Shown in pieces: positions 1 to 64,000 of a stretch of DNA of 64,000 nucleotides. This DNA is from Halalkalicoccus paucihalophilus (lineage in GTDB: Archaea; Halobacteriota; Halobacteria; Halobacteriales; Halalkalicoccaceae), in NCBI RefSeq assembly GCF_001593955.1, contig NZ_LTAZ01000004.1, positions 682,001 to 746,000 on the forward strand, written 5' to 3'. The position numbers were made by a program, and so were the translations under genes. The notes below the pieces were generated by a model. That model made no database searches, was not told where the DNA came from, and worked only from the letters and a program-made list of their open reading frames with translations. Every line of letters begins with the position of its first letter. Within the stretch, counting starts at the first letter, position 1.

Positions 1-1
1 A

Positions 2-373
2 CGCGAGGAGTTCTTCGGCATTCGATCGGGCGGCGGCACCAAGATATCCTCGGCGTACGAACTCGCCGCCGAGATCCTAGAAGAGCGCTACCCGTGGCGC
101 GAGTGGAACCGCTACGTCTTCGCCGCGGGCGATTCGGAGAACTCCTCGAACGACACCGAAGAGCGCGTGCTCCCGCTGATAGAGGGGATCGACGCGAACC
201 TGCACGCCTACGTCGAAACCCAGCCCTCGGGCAGCGCGATCAACGCGACTCACGCCGAGGAGGTCGAGCGGCGACTCGGTGATCGGGAGAACGTCGCGGT
301 CGCGTACGTCTCGGGACCCGACGACGTCACACGCGCGATCTACGAGATACTCAGCACGGAGGACGACTCATGA
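2..373 (+). CDS. YeaH/YhbH-family protein (DUF444), C-terminal part
   Basis: This is the last 123 codons of a gene that begins before the window, in the frame beginning [20 protein letters not shown]. The block [23 protein letters not shown], followed by [20 protein letters not shown], is typical of the von Willebrand A-like C-terminal half of DUF444 proteins. In bacteria and haloarchaea these are encoded with the PrkA serine kinase and SpoVR and act in stress or starvation responses; the biochemical role is unclear. The stop codon overlaps the spoVR start by four bases (ATGA), so the two are co-translated. PrkA genes are expected just upstream of the window. Family assignment is fairly sure; function is not. 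Confidence 0.85.
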
Positions 374-2367
374 CCACGAACTACCACGCCCAGCGCGTCG
401 CGAACGAACTCGAAGAGCCAGTACGGGAGGCCAACGAACTGGCGAGAAAGCTGGGTCTCGAACCGTATCCGGTGAACTACTGGATCGTCGACAACGACGA
501 GATGAACCAGCTGATCGCCTACGACGGTTTTCAGGAACGGTACCCACACTGGCGCTGGGGGATGAAGTTCGACCGCCAGCGAAAACAGAACCAGTACGTC
601 GGCGGGAAGGCCTTCGAACTCGTCAACAACGACGACCCCTCGAACGCCTTCCTCCAGGAATCGAACTCGCTGGCGGATCAGAAGGCCGTGATTACCCACG
701 TCGAGGCACACGCCGACTTCTTCGCGAACAACCGCTGGTTCGGCCTCTTCACGGGTGACGCGCCCGGATCCAGCCCGAAAGCGGCGGCGATGCTCGCACG
801 CCACGCGAAGACGGTCGAGTCGGCGATCGCAGACACCGACGTCGAACGAAGCGAGGTCGAACGCTGGATCGACAACGTGCTCTGTATCGATGACGTCATC
901 GATCAACACAGCGTGTTCGCCCGCCAGCGGACGATCGAGAGCGAACACGACCACGAGGACATCGAGACAGCGCTCGAGGGACTCGGTCTCTCGGAGGCGG
1001 TCAGACGGGAGGTGTTCGACGAGGAGTGGCTCGAACGCCAGCGCGAGGACGGCTCTACGCAGTCGTTCCCCGAAACGCCCGATCCCGATCTGCTCGCGTT
1101 CCTCCGTGAACACGGAAAGCAGTACGACGACGAGGCAGAACGTGCCCGCGAGATGGAACCGTGGCAGCGGGAGGTGCTCGATGCACTCCGGACGGAGTCG
1201 TACTACTTCGCTCCCCAACGCATCACGAAGGTGATGAACGAGGGCTGGGCGGCCTACTGGGAGTCGATGATGATGGGTGAGGAGGGATTTGCCGACGCAT
1301 CGGAGTTCATCGACTACGCCGATCACCAAGCCCGAGTGCTCGGCTCGCCCGGCCTGAATCCTTACAAACTCGGCAAGGAGCTCTGGGAGTACATCGAGAA
1401 CACCGAGAACAGGCGCGAAGTGATCGACAAACTCCTCCGAGTCGACGGCGTGACGTGGCGCAACTTCCACGACGCCGTCGATCTCGACCGGGTTCGAGAG
1501 CTCCTCGAACCTCGAGATGCTCTGATCCGGATCAGTAGCGACCGACTCGACGAGTTGGGGGCTCTCGGGAGCGCGGTCGATCACGAGGCGCTTTCGTCTG
1601 CACGAACCGGCGAGATCGACGTGGATCGGTATCCTTGGAAGGTTCTCACCTACGAGGGACTCGCAGAGCGCCACTACTCGCTCGTAAAGCCACAAAACCG
1701 AGGTCTCCTCCCGCAGATCACCCAGACGGATCTCGAGCGGATCGGACGGTACGTCCTCGACGACGCCGTCTACCGGAGCGTCGAAGAGGCGATCGCGGAC
1801 GTGGATCGAACGGCGGGGTGGAGGCGGATGGCCGAAATCAGGGCGAATCACAACGACGTAACGTTCATCGACGAGTTCCTCACACAGGAGTTCGTCGACC
1901 GCCACGACTACTTCACCTACGAATACGCCCACGCCACGGGCGATTACCGGGCGACCAGCACCGACGCCACAGACGTCAAGAAGAAACTGCTGTTGCAGTT
2001 TACGAACTTCGGCAAACCGACCATTGAGGTCCATGACGGTAACTTCGCGAATCGAAACGAGTTGTTGCTCGGTCATCGCTACAACGGCGTCGCCCTCGAT
2101 ATCGAACAGGCGAAACAGACGCTCTCTCGGGTGTTCGAACTCTGGGGCCGGCCGGTGAACCTCATGACCATCCACAAGGAGGTCTCCGAGAAAGATCTCG
2201 AGGTTGCTCGCCGACGCAGCCGCGAACCCGAACCCACCGAACGGGGAATTCGGATCAGATACGACGGGATGGAGTTCGAGACGAGCGAGTTGGACGACGA
2301 CCAAACCGCTGCAATCGAGGCGGACGACATCGATTACGATACCAAGCCCGATGAGTGGCTCGCCTGA
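370..2367 (+). CDS. spoVR: SpoVR family protein
   Basis: This is a 665-residue soluble, acidic protein of full family length. Recognisable SpoVR features include an early HVEAHADFF segment near residue 110 and the [13 protein letters not shown] block near residue 290 (bacterial members have a similar H/NEGWA motif). In Bacillus SpoVR affects spore cortex formation, but in non-sporulating organisms the family travels with YeaH and PrkA as a stress module, which is the arrangement here. The start overlaps the upstream DUF444 stop. A long reading frame on the opposite strand is a GC-rich shadow. Family is certain; molecular function is unknown. Confidence 0.93.
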
Positions 2368-2587
2368 GCGCTGGACAGATCGTAGACTCCTCATCGATTA
2401 CCTAAATCGCACCCTAATCCTTTCGGAACGTCACTATACGCGATAATCAGTGCTTAGAGAACATATCGGTTATATTAATGTTTGATTCCTCACCAGTGGA
2501 AAAATACGTAACAATAATAACATCTCCGGGTGTGGATCGAGTGGGGATGATGGGAGATCGGTCGTCCGAGAGACGATGTGAGGTAGT

Positions 2588-3076
2588 ATGAGCGAGGAGC
2601 CGTCGGTACTGGAAGAAGGTGACATACACGATATCCTCAGAAACGATCGACGGCGGGCGGTCATCGAATTTCTCTTGGAACACAACGAACGCGCGACGAT
2701 CAGGGAGCTTTCAGAACATATCGCCGCCCTCGAGAGCGGTGAAGACCCGCCACCGCGAAACATCCGCCAAAGCGTCTACGTCTCGCTTCATCAGACACAT
2801 CTACCGAAGCTCGAAGGATTGGGTGTCGTCTCTTACGATACTGATAGTAAGGACGTCGAACTCCGCGAACGGGCGGGCCACGTCGAAGCGTACATGGATC
2901 AAACCCACGAGACGAGCGACCGGTTTCCACTGGTCTACGTCGCGATAGGGATCCTCGGTGCCCTGTTGACGATAGGATCGTTCGTCGCTGGTTCTGTTGC
3001 CGAACTCTGGATATGGGTACTTCCGTTGTTCGTGATCATCGCTGCTCTTGGTGGGTACCAGCTGTGGGGGAGATAG
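2588..3076 (+). CDS. DUF7344-type winged-helix protein with C-terminal membrane segments
   Basis: This is a 162-residue protein. Residues about 10-100 form a predicted winged-helix domain with the DILRNDRRRAVIEFLLEH start and a VYVSLHQTHLPKLEGLGVVSYD recognition region, the pattern of the haloarchaeal DUF7344 group. Residues about 115-160 hold two hydrophobic helices, so the DNA-binding-like domain is probably tethered to the membrane. A TATA-like element near 2467-2480 and a GAGGT ribosome-binding site at 2578-2582 imply a leadered transcript of about 85 nucleotides. The next gene downstream is a paralogue without the membrane anchor. It is likely a sensor or transcription regulator, but no target is visible. 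Confidence 0.75.
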   Translation: MSEEPSVLEEGDIHDILRNDRRRAVIEFLLEHNERATIRELSEHIAALESGEDPPPRNIRQSVYVSLHQTHLPKLEGLGVVSYDTDSKDVELRERAGHVEAYMDQTHETSDRFPLVYVAIGILGALLTIGSFVAGSVAELWIWVLPLFVIIAALGGYQLWGR

Positions 3077-3473
3077 TCGTTCGATGGCGACCGATACACC
3101 TCCCGATAGTACGACATCAGAGGTTATCCCCTCACTAAACACGTTCCGGAAGTACTCGTGATACCGTTCACACCGAATTCCCGAACCGCGAACTCGCGGT
3201 CTAGATCGTCTCTATTGGCTTCGACGTACTAGGTAAACGGACGGTCGGTAGGAACCGGATGTAGATACTACCTATAAGAGAACCTATTATTTGTCACTGG
3301 AGAGCGTTTCACGTTCGGATTTTTGGAGACGTCCCCGCCGATATTATCTATCACGTTATTAATATGTCGCTAAAACGGATTAGAGACACGTTTGAGTCGA
3401 TTAGGAGGACAAAAAGTCGCTGAACTATATTCTGTTTTTATTATGCTTTATGTCATACATTTGTGTAGGCATC
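3077..3473. other. Non-coding gap with promoter of the second DUF7344 gene
   Basis: No convincing gene is seen. The stretch is AT-richer than its surroundings and has several short A/T runs. The only signal I can assign is the TATA-like element at its right end, which fits a start at 3474 for the next gene. Confidence 0.5.
3435..3445 (+). promoter_or_regulatory. TATA-like box for the DUF7344 gene at 3474
   Basis: TTTTTATTATG is centred about 27 bases upstream of position 3467. Transcription would begin after the ATG at 3450 and just before the ATG at 3474, which favours the shorter protein. Confidence 0.5.
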
Positions 3474-3938
3474 ATGAGTATCCAAACGCCGCCCGCCGAA
3501 GACGCCACCGCTGAGACGGTTGACGACCACCTCTCGCTTTCGAAGGACGATCTGTTCCACCTCCTCCAGAACGGTCGCCGCCGTGCAGTACTCCGGTACT
3601 TCGCCGTTCATCCCGAACAGGAGGAGTTCAACATGCGTACGGTCGCGGAAGCGATCGCCGCCTGGGAGAACGAGACCAGCGTCGAACAGCTCACCTCCAA
3701 TCAACGCCAGCGCGTGTACATCGCGCTGTACCAGTCACACCTCCCCAAACTGGACGACTACGGCGTCATCGAGTATAATCAATCGCGTGGACTGATCGTT
3801 CCGACCCCGCTGACCGCCCTCTTCGAACCGTATCTCGAAGCGGAGTTCGACGCTGCTCCGCTCGATCAGCGCATCACGGTTTCCGACGACCGTTCGTCGT
3901 TCGGCCTCTCCACCGTCCGATCCCTTCTCAATCGCTGA
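3474..3938 (+). CDS. DUF7344-type winged-helix protein
   Basis: This is a 154-residue soluble protein from the second in-frame ATG. The core LSKDDLFHLLQNGRRRAVLRYF, then QRQRVYIALYQSHLPKLDDYGVIEYN, is clearly related to the preceding gene and to haloarchaeal DUF7344 winged-helix proteins. Unlike the neighbour it lacks membrane helices and ends in a polar tail. The 3474 start is chosen because the promoter places transcription start after the ATG at 3450, and the eight extra residues are unlike the family. Probably a transcriptional regulator; the ligand and targets are unknown. Confidence 0.75.
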   Translation: MSIQTPPAEDATAETVDDHLSLSKDDLFHLLQNGRRRAVLRYFAVHPEQEEFNMRTVAEAIAAWENETSVEQLTSNQRQRVYIALYQSHLPKLDDYGVIEYNQSRGLIVPTPLTALFEPYLEAEFDAAPLDQRITVSDDRSSFGLSTVRSLLNR

Positions 3939-4122
3939 GTGAGCCGCGGTTTCGTCCGGCGCAGTTGGTGGGTTCAACCGCTGTCACGGTCGAGTCGACC
4001 TCGGTTCGTTCCTCCAATCGTCGGCACTTTTCGTATGCCGTTCTTCCTTCCCTCCGTCTCGGTACTATTGGCTATATCGAACGATTTTCAGTTATCCGTG
4101 GCAGAGAATTACTGGAACGGAG

Positions 4123-4197
4123 TGCTCGGTCGGGGATTTGAACCCCGGTCATCGGCTCGAAAGGCCAATATGATTGGCCGGACTACACCAACCGAGC
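4123..4197 (-). tRNA. tRNA-Glu (anticodon TTC)
   Basis: On the minus strand there is a 75-nucleotide cloverleaf with a seven-base-pair acceptor stem (GCTCGGT with ACCGAGC), the D-arm GTGTAGTCCGGCCAATCAT typical of haloarchaeal tRNA-Glu, and the anticodon arm TTGGC-CTTTCGA-GCCGA giving TTC. The T-arm is CCGGG-TTCAAAT-CCCCG. No intron is seen and CCA is not encoded. Confidence 0.95.
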
Positions 4198-4248
4198 GCA
4201 TTCTACCGTTCCCGGCAGATTCGTTTAAACGTTCCGTTCCGCGTCGGC

Positions 4249-6225
4249 TTATTTACCCTCGAACTCCGGATCCCGATCGCTCTGGAACGCCGAGAGCCCC
4301 TCCCAGAGGTCGTCCGTCGTGAAGAGGTGGCCGAACGCGCTCGCTTCGAACTCTAGACCGGCGTCGACGTCGCCGCGGCCGGCGAGCATCGCGCGTTTCG
4401 TGAGCTTCTGAGCGATCGGCGGGCCACCCGCGAGATCACGCGCGAGTTCCCGAGCACGCTCTTCGAACTCCTCGGTCGAAACGACCTCGTTGACGAAGCC
4501 GTAGTCGTACATCGTCTCGGGCTCGTAATCGTTGTCCGCCGTGAAGATGATCTCCTTTGCGCGACCCTCGCCGACGATCCGCGGGAGGCGCTGGGTTCCA
4601 CCCCAACCGGGGAGGAGACCGAGGTTGTGTTCGGGCTGTCCGAACTGGGAGCGCTCGCTTGCGAGGCGCATGTCCGCACAAGCCGCGAGCTCCATCCCGC
4701 CGCCGAGACAGTAGCCGTCGATCGCGGCGAGGACGGGTTTCGGGACCGCTTCGAGGCGGCCGAACACTTCTTGGCCCCGACGGGACAGTTCGGCGGCTTC
4801 GAGGCCGCTACCGGCCGCTGCCGTCGACGCGTCGAACCCGGCCGAGAACGCCCGATCGCCGGCGCCGGTCAGGAGGATCGCACGAACCGCCTCGTCCTCG
4901 GTCAGTTTGTCGAGGGCGTCGTCTATCTCCTCGATCATGTCGGTCGTAATCGTGTTCATCCGGTGGGGCCGGTCGATGGCGAGATGGCCGACCCGGTCGT
5001 CGATCTCGACCGCGATGGTGTCGTACTCGTAGCCCTCCGAGTCATCCGCGTCGCCGTCAGCGTCGTAGAAGCCGCCTGCCTCGACGCGCTCTCTGAGGTA
5101 CTCGTCGGGCCGGTACCGCTCGTGGCCCGTCTCCTCGTACGCCGCCTCGAGGGTTTCGAGAAGCGATCCGAGTCCGTAGTCGTCGACGAGTTTGACGGGG
5201 CCGTCGGGCCATCCGCCGCCAAGCATGACCGCCTCGTCGATCGATTCGGGTGGGGCGATGTCGCCGCCGATCAGTTTTGCGACCTCGTTGGCCATCGAGG
5301 CGAGCAGGCGTGCCTCGACGAACTCCGAGCCCTCGTCGGCCGGGATTTCGGCACCGGGACCGTCTTCGTAGTCGTAAAAGCCCTTGCCGGTCTTCTTCCC
5401 GAGTTCCTCGTTTTCGACCTTCTCGGCGAGCAGCGGCGCGGGCTCGTAGGCCTCGCCGAGCACCTCGTTCATGTACTGAAGGACGTGGTAGCTCACGTCG
5501 TTGCCGACCTGGTCGCCGAGTTCGAACGCGCCCATCGGGTGGCCGATGTCGAACTTCGTCGTCGAGTCGACCTCGGTGATCGTCGCCTCGTCCTCGCTGA
5601 CGAGCCACGCGGCCTCGTTCATCAGCGGAACGAGCACGCGGTTGACGATGAAGCCGGGGGCGTCCTTGTGGACGCGCACGGGGGTCTTCCCGAAGTCCTT
5701 GGCGAGCGCTTCTGTCAGTTCGAGGGGCTCCTCGCTCGTGTGTTCGCCGGTGATAACCTCCACTAACTGCATCCGGACCGGCGGGTTGAAAAAGTGCATC
5801 CCGCAAAAGCGCTCGGGTCGTTCGGTGACCTCCGAGAGTTCGGTGATCGAAAGCGAGGAGGTGTTGGTCGTGAAGATCGCCTCGTCGGGAGCGTACCCCT
5901 CGACTTCCTCGTAGACGTCCTTTTTGATCTCCATCTGCTCGGGGACCGCCTCGATGAGGAAGTCGGTTCCCGAGACGGCTTCTTCGACGTCGACGACGGG
6001 TGTGACTCGAGCGAGGGCCGCGTCGGCCTCTTCTTGTGTGATCCGGTCGTTCTCCGCGAGCTTCCCGAGGCTCCACTCGATCCCCTCGTAGCCGTTCTGC
6101 ACGAACTCCTCTTTGATATCCCGCATATACACGTCGTAGCCCGCGAGCGCAGCGACCTCCGCGATCCCGTGGCCCATGTTTCCGGCACCGAGAACCGTTA
6201 TGGTGTTGACGTCGTCTATCTCCAT
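4249..6225 (-). CDS. 3-hydroxyacyl-CoA dehydrogenase / enoyl-CoA hydratase fusion
   Basis: A 658-residue bifunctional fatty-acid beta-oxidation enzyme. Residues 1 to about 380 are the NAD-dependent 3-hydroxyacyl-CoA dehydrogenase: the Rossmann motif [12 protein letters not shown] is near residue 11, [11 protein letters not shown] lies near 142, and a second C-terminal dehydrogenase domain follows. After an acidic linker, residues about 405-658 form a crotonase-fold enoyl-CoA hydratase with [15 protein letters not shown] and [16 protein letters not shown] followed by [20 protein letters not shown]. The dehydrogenase-first order is the reverse of bacterial FadB and is common in haloarchaea and other archaea. 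It stands alone, with tRNA-Glu downstream. Confidence 0.92.
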
Positions 6226-6451
6226 ACCGACAGTGTGACTGGAAGCCGTTTCAACGTTTCCCTCTCCGTAGTTAACAACCCGTAGCTAGTTTATTCGTCG
6301 AAAATTCGTGATCCGTCGGGACCATCGACGGTCCCCCGTTCGGCCCATACGGGGCTTCTGCTGGTGGGACGAGCGGAGATGCGAGAGATTATTTCGAGAT
6401 AGAGCCGCAAAGGGGACGATCGGGGCCGCTATGGCCCGCTGCTCGCCCCGC

Positions 6452-6877
6452 TTACGTCGGTGTCGGCGGCGGAGTCGCCACCTGTATCGACGTCCTCGGT
6501 GTGCTCGAGGACGACCTCGTCGCGGTCACGGTATCGATCCGGTCGGTTTCGATCCGCCAGTCCCCGTCGTAGCGGCCGGCCCGGCCGAGGGTCGCCGAAA
6601 TACGGTCGGTGATCCCGGGATCAGGCTCGATATACAGGGTTTCGCCCTCGATTTCGTCGACGAGGCCGACGGTGTTACCCTCGTAGTCGACGACGGTCTT
6701 CCCCTCGGCGTCGGTCAGGGTCGACCCCGTCGTGTCGGCTCGCGCTCCTTGGCTGGTTCCAGCGCCCCGCTCGGACCTGCCGAACTCCTCGTCCGTGGCA
6801 TCGCTGGTCGCGTCCGCGTCCGCGTCCGCGGCGGATCGGTTCTCCGGGCCGTCGCGTCGGTTCGAATTCTCCGCCAT
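6452..6877 (-). CDS. PRC-barrel-like protein, C-terminus frameshifted
   Basis: A 141-codon reading frame. The N-terminal 50 residues are polar and low-complexity; residues about 55-115 (GKTVVDYEGNTVGLVDEIEG, then LYIEPDPGITDRI) look like a PRC-barrel domain. The frame then degrades into TATRSSSSTPRTSIQ. Skipping one base near 6521 gives TVTADEVVLEHTEDVDTGGD and a stop at 6429-6431, which is the expected barrel ending. One base is therefore missing, either by mutation or sequencing error, and the intended gene probably spans 6429-6877. PRC-barrels serve in RNA processing or signalling adaptors; the role here is unknown. Confidence 0.65.
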   Translation of the reverse strand: MAENSNRRDGPENRSAADADADATSDATDEEFGRSERGAGTSQGARADTTGSTLTDAEGKTVVDYEGNTVGLVDEIEGETLYIEPDPGITDRISATLGRAGRYDGDWRIETDRIDTVTATRSSSSTPRTSIQVATPPPTPT

Positions 6878-6993
6878 GATCGATCACTGGTGACCCGTCC
6901 ACTTAATACTGTGACAGGTAGTTGCAACCACGACTCGTGGGAACCCGAGGAGCCGAACGCCACACTCAGGGTTCTCGACGCTGTATTCCGACC

Positions 6994-7587
6994 ATGGATG
7001 ACGATGCGATGGCCGTCCTCCGACGCGACCCGGTGATGGCGCGGCTGATCGAGAAACACGACCCCTACACCGAGCCCGAGTGGAACGAGGAGTTCGAGCG
7101 TCTCGTCGTTTCGGTGATCAACCAGTCGATCTCGACGGCCGCCGCAAACGCCGTCAGAGAGCGAGTCTACGCACTGTTCGACGGACCGATCACGCCCGAC
7201 GCGATCCTCACGGCGGACGACGAAGCGCTCGCCGACGCGGGACTCGGCGAGCAAAAGGCGGAGTACGTCAACAACGCCGCCGAGGCGTTTCTCGACCGCG
7301 ATCTGACCCGCGAGGGACTCGCGGATCACACCGACGAGGAGGTCATCGAGGAACTGACACGGATCCGCGGGATCGGCGAGTGGACCGCCCGGATGTACCT
7401 GCTTTTCGTCCTCGACCGCGAGGACGTCCTCCCGCTGGGGGATCTCGCGGTCAGACGCGGCATCGAACAGCTGTACAACGACGGCGAAACGCTCACCCGA
7501 ACGGAGATGCGCGAGATCGCAGACGCCTGGCGGCCGTACCGATCGGCGGGGACGAAGTACGTCTGGGCGTCCTACGAGAGCGACTGA
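6994..7587 (+). CDS. DNA-3-methyladenine glycosylase, AlkA-type HhH-GPD
   Basis: A 197-residue base-excision repair enzyme of the helix-hairpin-helix GPD superfamily. LVVSVINQSISTAAA near residue 38, the hairpin LTRIRGIGEWTARMYLLF near residue 120, and the catalytic aspartate in LPLGDLAVRRGIEQLY match AlkA/MagII enzymes that excise alkylated bases. There is no C-terminal iron-sulfur cysteine cluster, arguing against EndoIII or MutY. The ATG at 6994 is preferred over 6922 because the earlier 24 codons are not conserved-looking and lie in the divergent promoter region. Confidence 0.88.
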   Translation: MDDDAMAVLRRDPVMARLIEKHDPYTEPEWNEEFERLVVSVINQSISTAAANAVRERVYALFDGPITPDAILTADDEALADAGLGEQKAEYVNNAAEAFLDRDLTREGLADHTDEEVIEELTRIRGIGEWTARMYLLFVLDREDVLPLGDLAVRRGIEQLYNDGETLTRTEMREIADAWRPYRSAGTKYVWASYESD

Positions 7588-7593
7588 GCCGCC

Positions 7594-8949
7594 TTAGAGC
7601 TCTTCTTCTTCCTCTTCTTCTTTATCGGGGTCGTAGTCTTCGGCCTCCGCGCGCCGGCGGACGTCGACCTGGTAGTTCTCGAGGATGTCCCGACCCAACA
7701 GCAGCGCATAGTCCATGTGGCTGCGGTCTTCGATGCTCGCGGTGACGGTGTGCTGGTTGCCGCTGACGCCGACAACGAGGTCGACGACCGGCCGCGAGCG
7801 GCTGGATTTCGAGCTTCCCGAGCGAACGCGCGTGATGGACTTGATCGGGCCGGCGCCGATCTCGGCGGCCAGTCCGGTGTCGATGCTCGTGCGGGCGGCC
7901 CCGGTGTCCGATTTGGCGATGACTGTCTGGCTCCCGCTGGTCCCGCTGACCAGCACCTCCTCGGTGTAACCGATACTGACGGCTTCGTTGCGTACTTGCT
8001 CGGCCTCGGGTGGCATCGAGGCGGGCCGCGAGTCGTCGAGCGTCGCCGAGAGGTCCGCGACGCGTTCTTCGTCGACCTCGCCCCCGCCGAGTTCGATCGC
8101 GAGCTGTGCGATGTAGGGCGCGGGACTGACGTTCGACGCCTTGTACAGCCCTCGGAAGCCCGCCGTGGGGTTGACCTCGAGGACGAACCAGCCGTCCTCG
8201 CCCTCGATGAGGTCGACGCCGGCGTAGTCCAGCCCCACTACGTCGGCCGCTTCGGTCGCCATCTCGATGACCTCGTCGGGAAGCCGGTCACTGGCGTCCT
8301 CGACGTCCCCGCCGAGGGCGACGTTCGTTCGCCAGTCGTTCTCGGGGGCGTAGCGGTTCATCGCGCCGATGATCCGGTCGCCGACGACGTAGACGCGCAG
8401 GTCGCGGTGGTGTTCGCCGTCGCGCTCGATGAGCTTCTGGAGGAACGCCTGTCGGTTTCCGACCCGCGGGTTGACCGTCTCGTCGGGGCCGATCTTCCAC
8501 GTCCCGCCGCCGTGGGTGCCGATCGCGGTCTTGTAGACGACCTCCTCGCCGAACTCGCCTCTTCCCTCGTTGAGCCGGCGGTTGTCCAGTGCGAGCAGCG
8601 CGTCCGGCACCGGGACCCCGGCGTCGGCGAGTTTCACGCCGGTCGCGAACTTGTGGAGGGCCGTGAGCGTCGCCTGTGGTTTGTTGAGCATCGGGCGAAG
8701 CGACTCGTAGGTCGTCGCGAGTCCGAGTTCCTCGCTCGGATGGCCGGTGTTCGAAAGCAGGAGTCGGTTGGCGATCACGTCGACGTCGGGTTCGAGATGC
8801 ACCCCCTCGGAATCGATCTCGATCGCGGTGTTCTCTTGTCGGATCCACTCCCCGTGGTGGCCGAGGTCCTCGACGGCGTTGAGGATGGCTTTCGTCTCCT
8901 TGCTGCTGTGCAGGCTCAGCACCCCGACACGGACGCTCCCGGATTCCAT
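7594..8949 (-). CDS. rimK: RimK-like ATP-grasp ligase fused to a retropepsin-like (RimK/LysX-associated) domain
   Basis: A 451-residue two-domain protein. Residues 1 to about 300 are an ATP-grasp amino-acid ligase of the RimK/LysX type, with KTAIGTHGGGTWKIG near 143 and DYAGVDLIEG plus FVLEVNPTAGFRGLY near 240-265. Residues about 325-435 (GYTEEVLVSGTSGSQTVIA, then KSDTGAARTSI) match the RimK-associated putative ATP-dependent zinc protease family (COG4067), which has a retropepsin-like DTGA loop. The protein ends in an acidic EEEEEEEL tail. Ligase and peptidase in one chain suggest reversible addition of glutamate or a related amino acid to a target. It is divergent from an aspartoacylase-family gene. 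Confidence 0.88.
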   Translation of the reverse strand: MESGSVRVGVLSLHSSKETKAILNAVEDLGHHGEWIRQENTAIEIDSEGVHLEPDVDVIANRLLLSNTGHPSEELGLATTYESLRPMLNKPQATLTALHKFATGVKLADAGVPVPDALLALDNRRLNEGRGEFGEEVVYKTAIGTHGGGTWKIGPDETVNPRVGNRQAFLQKLIERDGEHHRDLRVYVVGDRIIGAMNRYAPENDWRTNVALGGDVEDASDRLPDEVIEMATEAADVVGLDYAGVDLIEGEDGWFVLEVNPTAGFRGLYKASNVSPAPYIAQLAIELGGGEVDEERVADLSATLDDSRPASMPPEAEQVRNEAVSIGYTEEVLVSGTSGSQTVIAKSDTGAARTSIDTGLAAEIGAGPIKSITRVRSGSSKSSRSRPVVDLVVGVSGNQHTVTASIEDRSHMDYALLLGRDILENYQVDVRRRAEAEDYDPDKEEEEEEEL

Positions 8950-9005
8950 ACCAGCGACAACTCGTGGCGGGTGCAAAAACGTTGCCGATGCGGCCGCGTG
9001 GGAGG

Positions 9006-9015
9006 CTTATTATAC
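9006..9015 (+). promoter_or_regulatory. TATA-like box, leaderless start at 9037
   Basis: CTTATTATAC is centred about 26 bases before the ATG at 9037. This fixes the start of the aspartoacylase-family gene within a long open frame that extends back across rimK. Confidence 0.6.
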
Positions 9016-9036
9016 GCTCGGACCACAGGGACACCC

Positions 9037-10056
9037 ATGACACCCGCGCCCTCGCCGTTTACCTACAACGGGGGGACCGTCGCCCCCGGTGAGACGGCGA
9101 ACATCCGGTACACCGTCAGCGAGACCTACCTCGGTGACCCGATCAGGATCCCCGTGACGATCGTCAACGGCGAACACGACGGGCCGACCGCGTGTCTCAC
9201 TGCTGCGACCCACGGAGACGAACTGAACGGGATCGAGGTCGTTCGCGCGGTCGCCTACGAGTGGGACCACAGCGACCTCCACGGGACGATCGTCTGTCTG
9301 CCCGTGTTGAACGTCCCCGGATTCCTCGCCCAGCAGCGATACCTCCCGATTCTGGACCGGGACCTCAATCGATCCTTCCCCGGCTACGAGTCCGGAACGA
9401 GCGCCCGGCGGATGGCCCATCGGATCTACAGCAACTTCATCGAACCGGGCGACTTCGTGCTCGACTTCCACACCTCGACGCGCGGGCGGAACAACATGCT
9501 CCACGTCCGGGCGAACATGGAGGACCCCTCCGTCGAGCGCCTCGCGAACGCCTTCGCCTCGAACGTCATCATCGCCGGAGAAGGCCCCGAAGGAACCCTC
9601 CGCCGGGAGGCCAGTGACGACGGGATCCCCACTGTGACGATCGAGATGGGTGGGGCCCACCAGTTCCAGCGCGACCTGATCGATGAGGCACTGTCGGGCA
9701 CCGAGAGCGTCTTCGCCGAGTACGGACTCCGGCCCAAACAGCAGGTCCGGTGGCCGGGGTGGCGAACCGTGATCCAAGACGATCTCGAAAAGACGTGGAT
9801 CCGGGCGGACTCGGGTGGGATCGTCGACATGCATCATCGACGGGGAGCACTCGTCTACGAGGACGAGGCGATCTGTACGATTACCAACCCGTTCATGACC
9901 GAAACGGACGTCGTCGAGGCCCCGTTTACCGGGCTGCTCGTCGGCGTTCTCGAGAACCCCGTGGTCTATCCGGGCAACCCGCTGTGCCACCTCGTCGAAC
10001 TCGACGAAGCCATCGAACACATCGTCTCGTCCCAACACCCGGTCAAGAGTACGTAG
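9037..10056 (+). CDS. Succinylglutamate desuccinylase/aspartoacylase family protein
   Basis: A 339-residue zinc carboxypeptidase-like hydrolase (M14 fold, AstE/AspA). The zinc ligands are in [14 protein letters not shown] near residue 57 and [11 protein letters not shown] near 143; a conserved basic site follows in DLNRSFPG, and the likely catalytic glutamate lies in TVTIEMGG. The C-terminal third is a beta-rich biotinyl-like lid ([19 protein letters not shown]). Members cluster with RimK ligases in many genomes, which fits the divergent rimK here; it may remove what the ligase adds, or process the ligand. Substrate is not determinable. Confidence 0.85.
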
Positions 10057-10145
10057 CCTCCGAGGCCCGACGCGACCGCTATCGAGTCGGCCGATCGTGT
10101 GAGGTAGTAACCTCTTTAGTCCATGAGTCCAAGGCCCAAGCAGGA

Positions 10146-10538
10146 ATGAGTCAGTCGTACAATCGCGGTCTCATCGAGGATTTCGGCCGGTGGCGGGAGT
10201 TCACCGCCGGCATGTGGGCGTGGATCTTCCACAAGTTCACCGGCTGGGTGCTCGTGGGGTACCTCTTTACGCACATCGCCGTCCTGAGTACGGCCACCAT
10301 CGGAACCGGGGTTTACACCGAGACCCTCCAGAGCTTAGAGAGCCTGTTCATCGTTCGGGTCCTCGAGGTCGGACTACTCTCGGTCGCGGTCTTTCACATC
10401 CTGAACGGCGTCCGGCTCCTGATGGTCGACCTCGGGGTCGGCCTCGAAGCACAGGACAAGAGTTTCTACGCGGCATTGATTCTGACGGGCGTGATCGCCA
10501 TCGCGAGCGTCCCGACGTTCGTCGAGGGGGTGTTCTAG
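10146..10538 (+). CDS. sdhC: Succinate dehydrogenase cytochrome b subunit
   Basis: A 130-residue membrane subunit of complex II with three predicted helices, beginning [23 protein letters not shown]. The histidine in HKFTG and that in [12 protein letters not shown] are the expected haem and quinone-site residues. It is the first gene of a tight sdhCDBA operon; its stop abuts the sdhD start. The ATG at 10146 is chosen because the longer open frame runs through the upstream gene. Confidence 0.93.
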
Positions 10539-10907
10539 ATGGCCGAGCGCTACTCCTCGTTCAAACCCGGCGGTACCCTCTGGTTGCTCCAGCGCGTGAC
10601 GGCGGCGTTTCTGGTCATCGTACTGGCCTTTCACTTCTTCCTGCTTCACTTCGTGAACCACGCCTCGGAGATCACCTTCGCGGGCAGCCAGTATCGAATG
10701 GGGACGCTGAGTTACTACTCGCTGATGGTGACGTTTCTCGTCACTGCGACGTTTCACGGCGTCAACGGCGTCTACAACGCGCTGGTCAATCAGGGACTCG
10801 ACGGCACCCAGAAGACGGCCGTCAAGTGGGTACTGGTCGTCGCGAGCGCGCTGTTGATCGTTCAGGGGATTCGAACGGCAAACGCATTCGCGGGGATTTC
10901 GTTCTAA
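10539..10907 (+). CDS. sdhD: Succinate dehydrogenase membrane anchor subunit
   Basis: A 122-residue protein with three hydrophobic segments, starting directly after the sdhC stop. WLLQRVTAAFLVIVLAFHFFLLHF carries the conserved arginine and histidines of the anchor, and TATFHGVNGVYNAL the second histidine helix. With SdhC it holds the haem b and ubiquinone/menaquinone site and tethers the SdhAB catalytic pair to the cytoplasmic face. Confidence 0.92.
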   Translation: MAERYSSFKPGGTLWLLQRVTAAFLVIVLAFHFFLLHFVNHASEITFAGSQYRMGTLSYYSLMVTFLVTATFHGVNGVYNALVNQGLDGTQKTAVKWVLVVASALLIVQGIRTANAFAGISF

Positions 10908-10908
10908 C

Positions 10909-11790
10909 ATGAGCACACACGCTACACAGGAACAGGAGGGCGCGGAGGTCGACGCGGGCGATTCGAAACCACACTCGCCCCATCAGGACCGCCGTCTCCA
11001 AGAGAAGGCGACACGAGAGGAACAGAGCCAGCGTGAGAGCGACGAGCGCACGAGAGAACGCGAGGAGACCGTCGAGATCAAGGTCTTTCGCTACGACCCG
11101 GAGGTCGCCGAGAAGCAAGAACCCCGTTTCGACACCTTCCACGTGCCCTTCGAGAAGGGGATGACCGTGCTGGACGCGGTGATGTACGCGCGCGATCACT
11201 ACGACTCCTCGCTCACCTTCCGACACTCCTGTCGGCAGGCGATCTGTGGCTCGGACGCGTTTTTCATCAACGGCCGCCAGCGGCTGGGCTGTCAGACCCA
11301 GATCGCGGAACTGGACACCCCCGTTCGGATCGAGCCCCTTCCCCACCAGGAGGTCGTCAAGGACCTCGTCGTGGACATGGACTCGTTTTACGAGCAGATG
11401 GAAGCCGTCGAGCCGTACTTCCAGACAAACGACCTGCCCGAGGGCGACCTCGACGAACAGCGCCAGAGCCGGGAAAACAGGGAGAAGATCAAGATGGGGA
11501 CCCGGTGTATCTGGTGTGCCTCGTGTATGTCCTCGTGTAATATCGCGGCGGGCGACGACCAGTATCTCGGTCCGGCGCCGATCAGCATGGCCTATCGCTT
11601 CGCGATGGACGAACGCGAGGGCGAGGACATACAGGACCACCGGCTTCGGATCATCGAACAGGAACACGGCGTCTGGCGGTGTCAGACCCAGTTCTCCTGT
11701 ACGAACGTCTGCCCGAAGGACATCCCGCTGACCGAGCACATCCAGGAACTGAAACGCGAAGCGGTCAAGAAGAACCTCAAGTTCTGGTAA
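10909..11790 (+). CDS. sdhB: Succinate dehydrogenase iron-sulfur subunit
   Basis: A 293-residue protein. The first 50 residues are a hydrophilic, charged extension not seen in bacterial SdhB. The [2Fe-2S] ferredoxin domain has CRQAICGSDAFF and RLGC; the third ligand position is aspartate, as in E. coli SdhB. The C-terminal domain carries CIWCASCMSSC and CQTQFSCTNVCPKDIP for the [4Fe-4S] and [3Fe-4S] clusters. It passes electrons from SdhA to quinone. It lies between sdhD and sdhA in the operon. Confidence 0.95.
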   Translation: MSTHATQEQEGAEVDAGDSKPHSPHQDRRLQEKATREEQSQRESDERTREREETVEIKVFRYDPEVAEKQEPRFDTFHVPFEKGMTVLDAVMYARDHYDSSLTFRHSCRQAICGSDAFFINGRQRLGCQTQIAELDTPVRIEPLPHQEVVKDLVVDMDSFYEQMEAVEPYFQTNDLPEGDLDEQRQSRENREKIKMGTRCIWCASCMSSCNIAAGDDQYLGPAPISMAYRFAMDEREGEDIQDHRLRIIEQEHGVWRCQTQFSCTNVCPKDIPLTEHIQELKREAVKKNLKFW

Positions 11791-11850
11791 CCCGAGTACC
11801 ACAGCAACACAGACCACAGCCTCAATACGACACACTTCAAATCACCAATC

Positions 11851-13713
11851 ATGCACGAACACGATGTACTCGTCGTCGGCGCGGGCGGTGCCGGCCTCCG
11901 GGCCGCGATCGCGGCCCACGAGGAGGGCGCGGACGTGGCGATCGTCACGAAACTCCACCCCGTTCGCAGCCACACCGGCGCGGCGGAGGGCGGCATCAAC
12001 GCTGCGCTGCGCGACGGCGACTCGTGGCAGGACCACGCCTACGACACGATGAAGGGCTCGGATTATCTGGGGGACGCCCCCGCGATCGAGACCCTCTGTC
12101 AGGACAGCCCCGAGGAGACGATCCAGCTAGAACACTGGGGGATGCCCTTCTCGCGGGAGGACGACGGCAGGGTCTCCCAGCGACCCTTCGGCGGACTGTC
12201 CTTCCCCCGAACCACCTACGCCGGGGCCGAAACGGGCCACCACCTGCTTCACACCCTCTATCAGCAGGTCGTCAAACGCGGTATTCAGGTCTACGACGAG
12301 TGGTACGTCAGCCGGCTGGCTGTGACGGAAGACCCCGACCCGGAAAAGCGCGAGTGTCACGGGATCGTCGCCTTCGACGTCCAAACCGGCGAAGTCGCCG
12401 GGTTCCGGGCGCGAAAGGGCGTCGTCCTCGCGACCGGCGGCCCCGGGCAGGTCTTCGATCACACCACCAACGCCGTCTCCTGTACCGGCGACGGCCCCGC
12501 GATGGCCTATAGAGCAGGTGTCCCGATGGAGGACATGGAGTTCATCCAGTTCCACCCCACCACGTTGCCCTCGACGGGTGTACTGATCTCCGAGGGGGTC
12601 CGTGGCGAGGGGGGGATCCTCTACAACGACATCGGGGAGCGGTTCATGTTCGAGCACGGCTACGCCTCGAACGACGGCGAACTGGCCTCCCGCGACGTGG
12701 TCGCGCGCGCGGAACTCACCGAGGTCAACGAGGGCCGCGGCGTCGACGACGAGTATGTCCACCTCGATATGCGTCATCTGGGCGAGGAGCGCATCATCGA
12801 CCGACTGGAGAACATCCTGCATCTCGCGGGCGATTTCGAGGGCGTCGACGGGCTGGTCGAGCCGATGCCGGTCAAACCCGGCCAGCACTACGCGATGGGC
12901 GGGATCGAAACCGACGAGAACGGCGAGACGCTCGTCTCGGGGCTCTATGCCGTCGGCGAGTGTGCCTGCGTCTCCGTTCACGGCTCGAACCGACTCGGGG
13001 GTAACGCGCTTCCCGAACTCATCGTCTTCGGTGCCCGTGCGGGCCGCCACGCCGCCGGCACCGACCTCGGCGAGGCGATCATCGAGACCGGCCGGACCGA
13101 GGACACCGAGATCGGCGAGGTCGACACCCCGGTCGCGCCCGGGGCGATCCACGCGGGCGACACCGACGAGGACGCGGTCGCCGACGGTGGTGACCCACGA
13201 GGCGAGGGCGCAGGCGTCATTCCCGAACCGAACGAGGTCGTCGAGCGGGCGCTCGAGGCCGAGAACCGACGGATCGACCACCTGATGGAGAAAGACGAGG
13301 GCGTCCAGCAGGCCGAACTCCGCGCGAAGCTCCAGAAGACGATGACGCAAAACGTCAACGTCTTCCGGACCGAGGCGGGGCTCAAGCAGGCGCTCCGGGA
13401 CATCCGCGAGGTGCGAGAACAGTATCAGGACGTCTACGTGGACGATCCCTCGCGGACGTTCAACACCGACCTCCAACAGACCATCGAGATGCGCAACCTC
13501 ATCGATACCGCCGAGGCGATCACGCTGGGCGCGCTCGCGCGCGACGAGTTCCGCGGTGCCCACTGGCGTCAGGAGTATCAGGAACGCCGCGACGAGAAGT
13601 GGCTCAAACACACGCTGCTGTCGTGGAACGACGGGACGCCCGAACTCTGGTACAAGCCCGTGATCCTCGAGGGCGAGGACAAGACCTACGAGCCGAAGGT
13701 TCGGAGTTACTGA
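11851..13713 (+). CDS. sdhA: Succinate dehydrogenase flavoprotein subunit
   Basis: A 620-residue flavoprotein that oxidises succinate to fumarate. The FAD-binding VVGAGGAGLRAAIAA is at residue 7; the histidine of RSHTGAAEGGINAAL near residue 42 is the covalent FAD attachment site. GQHYAMGGIETDE and SVHGSNRLGGNALPE are standard active-site and FAD motifs. The C-terminal helical domain ends in WKHTLLSW-like sequence (KWLKHTLLSWNDG). It is the last gene of sdhCDBA, meeting the convergent deaminase gene three bases later. Confidence 0.96.
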   Translation: MHEHDVLVVGAGGAGLRAAIAAHEEGADVAIVTKLHPVRSHTGAAEGGINAALRDGDSWQDHAYDTMKGSDYLGDAPAIETLCQDSPEETIQLEHWGMPFSREDDGRVSQRPFGGLSFPRTTYAGAETGHHLLHTLYQQVVKRGIQVYDEWYVSRLAVTEDPDPEKRECHGIVAFDVQTGEVAGFRARKGVVLATGGPGQVFDHTTNAVSCTGDGPAMAYRAGVPMEDMEFIQFHPTTLPSTGVLISEGVRGEGGILYNDIGERFMFEHGYASNDGELASRDVVARAELTEVNEGRGVDDEYVHLDMRHLGEERIIDRLENILHLAGDFEGVDGLVEPMPVKPGQHYAMGGIETDENGETLVSGLYAVGECACVSVHGSNRLGGNALPELIVFGARAGRHAAGTDLGEAIIETGRTEDTEIGEVDTPVAPGAIHAGDTDEDAVADGGDPRGEGAGVIPEPNEVVERALEAENRRIDHLMEKDEGVQQAELRAKLQKTMTQNVNVFRTEAGLKQALRDIREVREQYQDVYVDDPSRTFNTDLQQTIEMRNLIDTAEAITLGALARDEFRGAHWRQEYQERRDEKWLKHTLLSWNDGTPELWYKPVILEGEDKTYEPKVRSY

Positions 13714-13716
13714 GGT

Positions 13717-15006
13717 TCAGACGATCGTTTTCGCGAGTTCGGTGGCCCGTTTTCTCACTGCCTCGGCGTCGACAGTCGTCACATCGTCGTCGTAGAGGAC
13801 TTCACCGTCGACCATCGTAAAGCGGACGTCGTCACCGTGGGCGGCGAACACGAGATGCGAAAGCAGGTCGTGGATCGGCGTCGCCCGTGTCAGCTCCGTC
13901 GAAAGGCCGACGATATCGGCGCGCCACCCCTCTCGGAGTTCGCCGACCAGGTCGAATCCCGCCGCACGAGCACCGTTGACCGTCGCCATCTCGAAGACCC
14001 GTTTTGCGGGGAGGGCGGTCGGATCGAGCGAGTCGACCTTTCCCAGGAGGCTCGCTTGGCGCATCTCGGTGTAGGGATCGAGGGTGTTGTTACACGGCGG
14101 GCCGTCGTTACCGAGTGCGACGTTGATCCCCCGCTCGACGTATTCTTCGATCGGGGCGACTCCGCTCGCGAGTTTCATGTTCGAGGAGGGACAGTGGACG
14201 ACGTTGGTCCCGGTTTCGGCGAGGATCTCCCGTTCCCGCTCGCTCGTGTGGACGCAGTGAGCGAGTACGCAGTCATCACCGGTGAGGCCGACTTCGTCGA
14301 GCCACTCGACGTTCTCCATTCCCGTTTCCTCACGTACCGCCGTGCACTCCTCGCGGTTCTCGCTGGCGTGGACGTGGATCCGAACCCCGTACTCGTCGGC
14401 GAGGTCGCGGACCCCGCGGAGACAGGCCTCGGTACAGGAGACCGCGAACCGTGGTGTGAGGGCATAGTGAATCCGGCCGTCGTTCGCGCCGTCGTAGCGA
14501 CGGAGGAGTCGTTCGCTCTCGTCGAGTGCGGCGTCGGTGTCCTCGCGCAGGCCCTCGGGAGCGTCCCTGTCCATCAACACCTTACCGAACAGCCCCCGAA
14601 TCCCGACCGCACGGGCGGCCTCGAACGCCCGGTCCGCGTGGGAGACCGAGAGGTGGTCGATGCAGGTCGTGACGCCGCTTTCGATCAGTTCGAGATGGCC
14701 AAGCAGCGCTGCGACCTCCATCGCCTCGGCGTCCATGTTCGCCTCCATCGGGAGGACGTACTCGTAGAGCCACTCCAGGAGGGCGGTGTCGTCGGCGATC
14801 CCTCGACCGAGGCTCTGAACCGAGTGAACGTGTGCGCCGACGAGTCCCGGCATGAGCACGTCGAACGCTCGACGCTCGTGGTCGGGATACCGATCGACGA
14901 GGTCGACCGCGTGGCCGACGGCGGCGATCTCATCGCCATCGACGACGACCGCACCGTCTTCGACGATCGTCGAGGAGTCGACGACGACCGTACCGCTGAG
15001 GAGCAT
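13717..15006 (-). CDS. 5-methylthioadenosine/S-adenosylhomocysteine deaminase-type amidohydrolase
   Basis: A 429-residue metal-dependent hydrolase of the TrzA/AtzA/MtaD type. The zinc site is visible as GAHVHSVQSLGRG near residue 57, RIHVHASEN near 215, VLAHCVHTSERE near 248 and ALGNDGPPCNN near 297. The last motif varies from the usual TDG-x-x-SNN, so specificity is uncertain. MTA/SAH deaminase is the common annotation for haloarchaeal homologues, in methionine salvage; guanine or other aminohydrolase activity is possible. It is convergent with sdhA. Confidence 0.85.
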   Translation of the reverse strand: MLLSGTVVVDSSTIVEDGAVVVDGDEIAAVGHAVDLVDRYPDHERRAFDVLMPGLVGAHVHSVQSLGRGIADDTALLEWLYEYVLPMEANMDAEAMEVAALLGHLELIESGVTTCIDHLSVSHADRAFEAARAVGIRGLFGKVLMDRDAPEGLREDTDAALDESERLLRRYDGANDGRIHYALTPRFAVSCTEACLRGVRDLADEYGVRIHVHASENREECTAVREETGMENVEWLDEVGLTGDDCVLAHCVHTSEREREILAETGTNVVHCPSSNMKLASGVAPIEEYVERGINVALGNDGPPCNNTLDPYTEMRQASLLGKVDSLDPTALPAKRVFEMATVNGARAAGFDLVGELREGWRADIVGLSTELTRATPIHDLLSHLVFAAHGDDVRFTMVDGEVLYDDDVTTVDAEAVRKRATELAKTIV

Positions 15007-15364
15007 GGCGAACCCTCCGTGAGCGCGACCTATATACGAACCGGCTGCTGACCGCTGGTTTCATGTCCACAAACATCGTCCTTTGATTGGGAAGGGTGGC
15101 TCAGTGGTAGAGCGCCGACGCACGGTTTCGTGCAACAGGCTTCGCGTGGTTCGAATCCCGCCCCTTCCGTAGCGTGTCATGAGCGGACGCGAACGACTGC
15201 GAGGAAACGAAGGCATCCGGACAGGGAGCAAAGCCCGCGAACGCGGGCGAAACGACCATCGAACGAACTTCCCACCGGTCAAAGAAACTATCCGATAATT
15301 CATACATCAAAATAAATATATTTTTATAATATCCAATAATATCATGATATGGAGGTGAATACGT
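15007..15364. other. Gene-poor stretch with tRNA-like sequence and AT-rich promoter region
   Basis: Apart from the tRNA-like element at 15090-15169, I see a perfect short hairpin (GCCCGCG, two-base loop, CGCGGGC) at 15233-15248 and a very AT-rich block at 15295-15350 with several TATA-like stretches. The latter would serve the small ORF at 15365 and possibly a leftward transcript. No protein gene is supported. Confidence 0.5.
15090..15169 (+). pseudogene. tRNA-like sequence, anticodon arm not assignable
   Basis: It has a perfect acceptor stem (GGAAGGG with CCCTTCC), a perfect D-arm (GCTC-AGTGGTA-GAGC) and a TTCGAAT T-loop, so it is derived from a tRNA. The T-stem has an extra T (GCG-T-GG against CC-CGC). 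The 29 bases between D-arm and T-arm fold into GCACG-GTTT-CGTGC rather than a normal five-pair, seven-base anticodon arm. No standard anticodon can be read and I see no clear intron junction. It is probably a degenerate tRNA; a tRNA with an atypical intron is the alternative. Confidence 0.5.
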
Positions 15365-15454
15365 GTGTCATCGCTGTTGCTCATCACGCTGGTCGTGCCG
15401 TTGGCGGTTGCGCTGTTCGTGACCGAGTGGCTCTTCGCTCCTCGCTCGCAGTAA
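15365..15454 (+). CDS. Small membrane peptide, 29 residues
   Basis: A GTG-initiated reading frame encodes a single hydrophobic helix (SSLLLITLVVPLAVALFV) followed by TEWLFAPRSQ. A strong ribosome-binding site, GGAGGTGA, lies at 15352-15359, six bases before the GTG, and an AT-rich promoter region lies upstream. Strong initiation signals and a clean transmembrane helix support a real small protein, but I recognise no family and its role is unknown. Confidence 0.5.
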   Translation: MSSLLLITLVVPLAVALFVTEWLFAPRSQ

Positions 15455-15870
15455 CGCTGTACTGATTTCCCGCATCGGTTTTTCGAAGTAGATTCGAAGC
15501 GAGAGGGAGTTCAAGCGAGCGTAGTGGATGGGGACGAGAGACGCCCTCGTCCTGAACAGGAGACGGATCGTACAGCCAGCAGACCAAGCGGGGGTGGGCG
15601 GCGAGTGGCGACCTGAGTACCACACTCCTCCTCACCATGCTGGCGGTGTGCCAGCGACTACTGCTACGGCCGACCATCATATAGATATATAGACACTAAT
15701 CGCCTGTTAGGAGACCCGTAGTCGAACCGAAAAACCGGACTCTAACGGCGATCGAAACCCGTTTTCGTCCACAACGAGCCGGAGAGTGGATTCGAACCAC
15801 GGTCGGAGCGAGACACCCCGTTGATTCGAATCGCGTCAGCTTTCGCTCGCGCGTAACTGCGCTCGCAGAA
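15455..15870. other. Non-coding stretch with a tRNA 3' fragment
   Basis: No protein gene is convincing in either direction. It contains an AT-rich block at 15676-15702 and, on the minus strand, a T-arm plus partial acceptor resembling the 3' end of a tRNA (listed separately). A palindromic GATTCGAATC occurs at 15823-15832. The mix suggests a remnant of an integration event next to tRNA-Thr. Confidence 0.4.
15775..15803 (-). pseudogene. tRNA 3'-end fragment
   Basis: On the minus strand CGACCGTGG-TTCGAAT-CCACTCTCCGGCTCG reads as a T-arm (four pairs, GTGG/CCAC) followed by a possible acceptor 3' strand. I find no matching GCCGGAG acceptor 5' strand, D-arm or anticodon arm within the expected distance, so only a 3' piece is present. 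It shares the 14 bases CGTGGTTCGAATCC with the tRNA-like sequence at 15090-15169. Such 3' pieces are often left at attachment sites of integrated elements. Confidence 0.4.
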
Positions 15871-15944
15871 AGCCAGAGGGGGGATTTGAACCCCCGAACT
15901 CCCGATTACAAGTCGGGTGCTTGAACCGCCCAAGCTCCTCTGGC
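15871..15944 (-). tRNA. tRNA-Thr (anticodon TGT)
   Basis: A 74-nucleotide cloverleaf on the minus strand with acceptor GCCAGAG/CTCTGGC, D-arm GCTTGGGCGGTTCAAGC, anticodon arm CCCGA-CTTGTAA-TCGGG reading ACA codons, and T-arm GGGGG-TTCAAAT-CCCCC. No intron is seen. Confidence 0.96.
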
Positions 15945-15961
15945 GCATCTGTGTGCTGTCG

Positions 15962-16432
15962 CTACGGGGTGTTATCCGTTTCGACTCGTTTTTCGAGTTC
16001 GATCCGGTGGGAGTGATAGCCCTGCTCGGCGTAGAATCGTTGTGCGTCCTCGTTCTCGGCGAGCACTTCCAGTGCCACCACCGAAACTCCCTTTTCGAGC
16101 ATGGCGGCTTCGGCTTCCTCCAGCAGCATCGTACCGATCCCCGTACCGCGCCGGTCCGGCACGACGAAGAGGTTGTGAACGACCCCGCGCGTCGTATCGA
16201 CGGCGTAGAGCCGCCGTTCGACGGCGAACATCACGAACCCGATGATCCCGTCGTCCGAGCGGGCGACGAGGAGGTTGCCGTCGGCGATATGGCGACCGAT
16301 CGACTCTCCGATCGGTTCACTGTTGGCCTCGCTTTTCAAATGTGAGCCGAACGCACGCTGTCCACGAGCGAGGTCCACCCAGAGGTCCGCGATCACGGCG
16401 GCCTCGTCGAGTTCCGGTTGTTCGATCCGCAT
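15962..16432 (-). CDS. GNAT family N-acetyltransferase
   Basis: A 156-residue acetyl-CoA-dependent acyltransferase. The hallmark motif A VHNLFVVPDRRGTGIGTMLLEEAE (acetyl-CoA pyrophosphate loop RRGTGIG) lies near residues 90-113, and motif B VVALEVLAENEDAQRFYAEQGY near 121-142. The C-terminal FYAEQGYHSHRIELEK resembles enzymes acting on protein N-termini or small amines, but the substrate is not determinable. The ATG at 16432 is preferred over one nine codons upstream because the N-terminal MRIEQPELDEA fits the fold. Confidence 0.85.
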   Translation of the reverse strand: MRIEQPELDEAAVIADLWVDLARGQRAFGSHLKSEANSEPIGESIGRHIADGNLLVARSDDGIIGFVMFAVERRLYAVDTTRGVVHNLFVVPDRRGTGIGTMLLEEAEAAMLEKGVSVVALEVLAENEDAQRFYAEQGYHSHRIELEKRVETDNTP

Positions 16433-16477
16433 CGACTCGACGGAGTCACGCGAGCACAAAGAACCGACCGATGCCGC

Positions 16478-17023
16478 TCAGACCTCCCGACAGTCCGAAC
16501 AGACGGCCTGACCGTTGATCGATTCGAGGCCCGGCATGAGCGAGCCGCAGATCTCACAGACGCTCTGTGTGGTGTACTCGGCGTTCTCCATTTCGGTCTC
16601 GTCGGGGGCCGCGAATGTCTCGGGCTCCCGTTCCGGTGTGGACAGGAGCGATGCCGTGGCCGTTATCACGTCCTGTGGAGTGAGGACGCCGACGATCCCA
16701 TCGCCGTTTCGCACGAGCAGTTGTCGTCCGTCCTCCGTCGAGAGGAGGTTCGCGGCGTCCGAGAGGGGGACGTCCGCCTCGACGCTCGGATCGGGGCCGG
16801 ACATCACGGAGGCGATGCTTGCGTCGGTCGGGATCGTTCCGGTCGTCGCACGCAGGAGATCCCGTTCCGTGACGGTGCCGACGGCCTCAGTCCCTCGGAG
16901 AACGACGATACCCGTATCGCCGTCCTCGACCATCACGTCGATGACGTCCCTGATCGTGTCCGATTCGCTCACCCCCACGTAGGCCGTGGTCATCGCGTCT
17001 CTGACGGTGAGATCTTCAACCAT
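16478..17023 (-). CDS. CBS-domain pair protein with C-terminal zinc ribbon
   Basis: A 181-residue protein. Residues about 5-55 and 65-120 are two CBS motifs (VRDAMTTAYVGVSESDTIRD; then ASIASVMSGPDPSVEADVPL) that typically bind adenosine nucleotides as an energy sensor. The C-terminal 30 residues carry CEIC and CSDC, forming a rubredoxin-like zinc ribbon. Proteins of this layout are common in haloarchaea; some may bind DNA or a partner, but no target is visible. An alternative start lies five codons upstream (MKHPH). Confidence 0.85.
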   Translation of the reverse strand: MVEDLTVRDAMTTAYVGVSESDTIRDVIDVMVEDGDTGIVVLRGTEAVGTVTERDLLRATTGTIPTDASIASVMSGPDPSVEADVPLSDAANLLSTEDGRQLLVRNGDGIVGVLTPQDVITATASLLSTPEREPETFAAPDETEMENAEYTTQSVCEICGSLMPGLESINGQAVCSDCREV

Positions 17024-17174
17024 ATGAGGGTGTTTCACACAGGTGATCTAAAGTGTGTTCCCGGCAGAGTTATGATCGTGTGTGTGCTATTCTCATGGTC
17101 GTTCCGATCGGTCGAATCGGGGGGGTCGGGAGCGAACCGGGACGTTGAAATCTGCCGGCGTGTCACCACCGGTG

Positions 17175-17936
17175 ATGAGCACCCCCTCGTTCGTCCTCGG
17201 CATCGCCGGGGGTACCGGTGCGGGCAAGACGACGGTCGCCCGGGAAGTGACCGACGCTCTCGACGGCAGTCCCGATCGACCCTCGAGTGACTCACGGACG
17301 GGTTCCGGCGGCGATATCGAGCGGTCCGATGACCGAACAACATTGGCCCCCGGATCGGTGACCCATATCCCGCTCGATAACTACTACGAGGACCGTTCCG
17401 ACCTCCTGTTCGGCCAGCGGAAGACGATCAACTACGACCACCCCTCGGCGTTCGACTGGGAGCTCCTCCGAGCTGACCTCGATCGGTTGCTTTCGGGCCA
17501 GCCCATCGAGATGCCACAGTACGACTTCGAGGTCCACAGCCGTACCGACGAGCGCGTGCGCGTCGAGCCGACCGACGTGATCGTCCTCGAGGGGATCCTC
17601 GCGCTCTACGACGAGACGATCACGGAGCGGCTCGATCTCCGACTCTACGTCGAGACCGACGCCGACGTGCGGATCCTCAGGCGGATCCGCCGGGACGTCC
17701 TCGAACGAGGCCGGGGTCTCGAAGGGGTGATCGAGCAGTACCTCTCGACGGTCAAGCCGATGCACGAGCAGTTCGTCGAACCGACGAAAAAAAGGGCGGA
17801 TCTCGTCATCCCCGAGGGGGCCAACACGGTCGCGATCGACCTCCTCGAGGACGCGATCGCGGCGGCCCGCGACCGACAGATGAGCGGGTCGTCGACGGTC
17901 GAGTCCGAACCGCCGCTGATCGAGTACGACGACTAG
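17175..17936 (+). CDS. udk: Uridine kinase
   Basis: A 253-residue P-loop kinase that phosphorylates uridine and cytidine in pyrimidine salvage. The Walker A GIAGGTGAGKTTVAR is near residue 9, HIPLDNYYED near residue 64 carries the substrate-binding aspartate, NYDHPSAFDWELL follows, and RRIRRDVLERGRGLEGVIEQY is the lid. Between Walker A and the LDNYYED motif there is a polar insertion of roughly 25 residues (PDRPSSDSRTGSGGDIERSD) absent from bacterial Udk. The start at 17175 removes an unconserved 31-codon extension. The stop overlaps the stop of the convergent gene. Confidence 0.92.
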   Translation: MSTPSFVLGIAGGTGAGKTTVAREVTDALDGSPDRPSSDSRTGSGGDIERSDDRTTLAPGSVTHIPLDNYYEDRSDLLFGQRKTINYDHPSAFDWELLRADLDRLLSGQPIEMPQYDFEVHSRTDERVRVEPTDVIVLEGILALYDETITERLDLRLYVETDADVRILRRIRRDVLERGRGLEGVIEQYLSTVKPMHEQFVEPTKKRADLVIPEGANTVAIDLLEDAIAAARDRQMSGSSTVESEPPLIEYDD

Positions 17937-18253
17937 GCCGGCTTCCGTTCGGGCTTTACACCGACGGGATGGTAGTCCCAGAACCCTCCCTCGCGCATCG
18001 CACGCCCGATCGCGCGGTGAAACTCGACGATGTCGGCGACCTCTTCGGTGTCGACACCCTCCAAGATCTCCCGCGCGGGAACGACCTTCGCGGAGTTGAT
18101 TCGAATCGGGTCCTCGCCGTGCTCGGCGAGAAAGTCCTCGAATCGAAGCGGGAAGTCCCCCTCCTCGTCGACCTTCTTCGCGAAGATCGCCATGCCGTAC
18201 TTGCGCATCCCTTCGCTTCCCTCCTCGCCGTCGGGGTCGTGGGGCCAGTCCAT
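17933..18253 (-). CDS. Conserved haloarchaeal protein (DUF5785-like)
   Basis: A 106-residue acidic soluble protein, MDWPHDPDGEEGSEGMRKYGM at its start. The sequence is of the kind found in many haloarchaea as a single small domain (DUF5785); no catalytic motif is evident. The ATG at 18253 is preferred because the upstream open frame overlaps the divergent promoter region. Its stop overlaps that of udk on the other strand by four bases. Function unknown. Confidence 0.75.
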   Translation of the reverse strand: MDWPHDPDGEEGSEGMRKYGMAIFAKKVDEEGDFPLRFEDFLAEHGEDPIRINSAKVVPAREILEGVDTEEVADIVEFHRAIGRAMREGGFWDYHPVGVKPERKPA

Positions 18254-18342
18254 ACCCGGGATGAGCGCGAAGGGCGAAAAAAGGTTACTGTGTGTCGTCC
18301 TCGAACGACAGGGAAAAGGCATGTCGGTACGAACTCCCCTCA

Positions 18343-19110
18343 ATGAGTTCTCGAACGACGGATGCGAGCGCGCTCGACTACGCCACGACGCTCGTGACCG
18401 TCCTCCTGATCGGTGTTGCGGGCTTCGCCATCGGAACGCTCCTTACCTTCGTCGCCGCCGGGCTCCTCGGTGCGATCGGGATCGACGTCTTCGCCAGCCC
18501 GGTCCTCCAGATCGTCGTCGGCGTCGTCACGCTTCAAGGGCTCGGTTTCGGCTCTGTCGCGCTGTTTTACCTCTCGACCCGCGAGGAGGGACTCGGCCTG
18601 CTAATGCTCTCGATGCCCGACCTCCAGGACGTGATCTGGATCGCGGTCGGACTGATCTCGCTGTTCGTCGCGCTGATCGGAATGAACGTCGTCCAGACTA
18701 CCTTCGGGATCGAATCCGCACAGCACAGCCTCCAGGAACTCGGCACGCAGAACCCCGAGTTGCTCCTCGTACTGGTTCCGCTATCGATCCTTCTCGTGGG
18801 CCCCGGCGAGGAGTTGCTCTTTCGGGGCGTCATTCAGCAACTGCTCCGGCTTCGCTTCGGCGTCGTCATCGGCATCGGTATCGCCAGCGTGATCTTCTCC
18901 TTTGCCCACGTCGCCTCCCTCACCGGCGAGGGGCTGGTTCCAACGCTCGTGACCTACGTGGTTTTGAGCCTCATCCTCGGTGTGAGTTACGAGTACAGCG
19001 GCAACCTGGTCGTCCCCGCCACGATCCACGGTCTATTCAACGCGATCCAGTTCCTGATCCTCTACTGGGCGACGACCACCGGTAGCGTTCCCGCGGTCCT
19101 GTTGCTGTAA
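18343..19110 (+). CDS. CPBP family intramembrane glutamic endopeptidase
   Basis: A 255-residue integral membrane protein with about seven hydrophobic helices. The three conserved active-site motifs of the CAAX-protease/bacteriocin-processing (Abi) family are present: EELLFRGVIQQLLR near residue 156, FSFAHV near 188 and HGLFNAIQF near 228. Family members cleave prenylated proteins or act in membrane stress and immunity; the substrate here is unknown. The ATG at 18343 was chosen because the first 17 codons of the longer frame overlap the promoter region. Confidence 0.88.
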   Translation: MSSRTTDASALDYATTLVTVLLIGVAGFAIGTLLTFVAAGLLGAIGIDVFASPVLQIVVGVVTLQGLGFGSVALFYLSTREEGLGLLMLSMPDLQDVIWIAVGLISLFVALIGMNVVQTTFGIESAQHSLQELGTQNPELLLVLVPLSILLVGPGEELLFRGVIQQLLRLRFGVVIGIGIASVIFSFAHVASLTGEGLVPTLVTYVVLSLILGVSYEYSGNLVVPATIHGLFNAIQFLILYWATTTGSVPAVLLL

Positions 19111-19156
19111 CGTGCGGCGTCCTCGCGACGCTCGCCGTTCGTGGCTCGCGGAAAAG

Positions 19157-19240
19157 CGGTGGGGATGGGATTTGAACCCATGAGTCCTCTCGGACACCTG
19201 CTCTCAAGGCAGGCGCATTGGGCCGCTCTGCCACCCCACC
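19157..19240 (-). tRNA. tRNA-Ser (anticodon TGA)
   Basis: An 84-nucleotide class II tRNA on the minus strand. Acceptor GGTGGGG/CCCCACC with discriminator G, anticodon arm CCTGC-CTTGAGA-GCAGG reading TCA codons, a long variable arm (TGTCCGAGAGGACTC), and T-arm ATGGG-TTCAAAT-CCCAT. Confidence 0.95.
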
Positions 19241-19273
19241 TCGGTTCGGATTTCCCGGCCGGGCTTCTAAGTC

Positions 19274-20008
19274 CTATCGGTCCGATACGAGTTCGCCGCT
19301 CTCGACGCGAATTCCACCGCCCTCAATCCACTCGGTCGTGTTCGGCGGGACGATCCGTCCCGCGACGCGGCGCGCCCGGATCAGCGAGACGACCGTCGTG
19401 AGGTCCGATCCGGTCTCGACGACCGGGAGCATCGGGAGGAAATCCGTTTCGAGGCCGGCGTCACCGGCACGCCACGCGAGAGTCTCGACCGCGGGCGAGT
19501 CGTAGGCCCCCTCGAAATCGATCGGATCGGTAAAGCCGGCAAAGGCGATCCGTCCTAGTGTGGCGGGACCGAGCACGACGGGGCTGTTCCTGAGTTTCAT
19601 CGCCGCGCTGTCGATATGGGTTCGGAAACAGAGCGGTGCGGTCGGCGAGAGGGCGGCCGCCGAGGCGACCTCCTCGGTTTCGAGCAGATAGGTGAGGGTG
19701 TTGCCGACGCGTGCCGCATGGGTCGACCCGACCTGTTCCTCCATGCGGGGTGATTCATCGAGGGCGCCGTCGAGGAGTGACCGAATCTCGGCCTCGGGAT
19801 CGCCGCTGTACTCGTTCGGAAGGAGTTCTTCGGTCCGGTAGTTGACCAGCAACTCGCCGCCGCTTTGCTCGACGGCGAGACACGTGTCCGCGAGCATCGC
19901 GCCGTAGAGATCCGCGGCCTCCTCGGGCGATATCGGCGTCGTTTCGACGAGGTTCGGTAGGACGAGTCCCGGTCGTGGTGGGTCCGCGAACACGGCGACG
20001 GTAGTCAT
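19274..20008 (-). CDS. Conserved protein, possible GT-A-fold (DUF2064-like)
   Basis: A 244-residue soluble acidic protein. The N-terminus TTVAVFADPPRPGLVLPNLV and a DLYGAMLADTCLAV helix resemble the GT-A-fold family annotated as DUF2064/TIGR04282, whose members start with a FAK-PPxPG signature, but I see no clear DxD metal motif. The second half (AAMKLRNSPVVLGPATLGRIAF, then FTDPIDFEGAY) has the GP...G loop typical of that family. It may have lost activity. It is likely in a unit of its own between tRNA-Ser and the CAP-domain gene. Confidence 0.6.
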   Translation of the reverse strand: MTTVAVFADPPRPGLVLPNLVETTPISPEEAADLYGAMLADTCLAVEQSGGELLVNYRTEELLPNEYSGDPEAEIRSLLDGALDESPRMEEQVGSTHAARVGNTLTYLLETEEVASAAALSPTAPLCFRTHIDSAAMKLRNSPVVLGPATLGRIAFAGFTDPIDFEGAYDSPAVETLAWRAGDAGLETDFLPMLPVVETGSDLTTVVSLIRARRVAGRIVPPNTTEWIEGGGIRVESGELVSDR

Positions 20009-20053
20009 ACTCGCCAGTCGGCCAGCGACCGCCTTCAATCCGCGGGTACCGAC

Positions 20054-20791
20054 TCAGGTCGTCGTACAGAAGTTCTGGGTGGCGTCGATCCGGCCGTCGG
20101 CCATGTAGACGCCGATCCCCTCAGTGTCCCAGCCCTCACGGAGGATGTTCTCGCGGTGGCCCTCGGAATCCATCCATCCCTGAACGATCCGTTCGGCGAT
20201 CTCCTCGGCGGAGCCACCGGATCCGAAGCCGGTCTGGATGTACGCGAGGTTCTCGCCGACGGCACGACACTCGCTGGGGTAGAGGTTCCCGAAGCGGTCG
20301 GCGGGCGACTCGCCCTCGGGGTTGGTGTGGCTGAAGTACTCGCGCTCGTTCATGTCCTGGCTGTGGGTGCGGGCGATCGCGGCGATCTCGTCGTCGTGTT
20401 CCAACTGGGAGAGGCCGTGTTCGGCGCGGATCTCGTTGACCTGTGTGTGGATCTCGGCTTCGACCTCGTCGGAGGTCACGTCGCCCGCGGAGGTCGTGCC
20501 TGGATCACCCTCGGGCGGCGAGGCGTTCGGGTCCACCTCGGGCGGTTCGCCGCCCTGACTCTCTGCGGGCACCTCCCAGACGAACGGCGAGTCGATGAAC
20601 CATTGTGGCGGTTCGACAACGTCCTCGATGACGGGCGAGTCGACCCCGCTCGTATCGACCAGCCCCATCAGCGAGGCGGACCAGATCAAGCCGAGCAGGA
20701 GTCCGACGAACAGCACGAGGCTCAACAGCGAAAACACCGCACCGATCAGCCGCCGGATCATCGTGACCTCTGGCGATTCGATTCTCCCCAT
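20054..20791 (-). CDS. Membrane-anchored CAP-domain (SCP/PR1-like) protein
   Basis: A 245-residue protein. One hydrophobic helix near residues 12-40 (IRRLIGAVFSLLSLVLFVGL) anchors it, leaving the rest outside the cell. After a proline/acidic linker, residues about 110-245 form a CAP domain: EIHTQVNEIRAEHGL, IARTHSQDMNEREYFSHTNP, GENLAYIQTG and WMDSEGHRENILREG are all present, including both histidines and both glutamates of the CAP cavity. Prokaryotic CAP proteins (YkwD-like) are secreted and of unsettled function. The start may instead be the ATG at 20761 (MIRRL). Confidence 0.87.
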   Translation of the reverse strand: MGRIESPEVTMIRRLIGAVFSLLSLVLFVGLLLGLIWSASLMGLVDTSGVDSPVIEDVVEPPQWFIDSPFVWEVPAESQGGEPPEVDPNASPPEGDPGTTSAGDVTSDEVEAEIHTQVNEIRAEHGLSQLEHDDEIAAIARTHSQDMNEREYFSHTNPEGESPADRFGNLYPSECRAVGENLAYIQTGFGSGGSAEEIAERIVQGWMDSEGHRENILREGWDTEGIGVYMADGRIDATQNFCTTT

Positions 20792-20887
20792 CCCGAAACG
20801 CGGGTGACCATCGGGAATAGGTACGGGCCGGGAGATCATAAGCTACCGGACGGATCGTTTATAGCGCGGTAGCACGACTCACGAGCC

Positions 20888-21088
20888 ATGCACGCAGACT
20901 CGTTTGCCATCGCTGCCCTCCTTCTCGGAACGGGGGTTCTCGCCGTCGGAGCGCTCGTGACGCTCGTGACGACCACGCTCGCCGATACAGGGGCGGTCGG
21001 AACGCTTCTCGTAGTGGTTCTCGTGGTGCTGGCCGCGGTCGGCTTCGGGACCCTGGCGGACAAGAAGCCACGGACGCCCTACTGGTAA
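20888..21088 (+). CDS. Small two-helix membrane protein
   Basis: A 66-residue hydrophobic protein with two predicted transmembrane helices (AIAALLLGTGVLAVGALVTL and GTLLVVVLVVLAAVGFGTL) and the tail ADKKPRTPYW. It has its own start 50-odd bases after the divergent CAP gene promoter region. Codon use matches surrounding genes. No family is recognised; function unknown. Confidence 0.6.
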   Translation: MHADSFAIAALLLGTGVLAVGALVTLVTTTLADTGAVGTLLVVVLVVLAAVGFGTLADKKPRTPYW

Positions 21089-21101
21089 CGAAAGCCCTCG
21101 G

Positions 21102-21304
21102 CCGGACTTGGCAGTCCGGGCTCGCGGTTTTACCGCTCGCGTTTCGAGGTGCGTAGCGCCTCGCTGTCCTCGCCCTTTTCGGGTCCAGAAAATCGCTCCG
21201 CGATTTTCGAGACCACCAGGCCGCGTTGCGAGCGATTTCGATCGAAATCGCTCGCTCGGGACGCCAGCCTTCCCCCGTTCGCTTTGCGGCTTTTCCGCGA
21301 AGCG
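21102..21304. repeat. Cluster of six inverted repeats
   Basis: Six hairpins lie in 203 bases: 21102-21119 (7 pairs, 4-base loop), 21124-21136 (5 pairs), 21145-21163 (8 pairs including one G-T), 21188-21208 (GAAAATCGC/GCGATTTTC, 3-base loop), 21228-21255 (perfect 28-base palindrome centred on CGATCG) and 21280-21304 (10 pairs including one G-T, 5-base loop). They fill the gap between two small membrane-protein genes. I cannot assign them to a known element; a terminator/attenuator array or a MITE-like remnant are possibilities. Confidence 0.7.
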
Positions 21305-21359
21305 AGGCCACCACGCCCCCGATCCGAACGATTATATATCAGAAAATAATAATATATGT

Positions 21360-21581
21360 ATGCCGCGGAACCCCGTTGAGCGGAACGTCGTCACCAGGTT
21401 CATCCTCGGGTTCGCCGTCCTCACGTTGATGTACGTCGTCGGCGGGGCCGTCGGCGGACCGCTCGTCTCGATGGCTGGTCCCGTCGCCGGCTTCATCGGC
21501 GTATTCGTCGGCGCGCTCGTCGCGTTCGCCCTCTTCGCCCACTGGTATGCCCGCTACGACGCCTCCTTCGGGACGGAGTGA
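21360..21581 (+). CDS. Small two-helix membrane protein
   Basis: A 73-residue protein beginning MPRNPVERNVVTRFILGFAV with two glycine-rich transmembrane helices (FAVLTLMYVVGGAVGGPLV and GPVAGFIGVFVGALVAFALF) and a polar tail. An AT-rich region just upstream (21333-21358) is a likely promoter. The longer open frame upstream runs through the hairpin cluster and is not real. Function unknown; it is convergent with the uracil-DNA glycosylase gene. Confidence 0.65.
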   Translation: MPRNPVERNVVTRFILGFAVLTLMYVVGGAVGGPLVSMAGPVAGFIGVFVGALVAFALFAHWYARYDASFGTE

Positions 21582-21585
21582 CCTC

Positions 21586-22215
21586 CTATCGCCCTTGCCG
21601 CCCCTTGGTCTGGCGGTAGTCCCGGCCGAACAGGTCCGAGAAGGCCTGCAGGAACGCCTCGCGCTGCTCGTCGGTCGCCTCCGCGGGGTGGACCGTCGGC
21701 ACGATCTCGAATCCCCGGCCTCTGATCTCGGTGGCGTGATTCTCCTCGATGTCGAACTCCTCTGTGGGCGTCGTCGTGTACTCCGCCGTGATCTCCGCCA
21801 GCGCGCGCTCGCCGACGGGGACGAGGATCTCGGGGTTGATCATCCGGATCTCGGCGTTCAGATAGGGCTCGCAGTTCGCGATCTCCCCGTCCGTCGGCGG
21901 TCGCTTGGGGTGGCGACAGCGTGTCAGCAGGGTGAGGTAGGCGTTGTCGAGTTCGGGCTCCTCGCCCGGATCCTGACCCGCAAAGTCGAGCGCACGCAAC
22001 ACGTCCTGAACGGCCTCGCCGCGGTCGTCGCCGAAGAAGGGGATACCCGTCCCGTCGGCCCCCGGCGAGGGTCGTTCGCCCACGAAGAGGAATTCGGCCC
22101 CGACGTCACCGTAGCCGTGGGCGACTTTCTCGCGAGTTTCGCAGAGTTCGGGACAGTTCGTACACTCCTCGTCCATCCCAAAGGGGTTGCTCGAAGAGAG
22201 TTGATTGGCGTCCAT
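21586..22215 (-). CDS. Uracil-DNA glycosylase superfamily protein, iron-sulfur type
   Basis: A 209-residue protein. Four cysteines arranged as CTNCPELC near residue 18-25 and RCRHPKRPPTDGEIANC near 100-117 suggest a [4Fe-4S] cluster, as in family 4/5 enzymes. The active-site region FVGERPSPGADGTGIPFFGD differs from the classic family 4 GEAPG motif, and motif B is HPAEA. It therefore belongs to the superfamily but may have an altered base preference. It probably excises uracil from deaminated cytosine in GC-rich DNA. The start at 22215 removes a four-residue extension. Confidence 0.85.
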   Translation of the reverse strand: MDANQLSSSNPFGMDEECTNCPELCETREKVAHGYGDVGAEFLFVGERPSPGADGTGIPFFGDDRGEAVQDVLRALDFAGQDPGEEPELDNAYLTLLTRCRHPKRPPTDGEIANCEPYLNAEIRMINPEILVPVGERALAEITAEYTTTPTEEFDIEENHATEIRGRGFEIVPTVHPAEATDEQREAFLQAFSDLFGRDYRQTKGRQGR

Positions 22216-22259
22216 GTCCCGCACCAAGCGACCTGCAGGGAAACGTCTTGTCGTCCCGT

Positions 22260-22484
22260 CTACCGCCCCAGACCGCCGCTCTCCTTGACGTTCAGGATGT
22301 TGCGCACGGCGATGTAGATCTCCTGGGGATCCGTCTCCTCGTCGGCGTTGTACAGGTCGCTCACCCGGTAGAGGATCGCTGCCAACTGCTTGCTTTCGGA
22401 GCTTTCACTCCGCAGATCGTCTGCAGTCTCTCGGAGCAATCGGACGCGCTCGGGGTCCGGGTCGCGATCCTCGAAATCGCTCAT
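22260..22484 (-). CDS. Small conserved acidic protein downstream of mrp
   Basis: A 74-residue acidic helical protein (MSDFEDRDPDPERVRLLRET, then DEETDPQEIYIAVRNILNVK). Its start overlaps the mrp stop by four bases, so it is translationally coupled to the Fe-S carrier gene. No domain is recognised. The coupling hints at a role with Mrp/ApbC but that is inference. Confidence 0.7.
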   Translation of the reverse strand: MSDFEDRDPDPERVRLLRETADDLRSESSESKQLAAILYRVSDLYNADEETDPQEIYIAVRNILNVKESGGLGR

Positions 22485-23521
22485 TTCTGGCTCTGCCGTT
22501 GGCGCTTCGTCACCCCGACGTTGTTCGCGACGTTCTCGGTCAGCACCCGAAAGGCGTCGCCCGTCTCGCTGTCCGAATCGAGGACGATGGGTTTGCCCTC
22601 GTCGCCCCCGGTTCGAACGGAGGGATCGAGCGGGATCCCACCCAGATAGGGGAGTTCGTTCTCGGCGGCGAACGCCTTGCCGCCTCCTTTCCCGAAGATC
22701 TCGTGTTCGCTGCCACAGTCCGGACAGACGAAGCCGCTCATGTTCTCCGCGATCCCCAGCACGACGGTGTCGTGACGGCCGAACATCCGCAGGCCCTTGT
22801 TAGCGTCGTCGAGCGCGACCTCCTGGGGGGTGGTGACGATCACCGCGCCAGTGACGGGGACACTTTGAAGCAGGGTGAGCTGGGCGTCACCGGTCCCGGG
22901 CGGGAGGTCGACGACCATGTAATCGAGGTGGCCCCACTCGACGTCCTCCCAGAGTTGCGTGAGGACCTTGTGGACCATCGGCCCCCGCCAGATCACGGGG
23001 TCGTCTTTACCTACCAGAAAGTCCATGCTCATGAGCTTCATCCCGAACTTCTCGGGCGGGATGATCTTCTCCTCCTCGGTGGCCTGCGGGCGCTGGTCGG
23101 CGTCGACCATCCGCGGGACGTTCGGCCCGTAGATGTCGGCGTCGAACAGCCCGACGCGTGCGCCGAGTTGGGAGAGGCCGGCCGCGAGGTTGACCGCGAC
23201 GGTCGATTTGCCGACGCCGCCCTTCCCCGAGGAGACGGCGATGACGTTCTCGACGTTCGGGAGGACCTGCTCGTCCGCCGAGAGCCCCGACTCGACGTGT
23301 GCCGAGAGGTCGATCTCCCGGTCGAGATCGGAGAGCGCTTCGCGGACATCGGCGGCGATCCCCGTCTCGGTCGGCGAGTACGGCGCACCGAGCGCGAGCG
23401 AAATCGAGATCCGCTCGGGGTCGACCGAGACGTCGTTGACGAGACCCAGCGAGACGATATCGCCGCCGAGATCGGGATCCTCAACCTGACGCAGTCGATC
23501 GAGGATAGCGTTGTCGTCCAT
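22481..23521 (-). CDS. apbC: Mrp/NBP35 (ApbC) family iron-sulfur cluster carrier ATPase
   Basis: A 346-residue protein. Residues 1 to about 85 form a MIP18/DUF59 domain (ILDRLRQVEDPDLGGDIVSLG). The deviant Walker A VSSGKGGVGKSTVAVNLA is near residue 95, switch motifs LFDADIYGPNVPRM and VVDLPPGTGDAQLTL follow, and CPDCGSEHEIFG near residue 260 carries the CxxC that bridges a [4Fe-4S] cluster in the dimer. It assembles and delivers Fe-S clusters to apoproteins. The upstream extension in the open frame is not conserved-looking. Confidence 0.93.
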   Translation of the reverse strand: MDDNAILDRLRQVEDPDLGGDIVSLGLVNDVSVDPERISISLALGAPYSPTETGIAADVREALSDLDREIDLSAHVESGLSADEQVLPNVENVIAVSSGKGGVGKSTVAVNLAAGLSQLGARVGLFDADIYGPNVPRMVDADQRPQATEEEKIIPPEKFGMKLMSMDFLVGKDDPVIWRGPMVHKVLTQLWEDVEWGHLDYMVVDLPPGTGDAQLTLLQSVPVTGAVIVTTPQEVALDDANKGLRMFGRHDTVVLGIAENMSGFVCPDCGSEHEIFGKGGGKAFAAENELPYLGGIPLDPSVRTGGDEGKPIVLDSDSETGDAFRVLTENVANNVGVTKRQRQSQK

Positions 23522-23637
23522 AGTCGTGGTAGGCGTTCTCGGGCCGATAAGGCTTCTGAACGGTCGAGTCCCGGACACAATACATATGTCGGTCGGCCAA
23601 GTAGTGTGTAGATATCCCACGATGGGAGGGGGAGATA

Positions 23638-24210
23638 ATGGACCCGCACGAACACGACATCAGCGGCCGAACGACGACAGCACAGCCGGCCGACGGGGTC
23701 GCCACGGCGGCGTCCGACGCCGACGCCCTCGCCGACGAACTCGGTCGGATCCAACTCCGATCGATCGACGATCGACGGCTGCGCGCGCGGATCGAAACGG
23801 TCGTCGATCAGGACGCCGAGACGATTCGTCTGTGGTACCGTCTTCCCCACGACGCCTACGCCGTCGAGGAGTTCGAGAAGCCGATTCCGTGGAGCGACCG
23901 CTTCAAGTTCGCGCGCGTAATCGAGGATCTGGGCTACAGTCCGAGTAGCCTCGGGGGAATCGAGGGCGAGGAGATCGTCCTCGAACGGGTCGACGGCGAG
24001 TGGCGAGCCGAGGACCCGAATCGCCGGTTCGACGACAGGGTTGGGATCGCGGGCGAGACCGGCCCGATCGCGGGGCTCGGCTTCGGAATCACCGTCCTCT
24101 ATTTGCTCTTACTCTTCGTCGCCACCGCGGGCGCGATGAACGTCGTCGGCGCGCTGGCCGCCGCGTTCATGCTGTGCTTTCTCACCCTTCTGGTCGCGTA
24201 CCTCTGGTAA
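23638..24210 (+). CDS. Conserved haloarchaeal membrane protein (DUF7319-like)
   Basis: A 190-residue protein. The first 140 residues are acidic and soluble-looking ([40 protein letters not shown]). Two hydrophobic helices follow ([20 protein letters not shown] and [22 protein letters not shown]) at the C-terminus. A GGGAGGGGGAG ribosome-binding site lies at 23622-23633. The layout resembles haloarchaeal DUF7319 proteins, but that assignment is from memory and function is unknown. It is divergent from mrp. Confidence 0.7.
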
Positions 24211-24243
24211 CCAGTAGCGGTTACGTGGTCGGTATCTCCAACC

Positions 24244-24253
24244 ACTATCTTAA
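24244..24253 (+). promoter_or_regulatory. TATA-like box, leaderless moaA
   Basis: CTATCTTAAG is centred about 27-30 bases before the ATG at 24279, supporting that start within an open frame extending much further upstream. Confidence 0.5.
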
Positions 24254-24278
24254 GTCCCTCCGATTGGTACGGGGAACC

Positions 24279-25292
24279 ATGAGTGTCCTCGCCGACGACT
24301 TCGGACGGGAGGTCACGGGGGTTCGTATCTCTCTGACCGATCGCTGTAACTTCGACTGTGTGTACTGCCACAACGAGGGGCTGGGCGATACGCGCGGTCC
24401 AATGGATCCACAGGACGACGAGATGTCTACCGACGACGTGGTTCGTTTTCTCGAAGTCGCGACAGAGTTCGGGGTCGGAAAGGTAAAATTCACGGGCGGG
24501 GAGCCGATGCTCCGTGACGACTTGGAGGAGATCATTCGACGTACCCCAGAGGAGATGGAGGTCTCGATGACCACCAACGGCACGTTCCTCCCCGGTCGCG
24601 CCGAGGGGCTCGTCGAGGCAGGCTTGGATCGGGTCAACGTCTCACAGGACGCGCTGGACCCGACGGAGTTCGCCGAGATCACCAAAAGCGGCGCGTACGA
24701 CCGGGTGATCGAGGGGGTCCACGCGGCGCTCGATGCGGGTCTCGATCCGGTCAAACTCAACATGGTCGTCTTCGAGCACACCGCGGGCTACGTCCCCGAG
24801 ATGGTCGATCACGTCGTCGAAAACGACGGCCTCCAGCTCCAGCTCATCCAGTACATGCCCGAACTCGCGGGCCACCCCGAGTGGAACATCGACATCGAGC
24901 GGGTCCACGGCTGGCTCGAAGAGCAGGCCGATCGGGTCGAACGCCGCGAGATGCACCACCGCGCGCGCTACTGGATCGGCAAGGACGTCGCGAGCGACGG
25001 AGGTACCGTTCCGGCGGGCGACTTCGACGGCGGGATGGTCGAGATCGTCGACCCCGTCGAGAACCCCGAGTTCTGTGCGAACTGCCACCGGGTTCGAGTG
25101 ACTCACGAGGGGTACCTGAAAGGGTGTCTGAACCGCAACGACGACCTCCGACCGATGGGCGAGATGAGCAGGGACGAGATCCGCGAGACGTTCCGCGAGA
25201 CCGTCGAAAACCGCGTGCCCTTCTACGGCGAATACATGGTTCGCGACGGGAACGGCGGTTGGGAGATCAACGACGACTACGTCGACGCGTAA
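24279..25292 (+). CDS. moaA: GTP 3',8-cyclase (radical SAM molybdenum cofactor enzyme)
   Basis: A 337-residue radical SAM enzyme converting GTP to 3',8-cyclo-7,8-dihydro-GTP in molybdopterin biosynthesis. The radical SAM cysteines are C23, C27 and C30 in [23 protein letters not shown] near residue 70 is the SAM-binding GGEP motif. A second [4Fe-4S] site is formed by [20 protein letters not shown] near residues 266-285. The C-terminus ends [15 protein letters not shown] rather than the GG tail of some MoaA proteins. It is leaderless and monocistronic. Confidence 0.92.
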
Positions 25293-25465
25293 ACGTCGAC
25301 GCGTCCCGCTTTCCTTCTATCCGGACAATCGGAAGTTCCCGTAGCGGAGACGGCGCGTTCACGGGACGCGTCGAGCAATACCTCACCGACCGGTGATCCG
25401 TCGGAGTTACCCCTCGGTTCGCTGAATTATACCTCCGGGACCGGGCTCGTTACTATCGAGAAGCC

Positions 25466-26146
25466 GTGTCGACTACTCTCTCGTCCCTCCCGAACCCCGA
25501 ATACGTCCGAACGCTGCCGGAGCTCACCCTCGTCGGTGTCGTCCACGACCACCCCGCGAGCGTCGCGCGGGTCGAGGCGGTGATTCGTGATTCGGGCCCC
25601 GAAACGCTGGCGCTCGAACTCCCACCGCTTGCGATCCCACTATATCGTACCTATGCGACGGACGCCGAGTTCCCGTCGAACGCGGGCGGTGAGATGAGTG
25701 CTGCTATCCGTGCGAGCACCGCGTCGATCGTCGGGATCGACGGCCCTAGCAGCGGGTTTTCGCGTGCGTTTTACCGATATATCGAGCGCGAGCATCTCGA
25801 TTCCGGGACGCTCGAACGGCTGTACGAAAGCGTTCGAACTGCGAGCAAGCGCGCGTTTCGGTGTCGGCTCGCCGCCACCGCGATCGGCCGACGGTTGGAA
25901 CTCGAGGGTGAACGCCCCTTCACCTACGACTGTGATCCCGCTGCGGGACTCGTGGAGTTGGCCGCCGACGAACGCTCGTACGTCTCGATGGCGCGGTCTG
26001 CAACGGCCTTTTCACCGCCTCACGTAGCTCACCGTGACGCCATCTGTGAGGAGTGTATGGCCAAGGCGCTCTGCGAGCTATCGGGACCGATCGTCGCCGT
26101 CGTCGGGATCGACCACTTGGAGGGGCTCGTCTCCCGACTCCGCTAA
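25466..26146 (+). CDS. TraB/PrgY-like protein
   Basis: A 226-residue protein starting at GTG. The N-terminal LTLVGVVHDHPASVARVEAV followed by SGPETLALELPP, and the C-terminal VAVVGIDHLEGLVSRL, fit the TraB/PrgY (Tiki-like) fold with its paired GxxH motifs and central glutamate. The family includes membrane-associated pheromone-shutdown factors and predicted metalloproteases, but this protein has no transmembrane segment. Its last 69 bases overlap the end of the convergent FAD gene. Family assignment is moderate. Confidence 0.65.
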   Translation: MSTTLSSLPNPEYVRTLPELTLVGVVHDHPASVARVEAVIRDSGPETLALELPPLAIPLYRTYATDAEFPSNAGGEMSAAIRASTASIVGIDGPSSGFSRAFYRYIEREHLDSGTLERLYESVRTASKRAFRCRLAATAIGRRLELEGERPFTYDCDPAAGLVELAADERSYVSMARSATAFSPPHVAHRDAICEECMAKALCELSGPIVAVVGIDHLEGLVSRLR

Positions 26147-27142
26147 TCGCCACCCGAGTTCACACCCGTTCCCGAAGGCGGCGGCTACCCGACCGTCCCC
26201 GGCGACCCAGTCGCCAGCGAAGAACAACGACGACTCGGCCACGCGTTCTAGCACATCGGTGTCGACCTCGTCGTCGGGAAGCGCGTGTCGCCACCGCCCA
26301 CAGTCCGTCCAAGCCGGCGTTCCGAGTCGAGGGCCGTCGAGCAGGTCGGCGACGAGCCCTGCGGCCGCCTCCGCGATCGATCCGTCGGGTTCCCCGTAAC
26401 GTTCGAGCGACCACTCGGGGGCCATCTGAACCACGAGCAGCGACTCGCCGTCGGGTACGTGTCCCCTCTTGCACTCCTCGCGCGAGAGCCAGCCGATCTC
26501 GTGGTCCCGGTCGGTGTTGACCAGCGCGTAGTAGGGTCGGTCGATCTCGAAGGGGTACCGAAGGACGACGGAGAGGATCGTTCGATAGGGAACCGCCTCG
26601 ATGCTCGCTACGAGTTCCTCGCGGAACGGGTCGTCCCAGTCGGCGTTCGAGAGGAGAGCGGCGGTCTGTGGAGCCGGCGGCGTCATCACGAGCGCGTCGA
26701 ACCCGTGGACCCTCCCCTCGCACTCGGCCCGCCAGCGCTCGCCGTCGCGGGTGATCGACTCGACACGGGTCTCGGTTTCGAGGGTCGCATCGGCCCGTGA
26801 GAGAACGCGCCTCGCGAACTCGGCGATCCCTCCCTCGTAGGTGAGTGCGGGCCGGTCGCGGGCCTCACCCGGTTCGATAGTTCCCACCGAATCGAACGTC
26901 CAGACGGGTTCCTCTATCTCGACGAGGTCGCCTCCGGTCTCCCGCATGAACGCCTCTAAGTCGGGGTCGGGCGTGACGTAGTTCGCACCGTAATCGTAGG
27001 TACACCCGTTCTCGAATCGGGTTGCGGCCCGGCCGCCCACTTCTCGGTTCTTCTCGAGGAGCGTCACCTCGACGTCGGCTCCGCGAAGTCCGTACGCGAC
27101 GCCGATCCCGGCAACGCCCGCTCCGACGATTCCGATCTCCAT
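26078..27142 (-). CDS. FAD-dependent oxidoreductase, renalase/amine oxidase-like
   Basis: A 354-residue flavoprotein. The dinucleotide fold IGIVGAGVAGIGVAYGLRG begins at residue 3, followed by LLEKNREVGGRAATR with the GGRAATR motif of amine oxidase-like enzymes, and the C-terminal LFFAGDWVAGDGRVAAAFGNG that contacts FAD. The substrate loop (NGCTYDYGANYVTPDPDLEAF) resembles the renalase/phytoene-desaturase-related group. Substrate is unknown. A TATA-like box (GGTATAGTTC at 27164-27173) lies 27 bases from the start on this strand. The 3' end overlaps the convergent gene. Confidence 0.87.
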   Translation of the reverse strand: MEIGIVGAGVAGIGVAYGLRGADVEVTLLEKNREVGGRAATRFENGCTYDYGANYVTPDPDLEAFMRETGGDLVEIEEPVWTFDSVGTIEPGEARDRPALTYEGGIAEFARRVLSRADATLETETRVESITRDGERWRAECEGRVHGFDALVMTPPAPQTAALLSNADWDDPFREELVASIEAVPYRTILSVVLRYPFEIDRPYYALVNTDRDHEIGWLSREECKRGHVPDGESLLVVQMAPEWSLERYGEPDGSIAEAAAGLVADLLDGPRLGTPAWTDCGRWRHALPDDEVDTDVLERVAESSLFFAGDWVAGDGRVAAAFGNGCELGWRLAESGDEPLQVVDPDDGDDRSR

Positions 27143-27163
27143 AGCGTCCGTTGGGCCGCCGTC

Positions 27164-27192
27164 GGTATAGTTCCGGCCGGACCATAGTATTA
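27164..27192. promoter_or_regulatory. Divergent promoter, FAD enzyme and aminotransferase
   Basis: Two TATA-like elements lie back to back. GGTATAGTTC (27164-27173) is about 27 bases from the leftward start at 27142; CATAGTATTA (27183-27192) is about 27-30 bases from the rightward start at 27218. Both transcripts would be leaderless or nearly so, and shared control is possible. Confidence 0.5.
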
Positions 27193-27217
27193 CGATGGCT
27201 CGCGAAGTGGCCCCGAT

Positions 27218-28525
27218 ATGGGAGACGACGTGACGAACCGTTCGGTCGTTTCGCGCGCCCGCGCGGTGATACCGGGCGGCGCACAGACCGGGTTGCGGGC
27301 ACAGGCGTACGACTTCGGCGAGATCGCGTTCTCGGGTGCGGCGGGTGCGACACTCGAAGCGGTCGATGGTGAGGTGTTCACCGACTACCACCTCGCGTTC
27401 GGGCCGATCGTACTGGGCCACGGCCATCCTCCGGTCGACGAGGCTGTAACCAACACGATCGACGAGGGCGTGCTCTACGGGACAGCGACCACGCCCCTCG
27501 AAGTGGAGGTCGCGGAACGCCTCGTCGATCTGGTTCCCAGTGCCGAGCAGGTGAACTTCTGTAACAGCGGTACCGAGGCGACCTATCACGCGATCCGGCT
27601 CGCACGCGCCTATACGGGCAACGACCGCGTCATCAAGTTCGAGGGCTGTTATCACGGCTGGCACGACTACGTGGACGTGAGCGTCTATCCCCCGCAGGAA
27701 CGGGTCGGGAAACGACATCCCGAATCGGACGGGATGCTCCCGGAAGCGGTCGAACACACCGAGGTTCTGCCCTTCAACGACCCCGGGGCGCTCGAAGACG
27801 CCTTCGAGGAGTTCGACGACGTCGCGGCGGTGATCTGCGAGCCGATCCCCCACTCGGTGGGCTGTCTGCTGCCCGAGGAGGGGTTCCTCGAGACCCTTCG
27901 AGAGGTCACGGCCGAAAATGACGTGCCCCTGATCTTCGACGAGGTGATCACCGGCTTTCGCCACTCCGCACGCGGGATGCAACACGAGTTCGGCGTGACG
28001 CCGGATCTCACCTGCTTGGCGAAGGCGATGGGCAACGGCTACCCGATCGCGGCGGTCTGTGGCCGGGAAAACCTCATGGCGCAAGCGGGCGGCGACAACA
28101 CATCGGGAGTCGTGATCAGCGGCACGTACTCGGGCCATCCAGTGGGACTTGCGGCGGCCCGCGAGACGCTACGATTACTCGAAACGGAGCCCGTCGTCGA
28201 GGAGATCTCGGCACTCGGCGAGCGCTACCGTGAGGGGCTCGAAGGGTTGTTGGCGGATCACGGAATCGAGGGGCGGGCCGTGGGCTACGGCAGCGTCTTC
28301 TCGCCGCAGTTCGGCGTCACCGGGGAGCCACGGAACTACGAGGACGTGCTCGGACTAGACGAGGAGCGGTTCGCGGAGTTCGCCCGCGGGATGCGCGAAC
28401 GGGGGCACTTCTTCACGCCGAACCCCTACAAGCGCCAGCATCTCTCGTGGGCTCACGGCGAGCGGGTGTTCGAGACGTATCTCGCCGACGCCGACGCGGT
28501 GCTCGGCTCGCTCACTTCGGGGTGA
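27218..28525 (+). CDS. Class III aminotransferase, glutamate-1-semialdehyde aminomutase-like
   Basis: A 435-residue PLP enzyme of the HemL group. NFCNSGTEATYHAIRLARAYTG near residue 110 binds the PLP phosphate, KFEGCYHGWHDY follows, VICEPI and LIFDEVITGFR carry the cofactor aspartate, and the lysine in LTCLAKAMGNGYPIAA near residue 268 forms the internal aldimine. The sequence begins NRSVVSRARAVIPGGAQTGLR, as in HemL-like aminotransferases. It stands apart from any haem genes here, so it may be a paralogue acting on another omega-amino compound. Confidence 0.82.
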   Translation: MGDDVTNRSVVSRARAVIPGGAQTGLRAQAYDFGEIAFSGAAGATLEAVDGEVFTDYHLAFGPIVLGHGHPPVDEAVTNTIDEGVLYGTATTPLEVEVAERLVDLVPSAEQVNFCNSGTEATYHAIRLARAYTGNDRVIKFEGCYHGWHDYVDVSVYPPQERVGKRHPESDGMLPEAVEHTEVLPFNDPGALEDAFEEFDDVAAVICEPIPHSVGCLLPEEGFLETLREVTAENDVPLIFDEVITGFRHSARGMQHEFGVTPDLTCLAKAMGNGYPIAAVCGRENLMAQAGGDNTSGVVISGTYSGHPVGLAAARETLRLLETEPVVEEISALGERYREGLEGLLADHGIEGRAVGYGSVFSPQFGVTGEPRNYEDVLGLDEERFAEFARGMRERGHFFTPNPYKRQHLSWAHGERVFETYLADADAVLGSLTSG

Positions 28526-28623
28526 TCCGGTGGCCTTAAGTATCCGAGCGGGATAGGTGCGGATGCATACACTGCAGGGGCAACGGGTCCCGAGTCCGGA
28601 AGGGCGACAGTACAGATCACGGT

Positions 28624-28706
28624 GTCGTGGTAGCCAAGCGGCCTAAGGCGCAGGGTTGCTAACTCTGTGGCGTTCAGCCTCCGGGGTTCGAATCCCCGCC
28701 ACGACG
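28624..28706 (+). tRNA. tRNA-Ser (anticodon GCT)
   Basis: An 83-nucleotide class II tRNA. Acceptor GTCGTGG/CCACGAC with discriminator G, D-arm GTAGCCAAGCGGCCTAAGGC, anticodon arm CAGGG-TTGCTAA-CTCTG reading AGC/AGT, a long variable arm and T-arm CGGGG-TTCGAAT-CCCCG. It sits just upstream of the rps13 operon, a common haloarchaeal arrangement, and may be co-transcribed. Confidence 0.95.
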
Positions 28707-28779
28707 CTACACTACCAGTCGTATCTGGTAGTCCACCACCGCAACGGATGCGGCCGGAAAGACCCCCGTACAGAGACAC

Positions 28780-29292
28780 ATGAGTGCAGAAGACCCAGAA
28801 CAACAGGACGGACAGGAGGACGACGAGGACCTCCAATACTTCGTTCGCATCGGGCAGACCGACCTCGATGGGACGAAGTCCGTCGAACGATCACTGAGCG
28901 AGATGAACGGTATCGGCCGAAGAGCGGCCAGAATCATCGCCCAGAACACCGGTATTTCGCGTACCGCGACGTTCGGGCGACTCGACGACGACGAGATCGA
29001 CGCCATCGTCGAGGAAGTCGAGGGCTTCGCCGAGAACAACCCCGAGTGGCTCGCGAACCACCAGGGCTACTACAGCGGCGAGGTCACCCACGAGACGGGT
29101 AACGACCTCGATCTTACCCGCCGGCAGGACATCAACCGCCTGCAGATGATCAGCGCCTACCGCGGCGTGCGCCACCAGCGCGGCCAGAAAGTCCGCGGCC
29201 AGCGTACCCGTTCGACCGGACGCTCGGAGGGGACCATCGGCGTGAACGTCGAGGCCATCAAGGAAGAGGCAGAAGAGGGTGGTGAAGAGTAA
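28780..29292 (+). CDS. rps13: 30S ribosomal protein S13 (uS13)
   Basis: A 170-residue protein with an acidic haloarchaeal N-terminal extension (SAEDPEQQDGQEDDEDLQYF). IGQTDLDGTKSVERSLSEMNGIGRRAARII is the S13 helix-hairpin-helix start; the C-terminal QMISAYRGVRHQRGQKVRG followed by RTRSTGR contacts 16S rRNA and the subunit bridge. First protein gene of the rps13-rps4-rps11-rpoD group; its stop overlaps the rps4 start (TAATG). Confidence 0.97.
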   Translation: MSAEDPEQQDGQEDDEDLQYFVRIGQTDLDGTKSVERSLSEMNGIGRRAARIIAQNTGISRTATFGRLDDDEIDAIVEEVEGFAENNPEWLANHQGYYSGEVTHETGNDLDLTRRQDINRLQMISAYRGVRHQRGQKVRGQRTRSTGRSEGTIGVNVEAIKEEAEEGGEE

Positions 29293-29816
29293 TGGCGCTC
29301 GGTAGCAACACCAAGTTCTACGAGACGCCGAACCACCCCTTCCAGGGCGAGCGCATCGCCAGCGAGCACTCGCTTGTGGGGCGCTATGGCCTGAAGAACA
29401 AGGAGGAGCTCTGGCGCGCCCAGTCCGAGCTGCGCTCGTTCCGCCGGGAGGCCCGCAGACTGCTGGGCCAGGCGCAGGGCGACGCCGACGACGCCGCAAG
29501 CGAGGGCGGGGAGTTCCTCTCCCGGCTCCAGCGCATCGGCATCCTCGGCACCGAGGAAGGCCTCGACGACGTCCTGTCGCTCGAGGTCACCGACCTGCTC
29601 GAACGGCGCCTCCAGACCGTCGCCTATCGCAAGGGCGTCGGTAACACGCCAAAGCAGGCCCGCCAGTTCATCACGCACGGCCACGTCACGGTCGAGAACC
29701 AGCGGGTGACGGTCCCCTCGTATATGGTACCCACCACCGAGGAGGACTCGGTGAGCTTCGACGAGAACAGCCCGCTCGCGGACGAACTACACCCCGAACG
29801 CGCGGAGGAACAATAG
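29292..29816 (+). CDS. rps4: 30S ribosomal protein S4 (uS4)
   Basis: A 174-residue small-subunit assembly protein. It begins ALGSNTKFYETPNHPFQGER, as in archaeal S4/eukaryotic S9, and carries the S4 RNA-binding fold at LERRLQTVAYRKGVGNTPKQ followed by ARQFITHGHVTVENQRVTVPS near residues 105-147. It has an acidic C-terminus. Overlaps rps13 by one base and abuts rps11. Confidence 0.97.
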   Translation: MALGSNTKFYETPNHPFQGERIASEHSLVGRYGLKNKEELWRAQSELRSFRREARRLLGQAQGDADDAASEGGEFLSRLQRIGILGTEEGLDDVLSLEVTDLLERRLQTVAYRKGVGNTPKQARQFITHGHVTVENQRVTVPSYMVPTTEEDSVSFDENSPLADELHPERAEEQ

Positions 29817-30206
29817 ATGAGCGAATCAGGAGACAGCAAGTGGGGCGTCGCACACGTCCACGCTTCGTTTAACAACACGGTCATCACGATCACCGACCAG
29901 ACCGGCGCCGAAACGATCGCCAAATCCTCGGGCGGCACGGTCGTGAAACAGAACCGCGACGAGGCCTCGCCCTATGCGGCGATGCAGATGGCCGAAACCG
30001 TCGCCCAAGAGGTCCTCGATGCTGGTATCGAGGGCGTCCACGTCCGCGTCCGCGGACCAGGCGGGAACCGCCAGCAGAACCCGGGTCCCGGTGCACAGGC
30101 GACGATCCGTGCGCTCGCGCGCGCCGGTCTGGAGATCGGACGCATCGAGGACGTCACGCCGATCCCGCACGACGGCTGTCGCGCCCCCAAAAACAGCGGG
30201 TTCTAG
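29817..30206 (+). CDS. rps11: 30S ribosomal protein S11 (uS11)
   Basis: A 129-residue platform protein. [20 protein letters not shown] and the C-terminal [21 protein letters not shown] are nearly invariant S11 blocks; [20 protein letters not shown] binds helix 45. It follows rps4 without a gap and is separated from rpoD by one base. Confidence 0.97.
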
Positions 30207-30207
30207 C

Positions 30208-30954
30208 ATGGAGGACGATTTCGACGTCGAGGTCATCGAACGCGACGACCGCAGCGCGCGGTTCCTCGTTCGGGGCGCGACGCCCGCGTTCGCAAACGGC
30301 ATCCGCCGGGCGATGATCGCGGACGTCCCAACCTTGGCGATCGATTCGGTCCGATTCATCGAGAACTCCTCGGTGATGTTCAACGAACAGCTCGCACTCC
30401 GACTCGGGCTCGTCCCGCTGTCGACGCCCGACGACTACGAATTCGGCGAGGAAGTGACCCTCGCACTCGACGTCGAGGGGCCCGCAACCGCCTACTCGGG
30501 CGACCTCGTGAGTTCGGACGAACAGGTCGAGCCCGCAGAGCAGAACGTGCCCATTATCGACCTCAAGGAGGGACAACGCCTCGAAATCGAGGCCGACGCG
30601 GTGCTGGACGTCGGACGCGACCACGCCAAACATCAGGGTGGGGTCGCGGTCGGCTACAGACATCTCCAGCGCGTGATCGTCGAGGGCGACCGCGGAGAGT
30701 TCGCCGAGGAGGAGGCAAACATCGTCCGTGGCGTCATCGAGACCGAAGAGGGCGAACTCGTTCCGACCAGCGAGTTCGACCACGATCTGACCGAGCGGTA
30801 TCCCGGCAAGGAACTGCGCGTCGAGGACGTCCCCGGCGCGTTCGTCTTCCACGTCGAGACCGACGGCTCGATGCCGGTCGAAGAACTGGTCGACCGGGCC
30901 GCCGCATCGCTCGGTGATCGCGCCCGCGAACTCGAAGACGCCGTCGCACTATAG
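30208..30954 (+). CDS. rpoD: DNA-directed RNA polymerase subunit D (Rpo3)
   Basis: A 248-residue alpha-like assembly subunit. [19 protein letters not shown] near residue 26 is the RNAP alpha/D motif that dimerises with subunit [11 protein letters not shown] follows. The central insert domain contains no cysteine anywhere in the protein, so the ferredoxin-like Fe-S cluster known from Sulfolobus Rpo3 is absent here. It is followed by tRNA-Leu and then rpl18e. Confidence 0.96.
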
Positions 30955-31072
30955 CATCGTATGTGTCCCGCCACCCACCCCCCGGCGTTCGCTTTCGCGG
31001 AGAGCGACCGCTTTGGCCAGCGGTGGGTAACCGAAAGGGGTTTTACGGGGCAGAAACTACAGCAGACTGCGC

Positions 31073-31157
31073 GCAGGGATAGCCAAGTCTGGCCAACGGC
31101 GCAGCGTTCAGGGCGCTGTCTCGTAGGAGTCCGCAGGTTCAAATCCTGCTCCCTGCA
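31073..31157 (+). tRNA. tRNA-Leu (anticodon CAG)
   Basis: An 85-nucleotide class II tRNA. Acceptor GCAGGGA/TCCCTGC with discriminator A, anticodon arm CAGCG-TTCAGGG-CGCTG reading CTG, a variable arm containing TCTCGTAGGAGTC, and T-arm GCAGG-TTCAAAT-CCTGC. It is embedded between rpoD and rpl18e, as in other haloarchaea. Confidence 0.96.
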
Positions 31158-31202
31158 CTCCGCACCGACTTTTCCGCACCACCACTACACTCAGGAGGAA
31201 CT

Positions 31203-31556
31203 ATGAGTAAGACCAATCCGAGGCTCACCAGTCTCATCGCCGAATGCAAGTCGGTCTCCCGCGATTCGGGTGCCGACGTGTGGAGCGACATCGCAGACCG
31301 CCTCGAGAAACCACGCCGGACCCACGCCGAGGTCAACCTCGGTCGCATCGAACGGTACGCGACCGAAGACGAGACCGTCGTCGTACCCGGTAAGGTTCTC
31401 GGAAGCGGTGTGTTGCAAAAGAACGTCACCGTCGCGGCCGTCTCCTTTTCGGGGACCGCCGAGACGAAGATCGAACAGGCCGATGGCCAGGTCGTGCAGC
31501 TCGAAGAGGCCATCGAACAGAACCCGGACGGCAGCAACGTGAGGGTGATCGCATGA
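31203..31556 (+). CDS. rpl18e: 50S ribosomal protein L18e (eL18)
   Basis: A 117-residue protein of the archaeal/eukaryotic L18e family (related to bacterial L15). [20 protein letters not shown] at the N-terminus and [20 protein letters not shown] near residue 60 are typical. A ribosome-binding site AGGAGG lies at 31193-31198. The stop overlaps the rpl13 start (ATGA). Confidence 0.96.
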
Positions 31557-31990
31557 GCGTCGCCGAGTTCGAGGCCGACCTCGTCGTCGACGCCCGCGAT
31601 TGCATCCTCGGACGCGTCGCGAGTCAGGTCGCGGAAGCGGCCCTCTCGGGCCAGCGTGTGGCCGTCGTGAACGCCGAATCGGCCGTCATCACGGGCAACG
31701 ATGATGACATCATGAGCGTCTACCAGAAGCGAGCCGAGGTCGGAAGCGACCGCGGTCCGTACTATCCCAAACGACCCGACGGTCTCATGAAACGCGCGAT
31801 CCGTGGGATGATCCCGTACAAGACGACCCGCGGCCGCGAGGCGTTCGAGAACGTCCGCGTCTACGTCGGCAACCCCCACGACCGCGACGCGGAGGTCTTA
31901 GAGGGAACGTCGCTGGATCGCCTTTCGCACATCAAGTTCGTCCAGTTGGGCGAAGTAAGCGAGAACCTGGGGGCAAACGTCACATGGTAA
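31553..31990 (+). CDS. rpl13: 50S ribosomal protein L13 (uL13)
   Basis: A 145-residue large-subunit assembly protein. [31 protein letters not shown], and [20 protein letters not shown] followed by VRVYVGNPH are conserved L13 blocks. It overlaps rpl18e by four bases and rps9 by seven. Confidence 0.97.
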
Positions 31991-32379
31991 CGAACACTAG
32001 CGGGAAGAAGAAAACGGCCATCGCGCGTGCCACCGTCCAAGACGGCGAGGGACGCGTTCGTATCAACTCCCAGCCCGTCGAGCTGGTCGAACCGGAGATC
32101 GCCCGCCTGAAGATGCTCGAACCGTTTCGTATCGTCGGCGACATCCGAGACGGCGTCGACATCGACGTCGACGTCCAGGGCGGCGGCTACAACGGCCAGG
32201 CCGACGCGGTCCGGACCGCGATCGCGCGCGGACTGGTCGAGTTCCGAAACGACGCCGAACTGCGCGACGCGTACATGGAGTTCGACCGCTCCCTGCTAGT
32301 GAACGACGTGCGCCAGTCCGAACCGAAGAAGTGGGGCGGGCCCGGTGCGCGGGCGCGCTACCAGAAGTCCTACCGCTAG
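31984..32379 (+). CDS. rps9: 30S ribosomal protein S9 (uS9)
   Basis: A 131-residue protein beginning [20 protein letters not shown]. The C-terminal [17 protein letters not shown] is the basic tail that reaches the P-site tRNA anticodon stem. The start lies inside the end of rpl13. Confidence 0.97.
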
Positions 32380-32390
32380 GTGATTCACCC

Positions 32391-32582
32391 ATGATGGTAC
32401 CAGTCCGGTGTTTCACGTGTGGTAACGTCGTCGGCGAGCACTGGGAGGCCTTTACGGCCCGCGTCGACGAGGGGGAGGACCCAGCCGAGGTGCTCGACGA
32501 CCTAGGCGTCTCGCGTCACTGCTGTCGCCGGATGCTCGTCTCGCACACCGACCTCGTCGACGTGGTCGCACCCTACCAATGA
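32391..32582 (+). CDS. rpoN: DNA-directed RNA polymerase subunit N (Rpo10)
   Basis: A 63-residue zinc-bundle subunit. [21 protein letters not shown] carries the first CxxC and [12 protein letters not shown] the paired cysteines that complete the zinc site. It helps assemble the subunit D/L platform. The longer open frame in the track starts inside rps9 and is not real. Overlaps rpoK by four bases. Confidence 0.96.
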
Positions 32583-32758
32583 CGAACCAACAGTTCAGCC
32601 GGTACGAGAAGGCCCGCATCCTCGGCGCGAGAGCGCTGCAGGTGTCCTACGGTGCGCCCGTGTTGGTCGAAACGGATCAATCGGAGCCGATCCTGATCGC
32701 CGCCGAGGAGTACGACGCGGGGGCGCTTCCCTTCACCGTCCGGCGGGGTGGACAATGA
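32579..32758 (+). CDS. rpoK: DNA-directed RNA polymerase subunit K (Rpo6)
   Basis: A short 59-residue gene between rpoN and eno. The sequence [20 protein letters not shown], then [16 protein letters not shown] and the final [10 protein letters not shown], is the conserved omega/Rpb6 core. It stabilises the largest polymerase subunit. The start overlaps the rpoN stop (ATGA) and the stop overlaps the eno start, so all three are coupled. Confidence 0.95.
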
Positions 32759-33960
32759 CGCAGATCGTCGACGTCAGGCTGCGTCGGATCCTCGATTCGC
32801 GTGGCAACGGTACCGTCGAGGCCGACGTGCTCACCGAGAGCGGCGGGTTCGGCCGCGGGGCCGCCCCGAGCGGCGCGAGTACGGGCGAACACGAGGCGAT
32901 CGAACTCGCCCCCGAGGAAGCGATCGCCGCCGCCCGCGAACGGGCAGTGCCCCGACTCGTCGACGAAGTGTACGCCGGCGATCAGCGGAGCGTCGACGCG
33001 GCGCTTCACGCCGCCGACGGTACCGACGACTTCTCGGAGATCGGCGCGAACTCCGCGGTTGCGATCAGCATGGCCGCCGCCAAAGCCGGCGCGGACATGC
33101 TCGGCGCGCCGCTGTATCAGCATTTAGGGGGGGCGTTCCGGGGGGAGAACTTCCCCATACCGCTCGGAAACGTCGTCGGCGGGGGCGAACACGCCGCCGA
33201 CGCCACGGACATCCAGGAGTTCCTCTCGGCACCGGTCGGCGCGCCGAGCGTGACCGACGCGGTGTTCGCCAACGCCGCGGTCCACGGCGAGATCCACGAT
33301 ATCCTCGCCGAGCGCTCGATTCCAGCAGGAAAGGGCGACGAGGGTGCGTGGGCGCCCTCCGTGGATGACGAGGAAGCCTTCGAGATCGTGGCCGAGGCGA
33401 CCGAGACGGTCAGTGGGGAAGTCGGCTTCGAGATCGGTTTCGGACTCGACGTCGCGGCCGCCGAGATGTACGACGAAGAGGACGAGGAGTACGTCTACAG
33501 CGACCGGACGCGCTCGACGGAGGAGCAGATCGACTACATCGCGGAGCTCGTCTCCGAGTACGATCTGGTCTACGTCGAGGACCCCCTCGACGAGAACGAC
33601 TTCGAGGCGTTTGCCGACCTGACCGAGAAAGTCGGCGAGCAGACACTCATCTGTGGGGACGACCTGTTCGTCACCAACACCGAGCGTCTCTCGCAGGGGA
33701 TCGAGCAGGGATCGGCCAACTCGATCCTGATCAAGCCCAACCAGATCGGCACGCTGACGGACGCCTTCGACGCGATCGAACTCGCGACGCGAAACGGCAT
33801 CGAGCCGGTCGTCTCGCACCGTTCGGGCGAGACCGAGGACACCACGATCGCACACCTCGCCGTAGCGACAGACGCCCCCTTCATCAAGACGGGCGCGGCC
33901 GGCGGCGAGCGAACCGCCAAACTCAACGAACTCATCCGCATCGCGGAGGACGCATTATGA
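32755..33960 (+). CDS. eno: Enolase
   Basis: A 401-residue glycolytic/gluconeogenic enzyme interconverting 2-phosphoglycerate and phosphoenolpyruvate. [16 protein letters not shown] begins it; [19 protein letters not shown] is the mobile loop; the metal ligands lie in [20 protein letters not shown] and [10 protein letters not shown]; the catalytic lysine is in [13 protein letters not shown], and [20 protein letters not shown] follows. Its place between rpoK and rps2 is conserved in archaea. It overlaps both neighbours by four bases. Confidence 0.97.
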
Positions 33961-34766
33961 GCAACGAACCAAACCAAGACGGGCTCGACGCGGCCGAGGA
34001 GGAGATCGACGAGGAACCCGAACCCGAAGCGGGCGGGAACCCCGAGGTCGATCCCGACGAGGACGTCAGAGCTGAGACCGAGGAACCGACCGCCGACGCC
34101 GACACCGAGGAGGCCGAGGCCGAACCAGACACAGAGGAGGACCCAGCCGGACCGTCGCTCGACGAGGACGTCATGCCCGACGACGAGGCAGACCTCCTCA
34201 TTCCGGTCGAGGAGTACCTCGGCGCGGGGGCCCACATCGGGACCCAGCAGAAGACCCAGGACATGGAGCGGTTCATCCACCGCGTGCGCACGGATGGACT
34301 GTACGTGCTGGACATCTCGAAAACCGACGAGCGCATCCGCACCGCTGCGGACTTCCTCTCGAACTACGACCCCGAGCAGGTGCTGGTGACCTCCTCCCGG
34401 CAGTACGGCCGGTTCCCGGCCGAGAAGTTCGCCGAGACGATCGGCGCGCGCGCCCGGACCGGACGGTTCATCCCCGGCACGCTGACCAACCCGAAGTACG
34501 ATGGCTACATCGAACCCGACGTGCTCGTGGTGACCGACCCGATCGGCGACGCGCAGGCCGTGACGGAGGCGATCACGGTCGGTATCCCCGTGATCGCGAT
34601 GTGTGACTCGAACAACTCGACGAGCAACGTCGACCTCGTGATCCCGACGAACAACAAGGGCCGCAAGGCGCTGTCGGTCGTCTACTGGCTACTGGCCAAC
34701 GAGACGCTTGATCGGCGCGGTGCCGATACGGTCTACGCGCTCGAAGACTTCGAGAGCGGGATCTAG
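33957..34766 (+). CDS. rps2: 30S ribosomal protein S2 (uS2)
   Basis: A 269-residue protein. The first 70 residues are an extremely acidic, low-complexity extension ([20 protein letters not shown] and similar) before the S2 core starting [20 protein letters not shown]. The core has RAARTG-like [15 protein letters not shown] and [21 protein letters not shown]. It is the last gene of this operon here and is followed directly by a T-run terminator. Confidence 0.96.
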
Positions 34767-34771
34767 CGACC

Positions 34772-34780
34772 GGTTTTTTA
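34772..34780 (+). terminator. T-run terminator after rps2
   Basis: Six consecutive T residues (34774-34779) follow a short GC-rich ACCGG seven bases after the rps2 stop. A U-rich run is enough for archaeal termination, so the ribosomal operon probably ends here before the polysaccharide island. Confidence 0.5.
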
Positions 34781-35417
34781 ACTGAGAGATCACCCGTCAG
34801 CCGATCGTAACCCGTTTTGCCAGACGAGGGAGACGAAGCGCCCGTGAACCATCCGTAGACGTCTCCGTTTTCCGTGATCTCTGAATCGCTCGAACGAGCC
34901 GTACGGCGGTTCCGGACATGACCGATAGCGAGATTCGGAACGGTCGAAGTTCTGATAGTGATCGGTTCGAATTACTATTGTTTTTCCGATCAGTCCCGTT
35001 GCCCGTTGGGGTTCCGCTAGAACACGCTAGAGAGAGGGGACGAATTCCCATCGACGGCCGGATTTAACGGCTCGTAATTACCCGTCTATCGTCCGAACCG
35101 GATGCGGAGAGGACTTCGACTCTCCGACTCGATGAACGATCCGCTATCGGTGCTGTTAGGGCAATCGGACTGATTAAACGTTCAACGTATCGATTAACCA
35201 CCCAATTACGAAAACATATTTGCCAATTAACTAATAGCCCTTCGCTCATCGTCTTGACCTGTCTGACGGCTAGTCAGCCAGGGGTGGGATATATGAGTCA
35301 GGGCTATATACCGCAGGAAGGGGAACAGACGATCTCACGGACAGAGAGGTGTCTAACACGCAGTTTCGGGGAACGAGCCACCGATTCGATCGGTCGGACA
35401 ACTGCCGGGGGCTAACG
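34781..35417. other. Long non-coding gap at the left edge of the polysaccharide island
   Basis: About 640 bases with no supported gene. Reading frames on the minus strand are basic, serine/arginine-rich and unconvincing. The stretch is AT-richer than the operon on its left. The only assignable signal is the TATA-like GCTATATACC near its right end. It is the junction between conserved rps2 and the glycan genes, so a remnant of an insertion is possible. Confidence 0.5.
35303..35312 (+). promoter_or_regulatory. TATA-like box at island left end
   Basis: GCTATATACC would set transcription start near 35333, giving an 85-base leader for the ATG at 35418 or a short one for the GTG at 35349. Confidence 0.5.
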
Positions 35418-36728
35418 ATGTCGCAGTACACCCCCGAAAAGGAGATCTACAAGACGGAACACTCGAAACCGGCGATCGGTCTGATCGCAACTCGAGAGAA
35501 CGAGGCCGAGCTGACCCGAACGATCCTCCAAGCGACTCGACAGGGCTACGACGTTCTGGTGACCCATGGCGAGGAGACCGAACCGGAAGCGGTCGATCTC
35601 GCACGGATGCTCGACGCACGGATCGTCTATCCGGATCACGCCGATACCGATCGGGAGTCGCTGGTCTCGACGTTGGCGGTCGCCGCACGGACGGCTGGCT
35701 ATCCGGGATTGATCTATCAGTCGTCCGATTTTTCCGCGATCGACTACGCGCAAAGCGAGACGGAGCTCACTGAGGGTACCGGTTTCGCCGTCGAGGCGGT
35801 TCCGACGAGCGCCGTCCGTCAACGGCCCTCGATCGTCATCGGGATCCCCGCGTACAACGAAGCGGGATCGATTGAACACGTCGTCGAGGCGGCCGAGAAA
35901 TACGGCGATCGTGTGCTCGTCGTCGACGACGGGAGCCGTGACGACACCGCGCTTCTGGCCCGCGAGGCAGGTGCGGACGTCATCGAACACGAGTACAACC
36001 GCGGTTACGGAGCGGCGCTCAAAACGCTCTTTCGTGCCGCTGACAGGCAGGACGCGAGACATCTCGTGATCCTCGATGCCGACGATCAGCACGATCCGGC
36101 CGATATTCCGCGACTCGTTGCGGCACAGCGTGAGGCCGACGCGGAGATCGTCATCGGAAGCCGATTCGTCGACGGTGCGGCTGCCGATATTCCCCGATAC
36201 CGGCGACTCGGACTGTTCGTCGTCAACACGCTCACGAACATGAGTATCGGGGCGTTTCACCCGAGTAAACGGATCTCCGACACACAGAGCGGTTTTCGAG
36301 CCTACAACCGGCGTGCGATCGCGGGATTGGCCGACGACGAGACGATCGGAAGTCAGATGAACGCCAGTACTGATATCCTCTATCACGCCCATCAGCGGGG
36401 ATACGGGATCGAGGAGGTCGGAATCAGGGTCCGGTACGACGTCGCGAACGCGAGTAGCCACGACCCGATCTCCCACGGCTACAACCTCGTGAACAACATC
36501 TCCACGACCGTTCAGAACACACATCCGTTGATCAGCCTCGGAACGCCGGGGGTTTTGAGTCTCGTTTTAGGTATCAGTGGTCTCTACTGGCTCGTCTCCG
36601 TCTTCCTCGCGACGGGGTCGTTATCGTTCGTCCTTACGGCCCTCTCCGCGTTGTTCTGCTTCGGTGGTTTCTTCGCCTGTATCGCCGCGGTTATTCTCCA
36701 CTCCTTGAAAGTATCGAAAAGCAGATAA
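35418..36728 (+). CDS. GT2 glycosyltransferase (dolichyl-phosphate mannosyltransferase-like) with extra N-terminal domain and two C-terminal helices
   Basis: A 436-residue protein. Residues about 138-335 are a GT2 domain: VIGIPAYNEAGSIEHVVE, VVDDGSRDDT, a DxD region VILDADDQHDP near 218, and SDTQSGFRAY near 287. Two membrane helices near 375-397 and 404-430 anchor it, as in AglD/DPM1-type enzymes that load sugar onto dolichyl phosphate. Residues about 15-125 (AIGLIATRENEAELTRTILQ; DARIVYPDHADTD; GLIYQSSDF) look like a degenerate second Rossmann/GT half-domain lacking a catalytic DxD. A GTG start at 35349 would add 23 residues. First gene of the island. Confidence 0.85.
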   Translation: MSQYTPEKEIYKTEHSKPAIGLIATRENEAELTRTILQATRQGYDVLVTHGEETEPEAVDLARMLDARIVYPDHADTDRESLVSTLAVAARTAGYPGLIYQSSDFSAIDYAQSETELTEGTGFAVEAVPTSAVRQRPSIVIGIPAYNEAGSIEHVVEAAEKYGDRVLVVDDGSRDDTALLAREAGADVIEHEYNRGYGAALKTLFRAADRQDARHLVILDADDQHDPADIPRLVAAQREADAEIVIGSRFVDGAAADIPRYRRLGLFVVNTLTNMSIGAFHPSKRISDTQSGFRAYNRRAIAGLADDETIGSQMNASTDILYHAHQRGYGIEEVGIRVRYDVANASSHDPISHGYNLVNNISTTVQNTHPLISLGTPGVLSLVLGISGLYWLVSVFLATGSLSFVLTALSALFCFGGFFACIAAVILHSLKVSKSR

Positions 36729-36990
36729 TAGTATCCGTACGACTGCTTCGTTCTTCCCTCTGGACCTGAATAAATCATCCAATACGTTTTTATCGGGATC
36801 ATTAATCGCGTTCTACCGAACCGGTTTCGTGGGAGTCGAGTGCTTTAGGGACCGATAGGATGAATGAACGGCTTTTTCGGCTCCGTTCGACGTGTTTCTC
36901 CCGGCCCGGTCGGGATAGTCACGTTCGAACGCCGGGACAGATGTTACGATGGTGATAATAAAGTACGGTTCGGGCGGTAGTTTCACGCAC

Positions 36991-37872
36991 ATGAGTCGGA
37001 GTACGCGGGACGCGCTAGCTGGTGGGTTCGCGAACGTCATCTCGTTCGACCTCGAACACTGGTACACCGCAACGCTGTTGCGCGACGAGGTGGACGATCC
37101 GATCGATCGGATCGAAACGTCCGTCGAAATCGTCCTCGATGTCCTCGACGAGCACGAGACGGCTGCGACGTTCTTCGTGGTCGGCGACGTGGCCCGCGAG
37201 TATCCGGAACTGATCGAGCGGGTCGCGGACGCCGGCCACGAGATCGCCTCCCACGGTCAGACGCACACCCCGCTGTTCGAACTCACGCCGGAAGCGTTCA
37301 CGGAGGAACTCGACGCGAGCGCCGACGCGATCGAGACGGCGATCGGTCGACGGCCGACGGGGTTTCGTGCGCCCAACTTCTCGGTTACGCCACGAACCCG
37401 CTGGGCGTTCGACGCGCTTCTCGAGACGGGGTATCGGTACGATTCGAGCGTGTTTCCAGTCAAAACGCCGATGTACGGTGTCAACGGTGCACCGGTGTCC
37501 CCCTACTGGGTCGATCGCCGCCGTCCGTTCATCGACGCCTCCCCCAGCGATACCGACGACCTGTTCGAACTCCCGTTGGCAGTGTTCCATCCCCGAGTCC
37601 GGATTCCGACTGCTGGCGGGTTCTACGGTCGGATTCTACCGAGGTGGCTACTCTCGCGCGGGATCTCGAACCTCAACCGACGAGGGATTCCCGCCACCAT
37701 CTACTTTCATCCCTGGGAGTTCAACCCCGAGGTCCGGGTCGATGGCGTGCCCGCACACAAACGGTTCATCAGCTTTCACGGTCTCGATCGGGCACGCGAG
37801 AAACTCGGAGAGCTCTTGGCTGCTCACGAGTTTACGACCTGTAAACGGGTGATGGAGCTCTATGACCACTGA
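36991..37872 (+). CDS. Polysaccharide deacetylase, exosortase-locus (DUF3473) type
   Basis: A 293-residue NodB-fold enzyme. VISFDLEHWYTATLL near residue 15 holds the metal aspartate, IASHGQTHTPLF near 84 the two histidines, and TGFRAPNFSVTPRTRWAFD the next motif. The C-terminal FYGRILPRWLLSRGISNLNR and IPATIYFHPWEFNPEVR, then KRFISFHGLDRAREKLGELL, match the DUF3473 domain of deacetylases in bacterial PEP-CTERM/exosortase exopolysaccharide loci. It removes N-acetyl groups from a surface or lipid-linked glycan. A TATA-like GATAATAAAG at 36952-36961 favours this start over 36949. Its end overlaps the next gene by 11 bases. Confidence 0.88.
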   Translation: MSRSTRDALAGGFANVISFDLEHWYTATLLRDEVDDPIDRIETSVEIVLDVLDEHETAATFFVVGDVAREYPELIERVADAGHEIASHGQTHTPLFELTPEAFTEELDASADAIETAIGRRPTGFRAPNFSVTPRTRWAFDALLETGYRYDSSVFPVKTPMYGVNGAPVSPYWVDRRRPFIDASPSDTDDLFELPLAVFHPRVRIPTAGGFYGRILPRWLLSRGISNLNRRGIPATIYFHPWEFNPEVRVDGVPAHKRFISFHGLDRAREKLGELLAAHEFTTCKRVMELYDH

Positions 37873-38884
37873 GTACGCGCTCCGAAAGGCCGACGACACC
37901 GAGTGGGAACGGTTCGTCGAGAACCGGGCGAACGCGACGGTGTTTCATACTCTCGGCTGGAAACGGGCGGTCGAATCGGCGTTCGGCTACACGCCGCGAT
38001 ATCGACTGGTTACCGACCGGGATCGAACCGTCGCCGCCGTTCCCGGGTTCGAGGTCCCCGCCGTGTTCGGGACGACCGTGACGACCCCGTTCGGGGAGTA
38101 CGGGTTCCCGCTGCTCGACGACGAGAGCGAACCGATACTCGCCGCGTTGGCCGATGCGATCCCACCGTTCGAGACGCTGATCCTCAAGGAATCCGACTGG
38201 ACCGAAACGACCGGCTACAGCGCGGCTGGCTTCGGCGGCGTCGAGACGGGGATTTGCCTCCAACTCGGTGTCGATCGTCCATTCGAGGCAGTCTGGGACG
38301 ACTCGTTTGCGAGCGGTGCTCGCCGGAACGTCCGCAAGGCTCGCGAATCCGGCGTGACCGTCAGCGAAGCCGACTCCATCGATCCGTACTACCCGCTCTA
38401 TCTCCGGACGATGCGTCGGCTGGGTAGCCCGCCGTTTCCCGCCGCGTTCTTCGCGGCCCTCATGGAGAAACTCACCGAGAGCGTAACGCTCCTGTGTGCG
38501 AACTACGACGGAGAGGTGATCGCCGGCTTGCTCGCGTTCGAATACGACGACCGCTGTCTGATCTGGAGCAACGCCTCGACGCCCGAGGTGTGGGACTACA
38601 AACCCAACGACCTGTTGTACGCCGAGATTATCCGTCGGGCCTGTGAGGGCGATGCGTCGGTCGTCGACTTCGGCCGAAACGAGCGTGGCTCGAACGTTCA
38701 CGAGTTCAAGACACAGTTCGGCGGCGCGGAGACACAGTTGACGAGTCTCGTTTACCCGCCCGGACGGACCGGGGTGGCGTCGATCGACGAGTACAAACGA
38801 ATCGCTCCGGTGGCACGCGCGTTCGCGCCGCTGGTCACCAACCGGACGCTCGGTCCGTGGCTCAAGTGGTGGATACACGAATGA
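37862..38884 (+). CDS. FemAB-like (peptidoglycan-bridge type) GNAT-fold transferase
   Basis: A 340-residue protein with two tandem GNAT folds. RNVRKARESGVTVSEAD near residue 158, LYLRTMRRLGSPPFPAAFFA near 179, GEVIAGLLAFEYDDRCLIWS, and NDLLYAEIIRRACEGDASVV followed by DFGRNERGSNVHEFKTQFGG match the FemAB-related proteins of bacterial exosortase/EPS loci. True FemABX enzymes use aminoacyl-tRNA to add amino acids to cell-wall precursors; whether this one does is unproven. Its start lies within the deacetylase stop region and its own stop overlaps the next gene, so the three are translationally coupled. A paralogue lies at 51461-52492. Confidence 0.85.
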   Translation: MTTEYALRKADDTEWERFVENRANATVFHTLGWKRAVESAFGYTPRYRLVTDRDRTVAAVPGFEVPAVFGTTVTTPFGEYGFPLLDDESEPILAALADAIPPFETLILKESDWTETTGYSAAGFGGVETGICLQLGVDRPFEAVWDDSFASGARRNVRKARESGVTVSEADSIDPYYPLYLRTMRRLGSPPFPAAFFAALMEKLTESVTLLCANYDGEVIAGLLAFEYDDRCLIWSNASTPEVWDYKPNDLLYAEIIRRACEGDASVVDFGRNERGSNVHEFKTQFGGAETQLTSLVYPPGRTGVASIDEYKRIAPVARAFAPLVTNRTLGPWLKWWIHE

Positions 38885-39528
38885 GAACGAACACCCTGCT
38901 CGCGGTCGTAACCGGTGCATTCGTTACGGCCGCCTCGAACCTCTACTGGTGGCACAGAACACGAACGATCCGCGAGGGACTCGCGGTAAGCAGTGCTCGC
39001 GACGAGGCGATCGACGAGCGACAGACCGAGGCGAGGCGAACGCTCGAAACGGCTGCACAGCAGGCGGGCGTGGCGCCGGATGAACTCCCGGTGGCGATCG
39101 AGTCCCTTCGGGAGCGAATCGCGGCCGCCGAAAAGGAACGGGACACCGCGAAAAGCGAAGTGGGATCGCTCACCAGTCGATGGGCCGAACGCTGGTGGCA
39201 GGCCCGAACGGCCGAGATGGACGGTCCGCGGGCGCTCGCGATCACGATCGAGGGCGACGCGGACGAGGCTCGCGCGCTCGCAAAATACGCTCCCGAGTAC
39301 AACGAGGGTGTGACGATCGTCACGACCGAGCCCGATCACACCTTCGTCGTGACCGTCGGCGATGCGATGGCCGACCTCGACGCTACCGACTTGGCCGCTG
39401 AACTGACGGCCGTCGCGGGCGGCGGGGCGGGCGGATCGTCGAGGCGGGCGACCGGTGGGGGCGCGTCGGAGGAACTCGCGGCGGCGGCGTCCGGTCTCGC
39501 CGACCGGCTGTCGGGTGAGATCGACTAA
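38881..39528 (+). CDS. Membrane-anchored coiled-coil protein with alanyl-tRNA synthetase C-terminal-like domain
   Basis: A 215-residue protein. One hydrophobic segment near residues 4-22 (NTLLAVVTGAFVTAASNLYW) is a signal anchor; residues about 40-95 are charged and coiled-coil-like (ESLRERIAAAEKERDTAKSE). Residues about 112-215 (ALAITIEGDADEARALAKYA; GVTIVTTEPDHTFVVTVGDA; ELTAVAGGGAGGSSRRATGG) resemble the DHHA1/C-Ala domain of AlaRS, including the GGGxGG...GGG loop, which in AlaRS binds the tRNA elbow. It overlaps the FemAB gene by four bases and ends four bases into the convergent GT4 gene. Confidence 0.7.
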   Translation: MRTNTLLAVVTGAFVTAASNLYWWHRTRTIREGLAVSSARDEAIDERQTEARRTLETAAQQAGVAPDELPVAIESLRERIAAAEKERDTAKSEVGSLTSRWAERWWQARTAEMDGPRALAITIEGDADEARALAKYAPEYNEGVTIVTTEPDHTFVVTVGDAMADLDATDLAAELTAVAGGGAGGSSRRATGGGASEELAAAASGLADRLSGEID

Positions 39529-40679
39529 CGGGCGTCGAGGATCGACTCGTAGAGGTCGAGGTGGCGTTTCCCGACGGCCTCCCACGAGAACCGCTTTGCC
39601 TGTCTCTCGCTGTTCTTCGCGAACTCCGCGCGCAGATCGTCGTTCTCGAGGACGGCGACGATGGCGTTCGCCAGACGGGCCGCGTTTTTCGGGGGAACGA
39701 CCAGCCCGCTTCCCGATCGCTCGACGAGCCTCGGGAAGTCCCCGATCGAGGAGGTGACGACCGGCGTGGCGAAAGAGAAGGCGGTCGCGAGCGCGCCGCT
39801 GTGGCCCTTCATCCCGCCCTCGGAGTGATAGGGCATCACCGCGAGGGCGGCCCGCGAGAAGAGTTCGCCGACGCGATCGTTCGGAACGAACTCGTTGTGG
39901 ACCTCGAAGTGCTCGCCGTGGGTCGCGATGATCCTCGCCGTCCGCGCCGAGAGGCTTCCCGAGCCGGCGACGACGAGTTCGATGTCCGGGAGTTCCTCGC
40001 TCGCGAGGACGACCGCCTCCGCGAGGGTGTCGAGCCCCTTCGAGGGGATGACGTTGCCGAAAAACAGCAGCGTGTGTCGTTCCTCGGGTCGTTCCTCGTA
40101 ATCGTACTCCGAGAAGAAGTCGTAGGTTCCATGGGGGATGACCGCCAGCTCCGACTCCTCGAATGACTGCTCGAGGAGGGCTTCGTGCTGGCTTCGCGTG
40201 TGAACGACCGTCTTCGCGAGGTCGACTTCCGGGACGAGCGCCCCCGCGAGGCGTTCCGCGAGAACCGGCGGCCGGGTGATCGGAAACCGGGTCGCCGAAA
40301 CCTCGTGGCGCGTGACGACTAGCGGGTAGCGATCGAGATCGTACCGCCCGGCGAAGAACTTCACGTACGGGAAGAAGCCGGTTGGATCGTGAACGATATC
40401 GGGATCGATGTCGTGAACCCGCTCGAGCGAGCGATACGACCACATCGCCCGGAGGTTCTCACGGACGTTGAACTCGTAGTCGTATAGGTCGGGAAGGGAG
40501 AGCGAGATCGGTTCGAACGCGTCGATGACGCGAACGTCCTCGGAGAAGACGTCGTCGGCGGTGGTCTCGGTGGGTTTGAGCACCGTCACGTCGGCGTGTC
40601 GTGCCGTCGCGTTCGCGAGTTCGGCCGCGTAGTGCGGGAACCCCCCCGTGTTCTGCGTGACGAGATACACCAGTTCCAT
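39525..40679 (-). CDS. GT4 glycosyltransferase, copy A
   Basis: A 384-residue GT-B enzyme. The C-terminal donor domain carries LLFFGNVIPSKGLDTLAEAV, LAVMPYHSEGGMKGHSGALA (the EGGxKGHSG nucleotide-sugar region) and VTSSIGDFPRLVERSGSGLV. The N-terminal YLVTQNTGGFPHYAAELANA acceptor domain and the whole sequence are closely similar to the GT4 at 50300-51460, including 65 identical bases in the opposite orientation. A TATA-like GTTATATTAT (40701-40710, minus strand) lies 27 bases from the start, so it is leaderless. Sugar specificity is unknown. Confidence 0.9.
   Translation of the reverse strand: MELVYLVTQNTGGFPHYAAELANATARHADVTVLKPTETTADDVFSEDVRVIDAFEPISLSLPDLYDYEFNVRENLRAMWSYRSLERVHDIDPDIVHDPTGFFPYVKFFAGRYDLDRYPLVVTRHEVSATRFPITRPPVLAERLAGALVPEVDLAKTVVHTRSQHEALLEQSFEESELAVIPHGTYDFFSEYDYEERPEERHTLLFFGNVIPSKGLDTLAEAVVLASEELPDIELVVAGSGSLSARTARIIATHGEHFEVHNEFVPNDRVGELFSRAALAVMPYHSEGGMKGHSGALATAFSFATPVVTSSIGDFPRLVERSGSGLVVPPKNAARLANAIVAVLENDDLRAEFAKNSERQAKRFSWEAVGKRHLDLYESILDAR
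40534..40598 (-). repeat. Inverted repeat, copy A (65 bases, perfect)
   Basis: These 65 bases, read on the minus strand, are identical to 50381-50445 on the plus strand. Both copies encode the HADVTVLKPTETTADDVFSE block of the two GT4 enzymes. Flanking coding sequence has diverged well beyond this, including at silent sites, so the block stands out as recently homogenised. Confidence 0.9.
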
Positions 40680-40700
40680 CGCTCGAAGTGAACACGCGAA

Positions 40701-40721
40701 ATAATATAACTCTTTTTACAT
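40701..40721. promoter_or_regulatory. Divergent promoter between GT4 copy A and deacetylase
   Basis: ATAATATAAC (read GTTATATTAT leftward, 27 bases from the start at 40679) sits next to a rightward TTTTTACATA at 40713-40722. The 125-base gap between the two divergent genes therefore holds both promoters. Confidence 0.5.
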
Positions 40722-40804
40722 ATGTGTAATTGGATAGGTCGATCACCGCCCCGGAGTGCAGAGGCGGTCGCGGATGTCGTTGGGCCGACAGGGTTACGTC
40801 GGTG

Positions 40805-41608
40805 ATGGCCGTGGGCATCGATATGATCGGCGGAGAGGGAGGGCGGCGGCTCGTGGATCGAGCGTTTCGGGCGACGCTCACGGGACTGTATCGGCCCGAC
40901 GGCGTACGGTGTCCGATCGTCCTCTACCACGGCGTGACGGAGTCGGGCGGACCGTGGGGGGTCACCCCGGCGTGCTTTCGCCGACAGATCGAGTGGCTCT
41001 CCCGGACGTTCGACCTTTTCACTCTACACGGGGCGGTGAGTCGGTGGCGGGACGGCACGCTCCCGTCGAACCCGGCGGTAGTGACCTTCGACGACGGGCT
41101 TCGTTCGACGGTCGAGAACGCGCTTCCGGTTCTCGAGGAGTACGGCGTGCCGGCGACTCACTACCTCGTTCCCGGCCTCTTCGGGGAGCCCTTCGAGGGG
41201 GCACGAGTCATGGATCGCGGGGACGTTTCGGCCCTCGTAGCACGCGGCCACGAGATCGGTGCACACACGATGACGCATCCCGACCTGACCGCCGTCGATC
41301 GTCGGACGGCCCGCCGGGAGATCGCGGAGTCGCGGGACGCGATCGCGGCGATCACCGGCGAGAAGCCGACGAGTTTCGCCTATCCCTACGGTGCGTTCGA
41401 CGACACTGTTACCGATCTAGTTCGAGAGGCGGGCTACGAAACCGCGACGACGGTCATCGGATCGGACATCGTCGACTTCACCGCACCGTTCACCCTCTCG
41501 CGGATCACGATCATGCGTCAGCACGATCTATCAGCGGTTAAATCATTGATTAACGGGGATCGGCGATGGCAACGGATGATCGACGAAGTCACCGCTCGAC
41601 CGCTCTAG
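40805..41608 (+). CDS. Polysaccharide deacetylase, NodB type
   Basis: A 267-residue carbohydrate esterase family 4 protein. PAVVTFDDGLRSTVENALPV near residue 91 has the metal/catalytic DD, IGAHTMTHPDLTA near 152 the HxxxH histidines, and SFAYPYGAFDDTVTDLVREA near 195 the tyrosine-proline motif. It lacks a signal peptide and the DUF3473 tail of the deacetylase at 36991, so it may act in the cytoplasm on lipid-linked sugar. The ATG at 40805 was chosen; 40823 and an upstream TTG at 40730 are alternatives. Confidence 0.85.
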   Translation: MAVGIDMIGGEGGRRLVDRAFRATLTGLYRPDGVRCPIVLYHGVTESGGPWGVTPACFRRQIEWLSRTFDLFTLHGAVSRWRDGTLPSNPAVVTFDDGLRSTVENALPVLEEYGVPATHYLVPGLFGEPFEGARVMDRGDVSALVARGHEIGAHTMTHPDLTAVDRRTARREIAESRDAIAAITGEKPTSFAYPYGAFDDTVTDLVREAGYETATTVIGSDIVDFTAPFTLSRITIMRQHDLSAVKSLINGDRRWQRMIDEVTARPL

Positions 41609-41690
41609 ACGGTATTCTTCGTCATCGTTCCGGTTCTCTTTCGAGATGAACGATTCGATACGAAATGAAACGTCTCACTATTCCTGCAAT

Positions 41691-41700
41691 TATATATATC
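41691..41700 (+). promoter_or_regulatory. TATA box, leaderless phosphotransferase gene
   Basis: TATATATATC is centred about 27 bases before the ATG at 41723. Confidence 0.6.
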
Positions 41701-41722
41701 CACATATACCTACAGGTACCTA

Positions 41723-42814
41723 ATGAGCAGTATCGAGACGGTGAGCGCTACACCATCCGATCCGATGGATCTGATCGAGGCGTTCTACGAACACCGAGGG
41801 GGCTCGTGCAGGGGGGAGACGTATCTGGTTCTCGACACGGGGAACTACATCACCTACGCGTTTCGACCGGAATCCCGAGCGATCGAGTGGCTCGTAGATC
41901 GCCTCGCCGGCGACGACTGGAAGAGCCGTCTTGGAGTGCTCGCGATCGAGATCGTCGCCTCGATCCCGGAACTCCTCCCGTTCGTACCGATACTTCGTTC
42001 GGAGACCCTCTCCGTCCCAGTCGAGGATCCGTTCGACGTCGCGGTCATCGGCGACCGGATTACGATGCTGGGGTTGGATCGCGGTCGAGTGTACACGATC
42101 GCCACCGACGATCAGGCGAAACTCCAGCGTGAGATCGAACGGCGAAAGCAACTTCCCGACTCGATCAACACGGCACCGATCGTCGAGGACGACCCCGAGT
42201 ACCCGTACGTCATCAAGGAGTACCTCGACGGACGGGAACTCGCGGATCCGATAACGGAGTGGGATCTACTGCTCGACGCCCTCGAACAGCTCACTGCCCT
42301 CTACGAGACCGACCGCCACCGGGTCGAGACCGCCACCGCGGTTCGGACACTCGAAGCGGAGTTGACGGCCGGAACCGAAACGACCGAACCCGTCCGGAGC
42401 GGGCTGGCGCTCCTCGACGAACTCGAGTTACCGCCGGTCCTCCATCGTGGGTCGATCCACGGCGACCTCCACGCCGGGAACGTCTTCATCAACGACGCGG
42501 TGTACCTCCTCGATTGGGAGGACATCCGGGAGGACTACGTGATCGACGATTTCTTCAGACCGTTCGTCATTCACCAGTACAACACGCCGCTCCATCGGCT
42601 GTTCGTCGAGATGATGGACGGTCGGGGAACCGGGGGTCGAATCATGGCCGAGTACGCGCAAACGATCGGCCCGTCGGCGTACGGCGACTCGAACACCTAC
42701 TCCGGGCTCCCGCTGTTCTACCTCCTCTCGCTGACCGCGGACGTCGGTACGCATGGCTCGCTTCGTGGGCCATGTCGCGAACTCCTCTCCGATGTCGTCT
42801 CCGCGTACCGCTGA
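41723..42814 (+). CDS. Phosphotransferase-fold (APH/choline kinase-like) protein
   Basis: A 363-residue protein. RGSIHGDLHAGNVFINDAVY near residue 243 is the catalytic HGDxHxGN loop and YLLDWEDIREDYVIDDFFRP near 258 the metal-binding D of the DFG-like motif, both as in aminoglycoside/choline kinases. The N-lobe is less clear; VIKEYLDGRELADP near 168 is a hinge region. In a glycan locus it may phosphorylate a sugar, choline or ethanolamine for surface decoration. Antibiotic resistance is unlikely. The start is supported by the TATA box. Confidence 0.8.
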   Translation: MSSIETVSATPSDPMDLIEAFYEHRGGSCRGETYLVLDTGNYITYAFRPESRAIEWLVDRLAGDDWKSRLGVLAIEIVASIPELLPFVPILRSETLSVPVEDPFDVAVIGDRITMLGLDRGRVYTIATDDQAKLQREIERRKQLPDSINTAPIVEDDPEYPYVIKEYLDGRELADPITEWDLLLDALEQLTALYETDRHRVETATAVRTLEAELTAGTETTEPVRSGLALLDELELPPVLHRGSIHGDLHAGNVFINDAVYLLDWEDIREDYVIDDFFRPFVIHQYNTPLHRLFVEMMDGRGTGGRIMAEYAQTIGPSAYGDSNTYSGLPLFYLLSLTADVGTHGSLRGPCRELLSDVVSAYR

Positions 42815-42921
42815 TCATACAGCCGGACTGATCACCCACCGACGCCCGTTCGTGTCCGACACCGGGTGCCAGTTCATTCGTCACTAAAATCATCCGGCTC
42901 GGACCTGTAATCGATCTGGAA

Positions 42922-42930
42922 GTATATAAC
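42922..42930 (+). promoter_or_regulatory. TATA box, leaderless flippase gene
   Basis: GTATATAAC is centred about 27 bases before the ATG at 42954, supporting that start. Confidence 0.6.
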
Positions 42931-42953
42931 CGCAGGCGTCATAGAGCCACCGA

Positions 42954-44408
42954 ATGGATATCTCCCGCTCGGCGTTGAAGGTCTTTCTCGCGAAGGGGGG
43001 CAACGCGGTCGTGTTCTTCGCCGGCATCACGGTGTTCGCCCGCGAGTTGGGACCGACACAGATCGGGATCTTCTTCCTGTTTCAGACGGTGCTCGGGCTG
43101 ACGACCATCGTCGCGGACTTCGGGGTTCGCGGCGCGCTCGAAAAGCGCCTGAGCGAGGGCCAACAGCCGGGGACGATGCTGGCGACCGCGATCGCGGTGA
43201 AACTCGTGACCGTCGCCGGGGCGGCCGGGCTGATTCTGCTGGTCCGGCCGTACCTCAACGGGTACCTCGGCGGCGAGTTCGCGATCTACCTCGTGATCGC
43301 GCTGGTGATCCAGGAGTTCGCGGACCTGTTCATCCAGGCGGTCCGGGGCGAGCTCCGCGTCGGAGAGACGGCCATCATCGAGTTCGCCCGCGAGGCGGTC
43401 TGGGTCACGAGCGGGCTGGCGTTCGTGTGGGCCGGCTACGGGGTCGAGGGCCTGATCTACGGGCTCATCCTCGGATCGACGACGGCGGCCTGCTGGGCGT
43501 TCGTCAAACTCGAGACGCGCGTCGGCCGGCCGGCCGAACTCTCGGCGTGGTCGCTGTACGACTACGCGAAGTACTACTTCCTCTCGTCGGTCAGCGGGCA
43601 GGTCTACCAGTGGATGGACGTCGCGATCATCGGGCTGTTTCTGACCTACGCGGACGTCGGGGCCTACGAGGTCGCCTGGGAGGTGACGCTGTTGGTGTTG
43701 CTGGTCAGCAAGACCCTCTCGATCACGCTGTTCCCCCAGATGAGCCAGTGGAGTTCCGAGGCGGCCGTCGATCGGATCGAGGCGGTCGTCCCGGAGGCAA
43801 TCGGGGTCGCGCTGTTCCTCTCGATCCCCGCGTTCGTCGGGGTGTTCGTGCTTAACTACGAGGTCCTAGCGACCGTCTTCGGTTCGGAGTACACCATTGC
43901 GGCGGGCGTCCTCGTGGTGTTGATGATCGAGAAGGTCTTCCAGTCGGTCAACGACGTACTGGGTAGCACGCTTCGTGGCATCGACCGGGTCGATCTCGTT
44001 GCACGGGCGGTCGTGGTGACGATCGCGATCAACCTCGTGCTCAACGTCGCGCTCGTGCTCACCGTCGGACTGCTGGGTGCGGCGATCGCGACCACGACCG
44101 CAGCGATCGTTCAGACGCTCCTCAACGGCCGCTATCTCTCCCAGAACATCACCCTGCGTGTGCCGTACCGACTCGTCGCGTGGTCGACGGTCAGTGCGGC
44201 GGCGATGGGGCTGGTCGTCTGGGGGGTCCGTACGGCCCTTCCCTTCGAGGGGATCGCCTTGCTCGCGATCTGTGTCGGTGTCGGGGTCGCGAGCTATCTG
44301 TCGTTCTCGGCCGTCATCCCTTCGCTCCGACGACAGGTTGTCGTGCCCGGCGTACGGGTACTCGTATCGTTTCTCCGGCCCCCGAAATCGCTCTCGGACT
44401 CCTCATGA
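42954..44408 (+). CDS. Polysaccharide biosynthesis flippase (Wzx/AglR-like, MVF family)
   Basis: A 484-residue integral membrane protein with roughly 13-14 hydrophobic helices. The N-terminal SALKVFLAKGGNAVVFFAGI and RELGPTQIGIFFLFQTVLGL, then the middle YDYAKYYFLSSVSGQVYQWM motif, are typical of oligosaccharide flippases that turn lipid-linked glycans across the membrane. It is the likely exporter of the product of the island's glycosyltransferases. Moderately acidic loops fit the haloarchaeal cytoplasm. Confidence 0.9.
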   Translation: MDISRSALKVFLAKGGNAVVFFAGITVFARELGPTQIGIFFLFQTVLGLTTIVADFGVRGALEKRLSEGQQPGTMLATAIAVKLVTVAGAAGLILLVRPYLNGYLGGEFAIYLVIALVIQEFADLFIQAVRGELRVGETAIIEFAREAVWVTSGLAFVWAGYGVEGLIYGLILGSTTAACWAFVKLETRVGRPAELSAWSLYDYAKYYFLSSVSGQVYQWMDVAIIGLFLTYADVGAYEVAWEVTLLVLLVSKTLSITLFPQMSQWSSEAAVDRIEAVVPEAIGVALFLSIPAFVGVFVLNYEVLATVFGSEYTIAAGVLVVLMIEKVFQSVNDVLGSTLRGIDRVDLVARAVVVTIAINLVLNVALVLTVGLLGAAIATTTAAIVQTLLNGRYLSQNITLRVPYRLVAWSTVSAAAMGLVVWGVRTALPFEGIALLAICVGVGVASYLSFSAVIPSLRRQVVVPGVRVLVSFLRPPKSLSDSS

Positions 44409-44530
44409 GCGACACCTCTCGAGTAGTCTACAGATGGCTACCGAAGTCTCCGATCCTCGAGACACCGATCGAAGGGGTTACTGGCGCGAGGGCCGCCTGT
44501 CCACCCGCGGTGACGTGATGTTAATTCCGT

Positions 44531-44540
44531 TATAGTTATA
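44531..44540 (+). promoter_or_regulatory. TATA-like box for the 44565 gene
   Basis: TATAGTTATA is centred about 28 bases before the ATG at 44565, suggesting a leaderless start there rather than at the internal ATG 13 codons on. Confidence 0.5.
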
Positions 44541-44564
44541 CGTGTCTGACTGATCGTTACGGAT

Positions 44565-46796
44565 ATGACCTCCGGGGGGGGATCGTTTCGGGGTGCACGC
44601 TCGATGGCGGATCCGGAAGCGTTCGGTGGCGGGTCCGGGACGATCCACGAGATCCGACTGTCCTGTCGGGCCGTCGCCGTGTCGATGGGGAGCCTTCTCG
44701 TCGCGTTCTGGGCCGTCGTCGGAGCCGCCTCGTTCGGTATCGAGCTTTCACTGGTACAGAACGCTCTCGGAGTCGTACTACTGACGCTCGCTCCGGGATT
44801 TCTCCTCCTCCTGTTCGTCGATCACGGCATCGACGACGTCGGCGAAGTACTCCTCTACGTCGTCGGGTTCAGTCTGGTGTTTCTCGCCGCCACGAGCATG
44901 GTTGTCAGCCTCCTGTACCCGTTGTTCGGTATCGACGATCCCCTCTCGTTTCTCCCGCTTTCGCTCACCGTCAGCGCGGTCTGTCTCGTGTTAACGGTCC
45001 TGTCGTATTGGCGGGATCGAAGTGTCGTCCTCCGGGTTCCGTCGCTCGCTCCACGGGATGGCAAGATCGCCGCGTTCCTGCTCTGCCTGCCGGTGCTCGC
45101 AGCGATAGCCGCTCACCGGATGAACGTCGCGGGGAGCAACTGGTTGATGTACGTGTTTCTCCTGCTTGTGGCCGTCGTCGTACTCGTTTCGATCAGCGCC
45201 CTCCCTCCGAAGCTCTACCCGCTCGCCGTGTTCGCCGTCGCGGCGGGGATCTTCCTCCACCGCAACCTGATCACCAACGCGGTCGTCGGATCGGACATCC
45301 AGGTGAACTACTTCTTCGTCCAATTGTTGTTGGAAAACGGCGTCTGGGAGGCGGGGCTGGGTGATGACGTCTACTCCTCGATTCCCGTCGTCGGGGCCGT
45401 TCCGGCCGTCTACTCGGTCGTGACCGGTATCGATCTGGCGCTCGTGTTCAAACTGCTCTTCTCGCTGCTGTTTGCCCTCGTCCCGGTCGGGGTCTACTAC
45501 GCGTTCAAGGACACCTTCGGAGCGAACGCGGCCCTCGTTGGGGCGTACTTCTTCGTGTTATATTTCCGGGCGTTCAACGGGACGCCGGGAAAGACGCGCA
45601 TCGCCCAACTGTTCGTGGTGTTGCTCCTTCTGGTGTTGATCACCGATCGGGACCGACTTCCCGGAAAGGAGTGGATCGGGTTCGTCTTCGGGCTGGGGCT
45701 GGTCTTCTCACACTACACCACGACCTACATCGTCGTCATCTCGCTCGCGGTCGCGTACGTGCTCGGTCGGATCTACGAGGCGTATTCGGGCGAGGACCTC
45801 GGATGGGGGATCGTCGGGACCTACGCGGTCGCGTTGGGCGGGACGGCGATCGGGTGGTACGCGCTTACGACCCCGGGGATGATCGAGAGCGTCGCGACCG
45901 TTCTTGCGGGGATCCCGACCGAACTCTACGCTGCCCTCTCGGGCGAGGCGTCCCACCGGTCGGGCGCGAGCGCGGTAGAGGAGGGATCCGGTATCATGTA
46001 TCTGCTTACCCTGCTCGTTCACATGGTTCTCATGGCGTTGGCCGGGATCGGCGTCGTCTCACAGGCGTTCGTCGGGCTGTTCTCGGCCGACCGGCGACAG
46101 CGACCCGAAGCGATCAAACTGGCGACCCTCGCAGTACCCATGTTGATGTTTCTCGGCGCGTCCTACTTCGTCACGGGCAATCTGGGCGCCGACCGGATGT
46201 ATCAGATCGTTCTCGTCGTGTTGGCCCCGTTCATGCCGGTCGGCGCGCTCGCGCTCGTGGGGCTCGCCGGCGCGATCCGCGACATCGACATACCAGTTTG
46301 GCGGCCGATTCTGGGGGTGTTGGCGCTCCTCCTGTTGCTCAATACGGGCGTCGCCTACAACGCGGTCGGCGCACCCGTCACCTCCGACATCGCCCTCGAT
46401 AAGGACACCCACTCGCTCGCGTACACCGACGCGGAGATCGACGGCGGCGAGTGGATCGACGACACCAGCACCGATGCCCCGGTCGTCTACACCGACAGCT
46501 ACACCGGCGAGATGTTCCGAGGGATCGTTCCGGAGTCGTACTCCGATGCGAGCGTGATACAGATCAAGGTCGACTGGAAGCCCGGAATCGAGTTCTCTGA
46601 GGGATACGTCTACGTCCGTGCACGCGCCGTCGTCGACGCCGCGGCCTACGACGGGGAGCCACCGCAGTACTACCTCACGGAATCGGAACGAGCGGCGATC
46701 GAGCGCTCGACGAACAAGGTCTACACGAGCGGCGAGGCCGACGTGTTCCGCTACGACGGCACCGAGACACGGGAGTTCGGACGCGACGGGGCCTGA
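44565..46796 (+). CDS. Large multi-spanning membrane protein (DUF2206-like), probable glycan polymerase or GT-C-type transferase
   Basis: A 743-residue protein. After a short polar N-terminus there are some 16-18 hydrophobic helices to about residue 600, then a C-terminal extracytoplasmic domain of about 140 residues (GGEWIDDTSTDAPVVYTDSY; YYLTESERAAIERSTNKVY). The pattern resembles archaeal DUF2206 proteins and GT-C enzymes, which use lipid-phosphate sugars outside the membrane; NLITNAVVGSDIQVNYFFVQ may be the first acidic loop. The DPM1-like GT2 and the flippase nearby would supply donor and acceptor. The role as polymerase or transferase is inference. Confidence 0.75.
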   Translation: MTSGGGSFRGARSMADPEAFGGGSGTIHEIRLSCRAVAVSMGSLLVAFWAVVGAASFGIELSLVQNALGVVLLTLAPGFLLLLFVDHGIDDVGEVLLYVVGFSLVFLAATSMVVSLLYPLFGIDDPLSFLPLSLTVSAVCLVLTVLSYWRDRSVVLRVPSLAPRDGKIAAFLLCLPVLAAIAAHRMNVAGSNWLMYVFLLLVAVVVLVSISALPPKLYPLAVFAVAAGIFLHRNLITNAVVGSDIQVNYFFVQLLLENGVWEAGLGDDVYSSIPVVGAVPAVYSVVTGIDLALVFKLLFSLLFALVPVGVYYAFKDTFGANAALVGAYFFVLYFRAFNGTPGKTRIAQLFVVLLLLVLITDRDRLPGKEWIGFVFGLGLVFSHYTTTYIVVISLAVAYVLGRIYEAYSGEDLGWGIVGTYAVALGGTAIGWYALTTPGMIESVATVLAGIPTELYAALSGEASHRSGASAVEEGSGIMYLLTLLVHMVLMALAGIGVVSQAFVGLFSADRRQRPEAIKLATLAVPMLMFLGASYFVTGNLGADRMYQIVLVVLAPFMPVGALALVGLAGAIRDIDIPVWRPILGVLALLLLLNTGVAYNAVGAPVTSDIALDKDTHSLAYTDAEIDGGEWIDDTSTDAPVVYTDSYTGEMFRGIVPESYSDASVIQIKVDWKPGIEFSEGYVYVRARAVVDAAAYDGEPPQYYLTESERAAIERSTNKVYTSGEADVFRYDGTETREFGRDGA

Positions 46797-46802
46797 TCCG
46801 AA

Positions 46803-48068
46803 TCAGGCGATTCGGTACATCCCTTGGCGGGCTTTCATCCAGAGGCTGTCGTCGTCGATGTTCTCGACGGGTTGGTAGGTGAAGTACCGATTCGCGCTTG
46901 GTGTCCCGCCGGCCCCTGCCGCCTCGACGACGCCAGTCAATCCCTCCGCGTCGAAATAGCGGGCGGCGTTCGGGCCGACGACCGAGCGGTAGAACGCCTC
47001 GACGCCCGGTGCGGCGACGGCCGTACCGGCGGGATCGTCCGAGGAGAACCCCTCGATTTGGTTATACGCGAGGAAACTGTTTGCGAGTTCCGAGCCGATG
47101 TCGAGACGGATCCCGTCGGCGCCCGACGGGACCTGAACGAGGTTCTGGGAGACGATCGACCGCTCGCTGGCCGTGATCTCGATCCCCGCCCGATTGGATT
47201 CCCCCTCGATCCGGTTGTTCACGACGCGAACCGCGGGAGCACCGATCCGGATGCCGACGGCCGAATCCGACGCCGGATGGGTGTAGGTGTGGTTCAGCGA
47301 GACGATCGCGCTCTCCTGGTTGACGACGATCTCGGTGTCGAACCCCGCGACGATGTTGTTGATGACCTTCGCGTCGTTCATGTTCTCGATACGGATACCG
47401 ACGCTCTCGCCGTCCGCACCGGTCGTCGAGAGGACGCGATTGAAGTTGAGCCGCGGTTCGGTCGTCGTCTCGTTCGGATTACAGTTGATCCCGTAGCGCC
47501 CCGCATAGAGATCCGTATGCGAGACCCGCCCGGTGTAGCCGGTCATCCGGATCGCGTCGCCGCCGTCGGCAGTGTTGACCAGAGCGAGACCGGTGATCTG
47601 GGTGTCGTTGCCCGCCACCTCGACGATCGGTCCCTCGTCGGCGGCGCGCAGGCCGTCGCCGCCGATGGCGTCCAGCGCCTGTCGGTAGACGCCGTCGCCA
47701 CAGAGGATCGTGTTCTGGGGGATCCTGATCGGGATTTCCCCGCTCACGTCGATCTCGCCGGCGATGCGCACCACCGACGACTCCTCGAGGGCGCGCTGGA
47801 GGTCCGCCGCGGAGGTTTCACCGTCCTCCCCATCGTCCTCGCCGACGATCGTTCCGCCCCCTGACCCGCTCGGACCGACGAGCGTCGAGATACCGTATCC
47901 CGCGACGCCGCCGGCCGCCATCGCCATCGCCTCCCGTCGCGAAACGCCCTCGCGGATCGCGTCGGGAACTCGACCCGACCCCTCCATCAGTTCGACCAGC
48001 CGTTCCTCGACCCGTCGATCGACGAGGCGTTCGACCTGCTCGTTCGTCAGTGCCTCCCCGTGTTTCAT
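46803..48068 (-). CDS. Tat-type secreted right-handed beta-helix protein
   Basis: A 421-residue protein. An N-terminal arginine pair in VSRREAMAMAAGGVAGYGIS near residue 43 with a modest hydrophobic stretch resembles a twin-arginine signal, preceded by an unusually long 40-residue leader with VERLVDRRVEERLVELM. After an acidic linker, residues about 110-400 are parallel beta-helix repeats (NDTQITGLALVNTADGGDAI; MNDAKVINNIVAGFDTEIVV; IVSQNLVQVPSGADGIRLDI). Such folds are polysaccharide lyases, epimerases or binding proteins. It is the only gene of the island's centre on this strand. Confidence 0.8.
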   Translation of the reverse strand: MKHGEALTNEQVERLVDRRVEERLVELMEGSGRVPDAIREGVSRREAMAMAAGGVAGYGISTLVGPSGSGGGTIVGEDDGEDGETSAADLQRALEESSVVRIAGEIDVSGEIPIRIPQNTILCGDGVYRQALDAIGGDGLRAADEGPIVEVAGNDTQITGLALVNTADGGDAIRMTGYTGRVSHTDLYAGRYGINCNPNETTTEPRLNFNRVLSTTGADGESVGIRIENMNDAKVINNIVAGFDTEIVVNQESAIVSLNHTYTHPASDSAVGIRIGAPAVRVVNNRIEGESNRAGIEITASERSIVSQNLVQVPSGADGIRLDIGSELANSFLAYNQIEGFSSDDPAGTAVAAPGVEAFYRSVVGPNAARYFDAEGLTGVVEAAGAGGTPSANRYFTYQPVENIDDDSLWMKARQGMYRIA

Positions 48069-48269
48069 GCCCGCGGTTTCGTCTCGACGGTGTAAATATG
48101 TTGTCTTAGTGATCCGTTCGGGACTGTCCGGTCGGTCGATTCGATCTATCACGAAACTCGTTATTGCGTCACACGGCTCTACGACGGCGTTCGACGGCGA
48201 ATCCGGCTGTCACTGTCGGAAAGCCCGTTGGATGAATTAACGGATCGAACGACCGTAGGAACTGTCACG

Positions 48270-48279
48270 TTTATATCAA
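48270..48279 (+). promoter_or_regulatory. TATA box, leaderless DUF1616-like gene
   Basis: TTTATATCAA is centred about 27 bases before the ATG at 48301, which decides that start over the one at 48280. Confidence 0.6.
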
Positions 48280-48300
48280 TTGCGGCAGTACGTTCGGACG

Positions 48301-49314
48301 ATGCAAGACACCGTCGACGAGTCTGCCACCTTCTCGTCGTTCCGGCAAGTCCCTGCCGACTTGGTCGTCGTCGGACTGGTCGTGGCCCTCGTCATCGTGA
48401 CGACGTTCCCCGTGATCGAGGACTCCCTCTTTGCAACCGCAGTGCGCGCGGTTTTCGTCGGATTCGTACCGGGATACGCCCTCATCGCCGCGCTGTTTCC
48501 GAGCGCGGATACGGACACGGACACCGCCGAAACGGCCCACACACGCCGAGGGGGCTCGGACGGTCGAATCACCCGTCTCGAACGGTTCGCACTCTCGATC
48601 GCCGCCAGCGGTGGTCTCCTCGGGGCCGTCGCCGGAGGGTTGGTCGCGACGTCCGTCACCGGGGGCACCACGGCGGCGATACGGATTCTGGCTCTAGTGA
48701 CGGCCGCGCTCCTGATCGTCGCAGTGATCCGGCGGATGGCGCTTTCTCCGTCCGAGCGGTTCGGCCGGCCGGCCACGGTGTGGGTCGATCTCCTCAACCC
48801 GTTCGGATCGGGGCGGTCCGGCGGGGACCTGCTCTCGACGGTCGCGTTCGGATTCGTCGTACTGCTGGTCATCAGTAGCGCTGCGTACGCGATGGTCCCG
48901 GTCCAAGAGGAGGGTTACACCGAACTGTATCTGCTTCACGAGGAGGACGGCGATCCCGTTTCGGAGGAGTATCCGACCGAACTCACTGCCGGCCAACAAC
49001 AGCCCCTGATCGTCGGCATCGGGAACCAGGAGGGAACGGCGACCACCTACACCGTCGTCGTCCAACTCCAGGAGGTCGAGACGGAGGGCTCTCAGCTGAC
49101 CGTCCAGTCGGCGACGGAACTCGATCGGTTCGAGCTCTCGCTGGAGGACGGCGAGACCGTCGAGACTGAACACGTCGTCAGCCCCGACCAGTCGGGCCAG
49201 AACCTGCGACTCACCTACCTGTTGTACGTCGGGGACCCCCCCGAGTCGCCGAGCGAGGAGAACGCCTACCGCAGCACCTACGTCTGGGTAGACGTCACCG
49301 AATCCGGCGGTTGA
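48301..49314 (+). CDS. DUF1616-like membrane protein
   Basis: A 337-residue protein. Residues about 18-190 hold four hydrophobic helices (DLVVVGLVVALVIVTTFPVI; AVRAVFVGFVPGYALIAALF with the conserved GYxLxAALFP; GGLLGAVAGGLVATSV; LVTAALLIVAVI; LLSTVAFGFVVLLVISSAAY), and the last 130 residues form an extracytoplasmic beta-rich domain (GIGNQEGTATTYTVVVQLQE). This is the DUF1616 layout found in archaeal surface-glycan and sortase-like loci. Function unknown; it may assist glycan assembly outside the cell. Confidence 0.8.
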   Translation: MQDTVDESATFSSFRQVPADLVVVGLVVALVIVTTFPVIEDSLFATAVRAVFVGFVPGYALIAALFPSADTDTDTAETAHTRRGGSDGRITRLERFALSIAASGGLLGAVAGGLVATSVTGGTTAAIRILALVTAALLIVAVIRRMALSPSERFGRPATVWVDLLNPFGSGRSGGDLLSTVAFGFVVLLVISSAAYAMVPVQEEGYTELYLLHEEDGDPVSEEYPTELTAGQQQPLIVGIGNQEGTATTYTVVVQLQEVETEGSQLTVQSATELDRFELSLEDGETVETEHVVSPDQSGQNLRLTYLLYVGDPPESPSEENAYRSTYVWVDVTESGG

Positions 49315-49371
49315 GGACGACGTTCGTTCCTCTACGCAATAGTCAAGTGCGTCCGTTCTGATATCAGAGAC

Positions 49372-50175
49372 ATGTCATCTACCGGCCCGGATCCGACGGT
49401 TTCGGTCATCGTCCCCTACAGCGCGTCACACACGCCCGAACGGATGCTGGAGGAGGCGAAGCGATCGATCGACCGTCAGTCGGTTCCGACGGAAACGCTC
49501 GTCGTCGAGGACCCCGAGGGACGTGGACCGGCGACGACGCGCAATCGGGGTCTCGAGCGCGCCGACACGCGCTACGTCGCCTTTCTCGACGCCGACGACC
49601 TGTGGAAGCCCGACAAACTGCAACGACAACTGAGACGGATGGAACGGACGGGTGCAGGACTCTGTCTCGACGGCGATCCCTCGATGTCTCGCGACGACTT
49701 CTTCTACGAACTGTTCGTCGGCGACCTCAACGAGGTCATGTCCTCGATCCTGCTGGACACCGAGCAGGTCGAGGTACGCTTCGAGGAGGACCTCGAGCGG
49801 TGGGAGGATCACCTCTTCGCGCTCGAAGCCGCGCAGGCGGGCGTCTGTCTCTGTCGCGAGACGTTCACCGTCCGGTATCACGAGACGAGTCTGTCCGCGG
49901 ACCGGATCAACGCCACCCACTACCTGACCGAGGGCAAGAAGTACGTCTCGTTCGCCAGCGAGCGCGTCCCCGAGGTCAGCCCCTTCACCTACGTCTTCTA
50001 CCGGCAGATGTACTTCGCGATGGGCTACTACCTCCACAAGGACGGGGAGTACCGGCGGGCGATGAGCTACTTCGTCCGATCGCTCCAGATCGGTGTCTCC
50101 CCGCTGCCGGTCGTCGGACTGATCGGAAGCACCGTGTTCTATCTCGTCGACGTGTTGTTCGGATCCGACCGCTGA
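49372..50175 (+). CDS. GT2 family glycosyltransferase
   Basis: A 267-residue enzyme. TVSVIVPYSASHTPERMLEE at the start and YVAFLDADDLWKPDKLQRQL near residue 67, with the DxD, are GT-A features; ATTRNRGLERADT precedes it. The last 40 residues include TYVFYRQMYFAMGYYLHKDG and a hydrophobic VVGLIGSTVFYLVDVLF that may touch the membrane. Sugar donor is unknown. It lies in line with the DUF1616 gene and the following GT4. Confidence 0.88.
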   Translation: MSSTGPDPTVSVIVPYSASHTPERMLEEAKRSIDRQSVPTETLVVEDPEGRGPATTRNRGLERADTRYVAFLDADDLWKPDKLQRQLRRMERTGAGLCLDGDPSMSRDDFFYELFVGDLNEVMSSILLDTEQVEVRFEEDLERWEDHLFALEAAQAGVCLCRETFTVRYHETSLSADRINATHYLTEGKKYVSFASERVPEVSPFTYVFYRQMYFAMGYYLHKDGEYRRAMSYFVRSLQIGVSPLPVVGLIGSTVFYLVDVLFGSDR

Positions 50176-50266
50176 ACCGACCGCCAGACGAGATCCGGAG
50201 ACGGCGCTGTGAATCCCGTCGGCCAATCGCTCAATTAACACCGAGTGGTGTGCGAATCCGTCAGAA

Positions 50267-50279
50267 GGATATAATTATC
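50267..50279 (+). promoter_or_regulatory. TATA box, GT4 copy B
   Basis: GGATATAATTATC is centred 27 bases before the ATG at 50300, supporting a leaderless start. Confidence 0.6.
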
Positions 50280-50299
50280 GGCGCAGTGTAGATCCGGTG

Positions 50300-51460
50300 A
50301 TGAAAATCGCGTACGTCCTCTCGCAGAACAGCGGGGGGCTCCCCCATTATGCCGCCCAACTCGCGAACGCGGTCGCAAAGCACGCCGACGTGACGGTGCT
50401 CAAACCCACCGAGACCACCGCCGACGACGTCTTCTCCGAGGACGTGCGGGTACTCAACGCCTTCGAGTCGATGAACATCTCGCTGCCCGAACTTCGCAAG
50501 TTCAACTTCGACGTCCGGCGTAACCTGTCGGCGCTCGCCTCCTATAAGAACCTCCGACTGATCGAGGCGGTCGATCCCGACGTCGTCCACGATCCCACGG
50601 ACCTGTTCCCGCAGGTGAAGTTCTATGCGAAGCGCTATCGGCTGGACGAGCGCTATCCATTCGTGGTAACGTATCACGAGGTGCCGATCGAGCGGTTCCC
50701 GATCTCCCGGCCGCCGGACGCCCTCGAGGAACTCGTCGATACGCTGATCCCCGATCTCGACGTTCGGCGCTCGATCGTCCACACCGAGAACCAGCGGCGG
50801 GTGCTTCGGGAGCGAGTCCCCGATCCGGAGTCGATCTCGGTCATCCCCCACGGCGTCAACGACATGTTCGGCGACTACGACTACGAGAAGCACCCTGAAG
50901 AGGACCACACCGTCCTCTTTTTCGGCAACATCATCCCCGCGAAGGGGATCGACACGCTGGTGAAGGCCGTCTCTATCGTCCGCGAGCGGATCCCCGACGT
51001 CACCCTCGTCATCGCCGGCAACGGCCGGCTCGGAAAACGCTCACGGACGGTCATCGATCGGTATCCCGAGAATTTCGAGGTCCACGACTACTTCATCCCG
51101 AACGAAACAGTAGGGGAGTTCTTCTCGCGGGCCGCGCTCGTTGCGGTCCCGTATCGCCAGCAGAAGGGCGGAACGAAGGGTCACAGCGGCGCGCTCGCGA
51201 CCGCCTTTGCCTTCGGCAAGCCGGTGGTCGCCTCCTCGGCGGGCGACTTCCCGAGACAGGTCGGCGAGTCCGGTGCTGGGACAATCGTTCCTCCGAAGGA
51301 CCCCGAGACGCTCGCCGACGCGATCATCGATCTGCTCGAAAATCCCGAGAAACGCGCGCGGATGGCCGAGAACAGCGCCGCGGAGGGCGAACGCCTCTCG
51401 TGGGATTCGATCGCGGAGGTCCACCTCGACCTCTACGAGTCGGTTCTCGACGAACGCTGA
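50300..51460 (+). CDS. GT4 glycosyltransferase, copy B
   Basis: A 386-residue GT-B enzyme, a paralogue of the one at 39525-40679. It shows YVLSQNSGGLPHYAAQLANA, VLFFGNIIPAKGIDTLVKAV and VPYRQQKGGTKGHSGALATA (donor site), and VASSAGDFPRQVGESGAGTI. It contains the second copy of the 65-base identical block. The two copies probably transfer related sugars in the same pathway. A GTG one codon upstream (50297) is an alternative start. Confidence 0.9.
   Translation: MKIAYVLSQNSGGLPHYAAQLANAVAKHADVTVLKPTETTADDVFSEDVRVLNAFESMNISLPELRKFNFDVRRNLSALASYKNLRLIEAVDPDVVHDPTDLFPQVKFYAKRYRLDERYPFVVTYHEVPIERFPISRPPDALEELVDTLIPDLDVRRSIVHTENQRRVLRERVPDPESISVIPHGVNDMFGDYDYEKHPEEDHTVLFFGNIIPAKGIDTLVKAVSIVRERIPDVTLVIAGNGRLGKRSRTVIDRYPENFEVHDYFIPNETVGEFFSRAALVAVPYRQQKGGTKGHSGALATAFAFGKPVVASSAGDFPRQVGESGAGTIVPPKDPETLADAIIDLLENPEKRARMAENSAAEGERLSWDSIAEVHLDLYESVLDER
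50381..50445 (+). repeat. Inverted repeat, copy B (65 bases, perfect)
   Basis: Identical to 40534-40598 read in the opposite direction. The two copies bracket about 9.8 kb that includes the NodB-type deacetylase, kinase, flippase, DUF2206-like, beta-helix, DUF1616-like and GT2 genes. Confidence 0.9.
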
Positions 51461-52492
51461 TCAGAGGCTGATGTTCCGGCGGATCGGCGGGCCGATCAGT
51501 TCGGTCACCTTCAACGGCAGGCGCTCCCAAACGTCCTTGAGGCGATCGTACTTCTCGTCGTCTGGGTCCGGGAGCGTCGTCGAGGCATCGGGGAAGGAGT
51601 GATAGTCGTCGAACCACACCTTCTCACCGCCCCAACTCTTCTTGAAGCTATAGACGCCGGTTCCCTCCCGGGTCCGTCCCAACGTGTACGTCGAGCAGCC
51701 CGACTCGCAGGCGTCCTCGATCCCGTTCCACAGAAGGAAGCTCCCGCCCTGCAGGTCACGATACTCGTAGTCGGTGATCCCGCCCCAGTCGAAACACCGA
51801 TCGCCGTAGAGAAATCGGATCTGGCCGTTGATCAGGCGGTCGTCCTTCAGCGCCAGTTCGACGGTCATGTGATCGCCGAGGTCGTCCCACAACTGCGTGA
51901 AAAACGAAAACGAGTGTGGCGGACTCCCGAAGTCACGCATGTTTCGCAGGTACAGGTCGTAGTACCGCCGCAGGTCCGCTTTCGAGGTCGCTCTCTCGTA
52001 CTCGACGCCCTCCTTTCGGGCCTTGCGGACGTGCGTACGGTTCGAGCCGTCGAGCGAGTCCCATACCGCCTCCGAACCGCCCGACAGGGAGATGTCGAAC
52101 GTAACGAAGCGGTTTTGCTTCTCGAATCCCGGCGGGTCGCCGAGGTCCCGTCCCCGGAGGCTGACGAAATCCACGCCGAGTTCGTCGGCGAGGTCGCGGA
52201 CGGGTTCGAGCAAGAGGTCGGTCGCCGCCTCGGGGGCGTCCTCTCTGCTCACGACCGATCCGTACGCGCTGTAAGGCATCGAGACCAGTTGGTCGCCGAA
52301 CAGACGACTCCTCATGTAGACGAGAGGTACGCAGGCGAGCAGGTCCCCGTCTTCTTCGACGGCGAAGCGATAGGTCCGATGGCCACACGCCTCACACAGC
52401 GCCCCCCACGCCCAGCCGTCGAACACCGGTCCTCCGTTGTCCTCCACGAACCCCTCCCATCGATCCGCATCTGTCACCCTGATGACTCGCAT
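51461..52492 (-). CDS. FemAB-like GNAT-fold transferase, copy B
   Basis: A 343-residue protein. NRTHVRKARKEGVEYERATS near residue 150, LYLRNMRDFGSPPHSFSFFT near 176, NGQIRFLYGDRCFDWGG near 222 and YTLGRTREGTGVYSFKKSWG near 275 are the same motifs as in the FemAB-like gene at 37862, with clear divergence. It is therefore a second paralogue in the island. TATTTATAGG on the minus strand (52514-52524) lies 27 bases from the start. It faces GT4 copy B with no gap between their stop codons. Confidence 0.85.
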   Translation of the reverse strand: MRVIRVTDADRWEGFVEDNGGPVFDGWAWGALCEACGHRTYRFAVEEDGDLLACVPLVYMRSRLFGDQLVSMPYSAYGSVVSREDAPEAATDLLLEPVRDLADELGVDFVSLRGRDLGDPPGFEKQNRFVTFDISLSGGSEAVWDSLDGSNRTHVRKARKEGVEYERATSKADLRRYYDLYLRNMRDFGSPPHSFSFFTQLWDDLGDHMTVELALKDDRLINGQIRFLYGDRCFDWGGITDYEYRDLQGGSFLLWNGIEDACESGCSTYTLGRTREGTGVYSFKKSWGGEKVWFDDYHSFPDASTTLPDPDDEKYDRLKDVWERLPLKVTELIGPPIRRNISL

Positions 52493-52513
52493 CGTGTTCG
52501 GAATCCAACTCCT

Positions 52514-52524
52514 TCCTATAAATA
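52514..52524 (-). promoter_or_regulatory. TATA box, FemAB copy B
   Basis: CTATTTATAGG on the minus strand is centred 27 bases before the ATG at 52492 and lies in the 48-base gap after the epimerase stop. Confidence 0.6.
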
Positions 52525-52540
52525 GACTGGCGTTGCCGAT

Positions 52541-53449
52541 TCAGGGTGCCAGCCGACCGTCCACCAACGTCCGGAGTCCGTCTTCGAGCGCGACCGTCGG
52601 TTCGTACCCGAGGTGTTCGCGGGCCTTTTCGATCTCGGCACGGCTTCTGTCGATGTCGCCATCGCGGCCCTCGGTGTAGACGACCTCCGAGTCCGATCCC
52701 GTGACGTCCCGAACGGTTCGCGCGAGGTCGTCGATTGTCGTCGTCTCCCCCGTCCCGACGTTGTACGCCTCGCCGACGTACTCCGTTTCCATCGCCAACA
52801 GGTTCGCCCGGACGATGTCCGAGACGTGGACGAAATCCCGGGTCTGGGAGCCGTCGCCGTGGACCGTGATCGGTTCGCCGGTACGGGCCTGATCGAGGAA
52901 GACGCTGATAACACCACTATAATCGCCGGCGGTCTGGCGCGGGCCGTAGGCGTTGAAGTACCTGAGGACGACCGTCGGCAGGTCGTAGAGGTCGTTGTAG
53001 ACGCGGGCGTACTGGTCGATACTCAGTTTCTCGATGCCGTAGGGCGATTCGGGCGTTTTCGGGGCCGATTCGGGGATCGGTACCGACTCGGGCTGGCCGT
53101 AGATCGCCGCGCTCGATGCGAGGACACAGCGGGCGTCGTGTTTCCGGGCGGCCTCCAGAAGCGAGAGGGTCGCGTCGACGTTGACGGCGTGGCTGTACTC
53201 CGGATCCTCGATCGAACGGTCGACGCTGACGCTTGCCGCCTGATGGAAGATTACGTCCGCGTCCGCGGCGGCATCCTCTAGGACTTCCGCATCGCGGATA
53301 TCGCCCTCGACGACACCCGCTGCCGGGTGGAGGTTCGATCGATGCCCGCTGGAAAAGTCGTCGAGGACGGTGACCTCGTGGTCGGAAACGAGCGCGTCGG
53401 TCAGGTGGCTGCCGATGAACCCGGCCCCGCCGGTGACGAGTACGTTCAC
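52541..53449 (-). CDS. NAD-dependent sugar epimerase/dehydratase (GalE-like)
   Basis: A 302-residue extended short-chain dehydrogenase. VLVTGGAGFIGSHLTDALVS binds NAD at residue 3; VLASSAAIYGQPESVPIPES has the catalytic serine near 112 and SPYGIEKLSIDQYARV the YxxxK near 134-138. Length and motifs fit UDP-glucose 4-epimerase-like enzymes that make UDP-galactose or a uronic acid relative, supplying nucleotide sugars for the island. A minus-strand TTTTTGTTAG (53470-53479) lies 26 bases from the start. Confidence 0.88.
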   Translation of the reverse strand: MNVLVTGGAGFIGSHLTDALVSDHEVTVLDDFSSGHRSNLHPAAGVVEGDIRDAEVLEDAAADADVIFHQAASVSVDRSIEDPEYSHAVNVDATLSLLEAARKHDARCVLASSAAIYGQPESVPIPESAPKTPESPYGIEKLSIDQYARVYNDLYDLPTVVLRYFNAYGPRQTAGDYSGVISVFLDQARTGEPITVHGDGSQTRDFVHVSDIVRANLLAMETEYVGEAYNVGTGETTTIDDLARTVRDVTGSDSEVVYTEGRDGDIDRSRAEIEKAREHLGYEPTVALEDGLRTLVDGRLAP

Positions 53450-53534
53450 GGTACAACCCTTACGTCAACTAACAAAAACCTATCGGAATTTGATATTTTT
53501 ACAGCCGGCGCGACGAGGAACGATCGAACCTGTA

Positions 53535-53544
53535 GCTATAAACC
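53535..53544 (+). promoter_or_regulatory. TATA box, leaderless mvk
   Basis: GCTATAAACC is centred 27 bases before the ATG at 53567. The isoprenoid genes therefore have their own promoter now that they are separated from rps2. Confidence 0.6.
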
Positions 53545-53566
53545 GCGTCGTGGATCAGGGTTCGGT

Positions 53567-54550
53567 ATGACCACCGCAAGCGCACCGGGGAAGGTGTATC
53601 TCTTCGGCGAGCACGCCGTCGTCTACGGCGAGCCCGCGGTCCCGTGTGCGATCTCGCGCCGGGCGTGGGTCACCGCCGAACGCCGTGCGGACAGCCGGCT
53701 CCGGGTCCACGCCGAGGACCTCTCGCTCGACGGCTTCACCGTCGAGTACAGCGGCGAGACCGACACGGCGCCCGACGTCGACGTCTCGCCGGGACTGATC
53801 CGGGCGGCGATGGGCTACGTCGACGCCGCGGTCTCGCAGGCCCGCGAGGCGGCGGACACGCCCGAGGCGGGCTTCGACATCACCATCGAGAGCGAGATCC
53901 CGCTGGGGGCGGGACTCGGCTCCTCGGCCGCCGTCGTCGTCGCGGGCATCGAGGCCGCGACCCGCGAACTGGGCGTCGAGCTGAGTACGGAGGAGATCGC
54001 CGACCGGGCCTATCGCGCGGAGCACGAGGTCCAGGAGGGCCAGGCCTCGCGGGCCGATACGTTCTGTTCTGCTACCGGCGGGGCGGTCCGGGTCGAGGGC
54101 GAGGACTGCCGGGCGATCGAGTCGCCGGACCTCCCCTTCGTCATCGGCTTCGACGGCGGTGCGGGAAACACGGGCGAACTCGTTTCGGGAGTTCGAAAAC
54201 TGCGCGAGCGCTACCCCTTCGCAGCCGATACGGTCGAGACGGTCGGCGACATCGTCCGGCAGGGCGAGCGCGCGCTCGCGGAGGGCGATATCGAGGAACT
54301 GGGAACACTGATGGATTTCAACCATGGCCTACTCTCGGCGCTTGGGGTCTCCTCGCGGTCGCTCGACCGGATGGTCTGGGCGGCCCGCGACGCGGGCGCC
54401 CACGGTGCGAAGCTGACGGGCGCGGGCGGCGGGGGCTGTATCGTCGCGCTCGACGAGACCGAGGAGACCGAGACCGCACTCAGGTTTACGCCGGGGTGTG
54501 AGGAGGGCTTTCGGGCCGAACTCGACGACGAGGGGGTGTGCCTCGCGTGA
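53567..54550 (+). CDS. mvk: Mevalonate kinase
   Basis: A 327-residue GHMP kinase that phosphorylates mevalonate for archaeal lipid synthesis. SAPGKVYLFGEHAVVYGEPA at residue 5, IPLGAGLGSSAAVVVAGIEA near 111 (ATP loop) and KLTGAGGGGCIVAL near 284 are the three GHMP motifs. It is normally found next to rps2; here the island lies between. Its stop overlaps the next start (GTGA). Confidence 0.95.
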   Translation: MTTASAPGKVYLFGEHAVVYGEPAVPCAISRRAWVTAERRADSRLRVHAEDLSLDGFTVEYSGETDTAPDVDVSPGLIRAAMGYVDAAVSQAREAADTPEAGFDITIESEIPLGAGLGSSAAVVVAGIEAATRELGVELSTEEIADRAYRAEHEVQEGQASRADTFCSATGGAVRVEGEDCRAIESPDLPFVIGFDGGAGNTGELVSGVRKLRERYPFAADTVETVGDIVRQGERALAEGDIEELGTLMDFNHGLLSALGVSSRSLDRMVWAARDAGAHGAKLTGAGGGGCIVALDETEETETALRFTPGCEEGFRAELDDEGVCLA

Positions 54551-55272
54551 TCGTTCTCAAGCTCGGGGGCTCGGTGATCACCGAGAAGGACCGCGAAGAG
54601 ACGGTCGACGAGGAACGACTCGCGTCCCTCGCGGAAACCCTCGCTGGTCACGAGGACTTCGTCGTCGTCCACGGTGCGGGGAGCTTCGGCCACCGCTACG
54701 CGGCGAAACACGGCGTCTCGCGGACCGAGGGAACTCACGACGCGGCGGCGGTTCGGGAGATCCACGCCTCGATGGAACGGTTGAACGGGCATGTACTGGG
54801 GGCCCTCGGTGCCGAGGACGTCCCCGCAGTGCCCGTCGATCCGTTCTCGCTCGCCTACCGGTCCCGAGACGGAACCCTCGGGCTCCCGCTCGACGGGATC
54901 GAGACGACACTCGCCGAGGGGTTCGTCCCGGTGACGTACGGCGACGTGATCACCCAGCGGGAAAAGGGCGCGACGATCATCAGCGGCGACGAACTCGTCG
55001 TCGCGCTCGCGGAGGGACTGGACGCCGACGGGGTAGGGCTGTGTTCGACGGTTCCGGGCGTCCTTGACGACACGGGCGCGGTTATCCCCCGGATCGGGAG
55101 CTATGACGAGGTCGAGGCGTATCTCGGGGGAAGCGAGTCGACGGACGTCACCGGCGGGATGGCCGCGAAAGTGCGGGCGCTGCTGAATCTCGACGTCCCG
55201 GCCTCGGTCTTCGGGCCGGACGCCCTCGAAGCGTTCCTCGCGGACGGATCGGCAGGGACGCGCATCGACTGA
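54547..55272 (+). CDS. Isopentenyl phosphate kinase
   Basis: A 241-residue amino-acid-kinase-fold enzyme converting isopentenyl phosphate to isopentenyl diphosphate in the archaeal mevalonate pathway. IVLKLGGSVITEKDREE at the N-terminus, VVVHGAGSFGHRYAAKHGVS near residue 40 with the substrate histidine, TIISGDELVVALAEGLDADG near 147 and VTGGMAAKVRALL near 201 are typical. GTG at 54547 gives the usual MIVLKLGGS start and overlaps the mvk stop; a GTG three codons earlier is an alternative. Confidence 0.92.
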   Translation: MIVLKLGGSVITEKDREETVDEERLASLAETLAGHEDFVVVHGAGSFGHRYAAKHGVSRTEGTHDAAAVREIHASMERLNGHVLGALGAEDVPAVPVDPFSLAYRSRDGTLGLPLDGIETTLAEGFVPVTYGDVITQREKGATIISGDELVVALAEGLDADGVGLCSTVPGVLDDTGAVIPRIGSYDEVEAYLGGSESTDVTGGMAAKVRALLNLDVPASVFGPDALEAFLADGSAGTRID

Positions 55273-55315
55273 GCCTGCCGGAACGTTTTTATCGGCTATC
55301 GGAGATGTATTCCTC

Positions 55316-55993
55316 ATGGTACGGACACCGGGATGGGGCGTCGTCTCGGCGAGCGCGTATCTCCTCGCGCTGTCGCTGTTCGTTCTGACGTTCGACAGTG
55401 TGCCGTTGAGCGGCCCGCTCGCCCTCGTCGTCGTCGCCGGCAGCGTCGGGCTGGTGGCGTTTCTGGGTCGACTTCACCCGCGTCCGGCGGTCGCGCTGGC
55501 GGATCGGCGCCTGCACGCCGTCCTCGCGGCGGTTCCGCTCGTAATCTTCCTCGTGAGCGTGTACGTTCCCGGCGTGGCGTTCGTTTCGCCGGTCGACCCA
55601 TTGACGTGGATACTCCTGTGCTGGTCGATGGCAGGGGTCGCACTGTACGCAAGCGTCACGAACGCCCAAGCGCGCCACTACGAGGAGCAATCGGAGCGGG
55701 TCGTCCACCTGCGGGTGCGTCCGACCGCCCGGACGCGCCGACGGCGAGCGGCCCTGTTCGGGGTCCTCGGCGTGGTGTTGATCGTCGGAGTGTGGCTGGT
55801 CAGTGTTCCGTCCGTGTCTCGTTCGTTCGTGATGGGATTGGGCTTCTCGGCGCTGTTTTCTGGGGTTTTAGGTGCGAGACGTCCGCGGACCTACCGGCTG
55901 GTCGACGGCGGGCTGATCCGCCAGGACGGTGGCGCGCGCGTCGGCATGATTCGTCTCCCGCTCGCGGATCGAGACGGCCGAACGCGGCGATGA
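55316..55993 (+). CDS. Conserved haloarchaeal membrane protein, C-terminus frameshifted
   Basis: A 225-codon frame with about six hydrophobic helices (SASAYLLALSLFVLTF through FVMGLGFSALFSGVLGA) followed by the start of a soluble domain, TYRLVDGGLIRQDGGARVG. The frame then ends in MIRLPLADRDGRTRR. Skipping one base near 55949 yields FVSRSRIETAERGDERLRLE and continues to a stop at 56130-56132. The intact gene therefore probably ran 55316-56132. A TATA-like GTTTTTATC at 55283-55291 supports a leaderless start. It lies between the isopentenyl phosphate kinase and RNase J genes. No function is known. Confidence 0.7.
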   Translation: MVRTPGWGVVSASAYLLALSLFVLTFDSVPLSGPLALVVVAGSVGLVAFLGRLHPRPAVALADRRLHAVLAAVPLVIFLVSVYVPGVAFVSPVDPLTWILLCWSMAGVALYASVTNAQARHYEEQSERVVHLRVRPTARTRRRRAALFGVLGVVLIVGVWLVSVPSVSRSFVMGLGFSALFSGVLGARRPRTYRLVDGGLIRQDGGARVGMIRLPLADRDGRTRR

Positions 55994-56132
55994 GCGACTA
56001 CGGCTCGAACGCCGCGGGACGTGGTGGCCGGAGACGGCGTTCGTCGTCGAGGACGTCGGCGGCGACCGGGAGGCGGCGACGCGTTGGTTCGAGGGGACCA
56101 CCGGATCATTGGCGGTCGGACGAGCACCCTAA
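55950..56132 (+). pseudogene. Displaced C-terminal domain of the 55316 gene (+1 frameshift)
   Basis: Read from TTC at 55950, these 60 codons (FVSRSRIETAERGDERLRLE; RRGTWWPETAFVVEDVGGD; ATRWFEGTTGSLAVGRAP) form a plausible PH-like C-terminal domain that continues the upstream membrane protein. There is no independent start codon or ribosome-binding site, so it is not a separate gene. Confidence 0.65.
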
Positions 56133-56339
56133 GACGCGGATCCGAATCGGAACCCACGTAGTTTATACGGACGGGTCGCGTAGCGCCGCGTAACGAAACC
56201 CGCGGGTAATGCGGCCGTTGCCGCATGCGGGAACTCGAAAGCGTTCGGGACCTGTCGACTCACGGTGATGCGGTGCCGGGAGCGTCCGCGGTTTTCAATG
56301 AGCGCGTTCGCCATCAGGCGAGCGGCTATACATCCAACT

Positions 56340-57686
56340 ATGGAAATCGAAATCGCAACAATCGGCGGCTACGAGGAAGTCGGACGGCAGATGACCGCCG
56401 TCCGCGCTGGCGACGACGTCGTCATCTTCGACATGGGGCTCAACCTGTCGAAGGTCCTCATCCACGACAACGTACAGACCGAAAAGATGCACAGCCTCGA
56501 TCTGATCGACATGGGCGCGATCCCCGACGATCGTGTGATGTCCGACATCGAGGGTGACGTGCAGGCGATCGTCCCGACCCACGGTCACCTCGACCACATC
56601 GGCGCGCTCAGCAAGCTCGCCCACCGCTACGACGCGCCGATCGTCGCTACCCCGTTCACGATCGAACTCGTAAAACAGGAGATCCAGGACGAGAACAAGT
56701 TCATGGTCGAGAACGACCTCCAGAAGATGGAGGCCGGATCCTCGATGGAGATCGGCAACGGCCTCGAACTCGAGTTCGTCAACGTCACACACTCGATCAT
56801 CGACGCGATCAACCCCGTCCTGCATACCCCCGAGGGTGCGATCGTCTACGGGCTCGACAAGCGCATGGACCACACGCCCGTGATCGGCGATCCGATCGAC
56901 ATGGAGCGCTTTCGCGAGATCGGCCGCGAGGGCGAGGGCGTGCTGTGTTACATCGAGGACTGCACCAACGCGAACAAGAAGGGTCGAACCCCCAGCGAGG
57001 CGGTCGCACGCCGCCACCTGAAGGACGTCATGACGAGCATCGAGGACTACGACGGCGGGATCGTCGCGACCACGTTCTCCAGTCACATCGCTCGCGTGAA
57101 GTCGCTCGTCGAGTTCGCCCAGGACATCGACCGCACGCCCATTCTCCTCGGCCGGTCGATGGAGAAGTACTCCGGAACGGCGGAACGACTCGGCTTCATC
57201 GACTTCCCCGACGAGGTGGGGATGTTCGGCCACCGGAAATCGGTCGACCGCACCTTCAAGCGCATCATGAACGAGGGCAAGGAGAACTTCCTGCCCATCG
57301 TCACGGGCCACCAGGGCGAACCGCGCGCGATGCTCACCCGGATGGGACGGGGCGAGACGCCCTACCAGCTCGACGACGGCGACAAAGTGCTCTTTTCGGC
57401 CCGCGTCATCCCGGAGCCGACCAACGAGGGCCAGCGCTACCAATCGGAGAACCTGCTGCGGATGCAGGGTGCGCGAATCTACGACGAGATTCACGTCTCG
57501 GGTCACCTCTGTCAGGAAGGCCACTACGAGATGCTGGATGCCCTCCAGCCCCAACACGTCATCCCAGCTCACCAGAACATGAAAGGCTACTCGGGCTACG
57601 TCGACCTCGCACAGGGTCAGGGTTACGAACTCGGTCGTGACCTTCACGTCACGCACAACGGGAACGTCATCCAGCTGGTCGAGTAG
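56340..57686 (+). CDS. rnj: Ribonuclease J-family exonuclease (aRNase J)
   Basis: A 448-residue metallo-beta-lactamase/beta-CASP ribonuclease. [18 protein letters not shown] near residue 78 is the HxHxDH zinc motif; the beta-CASP motifs follow with [41 protein letters not shown] and the C-terminal [18 protein letters not shown] and [20 protein letters not shown]. It degrades RNA 5' to 3'. The order RNase J, prenyl synthase, gltX is conserved in haloarchaea. Two bases separate it from the next gene. Confidence 0.94.
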
Positions 57687-57687
57687 C

Positions 57688-58782
57688 ATGACCCACTCAG
57701 AGGCACGGTCGGTGACCGAGGCGGTGACCGAGCGCCGCGAGCGGGTCAACGAGGCGATCGACGAGGAGCTACCGATCGTCCGGCCCGAACGGCTCTACGA
57801 GGCGTCGCGATACCTACTGAAGGCGGGCGGGAAACGCCTCCGACCGGCGGTCTTGCTGTTGGTCGCCGAGGCGCTCGGTGACGTCGAACCGCTCTCGACG
57901 AACTACCGCGAGTTCCCGACGCTCGACGGGAGCGCGGAACGTGGTTCCGCGAACGACGCGAGCGGCCAGCCGCGAGCGCCGGAGACGATCGACGTGATGC
58001 GTGCGGCGGTGTCGATCGAGACCATCCAGTCGTTTACGCTGATCCACGACGACATCATGGACGACGACGACCTCCGACGGGGCGTCCCGGCGGTCCACCG
58101 CGAGTACGACCTCGAGACCGCGATCCTCGCCGGCGATACGCTCTACTCGAAGGCCTTCGAGATCATGCTCGAGAGCGGTGCAGCACCGGAACGAGGTCTC
58201 CGGGCCGTGCGCACGCTGGCTCGTACCTGTACGAGGATCTGTGAGGGACAGTCGCTCGACGTCGACTTCGAGTCGCGAGGCGACGTCACTCGGGAGGAGT
58301 ACCTCGAGATGGTCGAACTCAAGACCGCCGTGCTCTACGGGGCGTCGTCGAGCGTTCCGGCCATCCTGCTGGGGGCCGATCAAGAGACCGTCGACGCGCT
58401 CTACCGCTACGGACTGAACGCCGGGACGGCGTTCCAGATCCAAGACGACGTGCTCGATCTGACCGTTCCCAGCGAGACGCTTGGCAAACAGCGCGGGAGC
58501 GACCTCGTGGAAGGCAAACGGACGCTGATCACGCTCCACGCCCGCGAGGCGGGTATCAACGTCGACTCGCTGATCGAGACTGACAGCGTCGACGCCGTCA
58601 CCGAGGGCGAGATCGACGACGCCGTTTCGACGCTCGAATCCGCCGGCAGCATCGAGTACGCCCGAGAGAAGGCCGAGTCGCTTGTCCGCGAGGGTAAAGA
58701 AGAACTCGCCGTCCTCCCGGACAACGAGGCCCGTGCCCAGCTCGAATCGATCGCCGACTTCCTGATCGAGCGCGGCTACTAG
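57688..58782 (+). CDS. idsA: Polyprenyl (geranylgeranyl) diphosphate synthase
   Basis: A 364-residue trans-prenyltransferase that makes C20 (or C25) diphosphate chains for archaeal ether lipids. LLKAGGKRLRPAVLLLVAEA near residue 48, the first aspartate-rich motif IHDDIMDDDDLRRGVPAVHR near 117 and the second FQIQDDVLDL near 250 with KGKR-like VEGKRTLITLHA are present. Between the KRLRP and first DDxxD helices is an insertion of about 27 polar residues (EFPTLDGSAERGSANDASGQ) not seen in bacterial IspA. It follows RNase J closely. Confidence 0.93.
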   Translation: MTHSEARSVTEAVTERRERVNEAIDEELPIVRPERLYEASRYLLKAGGKRLRPAVLLLVAEALGDVEPLSTNYREFPTLDGSAERGSANDASGQPRAPETIDVMRAAVSIETIQSFTLIHDDIMDDDDLRRGVPAVHREYDLETAILAGDTLYSKAFEIMLESGAAPERGLRAVRTLARTCTRICEGQSLDVDFESRGDVTREEYLEMVELKTAVLYGASSSVPAILLGADQETVDALYRYGLNAGTAFQIQDDVLDLTVPSETLGKQRGSDLVEGKRTLITLHAREAGINVDSLIETDSVDAVTEGEIDDAVSTLESAGSIEYAREKAESLVREGKEELAVLPDNEARAQLESIADFLIERGY

Positions 58783-58835
58783 GTCCCCAGCCCCGATCAG
58801 TTTTCTTTTCACCCACTCGCGCGAACCACCCGGTA

Positions 58836-60554
58836 ATGGACCAGGAGCTGCGAGAGCGGATCGAACGGGAGGCCGAAAAGCACGCGCTGATGAACGCCGT
58901 CAAACACGACGGGGAGGCCGACGTGGGCGCGATTATGGGTCCGCTCATGGGCGAGAACCCCGAGTTCCGGCCACACGGCGACGAGATCCCCGGCATCGCC
59001 GCCCCGATCGCCGGGCGGGTCAACGATCTCGGGTCCGAGGAACGCCACGAACGACTGGCTAATCTCGCACCCGACCTGCTCGAGGAACTGGAGGCCGACG
59101 AGGAGGAGGACGAGCACGTCCTGCCCGATCTGCCCAACGCAGAGGAGTACGACGAGATCCGGATGCGCTGTGCCCCGAACCCGAACGGGCCGTGGCACCT
59201 CGGCCACGCCCGGATGCCCGCGGTGATCGGCACGTACAAAGAGCGCTACGACGGCTCGATGCTCTGTCGGTTCGACGACACCGACCCCGAGACCAAACGT
59301 CCGGATCTCGACGCCTACGACGCGATTCTCGACGCTATCGAATATCTCGGGTTCGAGGCCGACGAGGTCATCCGCGCGAGCGATCGAGTTGAGACCTACT
59401 ACGAGTATGCGAGAGGGCTGATCGAGAAGGATGGGGCCTACACCTGCACCTGTCCCGCGGAGACGTTCTCGGAGCTGAAGAACTCGGGCGAGGCCTGTCC
59501 GCACCGTGAGAAGGGGGTCGAGGAAAGTATGGACGAGTTCGAGGCGATGGTCGACGGCGAGTACGACGCCGGCGAGATCGTCCTCAGAGTTCGTACCGAC
59601 ATCACCCACAAGAACCCCGCGTTGCGGGACTGGGTAGCCTTCCGGATGATCGACCGCCCGCACCCCCGCGAGGAGGCCGCCGAGTACCGCTGCTGGCCGA
59701 TGCTCGACTTCCAGTCCGGCGTCGACGACCACCTCACGGGGATCACCCACATCGTTCGGGGAATCGACCTGCAGGACTCCGCGAAGCGCCAGCGCTTCCT
59801 CTACGAGTACTTCGGCTGGGAGTACCCGGAGGTGATTCACTGGGGCCACGTCCAGATCGACGCTTACGACGTGAAGATGAGCACCTCGCGGATCAAGGAG
59901 CTGATCGAGACGGGCGAACTCGACGGATGGGACGACCCCCGCGCCCCGACGATCGCGAGCGTGCGCCGGCGCGGGATCCACGGCGAGGCACTCACGGAAG
60001 CGATGATCGAACTGGGCACCTCGACCACCGACGTGGATCTGGCGATGAGCACCGTCTACGCCAAAAACAGGGAACGAATCGACGACGGCTCCGATCGGTA
60101 CTTCCTCGTCCGAGACGGCAAGCGGATCGACCTGTCGGGCGACGGTCCTGACGCGGCCGAACCGCCCCGCCATCCCGACCACGAGGAGCGTGGCACGCGC
60201 GAGATTCCCGTCGAGGACGCCGTCCTTGTCGAACCCGTGGATCTCCCCGGGGAGGGCGAGCGCATCTGGCTCAAGGGGCTCGGGTGCGTGCGCTACTCGG
60301 ATGAGGGGTTCGCGTTCACCGGCGACGACATCGACGCCGTGCGCGAGGGGGGTGTCGACGTGATCCACTGGGTGCCCGAGGAAGGGAGCGTCCCCGTCCG
60401 ACTGCGGACGATGGACGGGGATAGCGAGGGACGGGCCGAACCCGAGTTCGCCGACACGGAAGCGGATGAGATGGTGCAGTTCGAGCGGATCGGCTTCGCG
60501 AGGGTCGACGAGCACGCCGACGTCGAATCGGTGGCGTACTTCGCTCACCCCTGA
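58836..60554 (+). CDS. gltX: Glutamyl-tRNA synthetase (archaeal type)
   Basis: A 572-residue class I synthetase of archaeal/eukaryotic type. The HIGH-like motif PNPNGPWHLGHARMPA is near residue 114 and the KMSKS equivalent DVKMSTSRIKELI near 346. The N-terminal 100 residues are an acidic, archaeal-specific extension (LEADEEEDEHVLPDLPNAEE), and the C-terminal beta-barrels bind the anticodon. Without a separate glutaminyl enzyme in view it is likely non-discriminating. It ends the mvk-to-gltX group. Confidence 0.96.
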   Translation: MDQELRERIEREAEKHALMNAVKHDGEADVGAIMGPLMGENPEFRPHGDEIPGIAAPIAGRVNDLGSEERHERLANLAPDLLEELEADEEEDEHVLPDLPNAEEYDEIRMRCAPNPNGPWHLGHARMPAVIGTYKERYDGSMLCRFDDTDPETKRPDLDAYDAILDAIEYLGFEADEVIRASDRVETYYEYARGLIEKDGAYTCTCPAETFSELKNSGEACPHREKGVEESMDEFEAMVDGEYDAGEIVLRVRTDITHKNPALRDWVAFRMIDRPHPREEAAEYRCWPMLDFQSGVDDHLTGITHIVRGIDLQDSAKRQRFLYEYFGWEYPEVIHWGHVQIDAYDVKMSTSRIKELIETGELDGWDDPRAPTIASVRRRGIHGEALTEAMIELGTSTTDVDLAMSTVYAKNRERIDDGSDRYFLVRDGKRIDLSGDGPDAAEPPRHPDHEERGTREIPVEDAVLVEPVDLPGEGERIWLKGLGCVRYSDEGFAFTGDDIDAVREGGVDVIHWVPEEGSVPVRLRTMDGDSEGRAEPEFADTEADEMVQFERIGFARVDEHADVESVAYFAHP

Positions 60555-60722
60555 TCACGTCCAGTCGACGTCATCGAGGGGTTCGGCGACGACGCCCTCT
60601 TGCTGGACGAGCACCCGGGCGTGGGCGGTACAGACCACCCGGTCGTCGGCCCACGGGACGTGGAGTCTGACCGCTCCCGAACGTTTGCAACCGTTTTCGG
60701 CACAGATTCGGATATCAGTCAT
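60555..60722 (-). CDS. Small conserved cysteine-containing protein downstream of tmcA
   Basis: A 55-residue protein (MTDIRICAENGCKRSGAVRL; VVCTAHARVLVQQEGVVAEP). Cysteines at CxxxxC and a later CTAH could bind zinc. Its start lies eight bases inside the end of tmcA, so it is co-translated, and its stop abuts that of gltX. Too short for a clear family; similar tiny zinc proteins occur at this place in haloarchaea, as far as I recall. Function unknown. Confidence 0.65.
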   Translation of the reverse strand: MTDIRICAENGCKRSGAVRLHVPWADDRVVCTAHARVLVQQEGVVAEPLDDVDWT

Positions 60723-62937
60723 CGCTGTAGCGGCGTTTCTGCGCGAGTGCCGCCTCTGATCCGTACTCGTCGACCAACGGCTTGAAGCTCCCGCCGAGTT
60801 CGCGCATACACATCCGCGTCGAGACGAACCCCAACTCCTCGGCGACCTCGTCCCACGGGTGGCCCTGCAGGACCTTTCGGACGAGCAGGCGTTCCCCTCG
60901 GTCGGTAAGCGGCGCCTCGCCGTCGATCAGGTGCGAGACGGCGAGCGGGCGAAAGCTCCCCGGCGCGATATCGAAGGCCCCGGGACCGTAGGCCGCACTC
61001 GCGACGTGGATCCAGTCGCGCTCCGTGAGATCGGGATCGACGACAGTATCGACGGAGCCGAGCGCGGCACGGACCACGTCGGGATCGATGTCGTCGAGGG
61101 GGTCCGAAAGTGTTCCTTCGATCCGGTCGGCGAACCACGCGGCGTGGCGATCGTGGAGGTCGTATCCAGAATCGCTCGTCGGCGCGAGCATGACCGCCGA
61201 GTATTCGCCGCTGGCGTCGTTTCGCGTCGTCGAGAGGTGAACCGTCGAGAAGCTGTTTTCCGTCCAGAAGTCGAGGAGTTCGGGCGTCGCGCCGTAGCCG
61301 ACGCCGAGCCAATCGACCTCATCGTCGAACTCCCAGCGAATCTCCGAAAGCAGGCGGGAGCCAAGGCCGATCGAACGAACCGCATCGTGGGTGGCGATCC
61401 TGAGCACCCGCCAGCCGACCGGCTCGCCAGCCCGCTCGTCGCGCAACTGGCTCGTCAGTAGGTCGGGGATCATGTTCCCGCGGATCCGGCCGCCGTCGTA
61501 GAGCTCTCGTCGGGTTTCGGCGGAGAGGCCACCCTCGCGGGCCAGCAGTGCGACGCTCGTGACGTGGCCGTCGTGGGTCAGTGCGCGCACCGAGAGGTTG
61601 GGCGCGTCGAGAAGCCTCGCCAAGTCGTTGGGCTCGGTCCGGTAGTGAGCCGTGACGAGCAGGCCGAAGACCTCTCGAAGCAGGCCCTCGTCGGCCGCGA
61701 GGGCCGACTTCGAAAGCCGTCGATAGACGGTCGTCTCGGGTGTCGCGTCGGTGACCAGTTGTGCTGCCGGCGGTCGCGCATCGAGCAACAACGCGCGGAA
61801 CGCCCACACCTCGACGGGATCGCCCGCGGCGTAGCGGATGGGGTCGACCATGTTCGTGGAACGAACCTCGTGGTCGCTCCCCTCTAGACGGTCGCGAAAG
61901 CGCACGGAAAACCCTCGACCTGCTCCCTCGTAGCCGTGGATCGTGGTGGTGAAGGCGACCCGGTCGATCCCGAGACAGCGTTCGAGGACGCGAACCGGCA
62001 GGGCCGCCGCCTCGTCGACGAGCAGCACGTCCGATTCCTCCTCTACGATATCGAGCGGTCGAACGAAACGAACCCTCCCGCCCGCAGTGGTTTCGAGGTC
62101 GTACTTCTCGTCGCGTTCGAGCGATCCCTCGAGCAGTTCGCGGGCGCGTGCGAACACCTCGGCAGCGTTTCGGGCGTCGGGGGCGGTCACGAGCACGTCC
62201 TCGCCCTCGGCCGCCAGCGCGCCCGCCGCGAGGCCGGCGGCACTCGACTTGCCACGCCCGCGGTCGGCTTCGATCACGACCGCGCGGCCGTCCTCGCGGA
62301 GGGCTTCGAGCGCGGAGAGCGCCGCGGCCTGGTCGCCCGTCAGGCAGGCTTCGTAGGCCGCCCGTGGGAACTTCCGGTCGTCGGGGATCGAAACCGGGGC
62401 GCGTTCGTGACGCGGCGCTGGGCGAGTCAAGCCGTCGCGTTCGGTTTCGCCGGAGTCGACGTTCGCGATAGCGATCCCGGGGTGCACTAGGAGAAGCGCG
62501 ACGATGCGCTCGCGAAAGCGTCCGGTCACGTCGCGTTCCTCGAACGGTGGGACCGCGAGGCTCGCGTCGAACCCGTCGCGCCGGTCGGGCCAACTATCGA
62601 AGTCGGGTGCGAGCAGGATCAACAGCCCGCCGCCGTCGACGACGCCCGTGAGTCGCCCGAGCGCGTTCGGCTCGAAGCGGTCGTGGGCGTCGTAGACGAC
62701 GACCTCGCGGGTGGTTCCGAGCAGTTCGCCGGTCCGTTTCGGATCGAGTTGCTCGCAGGGAAGGCTCTCACGATCGCCAACGAGGGTAGTGTCGGTTACC
62801 GGGACGGGAAGGGCATCGAGAACTCCCCGGAGGGCGTCGAATCCGCGTTCGCGGTCGCCGGCCAGCACGAGCAGTCGCCGTTCGTTCGTCTCCCGGGCCT
62901 CCCTGAGGAGGCGGGTAGCGACCGCGGGTAGGTCCAT
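60715..62937 (-). CDS. tmcA: tRNA(Met) cytidine acetyltransferase TmcA
   Basis: A 740-residue RNA acetyltransferase making N4-acetylcytidine, of the TmcA/Kre33/NAT10 family. The RecA-like helicase module has VVIEADRGRGKSSAAGLAAG (Walker A) near residue 220 and DVLLVDEAAALPVRVLERCL near 305. The GNAT module carries RVLRIATHDAVRSIGLGSRL near 515, with acetyl-CoA-binding SIGLGSRLL, and the C-terminal tRNA-binding domain ends QGHPWDEVAEELGFVSTRMC. In haloarchaea and thermophilic archaea this modification can be widespread. The ATG at 62937 removes a spurious N-terminal extension. Confidence 0.93.
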   Translation of the reverse strand: MDLPAVATRLLREARETNERRLLVLAGDRERGFDALRGVLDALPVPVTDTTLVGDRESLPCEQLDPKRTGELLGTTREVVVYDAHDRFEPNALGRLTGVVDGGGLLILLAPDFDSWPDRRDGFDASLAVPPFEERDVTGRFRERIVALLLVHPGIAIANVDSGETERDGLTRPAPRHERAPVSIPDDRKFPRAAYEACLTGDQAAALSALEALREDGRAVVIEADRGRGKSSAAGLAAGALAAEGEDVLVTAPDARNAAEVFARARELLEGSLERDEKYDLETTAGGRVRFVRPLDIVEEESDVLLVDEAAALPVRVLERCLGIDRVAFTTTIHGYEGAGRGFSVRFRDRLEGSDHEVRSTNMVDPIRYAAGDPVEVWAFRALLLDARPPAAQLVTDATPETTVYRRLSKSALAADEGLLREVFGLLVTAHYRTEPNDLARLLDAPNLSVRALTHDGHVTSVALLAREGGLSAETRRELYDGGRIRGNMIPDLLTSQLRDERAGEPVGWRVLRIATHDAVRSIGLGSRLLSEIRWEFDDEVDWLGVGYGATPELLDFWTENSFSTVHLSTTRNDASGEYSAVMLAPTSDSGYDLHDRHAAWFADRIEGTLSDPLDDIDPDVVRAALGSVDTVVDPDLTERDWIHVASAAYGPGAFDIAPGSFRPLAVSHLIDGEAPLTDRGERLLVRKVLQGHPWDEVAEELGFVSTRMCMRELGGSFKPLVDEYGSEAALAQKRRYSDD

Positions 62938-62981
62938 GTCCCGGCTTGGAAACGGGGCCGTATGGCCGTTGCCCCTCGTCG

Positions 62982-63171
62982 CTACCGGCGGTCCACGTAG
63001 CGCTCGACGGCAAACACCAGGCGGGCGAATAGGTAGACCCACCACGCCACGAGCACGATATCGGTAACGAAGAGTGACAGGAGGACGTTTCCGATGAATA
63101 GGCTGTCGGCGAGTGCGGCGACGACGAGCCCACCGAGAGGGGTGCGGGCCCGCGGATCGATCGGTGACCAT
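62982..63171 (-). CDS. Small two-helix membrane protein, start uncertain
   Basis: The region encodes PLGGLVVAALADSLFIGNVL and LSLFVTDIVLVAWWVYLFAR followed by LVFAVERYVDRR, two clear transmembrane helices. No ATG or GTG lies in this frame near the promoter; the nearest ATG (63171, MVTDRSAGPHP) is one base out of frame, so a single-base change in the CCCC run near 63138-63141 may have split it. Alternatively an unusual start is used. Function unknown. Confidence 0.4.
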
Positions 63172-63376
63172 TCGGCGAGTCGAGTTTTTATTTCAATTAC
63201 AAACGTCTTGTGGGAATTTCCGTGTGCCGGGCTCGCACGCCCTCTACCGTTTGAACACGCTTTTATGGGGTGGTGCGCTACTCCGGTGTACAGCCTGCGC
63301 GGGGTCATGACGCTCCTAGCCGTTTAGGATCTATGCAGGCAGGGGAGCGAGAGCCCGCGTGCAGGAGGAGATTACA
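63172..63376. promoter_or_regulatory. Divergent promoter region and leader of rpl7ae
   Basis: A leftward TATA-like element (AAATAAAAA on the minus strand near 63185-63193) and a rightward GCTTTTATGG at 63259-63268 flank the start of divergent units. The rpl7ae transcript would begin near 63292 and have a leader of about 85 bases. In that leader, 63335-63362 can form an imperfect hairpin (GCA-GC-GGG with a nine-base purine-rich loop) ending just before the GGAGG ribosome-binding site at 63364-63368. A binding site for the ribosomal protein is possible but not shown. Confidence 0.45.
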
Positions 63377-63739
63377 ATGCCAGTATACGTCAACTTCGAC
63401 GTCCCGGCCGACCTTCAAGAGGACGCCCTCGAGGCCCTCGAGGTCGCCCGAGACACGGGTTCGGTAAAGAAAGGAACGAACGAAACGACCAAAGCCATCG
63501 AGCGGGGCAACGCCTCACTCGTCGTCATCGCCGAGGACGTCCAGCCCGAGGAGATCGTGCTGCACCTCCCGGAGCTCGCCGACGAGAAGGGAATCCCCTT
63601 CGTCTTCGTCGAGACACAGGACGACGTCGGGCACGCCGCCGGTCTCGAGGTCGGGAGCGCCGCCGCCGCGATCACGGACGCCGGCGAGGCCGAAAGCGAG
63701 GTCGAGGACATCGGAAAGAAGGTCGAGGACCTTCGCTGA
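63377..63739 (+). CDS. rpl7ae: 50S ribosomal protein L7Ae (eL8)
   Basis: A 120-residue kink-turn RNA-binding protein, part of the ribosome and also of archaeal box C/D, H/ACA and RNase P particles. [20 protein letters not shown] near residue 32 and [20 protein letters not shown] followed by [16 protein letters not shown] are the RNA-binding core. A GGAGG lies nine bases upstream. First gene of rpl7ae-rps28e-rpl24e. Confidence 0.96.
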
Positions 63740-63750
63740 GGTGAGAGAGG

Positions 63751-63975
63751 ATGAGCACAGAAGAGACGACTGACGGATCCACGTCCGCCGAGGTCATCGA
63801 GGTCGTCGGCAAAACGGGGATGCACGGCGAAGCCATGCAGGTCAAATGCCGCATCCGCGAAGGCGAGAACCAGGGGCGCATCATCACGCGAAACGTCCTG
63901 GGTCCGGTCCGCGAGGGTGACATCCTTCAGCTTCGCGAGACCGCCCGGGAGGCCGACTCCATCGGGGGTCAATAA
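63751..63975 (+). CDS. rps28e: 30S ribosomal protein S28e (eS28)
   Basis: A 74-residue OB-fold protein. [20 protein letters not shown] and [20 protein letters not shown] with the final TAREA match archaeal S28e. It follows rpl7ae by eleven bases and its stop overlaps the rpl24e start by one base. Confidence 0.96.
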
Positions 63976-64000
63976 TGGTCGAGACACGCACCTGCGATTA
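63975..64000 (+). CDS. rpl24e: 50S ribosomal protein L24e (eL24), N-terminal fragment
   Basis: Only the first eight complete codons plus part of a ninth are in the window (MVETRTCDY if the ninth is tyrosine). The cysteine in RTCDY is the first zinc ligand expected for L24e, and the position after rps28e is conserved. The rest runs off the right edge. Confidence 0.85.

Follow-up and report, generated by a model that had tools for sequence, protein, structure and literature searches.

FemABX transferases are known to take amino acids from aminoacyl-tRNA and act on bacterial peptidoglycan. K305 is given as the reactive residue of Weissella viridescens FemX (FemXWv) in PMC12945691. In alanine--tRNA ligase (AlaRS), the GG-motif C-Ala subdomain sits against the D- and T-loop of the tRNA and binds its elbow, according to PMC7033119. 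Titles and the beginnings of abstracts in the open-licence PMC literature yielded no paper on a FemAB paired with a C-Ala/DHHA1 protein, and no paper was found in that literature on FemAB in haloarchaea, on archaeal FemAB using aminoacyl-tRNA for exopolysaccharide, or on FemAB with PEP-CTERM/exosortase. We know of no earlier case of tRNA-dependent glycan aminoacylation in archaea.

We analysed a 64,000-nt window, the whole stretch of DNA to which our coordinates refer, from Halalkalicoccus paucihalophilus (GCF_001593955.1, NZ_LTAZ01000004.1, positions 682,001-746,000 of the forward strand). The adjacency there of a FemAB-type enzyme, FemAB1, and a C-Ala-like protein, mC-Ala, suggests an undescribed route attaching amino acids to surface sugars. 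We think it fairly probable that the two form a two-part tRNA-dependent aminoacyl transferase, which at the inner membrane face would aminoacylate amino sugars of a surface glycan.

The FemAB1 and mC-Ala genes

A sequence-only reading had described a FemAB-like gene and an overlapping next gene at 37862-39528. Both open reading frames are present (Table 1), and the FemAB-like identity of the first held up: its top Pfam family is PF13480, FemX-type structures come first among its PDB matches, and the lysine is kept. Only GNAT/FemAB-type families were found by hmmscan in the 340 residues of FemAB1, with no multi-pass flippase domain fused. Its TIGR03019 score of 134.4 bits falls under the NCBI equivalog cut-off of 260.35, so it is related to that family and not filed as a member. 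The AlphaFold model of FemAB1 (mean pLDDT 67.7) is weak across much of the N-terminal half. Foldseek comparison with the PDB placed FemX, FemA, Sba18 or Sbb17 at all of ranks 1-11 (best E 1.7e-13); with both domains included, these matches have TM 0.40-0.47 and a large rmsd of 14-17, and identity to FemX is ~15%. The FemAB1 profile matched 9wqw best (E 6e-11) and FemXWv at E 7.7e-8 to 2e-7. FemXWv K305 aligned on K283 with the FK pair in register, the HMMER alignment stopping at FemXWv 308, and this position is lysine in 63 of 65 aligned FemABs and a gap in the other two. As modelled, FemAB1 has a double-GNAT FemX-type fold, and by alignment it appears to keep the lysine equivalent to K305.

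Table 1. Features of the locus and their positions in the window.
Feature	Position	Strand	Evidence
GT2 glycosyltransferase (AglJ/PpgS-like, polyprenyl-phosphate sugar synthase type)	35349..36728	+	Pfam GT2 E 1.5e-25
Polysaccharide deacetylase, TIGR03006-like	36949..37872, probable start 36991	+	PF01522 E 7.2e-24; PF11959 E 1.5e-26
FemAB-like transferase FemAB1, 340 aa	37862..38884	+	PF13480 E 1.3e-22; TIGR03019 E 4.6e-39
Predicted catalytic Lys283 of FemAB1	38708-38710	+	Profile alignment to FemXWv K305
mC-Ala (stand-alone C-Ala protein, predicted membrane anchor), 215 aa	38881..39528	+	AlaRS C-Ala homology
Predicted N-terminal transmembrane segment, mC-Ala residues 5-23	38893..38949	+	Kyte-Doolittle 1.32
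Helical (coiled-coil) subdomain of C-Ala, mC-Ala residues 42-110	39004..39210	+	AlaRS alignment; model helices
Globular C-Ala/DHHA1-type domain, mC-Ala residues 117-215	39229..39525	+	Model secondary structure; Foldseek; 3g98
Glycine-rich motif GGGAGG-4-A-x-GGG, mC-Ala residues 180-194	39418..39462	+	Invariant columns, 18 sequences
GT4 glycosyltransferase, opposite-strand neighbour	39525..40679	-	PF13692 E 9.4e-22
Second polysaccharide deacetylase	40730..41608	+	PF01522 E 2e-32
Polysaccharide flippase (Wzx/MOP type)	42954..44408	+	PF13440 E 5.3e-21
DUF2206 membrane protein of glycan cluster	44565..46796	+	PF09971 E 5.1e-30
FemAB2, paralogue from another FemAB clade	51461..52492	-	PF13480 E 2.7e-19

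The mC-Ala frame is open from 38857, and the ATG at 38881, which overlaps the FemAB1 frame, is the start agreeing with homologues. The protein matched the NCBIfam archaeal alanine--tRNA ligase TIGR03683 (E 2.7e-9) at profile positions 733-888 of 902, and phmmer against the PDB found the A. fulgidus AlaRS structures 2zvf (E 9.5e-6) and 3wqy (E 2.4e-5); the family profile reached 2zvf at E 8.3e-16. With 215 residues and a match restricted to the C-terminal part, mC-Ala lacks the aminoacylation and editing domains, in agreement with the earlier statement that no AlaRS catalytic site is present. TIGR03683, 2zvf and 3wqy bear out the C-Ala/DHHA1 resemblance claimed at the same time. Against Pfam DHHA1 (PF02272, gathering score 25.9) the protein reached only 17.5 bits; other family members scored 18.9 (L108 and L111), 25.4 (L109) and 31.0 (L083). 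In the AlphaFold model (mean pLDDT 84.1) a long helical stretch, where a coiled coil had been proposed, precedes a globular domain, and Foldseek ranks 1-16 are all AlaRS or AlaRS C-Ala (best E 2.4e-7), including rank 8, titled only ISPT-SYA, which we take for AlaRS. Model, Foldseek and profile all place a helical plus globular C-Ala fold in mC-Ala; an unrelated fold, which would have spoken against the earlier reading, was not seen, and the GG loop of AlaRS C-Ala is there in the model. After its predicted anchor, mC-Ala is, judged from sequence and model, a complete archaeal AlaRS C-Ala region. RefSeq labels one such pair 'DHHA1 domain-containing protein' beside 'GNAT family N-acetyltransferase'.

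Compared against 29 AlaRS/AlaX-type domains, the glycine-rich motif has the spacing of GGGGGGPPDFAQGGG in haloarchaeal AlaRS, but mC-Ala has lost the Gln that AlaRS carries in AQGGG. Residues G181, G184, G185, A190, G192 and G193 are invariant in the 18 mC-Ala sequences. By analogy with AlaRS, mC-Ala probably holds tRNA. Counting against our proposal, besides the lost Gln, is the acidity of its soluble part (net charge -11 to -32), although acidic proteins are usual in haloarchaea. In a tree with AlaRS/AlaX-type domains, the mC-Ala sequences fall on one side of a branch with support 99/97, representing a C-Ala domain that exists apart from any synthetase, as its own family. An AlaX or a split AlaRS is ruled out by this separate clade and by the missing editing and catalytic domains.

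The membrane anchor of the sequence-only reading was assessed by Kyte-Doolittle hydropathy with our own script, not a dedicated predictor. All 18 members have 19 hydrophobic residues in a row near the N-terminus, with mean values of 0.73 to 2.13; four of them lie below 1.0 and are weakly hydrophobic. In the 15 residues that follow, K/R outnumber D/E in 17 of the 18 (L024 being the exception), with 3 K/R against 1 D/E in the mC-Ala of the window; the C-terminal part is taken as cytoplasmic.

Distribution and co-divergence of the pair

The survey covered 391 haloarchaeal genomes. FemAB1 belongs to one clade of the FemAB tree (support 100/99), found in 18 of these genomes, among them two of the six from the window's own genus; full-length mC-Ala members likewise occur in 18. 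The mC-Ala gene directly follows FemAB1 in 17 of the 18 FemAB1 genomes, and a contig end cuts it in the eighteenth; the proposed check of co-occurrence thus finds the pair together in all 17 evaluable genomes. In 15 of 17 pairs (the window's own and 14 of 16 others) the mC-Ala start codon overlaps the FemAB1 stop codon. FemABs of other clades have an mC-Ala neighbour at one of 43 places (the exception, G166), and the 42 places without it indicate that mC-Ala is no general FemAB requirement. Within the window, FemAB2 (31% identical to FemAB1) served as an internal comparison, and no mC-Ala lies beside it in positions 44001-60000.

Distances within FemAB1 and mC-Ala are correlated across 16 genomes (Mantel r 0.947, none of 5000 permutations as high), in a comparison made with no species-tree control. 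Relative to the G134 copy, dN/dS is 0.31 for FemAB1 and 0.33 for mC-Ala, and both genes look, on sequence comparison, to be under purifying selection. The latter value, together with the 18 of 391 genomes that encode mC-Ala at full length, rules out a spurious open reading frame. We also ran the mC-Ala profile over 392 genomes from across the phylum (E 1e-6): among the matches listed outside Halobacteria none begins before profile position 47, so none of them carries the anchor, and they lie mostly in frames of ~900 aa, with a few of 441-491 aa. By tblastn, one of 72,556 plasmid records, from Halocatena salina, holds an mC-Ala copy. Halococcus thailandensis has a counterpart of mC-Ala. A dedicated tRNA within the cassette was ruled out by an ARAGORN scan of 25 loci, which found no tRNA gene adjoining the pair; three loci have one tRNA gene each, elsewhere.

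Neighbouring genes, acceptor and alternative explanations

The GT2 gene is the first of the usual cassette, and of the 17 other FemAB1 genomes 9 have matching upstream order. In NCBIfam it matches AglJ at E 1.4e-31 and, likewise under the family cut-off, PpgS at E 1.7e-31; an ATG start is available at 35421. The deacetylase that follows matched TIGR03006 at E 1.8e-63 (214 bits against a cut-off of 276), and inspection by eye revealed no signal peptide or membrane segment. Of the 18 FemAB1 genomes, 13 have a deacetylase as the gene immediately upstream of FemAB, and 15 have a deacetylase or DegT sugar aminotransferase no farther than 1.5 kb away, as does G166; by BLAST, G165, G039 and G305 have neither within 3.5 kb. 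Such a neighbour is not peculiar to the FemAB1 clade, as deacetylases occur within 1.5 kb at 15, and within 3.5 kb at 17, of 42 places with other FemABs. Flippase homologues are present in 9 of 20 neighbourhoods searched.

The deacetylase upstream of FemAB1 is a likely candidate supplier of the free amine, and the most likely acceptor is an amino sugar in a surface glycan that is still lipid-linked. Sequence, models and the conserved pairing support the earlier reading of tRNA-dependent glycan aminoacylation, to which the amino sugar is a likely addition. In the mechanism we propose, one N-terminal helix would anchor mC-Ala with its C-Ala part on the cytoplasmic side, where the glycine-rich loop would grip the elbow of (aminoacyl-)tRNA as AlaRS C-Ala does, largely independently of tRNA sequence. 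K283 of FemAB1, the FemX-type lysine, would act as the amino acid leaves the tRNA 3' end to form an amide bond with a free amino group, exposed by the neighbouring deacetylase or, at other loci, installed by a DegT-type sugar aminotransferase; the flippase would export the aminoacylated lipid-linked glycan last. We infer how mC-Ala sits in the membrane, that it binds tRNA, that aminoacyl-tRNA is used, and which acceptor and amino acid are involved.

The position of the strongest conservation bears on whether mC-Ala could instead be a membrane scaffold or dimerisation partner, its tRNA binding lost and its fold kept for protein contact, while FemAB1 finds aminoacyl-tRNA alone. The 2zvf title names archaeal C-Ala a dimerisation domain, other FemABs occur without mC-Ala, and the helical part carries a family-specific R-x-R-W-A-D-x-W-W-like stretch that might be a docking site. 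However, the family is most conserved in the glycine-rich loop, where six of the eight invariant columns fall, and not in the helices; we regard a scaffold as unlikely. Co-carriage of the two genes on a mobile surface-glycan island, with no joint mechanism, would suit their patchy presence (18 of 391 genomes, two of six in the genus) and the plasmid copy; it is hardly credible, as the surrounding genes vary between loci yet the pair remains adjacent, mostly overlapping and co-diverging.

Two further explanations concern the chemistry. Aminoacylation could be tRNA-dependent with a membrane lipid or protein as acceptor, MprF-like or N-end-rule-like, and the predicted membrane-bound partner would fit. 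MprF-type proteins are among the PDB matches of the FemAB1 model, at ranks 19, 22 and 26, but their E of 7.3e-6 is far behind the 1.7e-13 of FemX, and glycan enzymes surround the pair among the neighbouring genes that were scanned, so that we allow this acceptor a slim chance. FemAB1 might also be an acyl-CoA-dependent GNAT acting on sugars, with mC-Ala binding another nucleotide or nucleic acid like other DHHA1-type domains. PF13480 is indeed Acetyltransf_6, and RecJ-type proteins predominate at ranks 21-46 for the mC-Ala model, but mC-Ala is closer to AlaRS (E 2.4e-7) than to RecJ (E 2.7e-4), FemAB1 finds aminoacyl-tRNA-dependent enzymes as its best matches in both structure and sequence, and every aligned row without a gap there has the lysine; we find this distinctly improbable.

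Within the two-part transferase that we prefer, a narrower version is possible, though we lean against it: FemAB1, mC-Ala and the deacetylase may make N-aminoacyl-glucosamine in haloarchaeal envelopes, by cytoplasmic GlcNAc deacetylation and glycylation from membrane-held Gly-tRNA. A 1979 chemical study reportedly found N-glycyl-glucosamine in the Halococcus morrhuae wall, and we know of no account of its biosynthesis. For H. salifodinae, a table in PMC4187196 gives wall glycine lower by a factor of about 14. By analogy this compound, with a bond of the predicted kind, is a candidate product, and the pair offers a two-gene target for that bond. If the narrower version is true, the Halococcus N-glycyl-glucosamine would be explained, and this would be the first archaeal tRNA-dependent glycan aminoacylation known to us, with a dedicated tRNA-tethering subunit in the membrane.

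Comparison with known systems

The XrtA/PEP-CTERM FemAB (TIGR03019) and deacetylase (TIGR03006) are the nearest named families to FemAB1 and its deacetylase, both of which miss the equivalog cut-offs (134/260 and 214/276); we know of no functional test of TIGR03019. The best sequence-profile matches in the PDB, Sba18/Sbb17 (9wqw, 9wqx, 9wqy), are aminoacyl-tRNA-dependent peptide synthases of bacterial antibiotic biosynthesis, for which we know of no C-Ala partner. By their PDB titles, these entries are complexes with streptothrisamine. The aminoacyl-lipid synthases MprF and LysX share membrane-sited tRNA-dependent aminoacyl transfer with the proposal for FemAB1 and mC-Ala, whereas FemAB1 has no flippase domain and is paired with a bare C-Ala domain instead of a synthetase.

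FemX and FemAB1 have in common a FemX-like fold and an equivalently placed lysine, and amide-forming aminoacyl-tRNA transfer is predicted for FemAB1, which in contrast is archaeal, with no peptidoglycan to act on. No membrane tRNA-binding partner of FemX is known to us. Archaeal AlaRS C-Ala (2zvf, 3wqy) shares its helical and globular parts, GG motif and fold with mC-Ala, which differs in standing alone in its own clade, with a predicted anchor and without the AQGGG Gln. If our proposal is true, the charged tRNAs of translation also build the archaeal cell surface, as they do bacterial peptidoglycan bridges, except that here the tRNA would be bound by a second subunit, held in the membrane and descended from the AlaRS C-terminal domain.

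A transferase gene and its overlapping partner

The host genome is, by its relatives, haloarchaeal (3.98 Mb in 23 contigs, with the window at C4:682001-746000), and its surface-glycan cluster follows a stretch in which genes for ribosomal proteins and enolase can be made out by eye. Within this cluster, the sequence-only reading described a FemAB-like gene (here assigned to the FemAB1 clade) overlapped by a gene for a small protein with a predicted membrane anchor (mC-Ala). That description holds, the ATG of the second gene overlapping the stop of the first by 4 bases. A tRNA-Leu (cag) gene borders the cluster; one is likewise found in genome G134, ~5 kb past its GT2 gene.

Features of the window and of related loci
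Record	Positions	Strand	Feature
Window	28780-34766		Ribosomal proteins, RNA polymerase subunits, enolase (read by eye), flanking the glycan cluster
Window	31073-31158		tRNA-Leu (cag), within the preceding stretch
Window	37862-38884	+	FemAB1, 340 aa
Window	38881-39528	+	mC-Ala, 215 aa
Window	41723-42814	+	Phosphotransferase-fold protein (APH, PF01636 E 1.4e-7), inside the glycan cluster
Window	50297-51460		GT4 gene adjoining the next gene
Window	51461-52492	-	Second FemAB-type gene (another FemAB clade), same glycan cluster, no mC-Ala neighbour
L081 (G113)	8741-9915		FemAB1 gene split over the frames 8741-9568 and 9547-9915, which overlap
L081 (G113)	7245-11571		Low third-position GC
L083	8217-13903		Low third-position GC
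L156 (Halocatena salina)	9653-11908		FkbM methyltransferase and ATP-grasp protein directly after mC-Ala
L156 (Halocatena salina)	4682-5677		Extra gene annotated GNAT

The small protein as a C-Ala domain with a predicted membrane anchor

Residues 38-198 of the window mC-Ala align to positions 733-888 of TIGR03683 (archaeal alanyl-tRNA synthetase; E 2.7e-9), so the match covers the whole C-Ala region, beyond DHHA1 alone. A single-sequence PDB search returned the C-Ala domain of A. fulgidus AlaRS (2zvf, E 9.5e-6; 3wqy, E 2.4e-5), and the family profile improved the AlaRS C-Ala match to E 8.3e-16. The AlphaFold model, built from the window protein and eight named haloarchaeal homologues, had a mean pLDDT of 84.1; its PDB matches at ranks 1-16 were AlaRS or AlaRS C-Ala entries (counting rank 8, titled only ISPT-SYA, as AlaRS), with RecJ-type proteins from rank 21, at modest TM-scores (about 0.5) and several large rmsd values (8-9). 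For Pfam DHHA1 the window protein scored 17.5, below the cut-off of 25.9, and its relative at L083 scored 31.0, above it. The glycine-rich loop, GGGAGG-4-A-x-GGG, has the same spacing as GGGGGG-PPDF-AQGGG of haloarchaeal AlaRS and contains 6 of the 8 invariant columns of the family. The Gln of AQGGG, present in haloarchaeal AlaRS, is lost in mC-Ala. The proposed AlaRS C-Ala fold with its glycine-rich loop is supported by TIGR03683, the PDB profile search and the model.

These proteins form a separate family. When 391 haloarchaeal genomes were searched with the single protein, 376 gave some C-Ala match; among the matches listed, most lay in frames of ~950 aa (AlaRS) or ~400-580 aa (taken as AlaX-type), and 18 loci (L007-L024) encoded stand-alone C-Ala proteins. 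Exactly the same 18 genomes were recovered by profile search at 216-300 bits, and the top AlaRS score with this profile in a phylum-wide search was 75.5. In a tree of 47 domains, which leaves out one AlaRS-type locus whose domain the motif search missed (L090) and has flagged long branches, a single branch (99/97) separated the 18 mC-Ala proteins from the 26 AlaRS and three AlaX-type rows. All 18 carry an N-terminal hydrophobic stretch, judged as a membrane segment from Kyte-Doolittle hydropathy alone (means 0.73 to 2.13, four below 1.0). K/R outnumber D/E in the 15 residues that follow in 17 of 18 (L024 has 3 of each), and by the positive-inside rule the C-Ala part would lie in the cytoplasm.

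Conservation of the pair

FemAB proteins were found in 58 of the 391 haloarchaeal genomes at E 1e-20, and the close FemAB1 clade (E 1.3e-51 or better) in 18. mC-Ala is the next gene downstream in 17 of these 18. In the remaining genome, G339 (taken as the named locus L115), the contig stops ~110 bases past FemAB; those bases, read directly, encode the mC-Ala N-terminus (tblastn match to query residues 1-36). Among 43 further FemAB places listed, an mC-Ala gene occurred only in G166, head to head with a FemAB2-type gene (FemAB2 being another FemAB clade); none was seen at the other 42 within about 4 kb on each side, or less at contig ends such as L116 and L134. The FemAB/C-Ala observation of the sequence-only reading is real, standing after both the fold and the co-occurrence tests.

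With the G303 fragments omitted, all 17 FemAB1 rows fall into a single clade (100/99). The end of FemAB1 and the start of mC-Ala share 4 or 8 bases in 14 of 16 loci (15 of 17 with the window); the others have gaps of 2 (L076, where an alternative ATG six bases earlier would give an overlap) and 129 bases (L080). The two proteins diverge in step: over 16 genomes their pairwise distances have a correlation of r 0.947 (0 of 5000 permutations as high, kinship ignored). In both protein trees some sister pairs, among them G165/G039 and G376/G113, join genomes with different family labels; the G376/G113 join is flagged as long-branch in the mC-Ala domain tree. The G113 FemAB1 gene is split, by either a frameshift or a sequencing error, and its mC-Ala frame is open. 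At L083 and L081, third-position GC of ~0.27-0.46, against at least 0.59 in most neighbours, and a sulfatase-family gene close to the pair suggest recent transfer.

A scan of named genomes gave nine mC-Ala loci, all adjoining FemAB: Halocatena marina, H. pleomorpha, Halococcus thailandensis, Actinarchaeum halophilum, strains YIM A00010 and YIM A00013, one Salinarchaeum MAG and two Halobacteriales MAGs. Six were taken as loci already in the 391-genome set. A Halocatena salina plasmid record also has the pair (taken as the G360 locus).

Chemistry, acceptor and known systems

FemAB1 of the window matched PF13480 (E 1.3e-22), with PF04339 and PF02388 near their cut-offs, and the XrtA-associated FemAB family TIGR03019 at 134 of 260 bits. 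A single-sequence PDB search gave no match up to E 1; the FemAB family profile A4 found aminoacyl-tRNA-dependent peptide synthases (9wqw, 6e-11; 9wqy, 8.4e-11), lipid II:glycine glycyltransferase (6snr, 1.7e-8) and FemXWv (7.7e-8 to 2e-7). In the FemXWv profile alignment K305 falls on K283 of the window protein, a position holding K in 63 of 65 aligned FemABs and gaps in the other two (four of 69 extracted rows, shorter than 250 aa, were left out). According to PMC12945691, the reactive lysine of FemXWv is K305, and K329 is essential in DhpH-C. The FemAB model (mean pLDDT 67.7; below 50 at residues 65-81, 100-127 and 294-340) matched FemX, FemA, Sba18 and Sbb17 at ranks 1-11, then acyl-CoA GNATs and MprF.

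The gene directly upstream of FemAB1 codes for a TIGR03006-like deacetylase in 13 of the 18 genomes (the window, G134, G360, G337, G235, G249, G255, G276, G183, G209, G336, G339 and G303); in the window and the next nine named, and in named loci L110, L112 and L114, a GT2 gene precedes it in the same direction. G113 instead has a deacetylase just downstream of mC-Ala, and a DegT/DnrJ sugar aminotransferase adjoins the pair in G376, as in G166. By BLAST, 15 of 18 FemAB1 genomes (19 loci, as G303 lies in two pieces) have one or other enzyme within 1.5 kb; G165, G039 and G305 have neither within 3.5 kb, G165 having a class I/II aminotransferase ~2 kb away. In the same test, 15 of the 42 remaining FemAB places had a deacetylase within 1.5 kb (17 within 3.5 kb), so such a neighbour also goes with FemAB loci outside FemAB1. 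The window deacetylase has no hydrophobic leader by eye and contains SHGQTH and RAP stretches that fit the usual motifs; it is therefore probably cytoplasmic. Because an amine-exposing or -installing enzyme adjoins an amide-forming one, we infer that the acceptor is an amino sugar.

A product of the expected kind may already be known from the wall of Halococcus morrhuae. For this wall PMC4187196, citing Steber and Schleifer 1979, reports three carbohydrate domains partly joined via N-glycyl-glucosaminyl bridges, and wall glycine of 100 nmol/mg in H. morrhuae vs 7 in H. salifodinae; this bridge is a candidate product. In the genus holding H. thailandensis, FemAB1 occurs in 4 of 10 genomes, all four with mC-Ala, and two of the other six encode a FemAB-like protein that is only distantly related (E about 1e-11). 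Such distant proteins are encoded at L161, L162 and L163, with YK rather than FK in the lysine region of the first two. If H. morrhuae lacks FemAB1, its N-glycyl-glucosamine would need another enzyme.

With moderate confidence, we read FemAB1 and mC-Ala as a tRNA-dependent transferase, tethered to the membrane, that would aminoacylate surface glycan. Neither the stand-alone membrane C-Ala partner nor the archaeal glycan setting was found in searches of open-licence PMC papers. FemABX chemistry is already known; what would be new is that partner and that setting.
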